The notes beneath the pieces are model-generated. The model made no database searches, was not told the DNA's origin, and saw only the letters and a list, made by a program, of their open reading frames with translations. The translations under genes were made by a program, and so were the position numbers. This document shows, in pieces, positions 1-64,000 of a stretch of 64,000 bases of DNA (position 1 is the first letter of the stretch; each line of letters begins with the position of its first letter). Source of the stretch: Rhodosporidiobolus odoratus (Eukaryota; Basidiomycota; Microbotryomycetes; Sporidiobolales; Sporidiobolaceae); assembly GCA_034387635.1 (NCBI GenBank), contig JAOANU010000026.1:1-64000 (forward strand). The letters are read 5' to 3'.

Positions 1-1985
1 ACGAGCCCCTCAAAACCTACTGGACTCAACCGCCGAAGCAGACCCGCGGCCATGTTCGCCTCTGGGAAGTCCTCGCCCAGTACAACTTCGTGTGGGAGTT
101 CATCCCCGGGAAGAACAACACCCTTGCCGACTCGTTATCACGGTTAGCAGAGATTGAGGAGTTAGACGGGATTGACCTTCCCGTCGCAGAGGAACCCGTT
201 CCTGCCGAGGACGATTCAGAATCATTTTCAAGCTCACTTACGCCTCGAGTGCAGTTCGCGATGGCTGGGTTGGTCGCCGCCGTTGCAACTCGCCTCGAGG
301 CGCTGGATGTGCCGTTGCTTCCCTCTCCCTCTATCATGAGCGCAACGGTACTGACGGGATTCGCCCCTTGATTCGTCGCTGCATTGCGCGATGCGTTGGA
401 ACGCGACCCGCTGGCCGGCAAGATCCTCGCAAATCCCGCCGCCTACCCGTCGTTCTCTTTGATCGACAGTCTCCTCTTCCATCTGTCGGATTCGTCTCGT
501 CAACTCGTAATTCCCGCCGGCTCCTCGCCACCCACGACTACCTCTCCCTCCATGGTTTTCGCCGAGGCAGTACTCCAACACTGTCACACGGCGGTCGGTC
601 ATCTCGGGTTCACTCGGACTCTCGCTTACGTTCGCCGGTACTTCTGGTGGCGAGATATGGTGAGGGACACGGAGGATTACGTCAAGGGATGCGAACCGTG
701 TGCTCGCAACAAGTCGACTACGACTCGTCCGTACGGCCTTCTGCACCCTCTCCCCGTCCCTTCCGTCCCCTGGTCCATGGTCGGTATGGACTTCGTCGTC
801 AGCTTGCCACTTGTTCCCTTCAACGGTCAGCTCGTCGACTCCATCTTAACCGTTACGGACTACCTCTCCCGTATGGTCGTCCTCATTCCCATGCCGTCTA
901 CCTCGACCGCTCCTCAAGTCGCCGACGATTTCCACTTGGCCGTCTATCGTCGATTCAGCCTCCCTTCCGCCATGGTCAGCGATCGCGATCACAAGTTCAA
1001 CTCGTCGTTTTGGCGTGCCTTACATGCGAAACTCGGGTCGGCTCTTAAGATGTCAACAGCAGCGCACCCTCAAACGGATGGTCGCGCTGAGGTTACCAAC
1101 AAGTCGGTCGGCCAGATTCTCCGTATTCTCGCCGAGGACAATAACGACGACTGGCCTTCATTACTCGTCGCAACCGAGTTTGCGCTCAACGCGTCGTCGC
1201 CATCCAGCACCCTCCCCTCTCCTTTCGACATCGTCCACGGTTTCCTACCCCGCTCTCTTCCTTCTCTTGGCTGGAACCCAGCCGGCAACCTCGATGCGGA
1301 AGGGTTCGCAGAGCGGTCTCGCTTGAATGCGTTAAAGGCGACCGACACCATCATCGCGGCTCGCGTCGCAACAACTCACCAAGAAAATAAGCACCGCCGT
1401 GACGACGCAGGGGTCTTCTCGGTAGGGGACAAGGCTTACATCTCGACGTCGGGCATGAAGATGCCAAAGGAGATCTCAGGGAAGTTCGTTTCCAAGTTTA
1501 TCGGCCCTTTTCCCATCGTTGCCGCCAATTCCTCCTCCTCGACCTACACCTTCGACCTCCCTCCTCACCTCCGCGTCCACCGACGTTTCCACGCCTCAAA
1601 GCTCCGTCGCCACTTCCCGAACAACGATGCTCGGTTCCCTGCCCGCTCCCTCGCATCCCCTGCTGCGGTCGTCGCTGCCGCCGATGGTGCTGAAGCGGAA
1701 TACCTCATCGAGAAGGTCGTCGATGACCGTCTTCGGTACGGGAAAATCCAATTCCGGGTCCGCTACTTGGGCTACTCGTCGGCAGAAGATCAGTGGCGCG
1801 ATGGCGCCGAGCTGCGACGTTCCGCAAGGGAATCGGTTGAAACTTATCTCGCGCTGAAGAAGGCGCGCGGCAAAGTTCCGAAACGGCGCGGGGTCGCCGC
1901 TATCATTTCCTCTATGTACGCTTCGTTCTCTGGGGGGGTGGGTGCAAGGGCTGGACAGCCTTGCCGAACCGACTCCCCCGAATAA
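1..1985 (+). pseudogene. 3' part of Ty3/gypsy chromovirus pol polyprotein (RNase H end, integrase, chromodomain)
   Basis: The open frame enters from the left window edge with the end of the RNase H region (WEFIPGKNN...LADSLSR). An in-frame TGA at 369-371 interrupts it, and it resumes in the same frame to 1985. Downstream the integrase is complete: a zinc-binding HHCC set (HTAVGH at about 600, then CEPC) and catalytic D, D and E in GMDFVVSLP, VSDRDHKF and QTDGRAEV. The C-terminus has a chromodomain (AEYLIEKVVDDR...VRYLGYSSAEDQW, about 1695-1850), which marks the chromovirus branch. Integrase joins the cDNA to the host chromosome, and the chromodomain is thought to guide it to modified chromatin. 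The single stop suggests a recently dead copy or one depending on readthrough. Gag, protease and RT lie outside the window. Confidence 0.93.
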
Positions 1986-2557
1986 GCTGAGTCGTTTCCT
2001 ATTTTTCCGTTTCTACATCTCTATATATCTTTCGAACTTGCGTACTGAGTTCCCTTACCATGCAGCCTGCGTCCGGACTTCTACCCTACTCGGTCATCTC
2101 GGAGGTAGAAGTTGGATCAACGTGCATGAGGGAGCTTGGTTGTAGTTGGAGTTCGCTTCTCTTCTTCAGGCTACATCTATCCCTCTCTATTGTCGAATAC
2201 TACGCCCAAATCACTGTTTGTCTCTCTCGTAGCCGGAGAGTTCCAGTCTCGCGCGCCCTCCCGTTCGACATCTCCTCCCAGCGGCTCGTCGTCTGTCTTC
2301 ACTCCCCCTCGAAGACGGTACGGCTTGCATCCCTCCTGGACAGGATGTCAACACTGCTTGAGCAAGGACTATAGACTTCTTCTAGCTTTGCCCAGCATCA
2401 CCTGCCAGTGCTGGACCGCCTGACCACGTGCAGTCGAGCTGGTAGGTTGCCCCACAGAAGCAACCCTGCCTCATCCGTTGAAGAAGAAGGGACATAGACA
2501 AATGACAGTTGTGCTTGTAGGGGTTCAATAAAGCCCACATGCTGTTGGGACTAACCA
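1931..2557 (+). repeat. Putative polypurine tract and 3' LTR of the chromovirus
   Basis: A run of seven G at 1931-1937 just before TGGGTG looks like a polypurine tract followed by an LTR beginning with TG at about 1938. The pol frame would then run about 48 bp into the LTR. An AATAAA polyadenylation signal lies at 2527-2532 and a CA-ending stretch (ACTAACCA) near 2557, which is a plausible right edge. The 5' LTR is outside the window, so the limits cannot be checked by pairing. Confidence 0.4.
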
Positions 2558-3256
2558 GACGGTCTAGAGAATGCTCACCGACTCCCGGACCGCCGACGAC
2601 TCGGGATGTCAGGCTTTCCGGGGGCTGATCTGTCGGTCGGGGAAAGGTCGGGGAGCGGGCTCCCGATTCCCGGAAGTGTCAGTGCTCGGCCCGACCTGTT
2701 GGCAAAATTGGGAAAAAGGTGAAACAGTGTCTTTCTGCTCCCAGAAAATCAACGTGAGCAGCAAAGCGGAGAGGTGAAGGAAGCCATCATCTGCAAGAGA
2801 CCCAAGAACAGCTACAGAAGAGAGAAAAGACGTTAACCTAAAAAAGAACTACCTAAGAAGGTCATCTGCGGTCCCTTTGCTGTCCGCGGAGTCGCTTGCG
2901 GGTCCGTAGACGCACTCTCAGACTGGCCAGAGGTTGCTGGGAGGGTCACAAAAACCCATTATCTACTTGCACAACACCCACACAGCAGAGAATGCGTATG
3001 GCAGTTCGGGGAGAAGTCGGGAAACCAGCTCTCCATTTTGGCATCCATGTCGGGGTCGGCTCTCCAATCCCCAAACCGTATCGGAGACCGGCACCCGACC
3101 CCGAAGATCCTCGACTCTTGTCGGATGCATTCTTTAAGATGGTCTCACCCAGAGTATCTGCTTCTACGGGCCCCTGCAATAGGCCAGGGCGGGCCCTGTC
3201 CATCCTACACGTTAAACGTACTTATACGTAATACTGCTGTCCAGGTGGCACAGCTA
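2558..3256. other. Non-coding stretch between LTR and tRNA, GC-rich GTCGGGG/CCGACCC motifs
   Basis: No convincing gene. Short GC-rich words such as GGTCGGGG and CCGACC recur near 2640-2700 and 3010-3110, which may be a degenerate repeat. Open frames here are short and without recognisable domains. Confidence 0.3.
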
Positions 3257-3366
3257 GCCCTTATAGCTCAGTGGCAGAGCGCGGCACTCGTACATCAAGA
3301 CGCGCGCGCGCGTGTGTTCTTGATCTAGGTATGCCGAGGTCGAGTGTTCGATCCACCCTGAGGGCA
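3257..3366 (+). tRNA. tRNA-Thr (anticodon CGT) with intron
   Basis: Acceptor GCCCTTA (3257-3263) pairs with TGAGGGC (3359-3365), with discriminator A. D stem GCTC/GAGC; anticodon stem CGGCA/TGCCG; loop CTCGTA then a 38-nt intron then A; T arm GAGTG-TTCGATC-CACCC (one A-C mismatch). The anticodon CGT reads ACG (Thr). The intron sits in the standard place after position 37 and contains an alternating CG run flanked by ATCAAGA/TCTTGAT, so it can form its own stem. A T-rich run (TTTCTTTT) about 7 nt downstream could end Pol III transcription. Confidence 0.9.
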
Positions 3367-3756
3367 AGCAATCCTTTCTTTTGCCACAGAGGCCATCTGC
3401 CTGAGTTGGGGGGACTTTCAGGCAACCCCCCTCCCTCTTTTTGTAAATCATTCCTTCTATTGGTCTCCTGTCTTGCCCCCCCAGAACTTGCAATCTGATG
3501 GACATGCATCTTGTCATGACTTGGCATCATCCCAGTGTGCGCAAGGGTGTAGCATGCAAAAGTGGGAATACTCAATTTTGAGTGGTGGTGAGAACAGTTG
3601 AGCTTGGTGATTTGACTCAATCTCTCATGCACAATACTGCACAGACTCCTGCTCTCCAAGCATCTTGAGCCAGACTAGCTTCCTGGCATCCAATGAGGAA
3701 ATGAGAAGGCCATGGCTGTCATAGGGGAAGTCAGTTCTGTAAAGTTGTTAGCAGAG

Positions 3757-4591
3757 GATGTTCGTTGTTTGTTTATTCCAAATCTGGAGTCTGTATTGGG
3801 CCCTTGGCCCATGTAGACTACGAGAGAGAGGGGAGGAGGTAGCGGGAAAAAAAAGGCAAGCACGACGACAGAACAAAAGGGGGGGGGAGAGGGGAGAACC
3901 GAAAGGAAAGGAAAGATAGGGAGGGACAGAAGAACCCACTTTGTCACTACCTCACCGCTTCACTGCCACCTCGCCGTCCTCGTCTGCCTTTCGCCGCTTC
4001 ACTGCAGCCCTGCCATTCTCCATCACTGTGGCATAGAGCCTCGGGAAGCGGTCGGTAGCGTTGATGAAGGTGAGAACTGCCGGAAGGAAGGCTTCTAATG
4101 AAGGTGCCGGGGTGGGGAGGGAGGAGTGGAGGGCAGAACGCTGGAGAGAGTAGAGAGGGCAGTCGAAGAAAAAGTGTTTGCGGCTCTCGCTTCCGCCGCA
4201 ATCACACAGGCCAGTAGGATGGAGGTTGGCACGGTGGAGCGGCTGGGCAAGGCTGGAAAAGTCGGTCCGGAGGCGAGAGAGGAGGGACGCTTGAGGGCGG
4301 AGCAGTGAGCGGAGGCGTCGATCGAAAGGCAGAGAACGGGGGGGAAGGGTCGATCGCCCGAAGGGCTGCGCCAACTGGTGTCGTGGCCCACTCCTGCTCC
4401 CAGCCGCTTTTCAGCGCTGCCTCAGCTGCCTGGAGGCAGGCTGCGGCGCTCTTGGGCACTGAGTTCCCGCCATCGATCTGCCCCTCATCGTTGACCGGCC
4501 CGAGGTCCAGCTGCTCCTTGTGCCTTGGCCAACTCGAGCCGTGTCCTCGCAGCATTCTGTCCACCTCCCTGTCTAGTCCTTGCTCTTTCAA
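3757..4591 (-). mobile_element. LINE family B, 5'-truncated copy (C-terminal zinc-knuckle region and 3' UTR)
   Basis: On the minus strand, 4374-3952 encodes CDCGGSESRKHFFFDCPLY, the Cys/His knuckle found after the RNase H domain at the C-terminus of many fungal LINE ORF2 proteins, followed by ATDRFPRLYATV. The 3' UTR contains GTAGTCTACATGGGCCA and ends near 3757-3775 in a GTTTGTTT-type run (AAAC tail on the sense strand). The same 3' end recurs at 7183, 8015 and (plus strand) 10330-10400, defining family B. The 5' limit is approximate. Confidence 0.75.
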
Positions 4592-4856
4592 CTAGTAGGC
4601 TTGCTGCTTGCTCTTTGTGTCTCCGCTTTACTGGGTTGCCTTACCTTTGCACATTCTTGCCTGATTCCCTGCACGCATGTGTCTTCCATACCTCTTCCAT
4701 TAGTTTCTTATCCTTCAATCCCTGCTCCTGATCGACCTACCGTCATCCACCTTGAGCTGCATGATTCTTTCCCAATGCAAGGCAGTTCCTGCCTCCAGCC
4801 TGGCCGTTCAATGGTGGCCCTAGGTTTGAAAAGCAGTATTGACCTTCTCAAGATGC

Positions 4857-6465
4857 TTTGATTGATTGATTGATGATTCCAAGCTTAAACAAGTCAGTGT
4901 CAGGCCTACAAAGTCCTATGTCGACTGGCGCCCCAGAGAGGTCTTCAACGGGTAGAAGGGGTATCGATCACAAGAGAGAAAAGAGAGGGGAAACGATCGG
5001 CAGAATGAATAAAACGAAGAAGGGAAAATATGTGGGCTGGGGAGAAAAGAAAAGCCAATCCGGGAATCCGCTGCACCTTCAATTCTCTCATCAACTCCTT
5101 CCTCTCCTCCTCATACTGCTTGCATTCCAGAAGGTAGTGTTCACGGGTCTCCAGCGTGCCGCAATGCTTGCAAAGGCGTTCCGGGTCATCATCGTCAAGG
5201 AAACGTTTGGTGGCGCCCAGGTCGTTGAAGTCGAGGCGCAGGCGGGAGAGGAGGACGGCGTGGCGGCGGGGGAGACGATGGAAAGGACGGGAGAAGGCTT
5301 TGCCGGGTGGTCGAGGATCAACCAGACGTAGAGCGGCGCCGACATTGTTGGCTTGTGTCCAACGGGTAGTCCACTCGGCTTGAAGAGCGGCCTTGTGTTG
5401 TTGGCGGAGGGCAGAGAGCGAGAGAGGGAGTCGGGGGGTGTGGTGCGGGTTGGCTGGGGTTCTCTTCGCCAGTTGTGTTGAAGTCTCCTGTGCTCCATCC
5501 CAATCGCTGTCCTCGCCTTCGCTGCTCCCTTCCTCCTCCATACCCTTCCTGTAAACCCTAACCATCTTCCCTCCCTTTACCCGTTTCCGCTCCTTCCTCC
5601 GCTGGCCCCCCTCCCTTTCCTCTGCCAGCTCCCGGTCAACTGCCTCATTCGCTAGCTCGTCTGCACGTTCGTTTCCGGCAATTCCGACATGTCCGGGACA
5701 CCACTGGAGGGTGATCGTGGTTTCTGGGTGGGTCCGGCATAGTCCGAGGAGGAGGGAACGGAGTTGTAGTCGGATTTGTTGGCCCGGCGTGGGTGAGGGG
5801 TCGACTAGGTTGCGGAGTGCAGATTGATTGTCGGCAAAGATGTGGAGAGAGGGGAGGTGCACGTTTGAGGAGGAGAGAAGGGGGAGGAGAGAGAGAATCC
5901 CTGTTTGCGCTCCTTGGAGCTCGCCCTCGTAAACCGTTCTATCTCTCCCCATTGCCTCGCTTCTCTCGATGTCTCCCTCAACACCGCCGCTTCTGACGAC
6001 AATCACGGCGCCTGCACCTACGACGCCTTCCTTAAGTGACCCGTCGCTGTACACTCTGGCGTGGTCCGCGGACTCGAGTGCGACAAGGAGCTTATTGTGA
6101 GCCTCGATTCCTGCTTCCTTGGTATCGGGGATGACCAGTGTGGTGGGAGGGGATTGCTGCCATGGGGCGATAGGAGAGGGATGGATAGGTTTGACCGCAC
6201 AACTCGGTGGGAGGATGGCGGGGAAAGAGTGCAGGGCGACGTGGAATGGAGACGGGTGGGTGCGGGGCGTGACGATCCGGGCGAGTCGGAAGCGTAGGTG
6301 GAGGGGATTAGGGTGGAGCGAAGCATGTGCGCGTAGCGCAAGTCGGAAGAGCGATCTTTTGAACCGCAATGGGAGGGGGATAAGGTTGGATTCGACTTCG
6401 AGGGCTTGAAGCGAAGTTGTGCGGTATCCTCCGCAAATGAGTCTCGCAGCTGATTGTTGTGATGG
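4857..6465 (-). mobile_element. LINE family A, 5'-truncated copy with RNase H and C-terminal zinc knuckle
   Basis: The minus-strand frame ending at 4945 is the best preserved LINE here. It begins with the RT C-terminus (RLICGGYRTTSLQALEVES, just above 6369, no ATG needed), then an RNase H domain with acidic residues in YSDGS, YEGELQ and FADNQSALR and the WCPGHVGIAGNERADELA signature. A basic linker follows, then CKHCGTLETREHYLLECKQY. RNase H removes the RNA strand during target-primed reverse transcription. After the stop there is a roughly 90-nt 3' UTR with GTAGGCCTGACAC and a terminal (TCAA)n tail at 4857-4873. Loss of everything upstream of the RT end is typical 5' truncation. Best match is the Tad1/I-like fungal clade, by motif memory only. 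Confidence 0.85.
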
Positions 6466-7030
6466 GTCCCTGCTACTTTTGTGTACCCTGGAGCCAGCTC
6501 CTCAGCAGGCCAGAGTGCGTTGGCAAGCTGCCTGGGCAAACAGCCCAGCCTATGAGTAGTCTCGGACCTTGGTGCCCCAAGAGAGCATACAGAGGTGATT
6601 TAGCCAAAGTTGCCAGCTGGCATCTGGGAGGGGAAGGGGTTACAATAGAGGGGCTGTGCAGCACACAGCTGTGGAGCAGTGATGGCGTGATTACCTTCCC
6701 CCTCTGCTTATGTATTCCCGACCTCTCTTCCCCGCCCATATCGTCACCTCCTTCTCGAGAAAAGTGAAGCATGAATCCAGGTATCACTCATATCCGGGGT
6801 AGCACGGGGTGTGTGGTAATCTGAGAAGGCTGCAATGCACATTCCAACAACTTGGTGGCTGGTGGTCATGACGCGATGTAAAGGTATATAGCAGGAGCAG
6901 AAGATGCAAGTGACTACCATACTCAGAAGGGGCACATGCTGTAAAAGTCCGCCTTGTCAAGAATCACGAGGGCAGAGACCTTGTGAGGGAAGGTGACACT
7001 GTCTTGCTCACCCAGCTGGGAGTTGGGATG
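6466..7030. other. Non-coding spacer between LINE copies
   Basis: I see no supported gene; only short frames in all phases. The right end abuts the (GATT)n run that marks the next LINE-A 3' end. Confidence 0.3.

Positions 7031-7122
<92 letters not shown>
7031..7122. repeat. (GATT)23 microsatellite, expanded LINE-A tail
   Basis: An uninterrupted GATT tetranucleotide run of about 92 nt. Immediately right (7123-7180) is the LINE-A 3' terminal sequence on the minus strand (TCAGGCCTACAAAGTCCTAT), so the run is the expanded (TCAA)n tail of a minus-strand LINE-A copy rather than an independent satellite. Confidence 0.9.
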
Positions 7123-7182
7123 CCAGGTTTGAACTAAGGTTTGAACTAGTCGGTATCAGGCCTACAAAGTCCTATATCAACT

Positions 7183-7343
7183 GTTCGTTTGTTTGATTCC
7201 AAGTTTAAAGTCTGTATCGGGCCAGTGGCCCATGTAGACTACGAGAGACGGGGGGGAGGGAGCGGAAACATGGCACGGACAATTATGGGGGGAGGGGGAG
7301 GGAGAACAAAAAGGAAGGGGGAAGGGAAGATGGGAAGGGACAA
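7183..7343 (-). mobile_element. LINE family B 3' end only
   Basis: Starts with GTTTGTTTGATTCCAAGTTT and continues with the family-B 3' UTR (CCAGTGGCCCATGTAGACTA), then a purine-rich stretch. No coding part remains. It lies directly against the LINE-A tail on its left and the foldback on its right. Confidence 0.7.
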
Positions 7344-7466
7344 CTGGGCGCCCACTAACGGGTCTTCACGGGCTTGGGCGTTTCAACTACACAATCGATT
7401 CCCCTCCCTTCTCTCTCGTGTAGTTGAACCCCCCAAGCCCGTGAAGACCCGTTAGTGGGCGCCCAG
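7344..7466. repeat. Foldback: 49-bp inverted repeat with 25-nt spacer made from LINE-A 3' UTR
   Basis: The left arm 7344-7392 (CTGGGCGCCCACTAACGGGT...) is matched by its reverse complement at 7418-7466 with only two mismatches that I count. The spacer 7393-7417 holds AATCGATTCCCCTCCC, itself the reverse complement of LINE-A sequence seen at about 7513 and 8770. The same 49-bp word occurs once, uninverted, at 8705-8755 in another LINE-A copy. Confidence 0.9.
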
Positions 7467-7745
7467 TCGACATAGGACTTTGTAGGCCTGCTACCGACTT
7501 CCACGGAAGAAAAGGGAGGGGAATCGATTGGAGGAGTGAATGAAACGAAGGAGGGGGAAAGTATGGTTTGGAAGAAACAAAAACGCAAAGCCCGGCAGCA
7601 CCTTCACCCTCAACTCCTTCCTCAACTCTTGTCTCTCTTCCTCATACCCTTCACACTCCAATAGGAAGCCGTGGGAGTTGAGAGTGGGCAAGACATACCT
7701 TGATGACCTGCGCACACTTGCACAGAGCACGAGAGCCAAAGAATA
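7467..7745 (-). mobile_element. LINE family A remnant (C-terminal coding and 3' UTR)
   Basis: Begins with the LINE-A 3' sequence (TCGACATAGGACTTTGTAGG) at 7467. The minus strand at 7739-7491 then encodes LLECEGYEEERQELRKEL, the segment just after the zinc knuckle. Frame and ends are damaged. Confidence 0.7.
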
Positions 7746-8014
7746 AAAGGGAGCGGCGGTGCTTGCATAGCCTCTTAAGGCTTTGGTGCCAGAAACCGCT
7801 TTGGGGCTCCTGAATCATTGAAGTCGAAAACACGGGTCAGGAAAGCGGCATGGCGTCCTGAGGGTAAAGGCTGGGGTTGACGGGCACACACATATGGGCT
7901 TGTGGCGAATTTGATTGTCCAGTAAGAATTTGCCAGAGTGCAGAGAGGGATAAGAAGAGGTAGCTGTAACAAAGGGGAAAGCCTGAGGCAGCGGGGAAGG
8001 ATGCTTTGTTCATC

Positions 8015-8448
8015 TGGTTGTTACATTCCGAGTTCATAGCCTGTGTCAAGCCAGTGGCTCACTTGGGAGAGGGGAAGGGGGATGGCGCTCGGTAGCGGTG
8101 GCGTAGGTGAGAACTGCTGGGAGAAAACTTCTGGACAGAGTGAAAAGGAGGGAGGTGCCAGGCAGGGGCAAAGGACAGGAGGGCAGAGCGCTGGAGAGCC
8201 TTGCACGGTGCAGGGATTGGGCAATGTTGGAGAAGTCGTTTTGCCTGCGGCTTCAGAGACAGGCTAGCGGTTGGGGGGGGAGACGATCGCAGGCGGCGAA
8301 AGGCGGAGGAAGGGGGCGCGGAATGGATAGCAAAGAGAGCTGCCCCAGCTGGAGCCAAAGACCACAACCTCTCCCACTGAAGCTTCAGGGACGTCTTTTC
8401 CCCCTGGAGCACACATGCAGTGCTCTCGGCCATGCTGTTGCCGCCCAA
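8015..8448 (-). mobile_element. LINE family B remnant
   Basis: The minus-strand frame 8448-8059 resembles the 4591-4202 segment (QWERLWSLAPAGAALFAI against a matching WATTPVGAALRAI stretch). The family-B 3' UTR (CAAGCCAGTGGCTCACTT) follows at about 8050, with a degenerate TTGTT tail near 8015. More decayed than the 3757-4591 copy. Confidence 0.6.
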
Positions 8449-8644
8449 GATCCATCCCTGGTTGTCTGTCTCGCCGGTAGCGAGCTGCTATAGCGGCGTT
8501 GGTGTCAGGGTGTTTGTGACAGAGATGACGAGAGGTGGAAGGTGAAGGCAGAATTGCTTTGAGCAGAAGGCACTCCTTACTTCTAGCGCTGTGCTGGAGA
8601 AGCACCAATGGAAGTGTCGGAGAAGCCACAATGCAGTTCTATCT

Positions 8645-9060
8645 TGATTGATTGATTGATAGATTCCGAGTTCAAACTAGTCGTTATCAGGCCTACAAAG
8701 TCCTATGTCGACTGGGCGCCCACTAACGGGTCTTCACGGGCTTGGGCGTTTCAACTACACAAAAGAAAAGGGAGGGGAATCGATTGGAGGAGTGAATGAA
8801 ACGAAGGAGGGGGAAAGTATGGTGTGGAAGAAACAGAAACGCAAAGCCCGGCAGCACCTTCACCCTCAACTCCTTCCTCAACTCTTGTCTCTCTTCCTCA
8901 TACCCTTCACACTCCAATAGGAAGTGCTCCCTTGTCTCTAGCTTTCCGCAGTACATACACAGCCTGTCCGGATGGTCGTCCGCCAAGAGGCGCTTTGTCG
9001 CACCCAAGTCGTTGAAGTTGAGGCGTAGACGGGAATGGAGGGTGGCATGTCGATCTATCT
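8645..9060 (-). mobile_element. LINE family A remnant with zinc knuckle and GATT tail
   Basis: A (GATT)4 tail at 8645-8660 is followed by the LINE-A 3' UTR. On the minus strand (9007-8723) the C-terminal coding region keeps CMYCGKLETREHFLLECEGY. The 5' side breaks off near 9060. The 49-bp UTR word that is inverted in the 7344-7466 foldback is present here in its normal single form. Confidence 0.8.
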
Positions 9061-9332
9061 TGACTGAGTGCCTTCAAAGACATCCAAACCCCAATGAGGA
9101 TTTCATGTAAGGAGATTGGAACAGCAAACAGATGGAGGAGTTTATGAATCATAGAAGGGAGAAGCTTGAAAACGGGTGCCAAGAGGCCGCAGCACCTTCT
9201 ATGTTCTCCTTGCGACAAGGACAGCGGCGAATGGTAGAAGAGAACGGCGGGGTGCAGTGGAGCGACGAGTCAACAACAGAGCAGGTACTTCCTCCCTTCT
9301 GATCGCTATATCGCCACTGGTGTCCCTCAAAC

Positions 9333-10400
9333 GTGCACCTCCCCTCTCTCTACATCTTCGCCGACAATCAACCTGCACTCCGCAACCTAGTCGACCCCTC
9401 ACCCACGCCGGGCCAACAAATCCGATTACTACTCCGTTCCCTCCTCCTTGGACTATGCCGGACCCACCCAGAAACCACGATCACCCTCCAGTGGTGTCTC
9501 AGACATGTCGGAATTGCCGGAACCGAACGTGCAGACGAGCTAGCGAATGAGGCAGTTGACCGGGAGCTGGCAGAGGAAAGGGAGGGGGGCAAGCCGAGGA
9601 AGGAGCGGAAACGGGTAAAGGGAGGGAAGATGGTTAGGGTTTACAGGAAGGGTATGGAGGAGGATGGGAGCAGCGAAGGTGAGGACAGCAACTGGGATGG
9701 AGCACAGGAGACTTCAACACAACTGGCGAAGAGAACCCCAGCCAACCCGCATCATACCCCCCGACTCCCTCTCTCGAGGCCGCTCTTCAAGCCGAGTGGA
9801 CTACCCGGTGGACACAAGCCAACAATGTCGGCGCCGCTCTACGTCTGGTCGATCCTCAACCACCGGGCAAAGCCTTCTCCCGTCCTTTCCATCGTCTCCC
9901 CCGCCGCCACGCCGTCCTCTTCTCCCGCCTGCGCCTCGACTTCAATGACCTAGGCGCCACCGAACGTTTCCTCGACAATGACGACCCGGAACGCCTTTGC
10001 AAGCATTGCGGCACGCTGGAGACCCGCGAACACTACCTTCTGGAATGCGAGCAGTATGAGGAGGACCTGGAAAGCGAATCGAAGAAAGGGGGGAGGAAGA
10101 ACCCTTCATTGACGCGACTGATCGCTTCCTGCGGCTCTATGCCACAGTGACGGAGAACGGTGGCAGTGCAGTGAAGCGGTGGATGGTGGCGGAAAACGGT
10201 GGGAGTGCAGCGAAGCGGTGAGGCAGTGATGGAGTGAGTTCTTACTTCCTTTCGCTTTCCATGTCCTCTGCTCTCTTTCTGTGTTGTCCTCTCTCCTTTG
10301 TTTCGGTCCCCCCCCCCCCCTCCTTCCTCCCTCTCTCTTCCGTAGTCTACATGGGCCACTGGCCCGCTACAGACTTCAAGCTTGAAATGAAGTAAACAAA
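9333..10400 (+). mobile_element. Chimeric LINE remnant: family A RNase H joined to family B 3' end
   Basis: On the plus strand 9350-10060 encodes RNase H motifs (IFADNQPALRNLVD, WCLRHVGIAGTERADELA), a linker, and the knuckle HCGTLETREHYLLEC at 10006-10050, all family A. From about 10105 the sequence switches to the family-B C-terminus (ATDRFLRLYATV), then the family-B 3' UTR (GTAGTCTACATGGGCCACTG at 10340) and an AAACAAAC tail near 10395. Internal deletions are present. The P-to-L change in WCPGHVG and frame breaks show the copy is dead. Confidence 0.75.
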
Positions 10401-10769
10401 CAGACTACTATTGCCCTCCCTTCGTTCCCTCTAGGCGCCGCTATTTTTCCGTTGGCGCGGCCCTCTCACACAACTTACCTTGGCTGCGCTTGCTACATTA
10501 CCTTCCGTGTTTCCCCGCTGCACTTTTTCCTCTTTGTTGTTTTCCCAGCACTCTGTCCTCACTGTCTCTTCCTCCGTTGCCTCCCTTGTACACCCTCACT
10601 TGGATCTCCCTTCCTTTCATCGGTTCTCTGCTTTTCTGCTTTTTCAGCACACTCCCTCCTTTGTTTTGGCATGGCTTCTGTACCTCCTATTCAGCCCTTT
10701 GCCATTTGAGCCCCAGGAACAGTTAGTGCTGTCCTTCTTTCGGAATGTTGCGGCAGACACTCAACCACG

Positions 10770-11000
10770 TCTGCTAGAATATGAAGGGTACGAGAAGGAG
10801 AGGCACAAGCCAAGGGGGGAGTTGAAGGTGAAGATCTTGCCTGGTCTTGCTATTTTTGCCCCGTCTCACATCCGCCCCCTCTTCTGCTCATTCATCTGTC
10901 CAATGCCTTGATTGATACCCTATCTTGCCATTTAAGAGCTCACTGGAGCGTCCAGTTTACTGGACTTTGTTGTAGGCCTGACACCAAATTGTTGAAACTG
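10770..11000 (+). mobile_element. Degenerate LINE family A C-terminus and 3' UTR
   Basis: The frame ending at 10911 reads LEYEGYEKERHKPRGELKV, matching the post-knuckle LINE-A segment, and GACTTTGTTGTAGGCCTGAC follows at 10963-10983. Upstream 10400-10770 is TC-rich with no gene I can support. Confidence 0.55.
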
Positions 11001-11097
11001 GGATCTGGACTGAGTGGGCAACGCAATGGGTAACCGTAACCACTGTTGGAGCTGATCTTTGGCCTAGCAACCCTTGCTCCCAAAGCCTGTCAAGACT

Positions 11098-11222
11098 CAA
11101 TAGTGGGCGCCCAGTCAAAATCAGGCTCCGTAGGCCTGATCCCGACTCTTTCCAGCTAGGAAGCAATCAATCGAGGATCAGTCAATCAAGCAATCAATTA
11201 GTCAATCAAGCGATGAATAAAA
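11098..11222 (+). mobile_element. LINE family A 3' end with decayed CAATCAA tail
   Basis: Contains the UTR words TAGTGGGCGCCCAGTC and CCGTAGGCCTGATCCCGAC, then an imperfect series of CAATCAA/AGTCAATCAAG units to about 11215. Only the tail end of an element survives. Confidence 0.6.
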
Positions 11223-11452
11223 CATATGGGCAGCATGAGATAGAAGCGCTTATGGACTGACCTAACTCAAGGACTCTGGTTGGCATGTGAACCTTCACTT
11301 GCTTGGTTGTAGCCACTGGTCTGCTAGTCAGGCTTTATCCAACAAGCAAGTTGATCCTTCTTCCTTCCTTGCAATGTTATGTGTACAACTGCCTGTTTTT
11401 GTGGAGGGAATGGACATCGTAACATCATCAGCCACAGCAGAAGATCATGATA

Positions 11453-11540
11453 CAGTAGATACCCTCTGTAAGAAACACATTGGAAGATGAATTTGTCGCC
11501 TCTTCTAGGGAGGCATTTCTTACAGAGGCCGGTTTATACC
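11453..11540. repeat. Small inverted-repeat element (MITE-like, CAGTAGA...CTCTGTAAGAAA ends)
   Basis: After TA, CAGTAGATACCCTCTGTAAG is followed about 50 bp later by its partner TTTCTTACAGAGG (11516-11528). The core CCTCTGTAAGAAA is a perfect inverted pair. The CAGTAGA-CTCTGTA start resembles termini of pogo/Tc1-type transposons (general knowledge); no transposase is present. Confidence 0.5.
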
Positions 11541-12000
11541 ATCTGATAGCCACTGTTCCAAGTGCTCAACAATACATCTTACTGTGATCATGGCTACTCT
11601 GGAAACCGAGCCAAGAGAAATTGGAAGTTGAGAAGGCCAGCGTGCAGAGGTGAAAAGGCCGGAAACTCAGTCTCTTGCTTAGACAGACAAGTCTCAAAGC
11701 TTGCAAGCCTTTGAGCATGTGTACAAAAAGAAGACACAGGAGGGGAAAAGGGGGAAATGATCTGTTTGCCTCAGCAGCTGTCCATGCCTTCCTCCATCTC
11801 GTTAAGGCCATCCTCCACAGCTCAAGCCCAGGAGGGTGCTCTTTGCCGAAGTCGCACACGGTTCAGGTGTCTGAGAAAAGATACAGGTTACAAACCGCCC
11901 ACAGGCACTTGACAGCTGTGCTACCTCATAGAATGTGCTGCTTGGCATGGAGAGTTATTGCTGTCCACTAGGAAAGATTTGACATTTGAGTGTGCTTTCT

Positions 12001-12114
12001 CCTTATAGCAGTGCTTTCTGCCTCGTGCCATAGAACGGAGGTGAGAGACAGCAAAGTTGCTTCTTGTAGAGCAACAGTTTCAACAGAGAGCCGTTGGTTA
12101 GGGAGTTTGTACTG
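12001..12114 (-). repeat. Copy of about 115-bp dispersed repeat (family M)
   Basis: The reverse complement starts CAGTACAAACTCCCTAACCA and continues through GTTGCTCTACAAGAAGCAAC and TGCTGTCTCTCACCTC to GCACTGCTAT. It is clearly related to 17489-17603, which lies in opposite orientation, and more loosely to 14595-14705. Confidence 0.65.
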
Positions 12115-12236
12115 TAGCTGCAAAGATAAGCCGAAGTCGAAAACCAGATTGCACCCACAGGGAAAGCAGACACCTTTTCACAGATCACTCGTCATGAACA
12201 TGGTTACACTGAACACTTGTCCACACTGTGCAGATT

Positions 12237-12650
12237 GGTATGGTGTGAGCCTGCAAGTCACATCTACCTGCTCCACCTAAAGATGACTTTCCCCTGTACC
12301 CAAATTCTCAACGTCTGACATAGCCAAGGTGATGCACTCATGAGGCTGATCAATGCTGTCTTGCTTGGGTAAAAAGTTATTCTTTCTGACCTTCCTGGCA
12401 CTAGCCACCTTGTTGCAATGAGACAAATGCTAGCCAGAACAGCCAGCACACACTTGACAAGTCTGCTGTAGTCCATGAGGTAGGCTGTTCTGGCACAAGT
12501 TGAGTACCAGGGGGAAAACCTGGATAGTTCATGACTTTTTCCACCAGAACTAATTTGCTCAGCTCTGGCGATACGTCTAGCCACCTGAGACATTGGTCAC
12601 CTGAGACATAACCTAGATGAAGTAGATGTGACCTGCAAGCTCACACCATA
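12237..12650. repeat. About 410-bp element with about 30-bp terminal inverted repeats
   Basis: GTATGGTGTGAGCCTGCAAG near 12240-12268 is mirrored by CTTGCAAGCTCACACCATAC-type sequence near 12625-12655 (two or three mismatches over about 32 bp). The interior has no coding potential. Probably a non-autonomous transposon or a foldback; target duplications are not clear. Confidence 0.5.
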
Positions 12651-12779
12651 CAGTTTTGAACCATACAGTTTTGCAAAAGATTCTGGTATGCATGGAACAC
12701 ATGAACAGGGTGGCTTGACCCTCTCTCCCAGAGACTCAATCTAATAATGCCTTCTAGCTCTTGCCTGACTGTCATCCTC

Positions 12780-13065
12780 TCCTGCCCCTACCTGTGCCAG
12801 GCTACACCAACTTCAGCCTTAGACACCACTTTCTCGTACATGTTCACCTGGGGTGCCTCTGCGTGCACTGTGGGGCGCTAGAGATCTGTGACTATCACAA
12901 GCTGGAATGCAAGCAGTATGAGGTGGCAGAGAAAAGCTCAGGACGGATCTGTAGCTTGAACAGACTTCGAAACTGGCTTTTGTTTCTCCCCATCTCCCAC
13001 CAACATAGGACTTTGTAGACCTGATACCAACTTGTCTAATCTTGGAAACAATCACTCAATCAACC
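12780..13065 (+). mobile_element. Degenerate LINE family A remnant
   Basis: The plus-strand frame keeps LCVHCGALEICDYHKLECKQ, a decayed zinc knuckle. ATAGGACTTTGTAGACCTGA follows at about 13003, then a worn CAATCACTCAATCAACC tail. A further 3' UTR scrap (CTTCTGTAGGCCTGGTACGC) lies at about 13190. Confidence 0.6.
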
Positions 13066-13235
13066 ATCTCGCACAGTTTTCTACTACCCCACCTCGTTGG
13101 ATCTACTGATCTCTTTGCCTGTTCTTGTGTGCATATTACTGCTCTACCCATGAAGACCTCACTGGGGTACTCCAGCTGACATGAGACTTCTGTAGGCCTG
13201 GTACGCGATTGGTCAAGCTTGAGACAAACGGATGT

Positions 13236-13959
13236 TGTGCTGAACAGGCCTAGGCACACTGACAACTTGACTGTATTAGTTGCCAGACATCAAATAGGGA
13301 AGAATAAGCAATTGACACTGCTTGAAAATGCGCTGACGAGGATCATACCTGAGCACTGGGTGTCCTGGTGTACCTTGGTCATACTGGATCAGCATTCAAG
13401 TGTGCTCTTCCTGAAACATCAATACAAAGATATGGTTCGACGAGACACAGGCTCATCAGTCAGATTGGCTGTCATAGGTGATGCAGAGCGTGTTACCCAA
13501 CTCCGTCGGGGTCCACCACATGCACAGCTGTAGACTTTGTAGCGCTATACTCCAGCCTCTGGCTGCCAGGTGATTGCCAGCTGAAGCCGTTCAGGAGGGG
13601 CTCGCTGTGCAGAGCCTGAGCAGCTGTACCAATTAGCAGAAAAGGGACCATGATCAAGCATCCAAGAGACATGCTCTAGGTATAGGATATGTCGTCTGCT
13701 CCTATCTTATGTAGTAGCAGGCGGCCAAGATCTTGGTCCCAAATCCAGTTTGAGTGCTTCATGATCTGGTGTAGATCCTCCCTGTCTTCCCTTAGACCAG
13801 ATGAGACACTGCAGACATTACTGTGTGCCAGTGACTTTAGGCATCACACATTGCCGACAGTCCCAACATGGTTTGCTGTGGGTTCAGATAAGCTGAGCAT
13901 TTTTCCGACCGCAGGCCGTATATTTCATATCTCAAATCTTTTTGCTGTCATCCCCAATA
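13236..13959. other. Gene-poor stretch, nothing recognised
   Basis: Only short open frames, moderate GC, no intron-exon pattern or known motif. Confidence 0.3.
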
Positions 13960-14045
13960 GCTCGGTTGATCTAGTTGGTTATGATGTGGACCTAATACTT
14001 TGGGCATTTAGTCCAATGTCGGCGGTTCGATCCCGCCACTGAGCA
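13960..14045 (+). tRNA. tRNA-Ile (anticodon AAT) with 12-nt intron
   Basis: Acceptor GCTCGGT pairs with ACTGAGC, discriminator A. D-arm AGTTGGTTA; anticodon stem TGGAC/GTCCA; loop CTAATA, intron CTTTGGGCATTT, then A; T arm GGCGG-TTCGATC-CCGCC is perfect. Anticodon AAT (read as IAU) decodes Ile. TTTT at 14050 can serve as terminator. Confidence 0.92.
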
Positions 14046-14594
14046 TTGACTTTTGCTTTTGTTCTGGGCTAACCCAAGCAGCCTGTGTTCATTTGCTGTC
14101 CCAAGGACCGGCTGTCTGCTTGATTGCCCAATGCCAGCCGTTGCAGGAACCAAACCACGCTAAGTGCAGTACCGTCCCTCTTAAGGGCAGTGTGAGGGAG
14201 CATCCTACGGTACAAGACAAGGGGCTGCAAGCAAGTTGGTCTCATCGAGACTGGGTATATCTTTTTTCCAATGCACAGTGATCTTGCTTGTCAGCCCCAT
14301 CGGGAGTGGCTCCTGGGAACTCCCTTGTGGGGTAGATTGTTGTTCCACAGCTGAGCTAGCTATCCAGGCAATATTTTGTTAGGATGCCTGTACCATACAC
14401 TGACAGTGGACTCTGAGATCTGAAAGCAATGAGCTGTCTGCCAAGTACAAGAAGTGGGCTTTTTTGAACATGAGCTGCTGAGCATCCTACGCTGCTATAA
14501 ACATGCAAAGGTAAATGGTTCACGGACATGCTGGTAGGTGAGCACAGCCCACCTTGAGGGTGCAGACTGTGGAGCAAGGACAGCCCTTTAATGA

Positions 14595-14705
14595 CAGTAG
14601 ATTCCCTCTATAAGAATGCTCTATATGTAATCTGTTGGTTATGAGAAGCAGTATTGGTGTCTCCCACCCCCGTCCTATGAAGTGGGGCACAAAGCACTGC
14701 TATGA
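14595..14705 (+). repeat. Diverged copy of family M repeat
   Basis: Starts CAGTAGATTCCCTCTATAAG, includes TGTCTCCCACCCC and ends near AAAGCACTGCTATGAG, in the same order as the 17489-17603 copy. The middle has drifted strongly. Confidence 0.5.
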
Positions 14706-15262
14706 GCAGAAAATAGCTGAATCTGAGCAAAGTTTCTCATAACGGCATGGGATTTTAGCCTTGCGCAGGGCAACTTGGTAGGCCTGAGCACTGAGGCAGA
14801 GTGGGCAGTGTATGAGCAGCTCAGTTGTCGCATATTCAGGCATTGCCCACATCACTGCTGTTTGGAGCTGTTTGTGCAAAGGCACAGCTGGTTGGTGTAA
14901 GGGATTGGAGTCAACTGCAGGGTCTTGAAACACACCAGAGCAGACTTCTGCAACCCAGATCATGCTGTAGAGGCCCTCACACTACACAGAGAGACTTTGT
15001 GAGTGTTGGGAAAGAGCTTTGCAGCCAACCCCAGAGTTGGCCTTTTCAATCTTGACCTCACTATGCTGGCTTCACAGAGTAGCTATGATACAGGTGAACA
15101 GACTTCCTAAGAACAGCCACACATCGACCTCTGTAAGAACTGCTGCTCTATGAGAAGCAAGAACCTGATCTCCCAATGTGTCTCTCATGTATAGGGAATG
15201 ATGCCATCACGACGTGGCCAAAAACGTATGTATATATTTACACTGTAAGGCTCTCTCAAAAG

Positions 15263-15345
15263 GGCCTGATGGTCTAGTGGTATGATTCCTTCTTAGGGCG
15301 CGAGCTGATTGGAGGAGGTCCCGGGTTCAAACCCCGGTTAGGCCC
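15263..15345 (+). tRNA. tRNA-Pro (anticodon AGG) with 11-nt intron
   Basis: Acceptor GGCCTGA pairs with TTAGGCC, discriminator C. The D-arm GGTCTAGTGGTATGATT is the usual eukaryotic tRNA-Pro form. Anticodon stem CCTTC/GGAGG; loop TTAGGG, intron CGCGAGCTGAT, then T; T arm CCGGG-TTCAAAC-CCCGG. Ten T at 15347-15356 make a strong Pol III terminator. The intron is among the shortest plausible for a fungal tRNA. Confidence 0.93.
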
Positions 15346-15346
15346 C

Positions 15347-15356
15347 TTTTTTTTTT
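15347..15356 (+). terminator. Pol III terminator (T10) of tRNA-Pro
   Basis: A run of ten T starts two bases after the discriminator of the tRNA-Pro gene. Confidence 0.85.
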
Positions 15357-15591
15357 GCCACATGTCCACGTCCTTGCTTTTGTTCCGTGTCAGTTGCGTA
15401 CACACTCCCCCCCTCCCCCCAAGTAGTATCTCGAGTAGTGTAGGGAGCACAGATATTTGCTCTTAGCAGGGCATTTATTGCCCGCACCATGTCATAACAC
15501 AATCCCTGTTCAAGCAGGCTGCCTGACCACTCTACACGAAAAGTATCTGCCTTGTACTGATGGCTTGTGCGGTGCAGCAGCAAAAGAGTAA

Positions 15592-15684
15592 TGATGTCTG
15601 TGAGATTCGAACTCACGCCCTTTCGGACTAGCGAACTCCATAAGAGCCTTAAGCTAGCGCCTTAGACCGCTCGGCCAAAACACC
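15592..15684 (-). tRNA. tRNA-Leu (anticodon AAG) with 13-nt intron
   Basis: Read on the minus strand: acceptor GGTGTTT pairs with AGACATC (with G-T pairs), discriminator A. D-arm TGGCCGAGCGGTCTAAGGC is typical of tRNA-Leu. Anticodon stem CTAGC/GCTAG; loop TTAAGG, intron CTCTTATGGAGTT, then C; long variable arm CCGAAAGG; T arm GTGAG-TTCGAAT-CTCAC. Anticodon AAG decodes CTT/CTC. A TTTT run follows within 10 nt on the minus strand. It is convergent with the tRNA-Pro gene 250 bp away. Confidence 0.92.
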
Positions 15685-17488
15685 GCGGTACTGGCCAAGC
15701 ATTTTAATGTATCCATAATTGCAACTGACATGGCTCTACGGTGTGAGCTGTCTAGCCGGCCACCCCTCTGCCACTTGCCGTTCCCACAATGTCCCACCGT
15801 TTCAATCTTGAAGGAGAAGGTTGACCAGTTCAAATCTGGTGGACATAGCCTGGACAAGGTAATCAGAAAATGTCGTGGACATGGCAGTGCAAATTTTTTC
15901 CACCCCTCAAGCTTGTTCAGTGTCAAGATAGACAGTGTGTAAGCAAGTGTAAGTATATCATCACCCAAATTGGGCATTACAACAGACATTCTGTAATGAC
16001 TAGTTTTGATTGTGTTTGCTCACACTGCACGTGCCAATCTCAGTTTCTCGGGGGTTTTCCGGATCTTCTGGCTCAATTCACGATCAAATCAACAACAAGA
16101 CAACAGAAGTGACCAGCATGGGCTGATCTAAGCTGGAGCATGGGTGGGTGACTAGATGGCTCACACTATAGGGTCAATGCTAGGATTCCCTACCTTTCGA
16201 GCTGAGTCCAATTCTATACTTCTCTGGCTCTCCTGTTAGTTGCTGCCTCTTTCCCTTTATTGCAGCCCTTCCCGACATTGACGGCAAAGGACAACGGCGG
16301 GTAGACGTTCAGTCAACATGCGGAGAGCGATATCTGTAGAATTGTGTTCTCTTCTTTTAGCTTCAGCTTTCGCAACGAGGGTCTCGTCACTGTTACCTTC
16401 GCTACGAGAGCACTCCTAGCTACAGTACCCCTTCCTCGCGCATCTATCGCTGTCACCGCGGCCTCGCTTCGGCTCAAAGTTGCTGGTTCCAGCAGTTAAG
16501 GTCCAGCTCATGGTCTGTCCAGTCACTTGTCTGGCGAGTGGGCAACTGAACAGTTGTTCCTGTATAGCCATGCATGGGTATGTTCGGAGGTGTCTACAAG
16601 GGCAGAACCAACCGGGGCTGCAAGGTTTTGTGTGTTGCAGTGTGCAATGTAGTGTAAGGCTGGAGGCCTTAGCCGCGGAGGAATGCAGATAGGGGGAACG
16701 GAAGAAGTGAAGTTTAGTGATGGAGCTGGGAATGGAGCAGAGCTTCTGGTTCGCTCCTTACGCATTTGCTGACGGATTGAACCAGCAATACATCTCGGTT
16801 CTCCTTAGCTGTCGCTCAGTGTTGGCGGAGAGATTCGCCTTCCATGTAGATGAAGCTGCATGCTTGTCTAGTCACTGAGTCCTCACACATGGGGGTGGTG
16901 AACAGGTGGTCTAAAGGGTGTTTGATTGCCTGGGCTTCAACTTTCTGTACCTCACTCTTCACAGTAGAGGATGAAATGGAAGCTGTAAAAAGGGTGCAGC
17001 ATTGTGTTCAGGAACATCAAAGTGGCTGCTGCATGGGCCTGCACCTGCGGACGCTTCAAGCAGGAGACTTGACTGCGCTGCCCCAATGACTTGCTGTCAG
17101 CACTGCTAGTGCATCTCAAAAGATAGCACGCTGCACATCTCTGTCAGCTATTGCGCATTGGCAGGGCTCTTTTGTCGACATGGTGCCAGGCAGATGCTGA
17201 GTAGGGTTCATTCCAGTGGCAGGTGCCAGCTGGCGTAGGCTGCTGAAACTGAGGCCTTACATTGGGCCCGGGGTGCAGAGCGCAGCCTGATCTGGGATTG
17301 TTGGGCACAAGATGCCCGCTAGAAGGCAGTCAGATTACTGAGCCCCGTTCCGTGCCAGACTAATTGGAATGCAATCCTGATCACGCAGAACATACAATTA
17401 TGTAGTGCTTTCCAAGCTTGCTACTACCCTTCAGATGCTCCAACAAGATGAGTGAAGTCCTCGAAGAAGCACACTGAACAGCGGTGTG
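15685..17488. other. Gene-poor stretch, no supported gene
   Basis: Short frames only. A GC-richer island at about 16260-16480 lacks splice-compatible coding frames. The T-arm-like GACCAGTTCAAATCTGGT at about 15824 has no tRNA around it. Confidence 0.3.
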
Positions 17489-17603
17489 CAGTACAGCACC
17501 TCTGTAAGAAGGCTTGCTGTTACAGAGGTTGCTCTATGTGAGGCAACTTTGCTGTCTCTCACCTCAGTTCCACAGCGCAAGGCAAAAAGCACTGCTATGA
17601 GGG
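17489..17603 (+). repeat. Copy of about 115-bp dispersed repeat (family M)
   Basis: Begins CAGTACAGCACCTCTGTAAG and contains its own small inverted motif (CCTCTGTAA...TTACAGAGG), then GCAACTTTGCTGTCTCTCAC and GCACTGCTATGAGG. It is the inverted counterpart of 12001-12114. Confidence 0.65.
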
Positions 17604-18661
17604 AATAGTGCATCGGACAAGGTTATATGTTTGATAGTGGACAACATATGCGGGTACTCCTCCATGACGAGCAGCATGTCCAAGCTGGTGGTAGAGATTG
17701 CCTTCCCGGTCAACGGTGCCCAAATGGAACAGGCGCCTATTGCCCCGGTTAGACAGGATCACCGGGGCCCAGTCCCTCCAGCTTACCCCGTAGAGAATTG
17801 CTGAATGACCGGAAGGGGCACGTTGAACCCCTGAGGTCGAAAGAGGTGTCTGCAGCCTCTAGAGACGCACACGCATCTCCAGCACATCTCCAGACCGTGA
17901 TATATCCTGTTTAGTACAATTGGAGCCTGCTATTTAGCTTGGAGGTTAACCAGAGCCCACATGCAAGCCAAAGGCAAGCCGGTAACTTGACTTTCTCAAT
18001 CAAGAGAAAACTGTGCACACTGCCTGTAGTGTCCCACTGGTTGCAGGCTGTATACCACAGCCTCTGGGTCAGAATCAGCCGTTTGTGAAACCCACATGTC
18101 TTTCGGTCATTGGAATGGTCTGCAAAGGGGGAGAGGTCTCCCCATTATACTTGTGGCGCTTGGCGTTTTCAATCAGTCTAAACACCCTCTACTGCGTCTC
18201 TCAAGCCCTTCGTTCCGTCCTGCTTGTCTTGTCTGGAGGTAGGATCACAGTGGGGCAATTGCACCCTGCATTTCACCTTTTTCTCCCGTCTCGACCCCGC
18301 CTTCCCCATTTTGACGGGGATGACGGAGTCCCGGTCCCCGATGAGATTTAGTTGGTCAAAACGAGGGTTTCTGCCCTGATGTCGCCGTCCGACGGGACCA
18401 AAGGGGATGGGGAAGCATACTCTAGCTGGTGGTGCAGCTGTCGAGTGCCTGTGGGCTGTTTGTAGCCTTATTGCTGCTCAGGAGCCTGTGACATGTGCAG
18501 ATCTGATGGGCACTGGGGGACCGGAGGTCTGATTTAAGTAACAATGCTAAGTCTGCAGCAAAATACAACTGTGATTGTATTTGGCCACATCTGGGCTCTG
18601 AAGTCAGGCTGGGAGAGGCAAACATGTGGAAGTAGCCGCAACCTGATGTTGTGTTCCTTCA
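17604..18661. other. Gene-poor stretch, no supported gene
   Basis: Contains a GC-rich patch at 18280-18420 with repeated GACGGGGATGACGG-like words but no frame I would call a gene. Confidence 0.3.
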
Positions 18662-18834
18662 CAGTAAAAACTCGTGACAGGGAAACTCACAGGAGTCACT
18701 CTGGGTTTTCCTTGTAAGCAATCGTTCCTTGAACATAAATGGATATCCTATAAGAAGTGGACATGGTCCCCAGCATCTGTTTCCGTGTACTTAATTGTTC
18801 CTCATGTATAGTTCCCTGATACAGAGATTCTACT
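18662..18834. repeat. About 170-bp MITE-like element with imperfect CAGTARAA termini
   Basis: The left end CAGTAAAAACTCGTGACAGG and the reverse complement of the right end, CAGTAGAATCTCTGTATCAG, share CAGTA-AA-CTC and a CAGGGAA step. The termini look like those of pogo/Tc1 elements (general knowledge). The interior is AT-rich and non-coding; no clean TA duplication is seen. Confidence 0.45.
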
Positions 18835-19576
18835 GCATCACCAGTCTCGGTGTTATCACATGACCAATCTTGGTGAGGCTATCTCATGGGCAGATACAGT
18901 ACACAGAACAACCAATAGCTGGTACATTCAACGCAATCAGCCTGTCAGAAGAAAGGAAAACAAAGCCTGCTCTGTGATCATCTGCCCCTGTGTCTCCACT
19001 TTGCTAGAACAGTAGCTAGCAGCATTATCCTGTCAGACTTTATCACGCTCTGTCAGCCAGGGTGTTTCTGGTACAGTGAGTTGATGTACTGTGCCCTGGG
19101 AGCAGCTGGTGACAAGCTGGGCAAGGTAGTTCATTCCGCTGACATGGTCTGTACTATGACACAGGGGATAGTGGAGGCCGGTGTGCTGTCGGGCTCAAAC
19201 AGCAGAGTTTTTGCACCATTCACCAAGTGTGGGGTCACTGAATTGTAGGTCTGAATGACATAGCAGAATTGCAATATCAGCAAGGGGTGTGAAAGTCAGG
19301 GTGGGAAAGACCTGGCAGAGCAAGACCTTGATGGAGTGGACACCCTTTGTGCCCTCAGATGCACACCCCACCTGCAAAAGGCTGAAGCCACTCACCCACA
19401 AATCAAAGCCCACAAAGCTTGTCAGGCTTGAATGTACACATACACATTTGAGCCACCAGAGCCCAGTCTGCAGGGACTTTGCACTTCACAAAATTGCGCA
19501 CAACAGCTGTTCAGAATCTATGGATATTCAGAGCCCCTCAGCAGTCAGCTTGCTGGGTCAGTGTGTCTTTCTATCA

Positions 19577-19673
19577 CGGGTTGACTTCTCACTGCTCACT
19601 GCAAGTTGGTCGCAAGCCAGGCAGTCAATCAGCTGCCTGACGGCCTGACAAGTGGATTGTCACAGAAGGCTGC
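19577..19673 (+). repeat. Dispersed about 100-bp repeat R, copy 1
   Basis: CGGGTTGACTTCTCACTGCT through GTCACAGAAGGCTGC; the near-identical inverse occurs at 25104-25203, downstream of RNR1. The rest of 18835-20831 shows no supported gene. Confidence 0.75.
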
Positions 19674-20831
19674 CTTTTCAAGCTGCCTCTGCTTCGGTCT
19701 CCCTCCTTGCCTCCTCATACATAATCTTGCCATTCTCACTTGCTATGGCTGGAGATGAGAGGTTCTTGTGTCACAAGCCTCATGCCACCCCAGCAAAGTT
19801 GAGTGCACTGCTGCCTTGCAACAGCATTTCTCTGAGGGACTTGTCAATCTGTGACTCTGAGGGCTCATGTGTGAGGCAGTGAGGGTGCCGACCTCTGCAC
19901 TGATACACCTCAGGCCCATCATATTGCGAGACCAGGTCAGAGATTGTAAAGCTATGTACAGCAGACTGTCTCATATCCCCTCCAGGCACGAGGGTATGGC
20001 CAACAACACCAGGATAGAAGCTACATAAGCAAAGAAGTATGACAACAAGAAGCGAAGCAGAGCATACTGGGCAGAAGGAAAGAAAGGCAATTTATCCATC
20101 AACTTTGACCTCACAATAACAAACTTCTGGTCCCTCTCAAGTCTAGCGTCCACCCTGGACAGCTCTCGCGACCAGCCACGTGGTAGTTTACTCTAGCTAG
20201 AAACACTACACATGCCAAGGCTTTTTCCTTTCACCTTTCTTTCCTTTTCTGTCTTTGCTCTGTCCCCCTTTTGTGACAGGCCTTCATCACTTCTTGAACC
20301 CTGTCGCCTTTCTATATGCAGCAGTGCAGCATCAAGGGAGCATGCTACACAGTCTTGCGTGGTGGCTGAAGACGTAGCTTGGTGGTTCGCTTGAAGGCTT
20401 CTCCTCTTTTGTGCTTCTTTTCTTCACCTTGCAGCAGTGAGGAATCATCTCTGTTACTCTTGCCCATGGCAGATTCCACTAGTCTAGCAAGACTCCTCCT
20501 CCTCCTCTGTTGTCAGTACCATGGCCTTGCCATGGGTCAATGCTGCTGGCATGTACAAAGCGGTCTCAACAATGTGCAATGCGTACTCCAGCCAGCCCCA
20601 GAAATTGCATACTTTGTGGGTTGGAACAATACATGTAGGGGCTGCACTATCTACACCCTGTTGCTGAGAAAGAGCGCAAAGAACCACCAGGGAGCGCGAG
20701 GGCCAATGTCTATCCCCCAACCGGTCACAGTACCCTCACTACGCTTCAGAGCCGCGCAAAGGCCGGGGACTCGCGGCAGAATCAGTCGCAGGGAGCCCCG
20801 TAAGGCCTAGGTCTGGCGGCACAAAAAGTAA

Positions 20832-20925
20832 TGCCCCCACACAGGATCGAACTATGGACCTTTCGCTACCAGCAAGAGCTGCAGCTGCTTACTAGGCGAA
20901 CGCTCTGCCACTGAGCCATAGGGGC
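20832..20925 (-). tRNA. tRNA-Thr (anticodon AGT) with 22-nt intron
   Basis: On the minus strand: acceptor GCCCCTA pairs with TGGGGGC, discriminator A. D stem GCTC/GAGC; anticodon stem TTCGC/GCGAA; loop CTAGTA, a 22-nt intron, then A; T arm CATAG-TTCGATC-CTGTG. Anticodon AGT decodes ACT/ACC (Thr). Five T follow directly on the minus strand. This and the CGT isoacceptor at 3257 are the two tRNA-Thr genes in the window. Confidence 0.93.
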
Positions 20926-21132
20926 TTGTGCAAGATTTTGTCTTTTTTGTAATTATCAAACTGTCAATCAGAGTCTGGGATACAATGTCTATCCAGCACC
21001 AGAGAATGGGCCGCCAGCTTTGCCTTGAGACACGAGTGGGGGCGGAAGCCGCTCAGGTCATCAGTACAGCGCTCCACGTCGTCGCAAACACGGACAAAGG
21101 TCTGTGCTGTTCCAAGCTGTTCTTCAGCAAAA

Positions 21133-21138
21133 ACGCGT
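21133..21138. promoter_or_regulatory. MluI cell-cycle box (ACGCGT) upstream of RNR1
   Basis: A perfect palindromic ACGCGT lies 172 bp before the RNR1 start. In yeasts this box binds MBF and drives G1/S expression of RNR1 (established for ascomycete yeasts; inferred here). Related GCGCG words occur nearby at 21144 and 21198. Confidence 0.5.
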
Positions 21139-21309
21139 CGAGGCGCGAAGGAAAATGGGCCGAAAATCGAGACGCGACCCTTCGTCTCGACACGCCAGCG
21201 CGTCCTTTCCCCTCTCTCTTTCCTGCATATCCCCCCTCCACTCTTCTCTGCTCCTGGTCACCATCTACACTCTTTAGCAACCTCTAGCGCACTCTCTGTA
21301 TCTCCCATT

Positions 21310-24300
21310 ATGGCCTACGTCTTCAAGGTTTGCTCGCCGGCCGTCTCGTCTCCTTGATCACTGTGCTGACCAACCTCATCTGCTCCTCCCGCAGCGCGGT
21401 AAGCCTCAGCAGACGCGGTCGAGCATCTTTGCGGCTGCCATCTGCACATTTCTGACTGTTCGTATCGCGCAGACGGTCGTCGTGAGCAAGTCGCGTTCGA
21501 CAAGATGTAAGGTCCAGTTGTCCAATTCCCATATGCTACGACACTGAGTCTTCTGGCTTCTGCAGTACCGCGCGTATTAATAAACTATGCTATGGCCTCG
21601 ATATGAACCACGTTGAGCCGATCGAGGTGAGCTCGCCGAGGCCCCTTGCCTCTTTTCTGCACCTCAGCTGATGCTTGCCCTACCGCGACCAGATCACCAA
21701 GCGTGTTATCAATGGTGTCTATCAGGGCGTCACCACTGTCGAACTCGACAACCTCGCGGCTGAGACGGCAGCCTACATGACCACCCGTCATCCGGTACGC
21801 TGCTCTTTCCGCCTCGCATTCGCCTTGCACAAGCTGATCTGTTGTTCGAGCCTTTCAGGATTACGCCATTCTCGCCGCTCGCATCGCCATCTCGAACTTG
21901 CACAAGGAGACCAAAAAAACCTTCTCCCATGTCATCGAGGACTTGTACACATACGGTTCGCCCTCTCTCCTTGATCAGATGCGTAGAGCAGGCGCTGACT
22001 GAGTTTCACCGACGGCAGTCAACCCCAAGAATGGTCGCCCATCGAGTATGATTTCGGAGCAGACCTACGAAGTGGTCAAGGCCAACGCGGAGAAGCTCAA
22101 CAGCGCCGTCATCTACGACCGCGACTTCAGCTACGTACGCTGCACCTCGTTCTGCATCGGCAAGAAGTGTGTTCTCACGTATCCGTTCAACGCAGAACTA
22201 CTTCGGCTTCAAGACTCTCGAGCGGTCCTACCTGCTTCGCATCGATGGCAAGGTTGCCGAGCGCCCGCAACATATGCTCATGCGTGTCGCTGTGGGCATC
22301 CACGGCAGCGACATCGACCGCGCTATCCAGACCTACAACCTCATGTCCGAACGGTACTTTACCCACGCCTCACCTACCCTCTTCAACGCCGGCACGCCTC
22401 ATCCTCAGCTCTCTTCCTGCTTCCTCGTTACCATGAAGGATGACTCCATTGAAGGTATCTACGACACCCTCAAGACCTGTGCCCTCATCTCGAAGACTGC
22501 CGGCGGAATCGGTCTCTCAATCCACAACATCCGCGCGACGGGTTCCTACATCGCCGGCACCAACGGCTACTCAAACGGCATTGTCCCCATGCTGCGCGTC
22601 TACAACAACACCGCTCGCTACGTCGATCAGGGAGGAAACAAGCGACCCGGCGCCTTCGCCATCTACCTCGAGCCCTGGCACGCGGACATTTTCGACTTTC
22701 TCGATCTGCGCAAGAACCACGGCAAGGAAGAAGTTCGCGCTCGCGACCTGTTCTTCGCCCTCTGGATCCCCGACCTCTTCATGGAGCGCGTCGAGCAAGG
22801 CGGTGACTGGCCTCTATTCTGCCCGGCGGAGGCACCCGGGCTGCACGAGGTGTACGGCGACGAGTTCAAGGAGCTATTCGAGAAATACGAGAAGGAGGGG
22901 CGTGCCAAGAAGGTCCTTCCCGCCCAGAAGCTGTGGTACGCCATCTTGGAGGCGCAGGTGGAGACGGGCAACCCGTTCATGCTGTACAAGGACGCTGCCA
23001 ACAGTGCGTCTCTTTTCCGGCGTGACTGCCCACTCGCACACATAACTCATCTTTCCCGTCCACAGAGAAATCCAACCAGAAGAACCTCGGCACCATCAAA
23101 TCTTCAAACCTTTGCACCGAAATCATCGAGTACTCCGCGCCGGATGAATGGTGCGCTCAGGACCCCTCCCTCTCGTTCCGCACGTCGGCTCACAGTCCGT
23201 CATCTATATAGCGCCGTATGCAATCTCGCCTCGATCGCTTTGCCCTCATTCGTCAAGGGGGATGACTATGACTTCCAGAAACTTCACGACGTCGTCAAGG
23301 TCCGTTTGAGTTCGCCTCTCTCATGGTCCCGCGGTGCGCTTACCTTGCTACCATGCTTTCACAGGCCGTCGCCTTTAACTTGAACAAGATCATCGACGTC
23401 AACTACTACCCGGTCAAGGAGGCAGAGAACAGCAACATGCGCCATCGCCCCATCGGTATCGGTGTGCAAGGCCTCGCCGACGCCTTCATGGCGCTCCGCA
23501 TGCCTTTCGACTCGCCCGAAGCTCGCAAGCTCAACTTGCAGATTTTCGAGACCATTTACCATGCCGCCATCGAGTCTTCCTGCGACATGGCTCGCGAATA
23601 CGCTGCGACTCACCCGGGCGAGGATGGGTGGTACCCGTCATTCAAGCAGAACGGGGGCGCTCCTGCTTCTCGCGGTCAACTCCAGTTCGACCTGTGGAAC
23701 GTCACTCCGACGGACTTGTGGGATTGGGAGACCCTGAAGGGGCAGGTCGTCCAGCATGGCCTCCGCAACTCGCTCGTCTGCGCACCGATGCCGACTGCGT
23801 CCACCAGTCAGATCCTCGGCTTCAACGAGGCGTTTGAGCCGTACACCTCGTGCGTCTCGTCTCTCCGTTCGCGCCCGCTTCACCACTTGGAGACACGGTG
23901 CGCTTACATTCACCCGAGCGCAGCAACATCTACACCCGCCGTGTCCTTGCCGGCGAGTTCCAGATTGTCAACCCTTGGCTGCTCCGTGACCTCGTCGATC
24001 GCGGCCTCTGGAACGATGCCATGAAGAACACGATTATTGCTCACAACGGTTCCATCCAGAACGGTACGTTCATCTTCCACCTCTCTCTGGCTCGTGCAGT
24101 AACTGACATCTTGTTGATACAGTACCGGACATTCCCGATGACCTCAAGCGCATCTACAAGACGGTCTGGGAGATCTCGCAGAAGACCATCATCGACCTGT
24201 CGGCCGACCGCGGCGCCTTCATCGACCAGAGCCAGTCTCTCAACATCCACCTTTCCTCCCCGACCATGGCGCAATTGACTAGCATGCACTTCTACGGCTG

Positions 24301-24998
24301 GAAGAAGGGACTCAAGACGGGCATGGTGCGTTACCTTTCGCCGAACATCGACTGCGCAGACCTGGCCTGACGCTGCTTTTCCTCGTGTCGACAGTACTAC
24401 CTTCGGACTCGTGCGGCTGTCGGTGCCATCAAATTTACAGTCGACCAGCAGACTCTCAGTCAGTCTCTCACCTTCGCTTCCTTGCGTTGTGCTGTAAGTG
24501 TTCGTTCTGACTTTTCCGCCTCGCAGACCAAGCGAAAGCTGCGAACGCTAAGGGCCCGGCTGCGGTGCCGGCGAAACCCGCCGCCATTCGCGACATCACC
24601 AATGGCATGGCTCGCGCATCGCTTGCTACGCCCACGGTCAAGCGTCCTGACGGCAGCTCGTCTCCGTCTCCGTCTTCTTCTCCCGCGCCACTCTCACCGT
24701 CCGTCGGGGCCGAAGCCCACCCTCCTGTTGTGACCGCCGCCGCGCCACTTGCAGCGGCTTCCCCCGCTATTGAGGAACCCCCAGTCCCAGTTAGTGATGA
24801 CGGCGAGATTACGTTTGAGGAGGCAAAGAGGCGGGCCGAGCAGAGGCAGCTTGAAGAGGCAAAGTTGTTGTGCAGGTAAGTCATGTGTCATCCTCTTTGG
24901 GGAGCCGTCAAAGCCGTACTGACCCAACCTGCTTCTCTGCCTCTTCTCTCACTTGCAGCATCGAGAATAAGGAAGCATGTCTGATGTGTTCCGGGTAA
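21310..24998 (+). CDS. RNR1: Ribonucleoside-diphosphate reductase large subunit (class Ia), 16 exons, 897 aa
   Basis: Reduces ribonucleotides to deoxyribonucleotides in the cytosol together with the RNR2-type small subunit. Exons by frame and splice sites: 21310-21327, 21395-21398, 21473-21506, 21566-21626, 21693-21794, 21859-21955, 22019-22134, 22196-23003, 23066-23150, 23212-23299, 23365-23849, 23924-24063, 24123-24325, 24395-24458, 24527-24875, 24959-24998; they sum to 898 codons. The N-terminal ATP-cone starts [15 protein letters not shown]. Catalytic-site sequences are present: HPQLSSC (active-site Cys), NLCTEIIEY (N-x-C-x-E), [13 protein letters not shown] and [10 protein letters not shown]. 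It ends [11 protein letters not shown], the redox CxxC tail. The exon-15 linker before this tail is long and rich in Pro/Ala/Ser. Exon 2 is only 4 nt (see findings). Start chosen because it gives the family N-terminus. Confidence 0.96.
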
Positions 24999-25103
24999 GC
25001 CTGCTGCTGTCCCTTGCTGCATGCTATTATCTCGTACTTGTTTTCCTACGTCTTGTTTCCCTAGTCCGTAGCTGTAGCCAGTTGTTCTGCCACGCTTTCT
25101 TTC

Positions 25104-25203
25104 GCAGCCTTCTGTGACAATCCGCTCGTGAGGCCGTGAGGCAGCTGACAGCCGACTGCCTGGCTTGCGACCAACTTGCAGTGAGCAGTGAGAAGTCAAC
25201 CCG
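25104..25203 (-). repeat. Dispersed about 100-bp repeat R, copy 2
   Basis: Inverse copy of 19577-19673, placed between the RNR1 stop and the MED18 start. It may sit in the RNR1 3' UTR or the MED18 promoter. Confidence 0.75.
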
Positions 25204-25427
25204 GCCGTGACGTCCGCAAAAACAATTACAGACCATGATTTTTTCTCACAGAGTTCTCCTTTCTCTGCTTTACGCTATGCCAGGTCCCCGGTCACTCCCT
25301 ACTGTACCAAGCTGGGCTTGTTGTGCGCCCGTCACAATTGGATCGATGTGGGCTGGGGATTCAATAGTCTGACGTCTGCCAGCTGGCACATGTGCTCTTC
25401 CTGCTATCTTACATCCGCTGTCACCAC

Positions 25428-26282
25428 ATGACCACCGAAGTGTCCATCACTGGCACACTGCCTGCTGCGCTCTACTCTGCCGTCCTCGAACGCCTTTCGA
25501 GCTTCGGCGAAAGCGGCAGCGCGTTCACCCTCACCGAGCAAGTCTTCGGCCGCACAGCGTCAAGCGCAACCATACTGTCTGCCGTGGACATTTTGGGACC
25601 CTCCGCAGCAACCTACGTGAAAGTCAAGGCCCTGCGGCTCAGAAGCCAGAAGGCAGGGGAAGCACAACAATGGTCCGTCTCCTGCTCCTGAGAACCGGTG
25701 CGCATGATGAGATTGCTTCCACTGCCACACAGGACGATACAGGTTAACCAGAGACCCGAGCCGCAACGGACTGCGCCGCGAGCGATGCAACACGGCGTGA
25801 ACGAGTTCGCAACGAAAGAAGGCAGTCATCCCGCTGCGCTTGTACGCTCCCTGGGCTTTCGGTAAGAGTTGCGACCGTCGATCGCGGACAGCGACTGATC
25901 TACGCTCGACTCGATAGGGGGCCGACGTTCAGCCTACATTCTCGCGGCGTCCGGTTTCAGCGAGGTCAGGTTCTGATTGACGTTTTCCAGCTATTCGAAG
26001 TGAGCCAAGCTTTGAACTGGTAGAGGCCGCGCTAAACAGGTTCGACTACAGTCACCCGAAGCCGCAAACCCCTTGGACGCGGCCAACTACGTCGTCACTG
26101 CCAGTGCACGCTTTTCTTCCGCTCAGCCTGTCGCTCGCCCGTCCTCTGGCGCACCCGGACCACCTCAGCCGTCACAAGGTGCCAGCACATCGTCGGCAGA
26201 GGTACGAGAGGCCGCATTGACCAGCATTGAGCAGGTAGCTGGGGCCTTGAAAGGGCTCGTAGACCTGTCCCGAGTGGATTAG
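25428..26282 (+). CDS. MED18: Mediator complex subunit 18 (head module), 232 aa
   Basis: Exons 25428-25672, 25733-25861, 25918-25999 and 26040-26282 give an intact 232-aa frame. Recognised by the Med18/Srb5 pattern: N-terminal strand-helix (SITGTLPAALYSAVLERL), central W then a PEP-containing segment, LGFR followed by SLHSRGVRFQRGQVLIDVFQ, and the typical end LKGLVDLSRVD. Med18 pairs with Med20 in the head module of Mediator and contacts RNA polymerase II in the nucleus. The insert AQPVARPSSGAPGPPQPSQG near the C-terminus is low complexity. An upstream in-frame ATG at 25392 would add 12 residues; 25428 is preferred since it begins the conserved part. Convergent with the next gene (153 bp apart). 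Confidence 0.82.
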
Positions 26283-26435
26283 CTTGACACCATTTGCTCT
26301 CTCGCCTGCCCGTGCAAGGTCAAGAGGAAGGAAAGCTTGCGACTAGGTAGGACAACGACACCACAGAACTACTTCCGAGACCTGCCCCACTGGTGTTCCT
26401 GCTTCGTCCTGGCGACTGCGCCCATCGTCAGTCTA

Positions 26436-27213
26436 CTATCGCCGTTCGCACCTACTCTCGTCGTGTGTCGTCCTGCACCCGATATCGCAGTACTTGAGTC
26501 CGCACCTCATGCAGGCGTACTTGGGCTTGTAACCGCAGACGGAGCAGAGCTGGAGGGGGGGTCTCGCAGATGGAGGTGCGACGGCTGTGAGGTAGGTAGG
26601 CTGGTTTTTCGGGCGGTTTGACAGATTCTGTCGTACTCAGATGGTCAGAGTCAAAGTCTTTGACCTAGAGAGGAAGGAGGCCAGAAGAACGAAAACTGGC
26701 TGAAAGGGAAGTCCAGCGGAGAAGCGCACCGATTCGTCCAGCAGTGTTGCCAGATTCTTGCGATACATGAGGAGTGACCGTACTGCCATCGGTCTTTTCT
26801 TCTTGCGCCCTGTACGTGACCGGACCAGCACGTACGCGGAGGGAAGGAAAAAGCGAGAAAAGAGAGAGAGGCAGTCGGTCAGCCTGAGGCCGCGGGGCAA
26901 CAAACAGCCGGTTGGTCGCACCTTGAGCATCCTTCTCGTCCGACAGGGCAGACGGGCCTTTGCTGCTGTCGTCGTCGTTGTCTTCGCCATAAGCTGTGGG
27001 ACCCGTGGTAGGTTCGGTGTAGTTTGTTCGCTCGAGGTCGTTGAGATGGCGCTTAACTCGTCGCGCGACATACTCTGAATCGGCGATGACAGCCGAAGGG
27101 GCAGCGGCGCGGGTTGCTGGAGTAGAAAAGAGGGAGGTGAGCGATTCGAGGAGGAGAAAGAGGTGAGTCCGAGACTTACGCTGCCTGCGGTCCTTTCTCC
27201 CGGTACCTAGCAT
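26436..27213 (-). CDS. VPS71: zf-HIT protein, ZNHIT1/Vps71(Swc6) family, 161 aa
   Basis: Minus-strand exons 27213-27180, 27116-26922, 26809-26730, 26664-26637 and 26584-26436 give 161 residues. The middle contains RRVKRHLNDLERTNY and GRKKKRPMAVRSLLMYRKNL, the basic family region before the zinc finger. The C-terminus is a zf-HIT finger: CSVCG, CMRCG, YCDIGC, H and C. Vps71/ZNHIT1 is a subunit of the SWR1/SRCAP complex that exchanges H2A for H2A.Z. Exon 4 is 28 nt and is needed to join LLDES to HLTVAPPSARPP, which resembles the YLTA-PPS motif of the human protein. Divergent from RPN11 with 129 bp between the two start codons, so they probably share a promoter. Confidence 0.88.
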
Positions 27214-27342
27214 GTCCGTAAGCTGCTCGATAGTGTGTATGCGGCAGTAAGAGAGATCCAGAGGAAGTCAACTTGTGTCGAAGAGCTGACGACCTCTCCT
27301 CGCTTTCCTCGCACGCACACACACCCTCGACTCAAACTAGTC

Positions 27343-28951
27343 AGTAAGCCAAGTCTGTCACTTGCAAACTTTACAATGCTAAAACAGCAGCATGTATCAC
27401 AGTGGATCTGCAACGCTTGATGGGACAACTCGGCGGCGGGGCGGCACCTCAACCGGGAGGAGACCATCCAACAAACGATAACGCGGAAACGGTTCATATC
27501 TCATCACTCGCTCTACTCAAGGTGCGCATCCGTCCTCTCCAGGCCCAGTACGCGGGAGTGACGAGAAGCTGACGTCGTAATGTTCACTCTCACCTCGCCT
27601 TGTTGCCATTGCCGTCCCGCGTCTCGCAGATGCTCAAACACGGCCGAGCAGGCGTACCTCTAGAGGTCATGGGTTTGATGCTGGGAGACTTTGTCGACGA
27701 GTACACCGTTCGGGTCATCGGTGCGTTGACTTTTCCTTCGCTCGAGGCTGCTTCCCTGTTCCCCCGCTCGGCATAGGCCGAAACATTGAAGGCAGTCATG
27801 CTTCCGTTGAGTGGGGCTCAGACGGGACTCGAGGAGGAAGCGAGACGTCCTCTCAACGGGGAAGAGATTCTGACCTTGTCTTCGCACTCGCTCTGCGAAC
27901 CGCAGATGTATTTGCTATGCCTCAGAGCGGTACGGGAGTTTCAGTCGAGGCAGTAGACCCAGTCTTCCAGACGAAGATGCTTGATATGCTCAAGCAGACT
28001 GGGCGGTGCGTCTTTTCATCAGTTCTACTCTTGCGTTGGTTTGTTTAGCAGAGACTGATGATCCTGGCACGGCGCAACAGACCAGAGATGGTCGTCGGAT
28101 GGTACCACTCTCACCCTGGCTTTGGTTGCTGGCTTTCCAGCGTAGACGTCAACACTCAGCAGGTGCGCCGCTTCCTTTCTTTCTTCACCTCCTCATTTCA
28201 TCTTAGCTTACCTATACCACCCGCCTCAACTTCTACCATGTACCTCACCCTCCTGCGCGACGCCACTCTCAGTCCTTCGAGCAACTCAACCCCCGCGCTG
28301 TCGCCGTTGTCATCGATCCGATTCAGTCCGTCAAGGGCAAGGTCGTCATCGATGCGTTCCGGAGTATCAGCCCGCAACAGATCATGATGGGATTGGAGCC
28401 GAGGCAGAGCACGAGTAACGTAGGACACCTGAACCAACCGAGTATCCAGGTGAGTAACCGCTTCCCGCTTAGATTGTCCAAGGTTGTACTTACCCTCCTG
28501 ATTGATTGCAGGCTCTCATCCACGGTCTGAATCGCCACTACTACTCAATCGCGATTGCGTACCGCAAGACCGACCTCGAACAATCGATGCTTTTGAACCT
28601 GCACAAGAAGAACTGGACAGAGGGGTTGAAGTTGAGGGATTGGCAGCAGATGAAGGAGAGTAACGAGGAGAGCATCAAGGTACGTCGCTGCACACCATTT
28701 CTTCTTGACTCGATTCTCCACCTAGAAAACGACTGACCCTTCATCCCTTGTGCCCGCAGCGCATGCTGCAACTTTCGAAGACGTACACGGATTCCGTCAA
28801 AGAAGAAGCTACTCTGACTGCACAACAGCTCAAGACGCGACACGTCGGCAAGCAGGATCCCAAGCGACACCTGGAAGAGGCGGTTGAGAAGGCTATGGGT
28901 GACTCGATTTTGCAGAGTTTGGGAACGATGTTGAGTTTGGGCGCACTCTAG
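27343..28951 (+). CDS. RPN11: 26S proteasome regulatory subunit Rpn11 (JAMM deubiquitinase), 309 aa
   Basis: Removes ubiquitin chains from substrates at the proteasome lid. Exons 27343 (single base), 27403-27521, 27630-27720, 27906-28005, 28081-28162, 28273-28449, 28512-28679 and 28760-28951 give 310 codons, the usual length. The catalytic Zn motif is [17 protein letters not shown]. Conserved runs include [36 protein letters not shown] and [13 protein letters not shown]. The start is preferred at A(27343)|TG(27403), because splicing GTAAGCC...CACAG yields [10 protein letters not shown], matching the MDRLQRLM start of the family. If that intron is not used, the ATG at 27420 (same frame) loses six residues. 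Convergent with the next gene. Confidence 0.95.
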
Positions 28952-29210
28952 AGACTGGGCTCAAGCCGAATGAAGTAGTGTAAGACAAGATCAATAAGCT
29001 GTTCTTGTGGTGTAGAGAACTACGCAAGACTAAGCGAGAAGAGCCAGCTTTAACGACTTCACATTCGGCTGTTCCGCCAAGCCGCGCAGAACTTGCCGAC
29101 GCTGCCTGGATGATGCTAACCGCACAGGCGTGCCTAGGCAGCTATTGGAAGACTAGCCTGACACACCCTGTTCTGCACAACCAGAGTAGCGAGACAGACC
29201 GAGCTGAATC

Positions 29211-30626
29211 TCATTCCTCTGCTTCTTCCGCATCGCCCTCTATCGCGTCGAACCTGTCCCGGGCTCCGCTTCGACTCTTTCTCCACACCTCCATCCAGCC
29301 TCGCTGCTTCTCCCTTTCCTCCTCTTTCACCCCCTCTCCCTGTTCGATAGCTGCCTCGAGCGCCTTCCCCAACTCCTCATCAACACTCTCAACTTCCTCT
29401 ACTCCTTCTTCCACTTCTTCCGGATCCTGCGGTCCTTCGAGCGAGGCGCAGACGTCGTCAAAGACGGACGAAAGCCTTTGTGAGAGCGTATGCGCGGCGG
29501 AGAGGAATGCTGCGGTAGAGAGCGCCGCCGCGAGGGATGGACAGGGCGAAGAAGGGCCAGTGATGAGCAGGAGACGGTGCAATAACAGTCGGGAGAGGCG
29601 AAGGAGGGTATAGACGGTCGAGGCGCGGGATTGCTCCCGTTCAGAGAGGGGTTTTGAGGTGAAGTCGTCGTCGTCGACGTCGTCTTCCTCCTCTTCGTCT
29701 TCCGCCTCTTCTCCCCCGTGCGACAGCGCAGCGGCAGCCAGTGTTTCGCTCAAATCCTTCACCTCTCCAAGCGCATCGTCCATCAACTCCAGACTTCCCT
29801 TCCAGCTAGCCCTGACCGCTTCCAGCTCGCTCTGCGGCAGGGTCCCAGCTTGTTCGGCGAAGCCCCAAAAGACCTTGGCAGAAGAGAGGAGGGTGTCGCG
29901 TAGCTTCTTCGCAACAGCGCCGGTTTGAGGAGGACAAGGAGGCAGAAGGGGGCTGCAGGCACCGAGGAAGGTGGCGAGGGACTCGAGGGCTTCGGTGACG
30001 GTCCAGCTGCGCGGTACAAGACGAACGTCAGTCGTGAGACAGCGAAGCTTCGACGAGATGTGGCTTTTCTTTGCGCAGGCTACGCGTTGAATAGCAGTAC
30101 CGAGGCTCTGAACAGCTTGCTGCGAGGTCCTTGCGCTCCGTAGTACCACCGAGTACACGGCGTCAGCCCCAACACCCCCTTGGTACATTGCGGAGGTCGC
30201 GTGAACCTCAGCAGAACAAACGAGAAAAGACGCTCTGGCGCACATCGGCTGTAACCTTCGTTCGCTTACGCAGAGAGGGCAAGTAACGACAGAACGAACG
30301 TACACTAGTCTTTTGGCCAACACACTTTGCCGTCCTCCCAATTCTTCAAAGGCAAACTTTACTTTTCCAGCCAAATCGTCGACCTTGACCAGGGTCTGGC
30401 TGACGGCGTCTTGACTGGCTGGGGGGTTGAGGGCGAGGCACAGTGCGGTGACCTCTTTCGAGAGGAGAGCGATGAGGGATACGAGGTCGGATCGGATGAG
30501 GTCGACTGAAGGAGGATTGGAAGAAGAGGAAGAAGTGAAGGAGGAGGGCTGCTTGATGAGGGCGAGGAGAGCGTTGATGGATGCTTGTAGTGTTGTGACT
30601 TGGTTCTTGGGTAATGACGCGGCCAT
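29211..30626 (-). CDS. GCIP (cyclin-D1-binding protein 1)-like protein, 372 aa
   Basis: Exon 30626-30304 spliced to 30006-29211 (GTACG...CGCAG) gives 373 codons in frame. The protein is all-helical. The N-terminus has a LSKEVTALCLALNPPAS stretch followed by VKVDDLAGKVKFAFEELG, then WTVTEALESLATFLGA and repeated Leu-rich helices, with an acidic insert (EEAEDEEEEDDVDDDDF). This layout fits the GCIP/CCNDBP1 family, helical proteins binding cyclin D or bHLH factors in animals; the fungal role is unknown to me. The 297-nt intron has no stop and is a multiple of three, so the retained form would be 471 aa. Divergent from ARL8 (211 bp between starts). Moderate confidence in the family, higher that it is a gene. 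Confidence 0.65.
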   Translation of the reverse strand: MAASLPKNQVTTLQASINALLALIKQPSSFTSSSSSNPPSVDLIRSDLVSLIALLSKEVTALCLALNPPASQDAVSQTLVKVDDLAGKVKFAFEELGGRQSVLAKRLVYVRSVVTCPLCVSERRLQPMCARASFLVCSAEVHATSAMYQGGVGADAVYSVVLRSARTSQQAVQSLGTAIQRVACAKKSHISSKLRCLTTDVRLVPRSWTVTEALESLATFLGACSPLLPPCPPQTGAVAKKLRDTLLSSAKVFWGFAEQAGTLPQSELEAVRASWKGSLELMDDALGEVKDLSETLAAAALSHGGEEAEDEEEEDDVDDDDFTSKPLSEREQSRASTVYTLLRLSRLLLHRLLLITGPSSPCPSLAAALSTAAFLSAAHTLSQRLSSVFDDVCASLEGPQDPEEVEEGVEEVESVDEELGKALEAAIEQGEGVKEEEREKQRGWMEVWRKSRSGARDRFDAIEGDAEEAEE

Positions 30627-30837
30627 GTCTAGCTAGTTTTGAAGGACACGAATGAGAAACGGGGAGCAGAGAATGGAAGAAGTGGGAGACTCGACCTTAG
30701 TTGTCCCCAGTCGTCTGACTGAGGGAGCTGCTCGGCAAGACTTACAGCACTATCTCAGCTACTCCGCCGACATCGTACAGAACTGTCGCAACTCGGATTT
30801 CCCTTCTCCTCCTCCTCATCGTCCACCCTTCGCGTCC

Positions 30838-31853
30838 ATGTTCCGCGCTTTTCTCGACTGGCTCAGATCCTTGTTCTGGTCATCTCAGCTTGATATAGCA
30901 TGCATCGGACTGCAGAATGCGGGAAAGGTGCGTCCCCTCTCTGTATTCGGGCTGAGATAGGAAGAGCTGATCAAGTGGGGGTCGATCGGGCTGGTGTGCT
31001 ACAGACTAGCCTGGTCAATGTTCTTACTAGGAACGAGTTCAGCGAGAGTATGATTCCTACAGTGTACGCTCACCCCGCCTATCCCAACGATAAGGACCGG
31101 CTAACTTCGACTTGATGCCGTCTTCCCCGACCATTCTGCTCCCGTTCAGCGGCTTCAATCTGCGAAAGATACAGAAGGGCAATGTCGTACGTACAGTCCG
31201 CCTCGCCTTTGCTGTCTATGCTGACCGCTCTGCCAAACAGACTCTGAAAGTCTGGGGTTCGTCCCTTTCCTTTTCCTCCTAACTGAACTTCGCTCTGAAC
31301 CAGTGCTTGTCCTCGCCGTCAGATCTCGCCGGCCAACCTCGCTTCCGCTCTATCTGGGAACGCTACTGCGTCGGCGTCTCGGCCATCGTCTGGGTCCTCG
31401 ACAGCGCCGACCGAGAGACCTTCCCCACCGCTCGAGCAGAACTTGCTTCGCTGCTGCAGAAACCCGAGCTAGCAGGCATACCGTTACTGGTGAAGCCACG
31501 TGCTCTCTCGTGTGCTCGCGGCACAACTGACTGAAGTGCCTGTGCAGGTCCTGGCAAACAAGAATGACTTGAAAGAGCATGCCAAGGTAGACGAGGTTAT
31601 CAAGGACCTTGACTTGCGAGGGGTGGTCAACAGGGAGGTCAGCGTGTATAGTATCTCCGGTACGCTCTGCCTGCCTCGTCCATGGTCCTAGCTGCTCGCT
31701 GATCAAGTGCTGCCTGAATTACAGCCAAATCAAGTCACAATATCGATGTCACACTCTCATGGTACGCTGCGCTCCCTACCTTTACGATATTGGCACAACG
31801 GGTAATTTGCTTGACGCTACTACCGCATAAAAAGGCTATTGAAGCGCGCATAA
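30838..31853 (+). CDS. ARL8: Arf-like small GTPase ARL8, 178 aa
   Basis: Exons 30838-30927, 31005-31063, 31150-31186, 31241-31256, 31323-31489, 31548-31659, 31725-31761 and 31835-31853 total 179 codons. GTP-binding motifs: P-loop GLQNAGKTS, switch [27 protein letters not shown] and NKND. The sequence [19 protein letters not shown] is diagnostic of the ARL8 branch, as is the N-terminal amphipathic helix ([14 protein letters not shown]) that replaces the myristoylation site. ARL8 positions lysosomes/vacuoles and links them to tethering complexes and motors. Three exons are under 40 nt. The last intron ends ATAAAAAG without a pyrimidine tract, yet the frame needs it. Confidence 0.95.
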
Positions 31854-32039
31854 CCACCCTATGTTTCTTCCGTTTCCCCCGTTTCTTCCGTCTTACCAAT
31901 ACGTGATCCCTTCGTCAGTCTGTCGTAGCTGTTGTTGTACCTGTCCATATCACTCCACGCCACAGGCAAACGCGCCGAAACAATGTTACTACTCCTCCTT
32001 CTTTGCTTTGTCTCTTTTTGTCTCCTGCTTTTCACTGCT

Positions 32040-34559
32040 ATGCCGCTGCCTCCCCTCTCCAGTCAGCCGAAAGCGACGATCCGCATTCCGACGTTCGCGT
32101 CTCCACCCAAGGCTGATGCTCCGGTCCCGCAAACGCGAGAGGAAGCCCGACAAGCGCGACTAAAGACAAACGGCGGAGATGGGTGAGTCGAACCTCCCGT
32201 CGATCTTTGTCAAAGCGGATGTGGCTGACGCAGGCCGGTGAATAGACAGTGGCAGAGTCTCAACGCGTTTGCGGCGCAGTCGCAAGGGACGAGTCTCGCA
32301 CACTTGCTCGGCAAGAAAGCAGCTGGCGGTCAACCAACTTCTTCCGCTGCAGCTGTCGAGAAGAGTAATGAGGACGCAGGGCCTTCAGTAAACGGAGCTA
32401 GGAAGCCTAGGAGCGCGTCACAAACCGATCTACTGGCGTCGACAGCCGCACGACATCGTCAATCTTCACCGCAAGACCTCCCTAACCCCCCGGAAACCCA
32501 CTCTGAACGGACCAAGAAGGCCTCTCGCCGACCCTCTACCCACGCCGCTCCTACCTCGACCTCGCAGACGCAATCAGAGCTTCATCGCCCTCCTTCTCCT
32601 GCCGAATCGCCCAGACAAGCGTCGCCCGAATCACACCTCGCAGGACGACTCTCCTCCTTGACCAGCACGAAGGGCAAGCAAGCAAATGACGCGCTTCGAG
32701 TGGCAGAAGAAGCGCAGGCGGAGCGGATTGCCCAGGCAGGGCTCGAGAAACACGATGGCGGGGAGAAGAAAGCGGGCCGAGGACAAGTGCCGAGAGCGGC
32801 AAGGAGGTCGACCAAGCAATCGTCGCAGGCCCAACCAGCGGAAGCTTCTACCCTGGTGGCTGCCGCTACGGCCGCCCCGCATTCTCCCATGCCGGATCTA
32901 GCTCTTTCGCCTTCTTCCCTACACCCACTTTCCTCGCTTGAGCCCGTGCCGTCCGCAACGTCAACAGCTTTGCTGGAAATGTCAACCAAGGTGAGAGCCG
33001 CGCAGAACAAAATTGCGGCGACCTCTTCGCCTCAGAACGGCGATGCTGAAGAACCCGAGATCGGCACCAACACCATCCCCCCGTCAATGGAGGACTCGAC
33101 GCGAAAGCAGACGCTACAAGGCAAGGGGAAGAAGCGCGCTGTTGAGCCGGATCACGAGGAAGAAGCAGCCGCCCCGCCTTCGAGGAAAAAGGAGAAACGG
33201 GAAGGCGGAAGGAAGGGGGCGGTTCAGCGGGCAGACCCAGCGGTACTGTCTCACGTCGAGCGGCGGACGCTTGTACAGGCACAGGAGGAAGTGGGAGAGC
33301 TGGAACAATTCGGGGAAGCGGAAAAGGAACCGCAGGGATCGAAGAGGCGGAGCCCATCGACGACCGAAGCGGAGGGAGGCAAAGGGAAAGAGAAGGAGAA
33401 ATCGAAGGTACAGATCAATAAGCGAGAAGTATCGAGACAGCTGGAACAGGATGCGGAGAGACCGGAACACCAGCGCAAGAAGCGGCCTTCGCTGGCAGGG
33501 AAGGATCGAAACTCAAGCGGTTCAGTCGCGTGCGTCTCTTTCCCAGCTCTTTATCGCCTCCTTACTGACATCTTTCATCTTCTGTAGGTCTGCCGCCTTG
33601 CAGCCAGCCGCTGGCCCTTCCCGCACCGCACCGCAGCGACGGCCTCGTTCCCCTTCTTCCCCCCTTGCCGTACCGTCCGTCTCATCCTCACCCCGCCTCC
33701 CAACACCGCCTCCTCTGCCTTCTTTCTCTCCTGATCCAGCCGTTCCGACCGCACGAAAACCCAAACCAAAGCAGGGTTTGGCTTCCGCTGGGCCCAAGAA
33801 GCGAGCTTCAGCCAAGAAGCACGACCGCGAACGAGAAGGGGAGAAAGCAGAGCGGCAAGTGCGAATTCTGACAGAGCGCTTGAAGGGCAATAAGGGCAAA
33901 CTCAATCTCTGGGATGTCGTCGGCGGAGGCAGTAAGAAGCTCTTGGACCGGCTGATGTGCGTTTTCTTCCCGTCATGCTTGAGCCGGCGTCCTTGTGTAT
34001 CTCGAAGTTAGGGCGACTGAGCTCACGATGTTGTCGCCGACAGGGAGGATGAAGCAGAACACAAAAGTCAGAAAGCGCTCAGCGCTTTCGAGCGCAAAGT
34101 ACAGCGAACTTTCTTGCAGCGCGTACGTTACTCGAGTTGTGTCAGGGGTATATTGGGACGAGCTGACGTGGCTTGCTTCGGCCACTGTTGTCCTGCACCA
34201 CTGCTCCTGGGCGATACTGCTCCATCTTGCCAGTCCGCCCATCTTTCCACCCTTACGACCTTGATGACCCGCCTCTCGTCCTCTCGAAGACGGGCCAAGA
34301 AGCTTCGGACACAGCTCTTATACGTACAGCACGAGCGGGTGACCCTTTCCATTGATGCTGAAGGGCGACTAAGGGACGAGAAAAGGAGGGGAAAGGAGAA
34401 CGAGGTGCGCATTCGTTTTTCTAGCCCTATCATCTTCGGGAGCTAGTGACCTGAGTGCCTCGACAAGCCAGTGCTGACGCCTACGCTTGTGCGCAGACCA
34501 TTTCCTCTACTTACGATTTTCTTGCGGGCTTGGAGAAGGCCGCCGAGAGCTGGCGATGA
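32040..34559 (+). CDS. Disordered nuclear-type protein with C-terminal coiled coil, 702 aa; inner-kinetochore (CENP-U/Ame1-like) candidate
   Basis: Exons 32040-32182, 32246-33529, 33588-33956, 34044-34122, 34234-34404 and 34497-34559 give 703 codons. Residues 1-550 are disordered, rich in Ser, Pro, Lys and Glu with several Lys/Arg clusters (GKKRA, RKKEKREGGRKG, PKKRASAKKH) that look like nuclear signals. The last 150 residues turn helical: KLNLWDVVGGGSKKLLDRLM, FERKVQRTFLQR, LMTRLSSSRRRAKKLRTQLL, ending FLAGLEKAAESWR. The order (WDV, helix, RR-LR-ELL type coiled coil) reminds me of CENP-U/Ame1 proteins of the inner kinetochore, but this is inference from shape only. A Met 57 nt upstream (hydrophobic leader) is an alternative start I consider less likely. 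Confidence 0.7.
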
Positions 34560-34879
34560 GACGCTGGTATCTAACCGCACCGAAGTTGCTGTCTTGGAGA
34601 ATATATTGAGTAGCTTCCAATTCTTCCGCTTGCCAATGCGGATCACTTGGTGGCCCGCGTCTCCATGCTCGGCGAGTGTAGTCTCTTGAACGGAATGACC
34701 TTCAAAAAGGGCTTGCCTCGTTTTCTTGTCCTTGATTTTCCCTTGCTCTTGCTCTCGGACAGTCTGCCTCCTTTCCCACACGCTGTGTTGTTTACTTCTG
34801 CTATCGCACTCTCCCTCGTGACGCCCCTTCGCTCTCTTCAGACATCGCTTTAGTCGCGCCTTTGAGTTTTCTTTGCAAT

Positions 34880-35328
34880 CTGCAACAACGATTGAGTACC
34901 AGCCGCGTCCATAGTCAGTGAGGAATTCTGAAAACGGTGTACGGAGTTATAAGGTACCTCTGTCCAATGTTGGTAGCCGACAGGCCCGCAAGAACGCAGG
35001 TGAAGGAGAAAAAGGAAACGAATGAGCAGCAACGAAACAGCAAAGACGCGAGGACAGTAAGTCCCCCTGAAGTCCCTGCCTCGGCGCATGATCCCCTTCC
35101 TAGTCAAGTTCTCGAGCATGACGGGGCTGTCACTATGTAAGCGGACGAAGGACGAGAAGAGATTCGGGAGCAACGTCAACCTCGCCATTACCTCCCACAG
35201 TAGTCTCGGTTGTCGTTCCGTCCCGCTGCTCTCAGCGCCTCCAATACTTGGCCACTTGGTCAACCACCACGAGGGGCGTGCAGAGTATGCTGCGGTCAAA
35301 AGGGCGAGTTTGGCAGTGGGTTATTCTT
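34880..35328 (-). repeat. Diverged outer extension of the large inverted repeat, left
   Basis: The reverse complement of this segment resembles 55210-55610 with many substitutions and indels: GCCGAGGCAG, CAGGGGGACT, CTTTTTCTCCTTCACC, GGCCTGTCG and TTGGACAGAG occur in the same order. A frame reading RFLFLLHLRSCGPVGY here parallels RLLFLLHHLFTYGPVDY on the right side. 34560-34880 has no supported gene. Confidence 0.75.
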
Positions 35329-36823
35329 GGGATATTCGAGTAAGGCGGGCGCCCGGTGAAAGAGCCGACCTGGAGGTAGCATCGCGGCGTTCGAGCGTAG
35401 GCGGACAGGAGAAGGCTCGATTCGGCATAGCGGCGCAGCGCGTCTGCAGCGCAGCAGTCTGAGGTCGACTGGGAAGCTAAGGTGGATAGGACCGGGAAAG
35501 CCGCGGAGGGAGGTCGAGGGCGACGACGACGACGACCGCAAAGACGGCGAACATTGCAGAGTGGTCGAGGAGCAGGAGCAGAGCAGGTCGTGAGAGGGAT
35601 GCAAGGGGTCAAGACGCGGGGTGACTCTTGAACACGAAGATCGGTCGCTAAGCGAAGTTGAGCGAGGGGGCGGGAGAGGTGATTCTACTTGACCTCTCGC
35701 TGATCCGACGTCCTGAGCTGCTCGTTGGGATTTACTAGATGCGTTTGATCAGTGCGCCGTCACCCAAGTCGACTAGCCCAACTCCGCCGACCTCTACGTC
35801 CGCCATCCCGACTGCCTTCTCCTGTCATCGGATCTCGGCGAGGGTGCTCTTGTAAGCCTCAAGAAACGGACAGGATGAAGGGAACCCTGACGTACACCAT
35901 GCCCAACCTAGCGAACTCCGCCATCTCAGCAAGAATGCGACGTGACGCCGACATCGACCTAACAAGCGCCCTTGCGAAATGGGTTCAACGGCCACGCCTG
36001 GGGTTTGCTGCCAACATGAAGGCTGAGCTGGAGCAGGTCATGGTGCTAAGGCGAGGTGCATGTCGAGGGAAGAGAAAGTGATGCTGGAGGACGGCGGTGA
36101 GACGCGTTGGAGGGGTCAGAGCGAGCTGCGTCGCACCATGTCGTCGGTGTCCTCAACTTCCTCTCGGCTGGGTGAAGAGGTGGAGAGAGCGATGAAGTTG
36201 AGCGATGAAGTCGAGGAGAAGGAAGAGAGCGAGCGAGCGAGCGAAGGAGACAAAGGTGGGGCTGAATGAAGGACTCAGGTGAGGCAATCTGCCTTTCCTG
36301 TTTGACTCTCGAGGTCAAAGCGGGTTGCAGTAACGACATGAGCGATGAAGACGCACGAGGAGGAATCGGCGGGCCGTTTACCAGACGTCCACCACCTGCT
36401 TAGGGGGAACAGAGTTACTGAGACTTCCTACAAATCCCCAGCTATCTCTACAGCTTGCACCGGCGACAGGAGATGTTGATGCTGCACCGCTACCGTCTCC
36501 TTCACTCCGCCTCGACTTCTCGCCGCCGCCGCCGTTTATCCCTTCTCATCCTCGTCCTCTATCGGGGTATTTGGGATTTTTCTAAAATACTATTCAACTT
36601 TTCCTACCCTCTCCCATGGCCCAACACTGCTCAAGGCTGCTGGATGGGGTGCTGCTCACGACGACCAGCCATCTATTTTGTCTCTCCCCCTGGCATCGAC
36701 TCTGCTCGGTCTATTGGAAGGGGATGAGCTGCTCTCTCTTGCTTCCTTTCATCTCGCTCGCGAGATACTACTCATCCTCGTACCCGCTTTCCATACACCC
36801 ACTCACTCACACTCACATACAAC

Positions 36824-38581
36824 ATGCTCTCTACTATCTCCGCTTCTCTCTCTGCTTCTTCCCTCTTCACCGGGGGCGCCTACGTGGCCCTCACCGCCCT
36901 CAACGGCATTCCCTCTACCTTCACCACTACCGGCACTGTCATCAACCAGCTCCCGGCTCTCAGTTTTGACTCGTTCGACTCGAACGCACTCCTCAACGCG
37001 CTCGTCAAAACTATCGGAGGCGAGATTGGCGCTGGTTTGGAGGGTGCAGGTGAGTCACACACTTCCGTAGCTGCTCTCTGCATCAAGGCTGACTCCATCA
37101 CGCCTTGCTTCCTCTCATCAGCTCCCGTCCCCTCCATCGTCGGCAATGTCGACGCTTACACCCCAATCGACAACGAGCACGGCCTCGCCAACAGGGCGAT
37201 CCCCGAGTACGTCACTCCTGAGCAGCTCGTCCAGGCCGTCTGGCCGGGTCCTGTCAAGGTTGGCACCGTCAAGGCCAAGTCCGGCTTCGCCCAGGAGCTC
37301 GTCGGCAAACTTGGCTTGAAGGGTTCCAATGGTGTGCTCCGCTGGCTTTCTTCTGCGGACCCCTGCGACCTTGAGCTAACCCTCATATCGGATCCGCAGG
37401 CAAGTCCCGTGGTCAAGCCGTCTCGCCCGTCGAGAGGCAGTCCGCCAATGACCCCTCGGCCATTCCCGCAATCGAGGTCAAGACGATTGCCAGCGGTCAC
37501 ATTGCTGGCTGTTCTTCCTCGGGATGCATTGCTGAAGTCGCCAGTTTCACTGTATGTTTATCCCATTCTCCGCTTTCATTGTCTGCCCGCGAGTCAAAAG
37601 CTCATTTTACCTTTCCTCACGTCACAGCTTTCCCTCCCCCTGATCAAGAGCGGCTCGGCTATCACCTGCGCCTACGCCGGCATCGTCGACGCTGTGAGCA
37701 CCAGCGTCGACCAGGATGGCGACAAGGTTACCGGTGCCACCACTTCGACCTCGTCCACCAACTCTTCTCTTGTCTACAACACCTCCCCTGTCGGCCCGAT
37801 CAACAGGACTCAAGTCCCGCACATTGACGCTTGTGACGCCCTCAAGCAGAGGCACCGCGATGACGCCTACGCTCGTCTCGAGGGCCGGGACATCAATCCT
37901 CGTGTCCCCGCCTCCGAAGGGCACGACGAGGTCCCCTACTTTCAGTACCGCAACCTTCTCAAGACCAACAAGAAGAGGGTCGTCAAAGCTGTCGCCGTCG
38001 CCGCGGTGACCCCTCCCGTCTTTCCCCTCTGGAACCCTTACTCCCCGTCCTCAGCAAGCGACAATGACGCTCGTGCCGACTCGCTCGCCGAAGAGACCAT
38101 TAGTCAGTACGTCGAGGCCGACAACCTCTCGTTGGAAGACTTGGTGCCGGAGCTCGACGACCTCGTCGCCTACTTCTCCCCTGCCCTTCCCGCTCCTCAC
38201 CACCTCGAGCCCTCTTCCGCCGACGTTTTTGTCGAGGACAACATCGAATCTCGCACGGACAAAGCCGTGGTTCTGGTGGAAGACCTCGTCTCGGCCCTCG
38301 ATGAGCTCGTTGTCGAACCCTTCCTTCCCCTCCGCACTCCTCCTTCTCCTCCCGCCAGCGACTCTGCCGGTTCCTCCAGCCTCACCACGCCTCCTTCTAC
38401 TCCCGACGTCGAGTTGAAATTCTTCCCCTCGCTCTCCACCATTGACGTTGACGAGAATGAGGTCGAGGAGCGGGAGCAGGAGCGCTTCTTCAGCGACGAT
38501 GCCGAGCTCGCTCTCGATGAGTTGGACGAGCTCATGGAGAGCATGCTCTCGGAAATGGAGCAGGAGCAGGAGGAGCGCTAA
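36824..38581 (+). CDS. Uncharacterised gene A, left copy, 513 aa after splicing
   Basis: I do not recognise it. Exons 36824-37049, 37122-37331, 37400-37551 and 37628-38581 give 514 codons. The whole span also happens to stay open without splicing, but the spliced frame removes odd segments and restores IEVKTIASGHIAGCSSSGCI in exon 3. The N-terminus (MLSTISASLSASSLFTGGAYV) is hydrophobic and could be a signal peptide. The middle has two close Cys (GCSSSGC), a third in ITCAYAG and a Thr/Ser-rich patch. A basic spot NKKRVVKAV follows. The last 170 residues are strongly acidic with repeated LVPELDDLV / LVEDLVSALDELV / LALDELDELM units, ending EMEQEQEER. The second copy is at 51957-53714. Confidence 0.75.
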   Translation: MLSTISASLSASSLFTGGAYVALTALNGIPSTFTTTGTVINQLPALSFDSFDSNALLNALVKTIGGEIGAGLEGAGESHTSVAALCIKADSITPCFLSSAPVPSIVGNVDAYTPIDNEHGLANRAIPEYVTPEQLVQAVWPGPVKVGTVKAKSGFAQELVGKLGLKGSNGVLRWLSSADPCDLELTLISDPQASPVVKPSRPSRGSPPMTPRPFPQSRSRRLPAVTLLAVLPRDALLKSPVSLYVYPILRFHCLPASQKLILPFLTSQLSLPLIKSGSAITCAYAGIVDAVSTSVDQDGDKVTGATTSTSSTNSSLVYNTSPVGPINRTQVPHIDACDALKQRHRDDAYARLEGRDINPRVPASEGHDEVPYFQYRNLLKTNKKRVVKAVAVAAVTPPVFPLWNPYSPSSASDNDARADSLAEETISQYVEADNLSLEDLVPELDDLVAYFSPALPAPHHLEPSSADVFVEDNIESRTDKAVVLVEDLVSALDELVVEPFLPLRTPPSPPASDSAGSSSLTTPPSTPDVELKFFPSLSTIDVDENEVEEREQERFFSDDAELALDELDELMESMLSEMEQEQEER

Positions 38582-38940
38582 GGCGCTCTGTCCTCTCTAC
38601 ATTGTATTTGTTTGGTTTCGGCGGTTTCCGACAATCGCATCTTGTACGTTTCTGTCTCTCTTGTCCTTCTCTCGTCGGAGCTGCTCCTGACGCTTTGCAT
38701 GCTTGTAGAAGATCCTCAAGCAACACCATAGACGCCATCTCGACAACTCTGCCGCCATCACCCGTAGGTATCACTTGCGCCTCCCGACTCGACAATCTCC
38801 ACGGCAGTATCCTCCGCCTCTAACATTCCCCTCTTGTGCGGCACCTCTTCTCCTCGCCTCTCTGAGCCGACACTGGCCAGCAAGGACGCATACGCTGGCC
38901 ACAGACGACGCGACCGCCGGTCTAGCCAGGTCTTCCTCCA

Positions 38941-40754
38941 TGTCGACCTCGTCGTCCCAGGCGCCTCGATGGATCAAATCGTCGGCAACTCTTCGAGCCT
39001 TGGTTGCTCTCGGCCTACTCGAGCACCACGCCCACCTCGTCCCGCCGGAGACGCCGCGAAGAGACGCACCCAACCTTCTTTCCCTTTCTCTCCTCCCTTT
39101 ATCCCCTTCTTTCTTCTCACTTTCTAGCTTTCTGCATCTCCTCTCTCGTGCCCTCTTCCATCCTCCTGTCTAACCTCATTCCCTCTATCATCCTCCTGTC
39201 TTATCTCATCATTAGTCAGTCTACCTTCGCATTGTGTAGTTTACCCTCCTTGCCTGCTCTTCCCCTCGGCCTCGTATTTCGCACAAGGCATGCAATCATG
39301 TATACTCTACTCTTCCGTCACTGTAGTAGCGCACTGCGACACTACCCCCGTGCCTTCATCAGCCTGGACAGGGATCAGTGAGAAGGTATCCACCACTCTT
39401 GAGAAGGTCGCCGTCAATTACAACCACCAAGCGCGCTCAGCTGCGTTGCTTCTCGGAAGCTTGATGAAGGATCGCTCGGGAACGCTTGCAGAGTGCGCTA
39501 GTCGACTCGAACGCACGCGCTCACCTGGAGCCAATTCAGCTTTCGACTTAGGGCTGGGTTATGTATGTAATAGATAATTACCTACCGTAAAATAATTCCA
39601 CTTACATCGGTAAAATACCGACCCCCCGGAAAAAGGGTGGTAAAGAATGGTAAAATATGCCACTCTTCTCTTGCTCATCAGAGACTTCCTGAAAATTTCT
39701 TGGCTGTAGGCCGCATCCTATTGACCACGCAAGAGCCTACAAAGGTCATAGACGTGTCGGCATGGACGTGGGAGCCCTCACGGCGCATTGGTAGGAGGTT
39801 GGATAGATTGGTGGCCTGGTACAAATCGAGAGAGACCACATAAGTGTACAGCCGTATATGCAAGCGCATGACTGCAAATTGCAATCAATTTGTAATACTT
39901 TGTATTGAGACAAGTCTAATCAGCCCATCCAGGCCATACCTAGTTCTTTACCGTATTTTACCACCCTACTTTCATACCGCTCCGCCCTTGTGACCTGCTT
40001 ACCTCGGTAAGAAAAGTAAAATACATTTTGTACCCCACCCTATTTCGACTGTATGATGAGACACCTCTTCGGAAGTCGTATCAAGAGCCCTTCGTCGCTT
40101 CACCCTGGTCGCCTGCACACACGCCTCTTTCTCACACGGTGCAAGCGAGCAAAGGCAGTCAACGAGCATGGGACGAAGGCGGCAGAGGGCGTCCGCGGAA
40201 GAGTGTGGCTGTGAGCCAACGGAAAGGTGTTGGATTTTTTTCTTTCTTCCCGTCCGCCGGCAGCTGTCTTCTCGCTTGTCCTGACGTCCTCCTTCGCCAT
40301 CGTAGGCTTCATCGCTGGCATTTTGCTACTCCAGACACCACCATCGTCCATCAGCGTCCCGCCTACGGATCCAAATCATCGCGACGCTTCGAACTGCCTC
40401 TCCTTCTCTCTCCTTTTCCTTCGTCTTGTTGCACCGCACGCACATCTTCCCGGGTCCAGCTCAATGCCTTCGCCTACTTCGACCTCTTCAGTGCCACTGA
40501 GAAGTGTAAGAAGGGCCATGACGAGGCGGATGCTGATGCCGGAGCCTGAGGAGAGGATGTGGGAAAAAGCTAAGCCACGCATGAGGCAGTATAAACCTGT
40601 TTGCACGATGTACGAGGCCATTCGGGCTTCTTCCAAGATAGTACACATCCTGGACAAGTTTCGCCGCCGAAAGCTGAGTCTGCATAGAGCGGTAAGCGAG
40701 AGGCGACAAGATGTACGTCGGCCACCTTCACCGTCTGCTCGGAGATGGAGGTAG
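38941..40754 (+). pseudogene. Gene B, left copy: split by a hAT MITE and truncated at the arm edge
   Basis: The sequence equivalent to the right-hand gene B (49500-51036 and its unresolved 5' exons) is present in this arm. Its exon containing FRLYDET is cut by the insertion at 39549-40042. At 40571 homology ends, so the C-terminal exon is missing; the frame instead runs on into unrelated sequence to 40754. The transmembrane exon (VFSLVLTSSFAIVGFIAGIL) is intact. Upstream frames 38941-39540 (for example ATLRALVALGLLEHHAHLVP) may be 5' exons. Confidence 0.65.
39541..40050. mobile_element. hAT-type MITE, 494 bp, with 8-bp target duplication
   Basis: The insert 39549-40042 starts TAGGGCTGGGTTATG and ends ...CCCCACCCTA, whose reverse complement is TAGGGTGGGGTAC: short imperfect terminal inverted repeats of hAT style. 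It is flanked by TTTCGACT at 39541-39548 and 40043-40050. The matching place in the right arm (50990-50997) has a single AGTCGAAA, the empty site. Subterminal copies of GGTAAAATA/TATTTTACC occur inside, as in many hAT elements. There is no transposase frame. Confidence 0.93.
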
Positions 40755-40770
40755 AAAACCGCACCGCGTC

Positions 40771-43408
40771 TCATTCCCGCTTCGCTGCACCGCCGGCATC
40801 GCTCTCCACTAACCATAACAGCTCACGGACCTCTTTCATCATTCCTTTTCTCCATAGCCAGCCGCCGAACCTGAGGTCGAACAACTCGGCGCCGGCTTGC
40901 CCGCGCTCGAGGGTTTGCGCCAGGCGGATCCAGTTTCTACGAGGCGGAGGAATTGGCGATGCGGTACGAGGTGAAGGGAAGAGAAGGTATGAGCAGACGG
41001 CAAGAGAGTTCGAGGGTCGAAGAGACAGCATGTAGGGCAAAGGGTCAGCTAAGCGTGAAGCTACAGCGTCGCTGAAAGTACGCACCTCACACCTTCTTCT
41101 CCCAAGCCCCCTTGTTGACACACCCACGCACAGTACAGGCAGCTCAAAGTTGCGTCCGTATCTCGCCCTCCTACCCCACTCACCAATTCCGGCTTCAGCA
41201 AATCCCTGTGACCTTCCAGTGAAGGAAAGGTCAACACCGCACCGAGCGCCTCAAGTGCCCGAATTTCGGATTCGAGTGCCAACGGAAAGAGACGGAGACG
41301 AGTCTGGAGGAGGGAGAGAAGACGAGAGGGGGCGTAAAGGGCGAAGGTTGGTGCGCGAGAGGTGGAGGGGTAGGTCGACTCGATTCTGCTGTAGAGCTCT
41401 TCTGCCCGCTTCAACATCCTTCGTAGCTGTGGATGCTTCGCCTTACTGGCAGTTTCCGAGGGGCCGAACCCGAGAGGAGGCAAAGAATGCGCCAAATCCC
41501 ACGCTTCCTGCTCCAATTCCTCCCTCTTCCGCCTCTCCTCCGTTCCAGCCTTCCGATCCTCCCTGCACAAAATACACGCGCAAACAAACCCATGACCTCC
41601 CAGTTTCTTCTCACGCTCCTCGAGTCCTTCATAAGCGGGAGAAGCATATTCGATCGTAACTTCCTGCCCTGCTTCGAGGGTTTGGCGAGCGCGGAGGATG
41701 AAGAGGTTATGAGGGGGGGGTCCTAAAAAGGTATAGGATGAGGTTGGGAGACAGGAATGGTTGAGAGCGGAAGGACCGGGTGCGTCGTGTCCGCCAGGGG
41801 ACAGCGAGAGAGGGTAAAGGGCGAGGGAGGACGAGAAGGCCCCATTGCCATTGTCACCATCGACGTTGCCGGAGACGCCAGCTGTTGCATTAGGGGAGCA
41901 TGAAGGCCTGCCGGGCTCCGGAGCAGTTGAGAGGTCTTCGACGACGAACCCGTTGAACGTAACCGCGCCTTCGACCCATCCCTTCCCTGCCGGATTCTGA
42001 TCTTTCATCCCATCTCCCGGCCAAAGCTCGCCCAGCTTTTCCTCTACACTCTTCACCTCGTGCTCTCCGACGTAGGGAGAGGTTCGTTCCTGCGCCACGC
42101 TCCAGAGAGCCTCGGCAGCAGTCTCTACCACTGCAGGCGGATCGACGGTCTCCGTGAGGAGGTTCAAGCCAACGGTATGGCTCAGTCTCCCCCTTCCAGC
42201 GCCTGTAGCAGCAGCCAATGGCCGGCAAACCATCAGTAGGTCCCCTCTCTCCACTCTTTCCTTTGCCACAACCCCCCGCCCCCTGCCCTCCAATTCTCGT
42301 AGTTCCAGCTTCGACAAGGTCCAGTCTGCGACGTCCGGACGCTCGGGAGGGAGACTTGAGAGTACTAGAGCTTGTGCACGTAGGAAAATCTCACGGATCT
42401 TGTGCGGAGAGGGGCCGGATTGCTGTTCCTGCAGTCGTTCGGAGGCGTGGCGTGAGAGGTCGGAAGAGGCAGGAGATGGGGTTACCGTAGAGAGGAGTGG
42501 TGGAATGGATGAATAGTCTTGAAGAGCGTAGAGCGCGCGGGCTCGAGAGAGGATAAGCCGTTCGTGAAGGGCAGATGGCGGACGAACGGCGAGAGAAAGG
42601 GCGGCTTGGCTGGTGCGGAATGCGGAAGACGGCATGGAGAGAGCGAGGTAGGACTCGGAGAGGAGAGACAGTAGGTTTGCTTCGGAGTGCGGATCGGAGG
42701 AGGGCGTGGGTGAACCGGAGGACAAGGTGGACAAGGCCGCCTCGGCGCCGTCCTTGACCCGCAGCCATTTGCCATCTCGAGCTGCGTGCTCTGCCATAAA
42801 AAGTAGCTTGTCGACTGCTGGCGTGTCGGAGGCGGGCGGTGGCGATGCAGGGGGAGCCGGGAAGGAACGCTGCCGCAGGAGAGGGTCGCCGGGGTAGAGC
42901 CGGACAATGTGTGACGGAGTAGAGAGGCGCAGATAGTATCCTCCGTCTGATGTCGAATGTGGATCAGGGTTCAGAATCGCTGTTTGACAGTGAAAGAGAA
43001 GAAGCATCTTGTTGAGCAGACGGTGGGAGCGCAGAAATGCAGGAAAAAGGCGAACCAAATGCGCCTCCTACAGGGTACCATCCGTCCAGACCTTCCGACT
43101 CTTCATCTATGCGCTGAGGTACTCCATACAGCTGTACAGGCGCGACCCTCCCGTCTAGGTCCTCGACAGCGAAGCGGAGGGAAGAAAGTCGAAGGGGCGG
43201 GGTGAGGATGCGGACAACGAGCACTGAGGCTGAGGAACCAAGCATTGCGTCAGCCCATGTAGACAGCAGCAGGAAGGCAGTCCAGCGTACCAGTGCGAGC
43301 TACGTGGAGCCGAAGAGCCCCGCCAGGCGAGAGATCCACCTGTTGCAGCGTGTGCAACTTTGCCTCTGCGGGTGGTGGCACTACTGCATGTGGTGCACCT
43401 AGTACCAT
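40771..43408 (-). CDS. TPR-SET domain protein (SMYD/Set5-like lysine methyltransferase), 781 aa
   Basis: Minus-strand exons 43408-43291, 43223-43056, 42979-41086 and 40936-40771 sum to 782 codons. The N-terminal half has helix pairs of TPR type (AEHAARDGKWLRVKDGAEAAL, LSESYLALSMPSSAFRTSQA, ALYALQDYSSI). The SET domain starts at LRELEGRGRGVVAKERVERG, continues to ALNHSCLPTSSYTFLG (NHSC) and EAGQEVTIEYASPAY, and ends with the zinc-binding post-SET CACILC. It has no MYND finger. Such proteins methylate histone or ribosomal lysines using S-adenosylmethionine; the substrate here is unknown. A Pro/Asn/Gly-rich insert splits the SET domain. It is divergent to LIG1 with 276 bp between starts and lies inside the inverted-repeat spacer, its stop 200 bp from the left arm. 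Confidence 0.85.
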
Positions 43409-43684
43409 TTTCCTCGTGCGCTGTACTGCCTGTGTATCGAGTTGCTGTTCGCGGTTGACGAGGGTGGCATGTCGGTCGAGGGTTTTCTGGGGGTCGAGGA
43501 GAGGGAGAGGGAGAGGGAGAGGGAGAGGGAGAGCAGCGGGAGAGGGGCGGTCGAGTACCGCGTGACGGAGAGCGGACCAGTTTACGGTTTGAGCCAGACT
43601 AGCAGAGTCTCGAGTGTAGTCGAGCAGTGTAAAAGAGCTGGACAAGAACTACTGGCATTCTCCTCTTGCTCTCGCTGTGTCTTG

Positions 43685-46600
43685 ATGGCTAACAAAGTTA
43701 CGCAAGGACGCGCACCTGAACAATCCTCACTCAACAAGTTCCTCGGTACTAAAGACAGTCAGCCTCATCAGCGGTCACTCTCTGAATTTATCCCCCCCAC
43801 TCCTCCTCTTCCTCCTCATCAACAACCTCAACGCAATCCCTCACCAGGGCCGGCACCCAAGAAGGAACAGGATATGGACATAGACTCGGCAGCCAAGCGT
43901 ACGCCCAGTACAAGCCAGGTCCAAGCACTGCAGATGAGGTTGACATCCTCGCTCTCTCATGTTTCGATGTCACAGCCTCAACCAGCTCGACTAGCAAGAA
44001 GAAACGCGTCCTACCTCCCTCATCTGACTCGGAGGGAGAGGCTGACCAGGGCAAGCAAAGCAGCGAGAGCGGTACGTCCTCTTTCCTCTCATCGCGTCTC
44101 ATCGCGAAGCTCGCTGACATCGCTCGATCCGAATGCACAGACACGAAACGCCCATCGAAATCTCCCGCAAAGCTGCCTGAAAGCGATAAGGAGGAACAGG
44201 ACCCAGCCTCAACCCCGGCGAAGAAGAAACAGAAGACGGCTTCTTCTCCTGCTCCGACTGCGTCTTCGTCCTCCTCGAAACCTGCGCCCAAATCAACTAC
44301 CGTCTCCAAGTCTACCTCGAATGCGACACAAGGCGGAGCCAACAAGAAGGACAAACCCCCCGTCTCTTCCTTTTTTGCTCCCCGCTCGACCCAGCCTGTC
44401 GCCAAAGGCAAGGACAAGGGGAAGAGCAAGGCCAATAGTGATGACGAAGCAGAGCAGGAAAGGGATGGAAGTCCTGCGAGCGGAGAGGCCGAGGACGACG
44501 AGGAAGATAGCGACGAGGAAGAGGAGGAGGATGGAAAAGCTGCGGGCAAGATGTGCGCTTCGCCTCTCGTCTGAGAATCCCTTCTTTCCGAGATCTGTGC
44601 CACAGACACTGACGGCGTAAGAACCGTAGCGCCGACATCTTCTCCAAGGCGAAGTGGGGATCGCAAGGAAGTGACAAGAACGGCAAAGGCAGCGGCAGCA
44701 CGCATTGGAAGAAAGGCGAACCGTACGTTCCTCTTCGCTGCCTCCCCTCAGTGTTGTCATGTTCTGCGCGTTGGCGAAGAGGAGGAGATCGTGGGCGCAC
44801 GGAGCTGACTCGTACTCTGGTCCTTTCCCGTCCCGCCTTCTTCTACCATCCGCCTCTGCAGTGTCCCCTACGCCGCCCTCACTCACACTTTTTCGCGTAT
44901 CGCCGCCACGACGAAGCGTCTCGAAATCTCAGCGTACCTCACCGAGTTCCTCGTCGAGGTCATCGACAAGACGCCTGAAGATTTGGTCAAGGTTGTTTAT
45001 CTGTGTATCAACCGTGTGCGTTTTTATTCTGCCCTCGCTCTCCCTCTCCCGTGCTGGCAGCCTCCCGCATCCTTCACTTAAGCCACTGAGCTCCGCGAGA
45101 CACGCACCGCGCCTCCTATCGTATTGGATCTGATCTTCTCCACCTTGCATCGCACAACCCCCTCCTCCTACAGCTTGCGCCCGATTTCGCCTCCATCGAA
45201 CTGGGCATCGGCGAGCAACTCCTCCAAAAATCCATCGGCGAGTCCTTTGGCCGCACCCTCGCTCAAGTGAAAGCCGAGTACAAGAAAGTAGGCGATTTAG
45301 GGCAAGTGGCGTTGGATTCGAGGAATAGGCAGAGGACGCTGTTCAAGAGTAAACCATTGACGGTTAAGGGCGTGTTTGTCGAGCTGGAGAAGGTTGCGAA
45401 GAGTAGTGGGAAGGACGTGCGTTCCGTTTTCCGCACCTCCTGCCGGTGCTTCCTGGCTCACGAACTTTTCGCTTGCCCCTTCTATACCCTCTGCTTGCCA
45501 TGGTCTCACCTCTGTCAGTCGCAAACTCGCAAAGTCAACCTCATCAAGGGCCTCCTCGCCAAATGTGAAGGCGAAGAAACCAAGTTCCTGATCCGCAGTC
45601 TCGAAGGCAAACTTCGTATCGGTCTAGCCGAGAAAACCGTTCTCACCTCCCTCGCCCACGCGGCGGTCACGGCTGAGAGTCACGCTGGAGGAAAGAAGAG
45701 GTCGAGGGATAGCTTTGCGAGGAGTTTGGAGGAGGGGACTGAAGTGGTCAAGGCGGTTTTCAGTGAGATACCGAGTTATGACCTCGTTGTGCCGGCATTG
45801 CTGGAGAAGGGGGTTGCGGGGTTGAAGGAGGCTTGCTCGCTTACTCCGGGTAAGTGTTCTAGTCTCTCCGCTCTCGCCTCTTGCGGTCTGCTCCCGCTCA
45901 TGTCTCGCCCGCTGACCTCGATGATTCCCTGCAGGTATCCCGCTCAAGCCCATGCTTGCCAAGCCTACCAAGGCTATCTCCGAGGTCCTGGATCGGTTCG
46001 AGGGCAAGGACTTTACGTGCGAGTACAAGTACGACGGGGAGAGGGCACAGGTGCGTCACCGCTTTGCTCCGCCGTTCCTTCGCCCGTGTCAGCAATCTGC
46101 CTACTGCTGATTCAGGACCGGGCTCGGTGACCCGGCTGACAAACTGACCCCTTCTTCTCGCCACCCTTTCTGCTACTCTCCTTCTCTCGTAGATTCACTA
46201 CCTCGACAATGGCTCAATCAAGGTGTTCTCACGCAATTCCGAGGACATGACGGTTAAATACCCCGAATTCGTCACACAATTGCCTAAGGTGCGCTTCGTT
46301 ACCTCCTCGCGCACAACCCTGTACTGACCCTATAATGTCTCCTTGTAGTGCATTAAACCCAACACCACTTCGTTCGTTATCGATGCGGAAGCTGTTGCGT
46401 GGGACACGGAGGAACATCGCATGCTCGAATTCCAGAAGTTGTCGACGAGGAAGAGGAAGGATGTCAAGGCGGAGGATATCAAGGTCAAGGTTCACCTCTT
46501 TGCGTTCGATTTGCTGTATCTCAACGGCGAGGTGCGTTGTGCTTTTTCTTCTCCCTAGCGAGCTTCTCCCGCATGTGATCGAAGCTGACGAAATCGCTTC

Positions 46601-47769
46601 GTGTCGACATGCGTACAGCCTCTCCTCGACAAGAACCTCCGTCAACGCCGCGATCTCCTCCAAACCCACCTTCAACCTGTCGAAGGCGAATTCGCATATG
46701 CCACTTCGGAAGATGCCTCGACAGTCGATGAGATCCAGATCTTCCTTGATAAAAGTATCAAGGATGGATGTGAGGGATTGATGGTTAAGATGCTGGAGGG
46801 AGAAGGGGCCAGTTATGAACCTAGTAGGAGGAGTATTCATTGGTTGAAGGTCAGCTTCTCCCCCTCTCTCTTCTCGCTTTGTCGGTTTGATCACTGACCA
46901 ACCTCTGCATCTTCCCCACTGTTCCCTCGCCGTCGGTCCTGCCCTCGTACGTGACGACACTGATAGCTCAAGAAAGACTACCTTGCAGGCGTCGGCGACT
47001 CGTTCGACCTCGTCGTCATCGGTGCAGACTACGGCAAGGGCAAGCGCACCAACGTGTACGGAGCGTTCCACCTGGCGACGTATGACGCCGACAGTGGGAC
47101 GTACCAGATGGTGTGCAAGATCGGAACTGGGTTCTCCGATGAAGCCTTGAAGAGCCATTGGGAGACGCTGCACCCGTTCGTCGACCTCGTCCCTTCCACT
47201 CAGTCTCCTTGAACTCATCATCTCTTTTGTGTGCAGTCTTGAGCTGCAGCAGAAGAAAGCCTACTACGACACTGGCGACATCCCGACGAACAAGCTGCCG
47301 AACGTTTTCTTCGAAGCCAAGGTTGTCTGGGAAGTACTCGCTGCCGACCTTTCGCTGTCACCTATCTATCCAGCTGCCAAGGGTGCGTTTCCACTGCTCC
47401 TCTGGGCCTTCTACCCCGGCGAACCCAGTCTGCCCGAGCACTCACTGATCTATCTTTGCCCGGGGTTACGTAGGTCTCGCCGGCGAGCGTGGTATCTCGC
47501 TCCGTTTCCCCAGGTTCATCCGCACCAGGGACGACAAGGACGCTGAGCAGAGTACGGAACCCGAGTCAGTGCGTCCTCATTTCCCTCCTTCACTGTCCCA
47601 CCTGCCCCGACGTCCCTCGCTTCTATTTCAGACTGTCACTGACAAATTATGACTGTTCTGACAGATTGCCGATGCCTACCGCCGTCAAGCTATCCAGGCT
47701 GGAGGAGGGGCGGGTGGGAAGAAGGGAAAGAAGGGCGGAGGTGGTGGGGTGGACGATGGGTTCTGGTAA
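43685..47769 (+). CDS. LIG1: DNA ligase I (ATP-dependent), 15 exons, 907 aa
   Basis: Seals Okazaki fragments and repair nicks in the nucleus (CDC9 of yeast). Exons: 43685-43898, 43976-44071, 44141-44552, 44630-44722, 44862-45015, 45174-45416, 45519-45849, 45935-46050, 46193-46288, 46349-46531, 46619-46849, 46967-47175, 47237-47382, 47474-47568, 47665-47769 (908 codons). The N-terminal 240 residues are disordered with PCNA-box-like QSSLNKFL at residue 13, NLS-like KKKR and an acidic run. Then come the DNA-binding domain ([21 protein letters not shown]), the adenylation domain with active-site Lys in [10 protein letters not shown], motifs [27 protein letters not shown] and HWLKLKKDYL, and the OB domain ending in [13 protein letters not shown]. 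The tail is Gly/Lys rich and ends DDGFW. Introns run 52-154 nt. Confidence 0.97.
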
Positions 47770-49499
47770 AGTGGCGTGGGTGTTTCCGCTTGCATGTCGT
47801 AGGACTACGTGTGCTTGATGATCCAGCTTCTATCTACCTTTTGCGTCGACTGCGGGAGGCCGGCCGTGCTCGAGGTTGCAGAGTTCACGATGACCTTCGC
47901 AACTCGAAAAAAATGGTGCGCTTGCTCGCCTTTACAAGGGTGCGGCCGAAGCTGCCGGCCGTATGAGCGTGTCGAGTTGAGCAGGAGAGCTATGGGGAGC
48001 TATGGAAGCTTCAGGAGCCGTTGCAGCAGGAAACGCTCGACCCTCTTCGCCCCCGCCAAGACTCTAATCGGTATGCAGGAGCAAGCCGGAGAGCCAGCAC
48101 CACATCCTCTAGCACCCATCTCCGCCGCCCCATGTCACCACAGACAGGCGCCGCCGCCTCAAGACGATGAAGGCACGCCAACGGAGCCAGGATATCTCAA
48201 GGTCTATACTGGTAGGTTCAGCTGACTTGACAGCGCCATGTAAATGTACTGAGAGCAATTTGCCGAATAGCGGCTCAAGCTCTCATCGCTCTCGGCGGGA
48301 TGCCTCTTGGCCACCCCGCCCTTCAGCCCACTCGCGTACGCACTTTGTCCCTCCCGAATCCAATACCCGCCCGAAGGTTCAACCTAGAAGCTCGAATGGC
48401 TATAAACCTGGAGCTTTACGAGCAGCTAACATGGGTACAGATAAGTCATGGTGTCAGTTTAGCGCAAAAGTGCACGGGTCTGTTGCAGCGGTTTCTAAGC
48501 CCTCGGTAGGCGAGTCATCCGGTCAGTGTTGACGATGTACGTTAGCTCACGCAATCTCACCTTGGACCATAGCTTCCACCTATCAAGCGGCTCTACGCGT
48601 TTCTCATGCGGATAGCTACCCGGCATCAAGATATGAACCTGCTCCCTACTCCATTCCCAGAATCGGCCTTTCCCTCTCATTATCTGTTCAGGGCCATCCT
48701 CAAGCCTCGGTATCTCCCTGCGTCACTCTCAACGAAAGCCTGAGCCGCACACAGCCGCCCTTCCCATCCATCGCGCTCGCATTCTCATCTGCCTCGGCGA
48801 AAGAAAGTCGCTTCCCCACCTTGACAGCTTCCGCCATCCTTCTCCGCCTGTCGAAAACCCCAAAGGCAGACGGAGCTTCCGTTCCGTGCAAGCTTTGCCG
48901 CACTTGCAGAGCAGGTCAACATCCTTGCCGGTCCTTTTTCCTGCGATGAGATGGGTCATCAACCGCTCGCGCAGGCACAGAACAAGCCGAAGCTGAGGGA
49001 GGCGCGAGATAGCTGCAAGAGCACGAGCGGCTTGAGGGACTGAAGCCAGAAGAAGCTGGGCGATGGCGAAAGGAGACGCAGGTCGGGAACTTGGGGTGGG
49101 GAAGTCGTGGTTGGACACTTTGGCGCCGTATGTCGTTACCTTTGCATGGGCTTAAATGTGTATTGAGTGTTTTGCAACTGTTTGAGCTATCCAATGCTGG
49201 ATTTGAACGTACAATGCCTTCGAGAGAGGCCGTTGGGACGGATTGGGAAGGTCGCGAGTTTAAGGTCCGCTGGTATGGGAGTTGTGCACGTCCTTCAGAG
49301 CAGCAGCGGGGGCCCCTCGTACCTGTGGGATCTTTTCTGAGTGCAGGAATCGCGAACAGTAGCTCGCTCGCACACTGAGCACTCTCACCTCGGAAGCTTC
49401 CCTTATTTGAGCCGCGTGCTCCAGCTCGCAGACCCTGGTACTAATGAGGTTCCATTGCTCCTGAGTCTGCTGCGAAGTACTGCTAGCTGCTATATCACG
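47770..49499. other. Intergenic stretch with only weak coding signals
   Basis: After LIG1 there are short frames but no complete gene I can defend. A plus-strand frame from about 48260 to 48507 (AAQALIALGGMPLGHPALQP ... NLEARMAINLELYEQLTWV) looks protein-like and could be a last exon of a small gene with a first exon near 48010. A minus-strand frame 49118-48729 (SVPQAARALAAISRLPQLRL, two CxC-like Cys) is an alternative. Confidence 0.3.
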
Positions 49500-51036
49500 T
49501 TATTGCTGCGCCTTGGTTCGCTTCCTTTTCCCCCTTCCTAGCTCCGGGACTGGTGTGTTTTCCTTCTCGCCGCCTCGCCCTGCTCCTTCCGACTCACTAG
49601 GATCCACCGTTCCTGCCCTCGTGCTTCTGCTGCTCTCCGCCTTCCGCTCGGCTGGAGCTGGGAAGCCCGGAATGCCCATCTTCGCGAATAACTCTGCCTC
49701 ATCCACCACCCTGATTTCGCACAACTTGCTCTTGCCCGGTGACTTTGTCCACTTGACCGCCGGAGGTCTTTCTGCGGGTTCGAACGAGCACGAAGACGAT
49801 GCAGGGGGAACGGAAACGGGAATGAGGCGGTAGGTGGTGTGCGCGGTACTGGTTTTGCGAGGTGATGAAGGAGAGCGAGGGATGAAGGTACGGGTGCGCC
49901 TGGTTGGCGATCGATTCTCGGCGCGCGCTGAGTCAAGAGAGACGAGGAGATGGTCTGGGTCGACAGGCTGAGGCGTACTGGGGAGCTCGGTGAAGAGGAA
50001 AGGAGAAGGCGAATGAGCGGTTCTTGAAGGTGGACGTGAGGGACCGTCAACGGGTACTTGGATGTCGTCCTCCAGCTGCGCTCTTGAGCTTGAGGCAGCT
50101 CGCGAATGACGACGCCATTCGCCTGTCCAAGGCGACGCCGTGCCGGAGGGTAAAGCGTCCACGTCGATGTTCCGCTGAGCAACGGCAGCGCTGCCTACGG
50201 TCGATCCTGACGTGATACCGGCACTTGCTTCGGCGGATTGGGCGGGCGATAGGTTGTGGGACGAAGGGACGGATCGAGGAAGGTTGGACGACAAGGCGCC
50301 GACGGAGAGAAGAGGTGAAGAAAGCGGTCGGTCGGTATATTCTCCCTCTGTTTCATGTAGGGACAAAGTCAGGCTCCATGCGAAAATCAGGTCCCCCTAG
50401 CTTGTAGACGTACCGCTGAGCCCAGGGAATGCGTCTGACATCGCCCCTGCCTCATCTTTCTCATCCGCAGCTTTTTCCCACATCCTCTCCTCAGGCTCCG
50501 ACGTCAGCATCCGCCTCGTCATGGCCCTTCTTACACTTCTCAGTGGTACTGAAGAGGTCGAAGTAGGCGAAGGCATTGAGCTTGACCCGGGAAGATGTTC
50601 GTGCGGTGCAACAAGACGAAGGAAAAGGAGAGAGAAGGAGAGGCAGTTCGAAGCGTCGCGATGATTTGGATCCGTAGGCGGGACGCTGATGGACGATGGT
50701 GGTGTCTGGAGTAGCAAAATGCCAGCGATGAAGCCTACGATGGCGAAGGAGGACGTCAGGACAAGCGAGAAGACAGCTGCCGGCGGACGGGAAGAAAGAA
50801 AAAAATCCAACACCTTTCCGTTGGCTCACAGCCACACTCTTCCGCGGACGCCCTCTGCCGCCTTCGTCCCATGCTCGTTGACTGCCTTTGCTCGCTTGCA
50901 CCGTGTGAGAAAGAGGCGTGTGTGCAGGCGACCAGGGTGAAGCGACGAAGGGCTCTTGATACGACTTCCGAGGAGGTGTCTCATCATACAGTCGAAAGCT
51001 GAATTGGCTCCAGGTGAGCGCGTGCGTTCGAGTCGA
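49500..51036 (-). CDS. Uncharacterised gene B, right copy: single-pass membrane protein (5' exons unresolved)
   Basis: Three 3' exons fit in frame: 51036-50814, 50776-50414 (after a 37-nt intron) and 50347-49500. The product has a basic/Ser-Thr-rich segment (RLYDETPPRKSYQEPFVASP), then one transmembrane helix (VFSLVLTSSFAIVGFIAGILLL), and a long polar C-terminal part with PRSPSSPRKTS and a conserved-looking AELFAKMGIPGFPAP near the end. This may be a membrane or nuclear-envelope protein; no family recognised. The first two exons lie in the right arm; the coding sequence crosses the arm edge at 50469 and ends in the spacer, so this copy is intact where the left one is not. Upstream exons probably lie at 51040-51600 (for example ISEKVSTTLEKVAVNYNHQA). 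Confidence 0.65.
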
Positions 51037-54000
51037 CTAGCGCACTCTGCAAGCGTTCCCGAGCGATCCTTCATCAAGCTTCCGAGAAGCAACGCAGCTG
51101 AGCGCGCTTGGTGGTTGTAATTGACGGCGACCTTCTCAAGAGTGGTGGATACCTTCTCACTGATCCCTGTCCAGGCTGATGAAGGCACGGGGGTAGTGTC
51201 GCAGTGCGCTACTACAGTGACGGAAGAGTAGAGTATACATGCTTGCATGCCTTGTGCGAAATACGAGGCCGAGGGGAAAAGCAGGCAAGGAGGGTAAACT
51301 ACACAATGCGAAGGTAGACTGACTAATGATGAGATAAGACAGGAGGATGATAGAGGGAATGAGGTTAGACAGGAGGATGGAAGAGGGCACGATAGAGGAG
51401 ATGCAGAAAGCTAGAAAGTGAGAAGAAAGAAGGGGATAAAGGGAGGAGAGAAAGGGAAAGAAGGTTGGGTGCGTCTCTTCGCGATGTCTCCGGCGGGACG
51501 AGGTGGGCGTGGTGCTCGAGTAGGCCGAGAGCAACCAAGGCTCGAAGAGTTGCCGACGATTTGATCCATCGAGGCGCCTGGGACGACGAGGTCGACATGG
51601 AGGAAGACCTGGCTAGACCGGCGGTCGCGTCGTCTGTGGCCAGCGTATGCGTCCTTGCTGGCGAGTGTCGGCTCAGAGAGGCGAGGAGAAGAGGTGCCGC
51701 ACAAGAGGGGAATGTTAGAGGCGGAGGATACTGCCGTGGAGATTGTCGAGTCGGGAGGCGCAAGTGATACCTACGGGTGATGGCGGCAGAGTTGTCGAGA
51801 TGGCGTCTATGGTGTTGCTTGAGGATCTTCTACAAGCATGCAAAGCGTCAGGAGCAGCTCCGACGAGAGAAGGACAAGAGAGACAGAAACGTACAAGATG
51901 CGATTGTCGGAAACCGCCGAAACCAAACAAATACAATGTAGAGAGGACAGAGCGCCTTAGCGCTCCTCCTGCTCCTGCTCCATTTCCGAGAGCATGCTCT
52001 CCATGAGCTCGTCCAACTCATCGAGAGCGAGCTCGGCATCGTCGCTGAAGAAGCGCTCCTGCTCCCGCTCCTCGACCTCATTCTCGTCAACGTCAATGGT
52101 GGAGAGCGAGGGGAAGAATTTCAACTCGACGTCGGGAGTAGAAGGAGGCGTGGTGAGGCTGGAGGAACCGGCAGAGTCGCTGGCGGGAGGAGAAGGAGGA
52201 GTGCGGAGGGGAAGGAAGGGTTCGACAACGAGCTCATCGAGGGCCGAGACGAGGTCTTCCACCAGAACCACGGCTTTGTCCGTGCGAGATTCGATGTTGT
52301 CCTCGACAAAAACGTCGGCGGAAGAGGGCTCGAGGTGGTGAGGAGCGGGAAGGGCAGGGGAGAAGTAGGCGACGAGGTCGTCGAGCTCCGGCACCAAGTC
52401 TTCCAACGAGAGGTTGTCGGCCTCGACGTACTGACTAATGGTCTCTTCGGCGAGCGAGTCGGCACGAGCGTCATTGTCGCTTGCTGAGGACGGGGAGTAA
52501 GGGTTCCAGAGGGGAAAGACGGGAGGGGTCACCGCGGCGACGGCGACAGCTTTGACGACCCTCTTCTTGTTGGTCTTGAGAAGGTTGCGGTACTGAAAGT
52601 AGGGGACCTCGTCGTGCCCTTCGGAGGCGGGGACACGAGGATTGATGTCCCGGCCCTCGAGACGAGCGTAGGCGTCATCGCGGTGCCTCTGCTTGAGGGC
52701 GTCACAAGCGTCAATGTGCGGGACTTGAGTCCTGTTGATCGGGCCGACAGGGGAGGTGTTGTAGACAAGAGAAGAGTTGGTGGACGAGGTCGAAGTGGTG
52801 GCACCGGTAACCTTGTCGCCATCCTGGTCGACGCTGGTGCTCACAGCGTCGACGATGCCGGCGTAGGCGCAGGTGATAGCCGAGCCGCTCTTGATCAGGG
52901 GGAGGGAAAGCTGTGACGTGAGGAAAGGTAAAATGAGCTTTTGACTCGCGGGCAGACCATGAAAGAGGAGAATGGGATAAACATACAGTGAAACTGGCGG
53001 ATTCAGCAATGCAACCAGAGGAAGAACAGCCAGCAATGTGACCGCTGGCAATCGTCTTGACCTCGATTGCGGGAATGGCCGAGGGGTCATTGGCGGACTG
53101 CCTCTCGACGGGCGAGACGGCTTGACCACGGGACTTGCCTGCGAATCCGATATGAGGGTTAGCTCAAGGTCGCAGGGGTCCGCAGAAGAAAGCCAGCGGA
53201 GCACACCATTGGAACCCTTCAAGCCAAGTTTGCCGACGAGCTTCTGGGCGAAGCCGGACTTGGCCTTGACGGTGCCAACCTTGACAGGACCCGGCCAGAC
53301 GTCCTGGACGAGCTGCTCAGGAGTGACGTACTCGGGGATCGCCCTGTTGGCGAGGCCGTGCTCGTTGTCGATTGGGGTGTAAGCGTCGACATTGCCGACG
53401 ATGGAGGGGACGGGAGCTGATGAGAGGAAGCAAGGCGTAATGGAGTCAGCCTTGATGCAGAGAGCAGCTACGGAAGTGTGTGACTCACCTGCACCCTCCA
53501 AACCAGCGCCAATCTCGCCTCCGATAGTTTTGACGAGCGCGTTGAGGAGTGCGTTCGAGTCGAACGAGTCAAAACTGAGAGCCGGGAGCTGGTTGATGAC
53601 AGTGCCGGTAGTGGTGGGGGTAGAGGGAATGCCGTTGGGGGCGGTGAGGGCCACGTAGGCGCCCCCGGTGAAGAGGGAAGAAGCAGAGAGAGAAGCGGAG
53701 ATAGTAGAGAGCATGTTGTATGTGAGTGAGAGTGAGTGGGTGTGTGGAAAGCGGGTATGAGGATGAGTAGTATCTCGCGAGTGAGATGAAAGGAAGCAAG
53801 AGAGAGCAGCTCATCCCCTTCCAATAGACCGAGCAGAGTCGATGCCAGGGGGAGAGACAAAATAGATGGCTGGTCGTCGTGAGCAGCACCCCATCCAGCA
53901 GCCTTGAGCAGTGTTGGGCCATGGGAGAGGGTAGGAAAAGTTGAATAGTATTTTAGAAAAATCCCAAATACCCCGATAGAGGACGAGGATGAGAAGGGAT

Positions 54001-55209
54001 AAACGGCGGCGGCGGCGAGAAGTCGAGGCGGAGTGAAGGAGACGGTAGCGGTGCAGCATCAACATCTCCTGTCGCCGGTGCAAGCTGTAGAGATAGCTGG
54101 GGATTTGTAGGAAGTCTCAGTAACTCTGTTCCCCCTAAGCAGGTGGTGGACGTCTGGTAAACGGCCCGCCGATTCCTCCTCGTGCGTCTTCATCGCTCAT
54201 GTCGTTACTGCAACCCGCTTTGACCTCGAGAGTCAAACAGGAAAGGCAGATTGCCTCACCTGAGTCCTTCATTCAGCCCCACCTTTGTCTCCTTCGCTCG
54301 CTCGCTCGCTCTCTTCCTTCTCCTCGACTTCATCGCTCAACTTCATCGCTCTCTCCACCTCTTCACCCAGCCGAGAGGAAGTTGAGGACACCGACGACAT
54401 GGTGCGACGCAGCTCGCTCTGACCCCTCCAACGCGTCTCACCGCCGTCCTCCAGCATCACTTTCTCTTCCCTCGACATGCACCTCGCCTTAGCACCATGA
54501 CCTGCTCCAGCTCAGCCTTCATGTGAGCAGCAAACCCCAGGCGTGGCCGTTGAACCCATTTCGCAAGGGCGCTTGTTAGGTCGATGTCGGCGTCACGTCG
54601 CATTCTTGCTGAGATGGCGGAGTTCGCTAGGTTGGGCATGGTGTACGTCAGGGTTCCCTTCATCCTGTCCGTTTCTTGAGGCTTACAAGAGCACCCTCGC
54701 CGAGATCCGATGACAGGAGAAGGCAGTCGGGATGGCGGACGTAGAGGTCGGCGGAGTTGGGCTAGTCGACTTGGGTGACGGCGCACTGATCAAACGCATC
54801 TAGTAAATCCCAACGAGCAGCTCAGGACGTCGGATCAGCGAGAGGTCAAGTAGAATCACCTCTCCCGCCCCCTCGCTCAACTTCGCTTAGCGACCGATCT
54901 TCGTGTTCAAGAGTCACCCCGCGTCTTGACCCCTTGCATCCCTCTCACGACCTGCTCTGCTCCTGCTCCTCGACCACTCTGCAATGTTCGCCGTCTTTGC
55001 GGTCGTCGTCGTCGTCGCCCTCGACCTCCCTCCGCGGCTTTCCCGGTCCTATCCACCTTAGCTTCCCAGTCGACCTCAGACTGCTGCGCTGCAGACGCGC
55101 TGCGCCGCTATGCCGAATCGAGCCTTCTCCTGTCCGCCTACGCTCGAACGCCGCGATGCTACCTCCAGGTCGGCTCTTTCACCGGGCGCCCGCCTTACTC
55201 GAATATCCC
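50469..55209. repeat. Right arm of large inverted repeat (4,741 bp)
   Basis: Reverse complement of 35329-40571 without the hAT MITE. The inner edge is at 50469 (shared AGCTTTTTCCC, then divergence) and the outer edge at 55209 (shared GAATATCCC). It holds gene A (51957-53714) and the 5' part of gene B. The stretch 53715-55209 mirrors 35329-36823 and has no confident gene. Confidence 0.95.
51957..53714 (-). CDS. Uncharacterised gene A, right copy, 513 aa after splicing
   Basis: Mirror of 36824-38581 with the same four exons (53714-53489, 53416-53207, 53138-52987, 52910-51957). Coding differences from the left copy that I see are L-to-P and F-to-P near residue 30, A-to-D (VWPG context), E-to-K (SGFAQ context) and V-to-S after GCIAE, plus two synonymous changes there. 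All lie in exons 1-3; exon 4 (954 nt) appears identical. Both copies keep intact frames and splice sites, so both may be functional. Confidence 0.75.
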   Translation of the reverse strand: MLSTISASLSASSLFTGGAYVALTAPNGIPSTPTTTGTVINQLPALSFDSFDSNALLNALVKTIGGEIGAGLEGAGESHTSVAALCIKADSITPCFLSSAPVPSIVGNVDAYTPIDNEHGLANRAIPEYVTPEQLVQDVWPGPVKVGTVKAKSGFAQKLVGKLGLKGSNGVLRWLSSADPCDLELTLISDSQASPVVKPSRPSRGSPPMTPRPFPQSRSRRLPAVTLLAVLPLVALLNPPVSLYVYPILLFHGLPASQKLILPFLTSQLSLPLIKSGSAITCAYAGIVDAVSTSVDQDGDKVTGATTSTSSTNSSLVYNTSPVGPINRTQVPHIDACDALKQRHRDDAYARLEGRDINPRVPASEGHDEVPYFQYRNLLKTNKKRVVKAVAVAAVTPPVFPLWNPYSPSSASDNDARADSLAEETISQYVEADNLSLEDLVPELDDLVAYFSPALPAPHHLEPSSADVFVEDNIESRTDKAVVLVEDLVSALDELVVEPFLPLRTPPSPPASDSAGSSSLTTPPSTPDVELKFFPSLSTIDVDENEVEEREQERFFSDDAELALDELDELMESMLSEMEQEQEER

Positions 55210-55610
55210 ACTTCCAGATTTTCCCTTTCGAGCGAGCGCGGGATACTCTACGTGCCCTCCTCACGGTCGAACAAGTGGCTGCGTTTTGTAGGCGTGACAG
55301 AAGCGGGACCTGACGACAAGCGAGATCACATTACGAGATGAGGCTGCAAGTTGGTTGCTCTCGAGTTTCTTCGCTTCAGTCGACCGATAACAGCCCTTTC
55401 ATGTCTGAGACTCTCACAGCCAGCCGCCGAGGCAGATTGTCCAGGGGGACTCATGGCTACCGCGTATCTGCTGTTTTCGTGCTGTTCATCCGTTTACTTT
55501 TTCTCCTTCACCACCTCTTTACCTACGGACCTGTCGACTACGTCGGACAGAGAAACCCGGGCAGAGGTACTTTGGCACTTACGCTATCGCTTCGAAAGCT
55601 CTGGCTCTAA
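55210..55610 (+). repeat. Diverged outer extension of the large inverted repeat, right
   Basis: Counterpart of 34880-35328 (inverted). Directly past the 55209 edge, CTTTCGAGCG...GATACTCTACGTGCCCTCCT aligns with CTTTTGACCG...ATACTCTGCACGCCCCTCGT on the left with many differences, and similarity continues to about 55600. Frames here (HFQIFPFERARDTLRALLTV at about 55200) may belong to a small gene that spans the edge, frame-broken on the left. 55611-55862 is GAAAG-rich with no gene. Confidence 0.7.
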
Positions 55611-55862
55611 GGCCCTTCCTGTCTGGCTCAAGACGCGGGTGCTACTGAATCTTGGTCGCAGATTGCAAGGGAAAGGAATCAAAGGCACGACTACATATCC
55701 GTCCTGAAGAGAGCGCAAGGGTATCAAGAAAGACGAAGTGATCACAGAAGGAAGAGACTGGCGCTATCAGCACGCGTAGAAAGAGGGAAAGAAAGAGTGT
55801 GCAAGAGAGAAACGAAGGACAAGAACCGGAGAAACAAAAAAAGAAACGACGCAACGCCTCCC

Positions 55863-58800
55863 TTACTTCCCTCTCAGGATCAGATCGGCAGCCTTTTCCG
55901 CGACAGCGTAAGCCACCGTTTGAGTATGGGAGCTGACATGGATGGGGACGACTGAAACGTCTGCGACGCGAAGGTTGGCGGTACCGTAGACTTTGAGGGA
56001 GGGTGAGACGACGCCGTTGGAGGATCGGGGGAGCATCGAGGCGGTACCGATGGGGTGGTACCTATGAGTAGCGGCAATTGTGGCCCGCGTTAAGTGAACA
56101 CGAAGGAAGAGACGGCGAGGGAAAAGAAGGAGTCAGCGTCTTGTGCAAGCTGAGCGGGCGCTGGGCGAGACGTACTCGGTCCTGACCACACCCCTGATCC
56201 ACTCCTCAAGCTGCGCATCACTTTGCACACTAGGTCCCGGTTCCGTCTCTTGCTGAATGTACTTGGTCAGCGCAGGCTGAGCGGCGACTTTGCGAAGAAA
56301 CTGAGCGGCACGCTTGAAGATGAAGAGGTCGAGAGGTGATTGAAGGTAGCTGGGGTCAATCGCGGCTGTTGACTCCCGAATGAATCAGCGAGACCGAGCG
56401 AGAGATCATTTCGGCGGCAAGGGTTGCGGCAAGGCAAAGAAACTTGACTTACGAGGGACAAGCGGGTTAGAGGATGTGATATGCTGCGGATCGCGTTCAA
56501 AGGTCTCAATCAGCCACCCTGTAGCGCTGGAGCGCGGGGCGAAGCTGAAGCAAAAGAAGGACGTGAGACTCACAATATTTCCCCTGCTAAGCGGGTGTTG
56601 AGCACAAGCCGCCAAGCTCAGGTAATTCACTCCAGGCTGCCCGGTCGAGTTACCAAAATAGACGTTGATGCCGAGGAGCTCGAGGACCGGTACGTTGGCC
56701 TGGTAAAGGGACTGGTCTGCCTTCCAGAGGTTCGAAGGGAGTTGAGGGTTGGAAGCTTGCGAGCCGAGGTTGGCAATGGTGGAGGCATCGGACCAATTGG
56801 TAAAATCGGAGAGGGTGAGGTAGGCGAGGGCTGTTTGGGGCAAGGTGAGCACATTGAGTGGGTTGAGGAGGATCCGAAGCAACCGCAGCGTCGCCGCGAC
56901 GAGAGAGGAATCGTAGGGAGCGAGAGACGAGTTGAGTGAGGACATCTTCCCTGTTGAACGTTGGGAGGGAGCGACGGCAGCAACGTACGGTAGATCGCCT
57001 CAGTCAGAATGCCCTGCCCCGTCGCAAACTCTGCCAAAGCAGCCGACAAGAAGGCCGGGTCGCTCAGCTCATCCAGGCTTTCCACTCCAGATTTAAGCTC
57101 GAAGACCTCGACAATGGCGGCGTGATCCCTGCGCAGATGAGGCAAAACGGCTCAATGATTGATAGAAGAGGAAGAAAGGGCAGAAGGGAAACCGTACTGC
57201 AAGTTCTCCCCAACTCCAGGCAGGTCCACAACAGTCGGAATATTGAACTGCTTGAGGATCGTCGGGTTGCCGATACCTGAGAGCTCGAGAAGCTGAGGGG
57301 TCTGAACCGAGCCGGCAGAAAGGACAATCTCCTTCTTCGCAATCTGCGGATCAGACCCGGCAATCAGTGACCTTCGAGGGCCGCAGGGGAGCAAAACCTG
57401 ATACGTACAGCGACAAGAGTAGGTCCACTCTGTCCCGTAGGGACAAAAGTAACTCCCGTCGCCACAACATCGCCGTTGCTGTTCTTCTTGGTGGCAAAGT
57501 TGACTTTAGTGACTTGCGCGCTGGTCAGAACCTTCAAGTTCGGCGCAAGAGGGACTGTGCAGATAAGAGGAGTCAGACCGGCAGAAGCGAAGGTGATAGA
57601 GCGCAAAAGAAGCAAATGAAAGGGTCAAGATGACCTTCTCAATGCGGATGGAAAGGAAGGGGGACAGGGTTTGCGAAAACACAGGAGGACAGGAAGCCGC
57701 GTACGGTAGTCAACCGAGTAAGCACGGGTCTGCAGACAGGATTGAGAAGCATTGTAAGTAATCGACATTGGTGATCAAGCGAAGAAACTGGAACGGGGGC
57801 GACGGTGGTATGACTATGGCGGGGTACCTCGGGCGGATAGGCTGGTGAGACGACATACCCTATCAGTCCCCTCATCATGCTGCGAACTCGGTGCATAGCT
57901 GACTCCGTGGTTGCTCCCGCTACTGAGGTCTTGCGCGAGCGGAACGCCCAGTTTCCTCAGGCTCTGGAAGAAGCCGGCGAACTGTGCGGCGAGGTAGGGC
58001 GGGTAAGACGTATCGATCGGACCGGTAGTACCGTGGACGGTGGGAGTATAGGCGACGGGTTCGTTCTGGGTGTTTCCATCGGGCGCGAAAAAGTGTTCGG
58101 CCTGTCGAAGCGGGTCAGCGTGCGGAATAAAATGGTACAATGGGGAGGAGTTGAGCATACCTTCTTGTAGAAAGGAAGGATTGAGGACCAAGACCTGTGC
58201 GATTGAAGGATGAACAACTGTCATTCCAATGAAAATGCTGCAATAAGAGGAAAGGCAGACGTACCAGCCGGAGGCGCCGCTCAAGCCGGCCCAGACATCG
58301 TGCTCAGCCTTGTTCGGACGAGTGCTATACAAGGCGAGCAGGAACGAGGACGAGAGAAAAGTTGCCGGAAGCGAGAAAGGGAGAGAAGAGCGAGCAGAGT
58401 CAAGGGGGACAAGAGCGGTCAGCCTCTCCACGCAGGGACAGCATGCTACCCCAGGAAAGAAGGACGAGATGAGAGGTACTCACGAGATCAAGAAATTGAG
58501 AGCAGAGGAGCCGCCAAGGACCTGCGCCAGGAAAAGAGAGAACATGTGAGAAAGACTGCTACAAACCGCTAATCTCCTGAGAGCTGACATGCTGACGCGC
58601 CAAGAGGCAGACGGCTCACCTTTCCCCTCGGCCAGTAGACGCTCCTCCCACCCGCATCCTCCTGCGGTGTGGTAAAGAAAGCCCAGTCGATGTCTGACAG
58701 AAACGTCGAACCCGCCAGGCCGGGGACGTCGACGCCAGGGTTGCCAGCAGCCGATCCACCGGCTTCGAGCACGAGTACATTGAGGGACGAGTTGGAACTG

Positions 58801-59170
58801 GCGAGGCGGGAGGCGACGCCGAGACCAGCTGGGCAGTTGCGAGGGAATGCAGTCGACGGGGTCGAAACGTAGGAGGGAGGGCGGCGACGAAGAGAAGTCA
58901 GCGGATGAGCACAGCTTACGTCAAGCGGAAGGGCGGAAGAGACAAGAGAAGGAAAAGCTGCCTGGAGAACGCACCATTACCCCCTCCAACAACGATGTAA
59001 TCAAACTGAGTTTCGGTGATAAGCTGTTGCACAGCGCTCGAGTTGCCGGCGACGTCAAGAGTGAGACTTTGAGCGACAGAGGCGCCCAAGAGGAGCGCAG
59101 CGCTGACGCTGGCGATAGAACCGAGAGAATTCGTTGCCTTGGAGGAAGGCAAAGTGGAGAAGAATCGCAT
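55863..59170 (-). CDS. GMC-family FAD oxidoreductase, secreted-type (aryl-alcohol oxidase/choline dehydrogenase-like), 14 exons, 677 aa
   Basis: Minus-strand exons: 59170-58975, 58828-58620, 58521-58484, 58324-58265, 58194-58161, 58101-57859, 57729-57705, 57554-57409, 57343-57198, 57128-56989, 56950-56574, 56483-56453, 56365-56176, 56061-55863 (678 codons). The N-terminal hydrophobic stretch ([18 protein letters not shown]) suggests a signal peptide. The FAD Rossmann motif is [20 protein letters not shown] followed by LEAGG; GMC signatures are [17 protein letters not shown] and the [16 protein letters not shown] box. The C-terminus has [12 protein letters not shown] and the catalytic His region [20 protein letters not shown]. 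These enzymes oxidise alcohols and release H2O2 or pass electrons to quinones; the substrate cannot be told. Exon 7 is only 25 nt. Divergent from SPE2, 830 bp apart. Confidence 0.93.
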
Positions 59171-59738
59171 GACGAAGACGCTTATGTAAAAGCGAGCGAG
59201 AGTAACGATTGAGCTGAATGGGTAGACGAGAGGGTAGTTGCCCTCACGCTGAAAGGGAGAGAGAAAGAAGGAAGAGCGAGATGATCAACTTTCCCCCCAA
59301 AGGGAAGCGAGGCCCGTTCACCGGTTCATCTGCGCGGCAATTCCTAGGTTATCGGGTGGAACATGCTCCCGTGAGCGCGTGAGCAGTCGGAGCAGTCAGG
59401 TGCATAAGGGTTCTAGGTGATCGCGAGGAAACGAGACGTTTGGAACTGGAGCGCTGGAGCAGCCGGCAGGAGGAGAAAAAAAAAAAAAAAACAGAAAAAC
59501 GGCAGAGGTCAATGAGCTGCTGTCTGACAGGCAGGGACGACACATGCGGTAAGTGGCTCCCTCAGCAATGACACGACTGCCAAGAAGAGTGAATTGAAGC
59601 AGCGTCGAAGAAGGAATATGTACTGTCCGCAGAGAGGACGAGTGGTAGGTCATCGTGGACGGTGATCCCAGCTGTACCCGTAGGCATAGAGCGCACAAGC
59701 GCAGAGCGTAGTTCACTCAGTCGGAGGAAAGCGTCGTC

Positions 59739-60020
59739 ATGAGGGAAACGCTGAACGAGCTGTGGCCTTCTCTTGGACTGCCGTTGCTGCTGTTGTCGCT
59801 CGCTCGGAAGCTTGACTGGGACATTCGCAGCGCCAACCACACCTGTAGCCACACGCACACCGTCGAATACCGCAACCTGGGTGCCCGTAAGCGGTTTCCT
59901 GATCTCATCATCTTGCTTCCTCTGACCGGCATCTCATTCGGCATACAGCTCATCCGAAGCCTTGTGATTTCGCTAGACCCACAGAGAGTACTCTTGAAGA
60001 ATGTCTGCGCCCGCCGCTGA
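59739..60020 (+). other. 93-codon ORF overlapping the SPE2 start (possible uORF)
   Basis: ATG at 59739, stop at 60020, overlapping the SPE2 ATG (60001) in another frame. It contains a hydrophobic stretch (LIILLPLTGISFGIQLI). If transcribed in the SPE2 leader it would be an overlapping upstream ORF. No homology recognised. 59171-59738 has a poly-A run of 17 at about 59475 and nothing else I can call. Confidence 0.3.
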
Positions 60021-61706
60021 CCCGGTTGTAACCGTTCTTGACGACTCTTCGGCAGGTCCATTTGAAGGTACACCTGCGCTTTCTCTGTATGTTGATCCTG
60101 CTAACACGGAAGTATTCGTCACAGGACCTGAGAAGCTTCTCGAGATCTGGTTCGCTCCTTCCGAAGACTCAGTCACATCACGGCAACTTCCGATCACTGG
60201 CAAGCGAGCAAACGCGGACGGTACAAAGAGCGAGCGATGGAGAGGCTTGAGGCAGGTCGAGAAGCCGGTCTGGGATGCCATGCTCGACGAGGTGTGCTGC
60301 AAGGTACTCAGCGTCATCGAAGGGGAAGAGGTGGACGCCTACCTCCTCTCGTACGCTTTTCTCGCTTCCCTCACTAGCTCTCGTGCTTTGAGCTGACGGT
60401 CGTCGCCCCGCAGCGAATCTTCCATGTTTGTGTGGCCTCACAAGCTCATCTTGAAGACTTGCGGCACCACCACCCTCCTGCTCGGCATTCCTACCCTCCT
60501 TCGCATCGCATCCGAGATCTGCGGGTTCAAGGGCGTCTATCGGTGCTTCTATTCGAGGAAGGCCTTCATGTTCCCGGACAGGCAGAAGGGTCCTCACAAA
60601 GGTTGGGACAGTGAGATGGCTTTCCTGGACAAGCTCTTCGGTGCGTATTCTCCTTCGATCCTCGTTCTGTCTCGTCCGGAACTTCTCATCTAATGTATCA
60701 ACCCGCAGAGAACTCGTCCGCATACACTGTCGGCCGTATGAATGGCGACCACTGGCTCCTTTACCTCACTCCTCCCCGATCCGATGTTCTCCTGCCCTAT
60801 GCCCTTTCCTCCTCTGCCGCTCTCCCTCCCTCACACCCCGACATGCCCCTCTCTGCTCTCTCCGCCTCCCTCTCTACCACTCCCTCCGCAACCCGCGCCC
60901 CGCCCACTCCTCCCACTCTCGCCCTGGTGGACAAACCCACCCCTCCGAAAAAAGCCGCAAGGGAACGACCGGACCAAACCCTCGAACTGATGATGACCGG
61001 CCTCTCCTCCCGTGCCTGCGCAAAGTTCTACCACCCCTCCTCCCCTTCTACCTCATCCTACACCTCCCCCTTACCCGCCTCTCACCCCCTCGTAACCGGC
61101 TCCGAGGGATCTGGCGACGCCCACGCACTCGGCGCAGCACTCAGCGATGAGATTGGCCTGACGGCTCTACTGCCCGGTGCGACCTTGGACAGTTTCTTGT
61201 TTGCTCCTTGTGGGTTTTCGCAGAATGCGGTGAGGGGGGATAGGTATGCTACTGTGCATGTTACTCCCGAAGAAGCATACTCGTACGCTTCTTTCGAGTG
61301 TAACTTTGATTTCGAAGGACTTGGAAAGGCAGGTGTGACTGGTCAAGGGGAAGGGGAAAGGGAAGGGGAGAGGCCGGCCGAGAAATTGCAGGACACGGTG
61401 GAGAAGGTGCTCGAGATCTTTGAACCGGCAAAGGTCTCGTTGACCTTGTTCGTCAGCGATGACGGCGAAGAGGAGGAGGCGGAGGGCGAGACACGGGGCC
61501 AGAAGAAGCAGAGAGCGCATGAGGGGATGAGGCAGTTGATAAACCCGAGGTTGGTGGAGAAGTATGAGAGGGTGGATAGGATCTTGTACGAGTTTGAGGG
61601 CTACTCGTGCGTTTTGTTCTCTACCTCGCCTGACTGCGCCTGTAGCGACTGGCTGACCCGGGTCTCTTCTCGCAGTCTCGTCTACGCCGTCTTCCAACGT
61701 CGATGA
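60001..61706 (+). CDS. SPE2: S-adenosylmethionine decarboxylase proenzyme, 482 aa
   Basis: Makes decarboxylated AdoMet, the aminopropyl donor for spermidine and spermine. Exons 60001-60067, 60125-60350, 60414-60640, 60709-61606 and 61676-61706 give 483 codons. Conserved FEGPEKLLEIWF is restored by the first intron. The self-cleavage site is YLLSESSMFVWP (pyruvoyl group from the Ser after Glu), followed by LILKTCGTTTLL, YSRKAFMFPDRQKGPHKGWD, YTVGRMNGDHWLLYLT and LMMTGLSSRACAKFYH. A 65-residue Pro/Ser/Ala-rich insert lies between LLYLT and the QTLELMM segment, and an acidic GEEEEAEGE loop near the C-terminus, which makes it longer than the roughly 330-400 aa typical of the family. MNGDHW is the usual exon boundary region. 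Substrate-binding Glu and Cys residues appear present. Confidence 0.95.
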
Positions 61707-62110
61707 CATCCTCAAGCGCGCGACGGTCCACCTCACTCGTGCCCCCGTATCTCCCATTTATCGTCTATACTTCAGCATTGACTCCGGCTTCACTTTCATC
61801 GTTCATCTTGGCTTGTAGTGGTGCGAGGGTAAGAATGGGATTAAGTGGTAGCAGAGAGGGAGCCAGTAATCCGAGCAGCAGAGCCGGCAATGTGTGACAG
61901 ATGTACTCAGCATATGCATTGCTGAGCAAGGCCTGCTTCGGCGAGGATGCTCCAAGGTAGTGCAGAGCCAAGCAAGTCTGGGTTCATCTAGCAAAATTGC
62001 AAACGTGCTTGCTCGCTCTAGACTACGTCATCCGCGTCACCTCGTGTCGCGACACTCGCCGTCGCCGCGAAATCAACAGTCCTTTCCTCATACTTCGTCG
62101 CCGCCCCCTC

Positions 62111-63136
62111 CTACTCTCCAACATAAAGCGGCGGTGGCGCCTCCCACTGAACCGCACCCCTCTTGGTAGCCCTCGATAACGCATTCGCAGATTCAGCAGT
62201 CGCGGGTAGTGGGATCTCCAAGTCCCTCAAAGCGTAAGTCCAAGATGATCTGGAGGGAGAGGAGGGGGTAAAACGATCCAGGAGGCGATTGAGGGGTAGA
62301 TCAAGAGGGCAGAAGATGACGGTAGGTGACTGAGCGAAATTCGAAAGGAAGGAGAGGCGGAAGGGCCAGACGGAGGATGAAAGATACGCTAAGTCAGCTA
62401 CGCGCTGATTGAACAGATGAGGGACGAAGAAGAAAGCGACTCACCACGACCGACTGCTGCTGGCGCAAGGTTTTGTGCTTGATCAGCTGTTGACAAGTCA
62501 AACAGCACGGCTGCTGTATCGTCCATCTCTTCCATTGAGGATGTCAAGTCACTTCGACTGAGTTTCTTCATGTAAAGCCGTTTGCGCTCGATAAAGACTC
62601 TGCGGGCGTGATGAATACCTGTGAAAGCACGGCGGACGGTCAGACGCCTCTCATTCCATGATCGTCACGGACAAACGATGGACAGCAGCACCAGGAAAAG
62701 AGAAACAGAAGACGGCGAACTCACCATACAGACATTGCTACCGGTCCGCACTACGAACTAATACCAGATAGTAATTTTTGCAGAAATCTGCCTCCCACCG
62801 AGCAAACTCATCAGGGTAAGCCCCACCGCGTTCGGAATGCTGAAGGTAAAGTCTTTTAATCGAGTCGAGGTAGGCAATGTCGACTTTATCGTCGGCCTCG
62901 AGCACCTCTTAAGTGTGAGGGCGGAAGAGCTGGTACCACCTTTCTATGGAGACAGTCCAGGAAGGAATAGTATCTGGCGAGGCGTAGGAGACCACTTCGC
63001 GTGCATCACCGACTCGAACTGGGCTCCAGGGGAGGACGAGATGTTCAAGGGGCGACAGGGTGAGAGAGGTATGAATCTTCGCGGCGATGTGGATGGTGGG
63101 CGCTGGCGGGAAGGCCGGGAAGCGACTTGCTGACAT
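62111..63136 (-). CDS. Uncharacterised four-exon gene
   Basis: I do not recognise the family. Proposed exons: 63136 to about 62990, about 62912-62789, 62672-62459 and 62390-62111 (boundaries approximate). Joined segments read AREV-VLEADDKVDIAYLDSIKRLY, then NYYLVLVR-IHHARRVFIERKRLYMKK, an acidic/Ser stretch (SSMEEMDDTAAVLFDL), and a C-terminus VWPFRLSFLSNFAQSPTVIF ... ALRDLEIPLPATAESANALS ending LYVGE. The WE-DFCKNYYLVLV and RRVFIERKRLY parts look conserved. The hydrophobic VIFCPLDLP segment is too short for a clear membrane span. Divergent from POP1 (377 bp), convergent with SPE2 (404 bp). Confidence 0.6.
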
Positions 63137-63513
63137 CGCGGTAGGGAGACAAGGGGTTGAAACGGAAAGGGAAGAAAGGAAAGCGGGGGGAAACGCGGTG
63201 GACTCGCCGGCAAGGGGTTGCTGGTGACCAAGCGCTACGAGAGGCAGTCTAGAGCGGGTTCGGCTCGCGCATTAGCGGGTCGGCGGTGTCGGCTGGATTC
63301 GAAAGTTCGGTGCAGTGTGGATGAGCAGAAATAAGATGCACGCGATGAAAGGGAGCCAGCGAGGTACCACGACACTCCACGAGGAGTACACAGTAGTCCT
63401 GCCATGTCACAATAGCGTGTAGCGAAAGCAGCCGGTGTGGTAGACGTTCAACCCGTTCAGGTTCCTTTTGTCTCCCCTTTTCCCCTCGACTCTGGTTGGA
63501 GCCCGTACAAGCT

Positions 63514-64000
63514 ATGCCACCGAAAAGACCACAATCTACTGAGCCGACTGGCGCTCAGAAGAAACGTCAGCGTATGCGAGAACAGCGAACTATTCCCGTC
63601 TCTTCAACTTCATCCGTCGGACGGAATGGTGGCTCAGCGGGACAAGGTAAGCTCGCTTACTACCTCAAGTTACGCTCAGATTGACGCTTGTACTCGACAG
63701 GCAATACGGGCTTGCCTCCTACTATCGAGGTAGAGAAGTTCGCTCAGGTCAGTTCCGACTTTCCACTACGTTGGACACTTTCCGGCTCGGCCCCCAGTCT
63801 AAAGACCAAGACTTACCTTCCGTACTACACTCACAGGCCCGTAGCTTCGAAATCAGCGCCATGCAAAAAAGCATGAAAGCCGCCAAGTTTGTCTCTTCCT
63901 CTTGCCCTTTTCTTTCCTTCTGTTTCACCCCAGTGGCTGACTCCCTCTCCCTCGGATTCACAAACAGGCAAGCCTCCACCGTCCGAGCTTTCCAATCCCT
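63514..64000 (+). CDS. POP1: RNase P/MRP subunit POP1, 5' end (cut by window edge)
   Basis: Exons 63514-63646, 63701-63747, 63837-63886 and 63968 onward. The product starts MPPKRPQSTEPTGAQKKRQR, then LPPTIEVEKFAQARSFEISA, MQKSMKAAK-QASTVRAFQSL, where the window ends. The order of an IEVEKF-ARSFEI-AM motif followed by R-FQ-LP is the N-terminal signature of POP1, the largest protein of RNase P and RNase MRP, which process tRNA and rRNA precursors in the nucleus and nucleolus. The first 45 residues are basic and disordered, fitting nuclear import. The remaining, larger part lies beyond 64000. Confidence 0.85.

What the first reader, a model, noticed from the sequence alone, without database searches (positions are those of the whole stretch)
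35329..55209. Large inverted repeat: two 4,741-bp arms around a 9.9-kb spacer with DNA ligase I
Arms 35329-40571 and 50469-55209 are reverse complements. After removing a 494-bp transposon plus its 8-bp duplication, both are exactly 4,741 bp, so no other net indel has accumulated. The spacer holds LIG1, a SET methyltransferase gene and the end of gene B. Arms this similar can recombine and flip the spacer, and they keep each other uniform by gene conversion. Inverted duplication around an essential replication gene is unusual; it could also be a hotspot for rearrangement or a sex-, ploidy- or strain-specific structure.
Basis: seen in the sequence. Interest (0 to 1): 0.88.

Follow-up and report, generated by a model that had tools for sequence, protein, structure and literature searches.

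The report
Old inverted gene pair kept identical
In a red-yeast genome, two mirror-image copies of one gene flank the DNA ligase gene; they look like old copies whose central 4.7 kb was later re-copied from one to the other, which is real but mostly a familiar kind of structure.

Summary
Arms 35328-40571 and 50469-55210 are reverse complements with 31 substitutions in 4,742 bp (99.3%); the only indel is a 494-bp hAT-like insert with its 8-bp duplication in arm A. The host is a red yeast next to Rhodosporidiobolus odoratus (LIG1 96% identical). Each arm holds one 513-codon gene without a Pfam match; the spacer holds a SET gene and LIG1.

Divergence changes about 50-fold at one point. So this is an old inverted duplication with a homogenised core, best explained by gene conversion, not one recent duplication.

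Two more pairs show similar mosaics: an inverted pair of 3-hydroxyacyl-CoA dehydrogenase genes on the same contig and a same-strand pair of arm-gene relatives on contig C10.

Spacer flipping is possible but untested. Nothing found ties the locus to sex: STE3 and the homeodomain hit lie on other contigs. Ordinary in kind; a clean fungal example.

The parts
34708..35316 (+). decayed outer extension of arm A
   Evidence: local alignment to 55859-55211 (reverse): 578 columns, 73.5% identity, score 330 against a maximum of 51 in 396 other windows of the contig; whole-genome search finds only itself and that partner
35328..40571 (+). arm A core (4,742 bp plus 502 bp of insert and duplication)
36824..38581 (+). 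arm gene, copy A: exons 36824-37049, 37122-37331, 37400-37551, 37628-38581; 513 codons; no Pfam match
   Evidence: splice sites read by eye and joined frame open to one stop; homologue P0001 in R. odoratus
39541..40050 (.). 494-bp hAT-like insert 39549-40042 between two copies of TTTCGACT; termini TAGGGCTGGG / TAGGGTGGGG; one partial relative (81%, 110 bp) on contig C2
   Evidence: the assignment to hAT is by recalled features (8-bp duplication, termini), no transposase
40572..50468 (.). spacer, 9,897 bp
   Evidence: no homology between its two ends (score 32, shuffle maximum 42); two pieces tested are single copy
41064..43067 (-). SET-domain gene (open frame of 668 codons)
   Evidence: PF00856, E 4e-06; homologues in four named Rhodosporidiobolus species, 39-42%
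44920..47766 (+). LIG1 (DNA ligase I), conserved part; the N-terminal exons start upstream and were not modelled
   Evidence: PF04675 E 3.6e-34 and PF01068 E 2.1e-18; solved DNA ligase 1 chains; 96% to R. odoratus
50469..55210 (-). arm B core
51957..53714 (-). arm gene, copy B: differs from copy A at 7 codons, 5 of them amino-acid changes
55211..55859 (-). decayed outer extension of arm B

Best explanation
An inverted duplication of one gene with its flanks arose around the SET-LIG1 pair long ago and was at least 5.3 kb long. Its outer ends have decayed, while the 4.7 kb next to the spacer was later overwritten from one copy to the other, most likely by homologous-recombination gene conversion between the arms. 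Shown: inverted arms; a step from about 70% to 100% identity at the outer edge; identity in introns and intergenic DNA as well as exons; uneven residual differences. Inferred: that gene conversion rather than another copying route did it; that it happened more than once; that crossing over between the arms can flip the spacer.
For: The outer flanks continue in register at 73.5% over 578 columns of a gapped local alignment (score 330, maximum 51 in 396 real windows; maximum 47 in 30 shuffles), or 62-70.5% per 200 bp in a global alignment, and in the whole genome match only each other. Jukes-Cantor distance 0.33 against 0.0066 in the core. 22 of the 31 core differences lie outside exons and the introns and flanks are as alike as the exons. 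Differences are uneven: 17 of 31 within 825 bp, one identical run of 1,294 bp; after merging close pairs still 14 of 25 (0.00085 of 20,000 uniform placements) and 0.009 for the run. Similar mosaics in two other pairs of this genome.
Against: One assembly, no reads, no second strain and no outgroup DNA, so conversion events are not seen as such. The 825-bp window was chosen after seeing the data, and uneven mutation could give the same pattern. The core is richer in G+C (57.9%) than the outer flanks (52-54%), as biased conversion predicts, but the unduplicated spacer is just as rich (57.2%), so this is no support. Copy number in R. odoratus is unknown. An older and a younger duplication landing in register could mimic the step, though less simply.
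Confidence: 0.85

Rival explanations
1. A single recent inverted duplication of 4,742 bp; the 31 differences are mutations since then.
For: 99.3% identity and no indel but the insert; no homology at the inner edges.
Against: The outer flanks are homologous, in register and far more diverged; differences within the core are uneven.
Confidence: 0.08
2. The arms recombine with crossing over often enough that both spacer orientations exist in the species, so the locus is a recurrent inversion. This adds to the best explanation and does not exclude it.
For: Arm length and identity fit; no recognised gene was found across an inner junction; human inversions between inverted repeats are often recurrent (PMC3961182, passages).
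Against: No direct evidence; only one assembly and one orientation seen.
Confidence: 0.3
3. The inverted repeat is an assembly artefact.
For: I had no reads.
Against: 31 substitutions and an insertion with target duplication separate the arms; inner flanks are unrelated and outer flanks are diverged partners; the two spacer pieces tested are single copy.
Confidence: 0.03

Closest known systems
Large inverted repeats with arm-to-arm gene conversion (mammalian X/Y palindromes; human inverted repeats that mediate inversions, such as the one carrying FLNA and EMD)
   Same: Multi-kilobase inverted arms above 99% identity with a spacer that holds genes; homogenisation younger than the duplication.
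   Different: Fungal, on a contig without a known link to sex; inversion polymorphism not tested; decayed continuation visible at one side of each arm. Sources: PMC8981503 (start of abstract in a listing), PMC3961182 (passages); the FLNA-EMD evolutionary literature is otherwise recalled.
Inverted repeats around pheromone genes in MAT A1 of red yeasts
   Same: Same order of fungi; inverted gene copies ascribed to intra-allelic gene conversion (PMC3236058, passages).
   Different: No pheromone motif in the arms; STE3 and homeodomain on other contigs.
Second inverted pair on the same contig, C26:88694-94343 / 134186-139397
   Same: Inverted, mosaic of alike and decayed blocks, found only at these two places by the genome search.
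   Different: 40-kb spacer; most alike block 2,005 of 2,070 aligned bases (96.9%); decayed stretches inside as well as outside; holds a 3-hydroxyacyl-CoA dehydrogenase gene.

Membership tests
Large inverted repeat maintained by gene conversion | Multi-kilobase inverted arms of about 99% identity around a single-copy spacer | tested here: met
   spacer by two test pieces
Large inverted repeat maintained by gene conversion | Identity includes introns and intergenic DNA | tested here: met
   22 of 31 differences outside exons; about 1.5 kb on each side of the gene included
Large inverted repeat maintained by gene conversion | Homogenisation is younger than the duplication | tested here: met
   outer flanks far more diverged than the core
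Large inverted repeat maintained by gene conversion | Arms within a species more alike than between species (concerted evolution) | tested here: inconclusive
   copies A and B share 508 of 513 residues, copy A and the one R. odoratus protein 318 of 345; the number of copies in R. odoratus is unknown
Large inverted repeat maintained by gene conversion | Both spacer orientations occur | not testable with these tools
   one assembly, no reads
Red-yeast MAT A1 pheromone inverted repeat | Pheromone precursor genes in the arms | tested here: not met
   no match in the arms to the recalled short pheromone motifs or CAAX-type endings searched; the arm gene codes 513 residues
Red-yeast MAT A1 pheromone inverted repeat | Next to the pheromone receptor STE3 | tested here: not met
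   STE3 on C17; window on C26, all 275 kb of it; linkage between contigs cannot be judged
Pair of transposable elements | Arms belong to a dispersed many-copy repeat or hold transposon genes | tested here: not met
   two copies plus two partial 74-76% matches (counts are lower bounds); no transposon domain among the frames scanned

The most novel reading that the evidence does not exclude
This red yeast homogenises paralogue pairs often: inverted and same-strand pairs of non-mating genes are mosaics of re-copied blocks, so conversion between copies (with error-prone repair, seen as an excess of close double substitutions) is a main force on its gene families, and the LIG1-SET interval flips back and forth in the R. 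odoratus lineage.
Probability: 0.15. Interest if true: 0.55.

Novelty: new member of a known kind. Interest (0 to 1): 0.33.

Why it matters
It is a clear natural example, outside the mating-type genes, of homogenisation between inverted copies in a basidiomycete yeast, with a visible tract edge from which tract length and age can be measured. It warns that arm identity is not a clock for the duplication. If both spacer orientations exist, LIG1 and the SET gene sit in a recurrently inverted segment, which would matter for maps and assemblies of these yeasts.

Tried and rejected
Rejected: one recent duplication (outer flanks); selection on the protein as the cause of identity (introns and intergenic DNA equally alike); a transposon pair; a mating-type structure; horizontal transfer of the arm gene, which I suspected because the SET search returned no R. 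odoratus protein, but LIG1 is 96% identical to R. odoratus too, so ordinary descent fits. The missing R. odoratus SET protein stays unexplained (the search takes only candidates of 0.55-1.75 times the query length and scored 7,997 of them).

Led nowhere: structure model of P0001 (mean pLDDT 40.1); Pfam on the arm gene; eight paper searches, whose listings held nothing on this locus; most subscription papers are not in that library. GC-biased conversion: not supported. R. odoratus LIG1 lies on a 10,767-bp contig and its arm-gene homologue, partial, on a 2,331-bp contig, as an assembly broken at the same repeats might show; I could not see that assembly and do not count it.

Part-counts: of 149 open frames of 100 aa or more reaching beyond 30 kb, 106 were scanned; 43 were dropped beforehand (frames inside the arms, nested frames, frames beyond about 60.8 kb). 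The placement tests used 4,741 instead of 4,742 bp. The codon scan was trained on the window's own SET, LIG1, RNR, SAM decarboxylase and GCIP-like frames and covers frames of 80 aa or more, so short exons can be missed; the arm gene was not in its training set.

Full report
The repeat is real. Self-comparison of the window gives two inverted matches, 35328-39548 / 55210-50990 and 40043-40571 / 50997-50469. Base by base the arms differ by 31 substitutions over 4,742 bp. The only indel inside the core is 502 bp in arm A: a 494-bp element with imperfect TAGGG termini and an 8-bp duplication, TTTCGACT, features that I recall as typical of hAT elements. In the 24.8-Mb, 45-contig assembly the tested part of the core has two copies and two partial matches at 74-76% on contig C10. 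The two spacer pieces tested have one copy each.

The organism is a Sporidiobolales red yeast close to Rhodosporidiobolus odoratus: the joined LIG1 exons are 96% identical to R. odoratus, then 86% to R. poonsookiae (best 120 of 451 hits listed; lineage). The spacer holds a SET-domain gene on the minus strand and LIG1 on the plus strand. By locus tags and contig lengths the two genes are neighbours in R. ruineniae (002768 and 002767) and R. lusitaniae (002628 and 002629), and four numbers apart in R. poonsookiae (006819 and 006815). So the gene pair is shared by several species of the genus; whether the arms are is not known.

Each arm carries one gene of four exons and 513 codons, pointing towards the spacer. 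It has no Pfam match. A search of 5.8 billion proteins returned one homologue, a partial R. odoratus protein on a 2,331-bp contig (7,991 candidates scored; the query still contained translated introns, and distant relatives can be missed). 318 of 345 aligned residues are identical to copy A. Copies A and B differ at 7 codons, 5 of them amino-acid changes, all within codons 26-192. At the three changed residues that the R. odoratus protein covers (114, 134, 192) copy B has the R. odoratus residue and copy A does not, so there the change was probably in copy A, which also bears the insert.

Left of 35328 and right of 55210 the sequences go on matching in register for about 600 bp: 578 aligned columns at 73.5% in a gapped local alignment, 62-70.5% per 200 bp in a global one. 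The local score is 330, against a maximum of 51 in 396 other windows of the contig and 47 in 30 shuffles. A whole-genome search with the left flank finds itself and two pieces of the right flank, nothing else. At the inner edges there is no such continuation (score 32, maximum of 100 shuffles 42). Jukes-Cantor distance is 0.33 outside and 0.0066 in the core. The simplest account of two ages so far apart in one repeat is that the core was re-copied later. Introns and about 1.5 kb on each side of the gene share the identity (22 of 31 differences lie outside exons), so selection on the protein is no alternative.

Within the core the differences are uneven: 17 of 31 fall in 825 bp and one identical run is 1,294 bp long (0.0003 and 0.0012 of 20,000 uniform placements; the window size was chosen after seeing the data). 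Close double substitutions are in excess (6 pairs within 3 bp against 0.59 expected). With those merged, 14 of 25 events in 825 bp and the same run still give 0.00085 and 0.009. Several tracts, or uneven mutation, would explain this; error-prone repair synthesis could explain the close pairs. Both are inference. G+C is 57.9% in the core, 52-54% in the outer flanks, but also 57.2% in the spacer, so biased conversion is not supported.

Similar mosaics occur elsewhere. On the same contig (all 275,011 bases compared with themselves) an inverted pair at 88694-94343 / 134186-139397 was found only at these two places (88694-94000 searched). It varies from 45% to 99% per 200 bp, and its most alike block (2,005 of 2,070 aligned bases) holds a 3-hydroxyacyl-CoA dehydrogenase domain (PF00725, E 6e-15). 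On contig C10 two relatives of the arm gene, 67 kb apart on one strand, share a 1.2-kb block at 97% that covers the upstream region and about the first 30 codons, while the part further downstream is at 35-59%. I examined one contig and one pair elsewhere, not a genome-wide sample, so how common this is stays open.

Mechanism. Most likely, breaks or stalled forks in one arm are repaired from the other by homologous recombination, mostly without crossing over, copying long tracts that stop where homology ends on the inner side and at a diverged stretch on the outer side. Crossing over would invert the 9.9-kb spacer. A codon-usage scan shows no recognised gene across an inner junction (short exons can be missed), so inversion might be tolerated. 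Neither event is observed directly.

Known relatives. Inverted repeats with arm-to-arm conversion are known from mammalian sex chromosomes (PMC8981503, start of abstract in a listing). Human inverted repeats, one inversion among them carrying FLNA and EMD, often mediate recurrent inversions (PMC3961182, passages). In red yeasts, inverted repeats around MAT A1 pheromone genes have been described and ascribed to intra-allelic conversion (PMC3236058, passages). This locus shows no sign of that: STE3 is on C17, the one Homeobox_KN hit on C20, and no pheromone motif was found in the arms; linkage between contigs cannot be judged. Eight paper searches listed nothing on this locus.

Verdict: the structure is confirmed, its history is better explained than first stated, and it is ordinary in kind.

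Noticed in passing
G000:C26:88694-94343 and 134186-139397 (in L012, L013, L017): A second inverted pair on the same contig, 45-99% identity per 200 bp, with a 3-hydroxyacyl-CoA dehydrogenase domain in its most alike block.
   Followed up: partly
L004 and L005 (G000:C10, 926.5 kb and 993.9 kb): Two same-strand relatives of the arm gene share a 97% block of 1.2 kb over the upstream region and start while the rest is diverged; the L005 copy reads V where L004 has the first M.
   Followed up: partly
window 36012-40539: Six close pairs of substitutions (within 3 bp) among 31 differences between the arms, 0.59 expected; possibly a mark of error-prone repair.
   Followed up: partly
window 4858-10403: Cluster of short direct and inverted repeats (766 bp at 92.8% inverted) with 24 copies of GATT at 7027-7122, perhaps transposon remains.
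   Followed up: no
window 10912-22051: About 11 kb without an open frame of 150 aa or more, with the window's lowest G+C (48-53%) and two Rfam tRNA matches; nature unknown.
   Followed up: no
P0012 and P0001 (R. odoratus): LIG1 sits on a 10.8-kb contig and the partial arm-gene homologue on a 2.3-kb contig, as if that assembly broke at the same repeats; its SET protein was not returned.
   Followed up: partly
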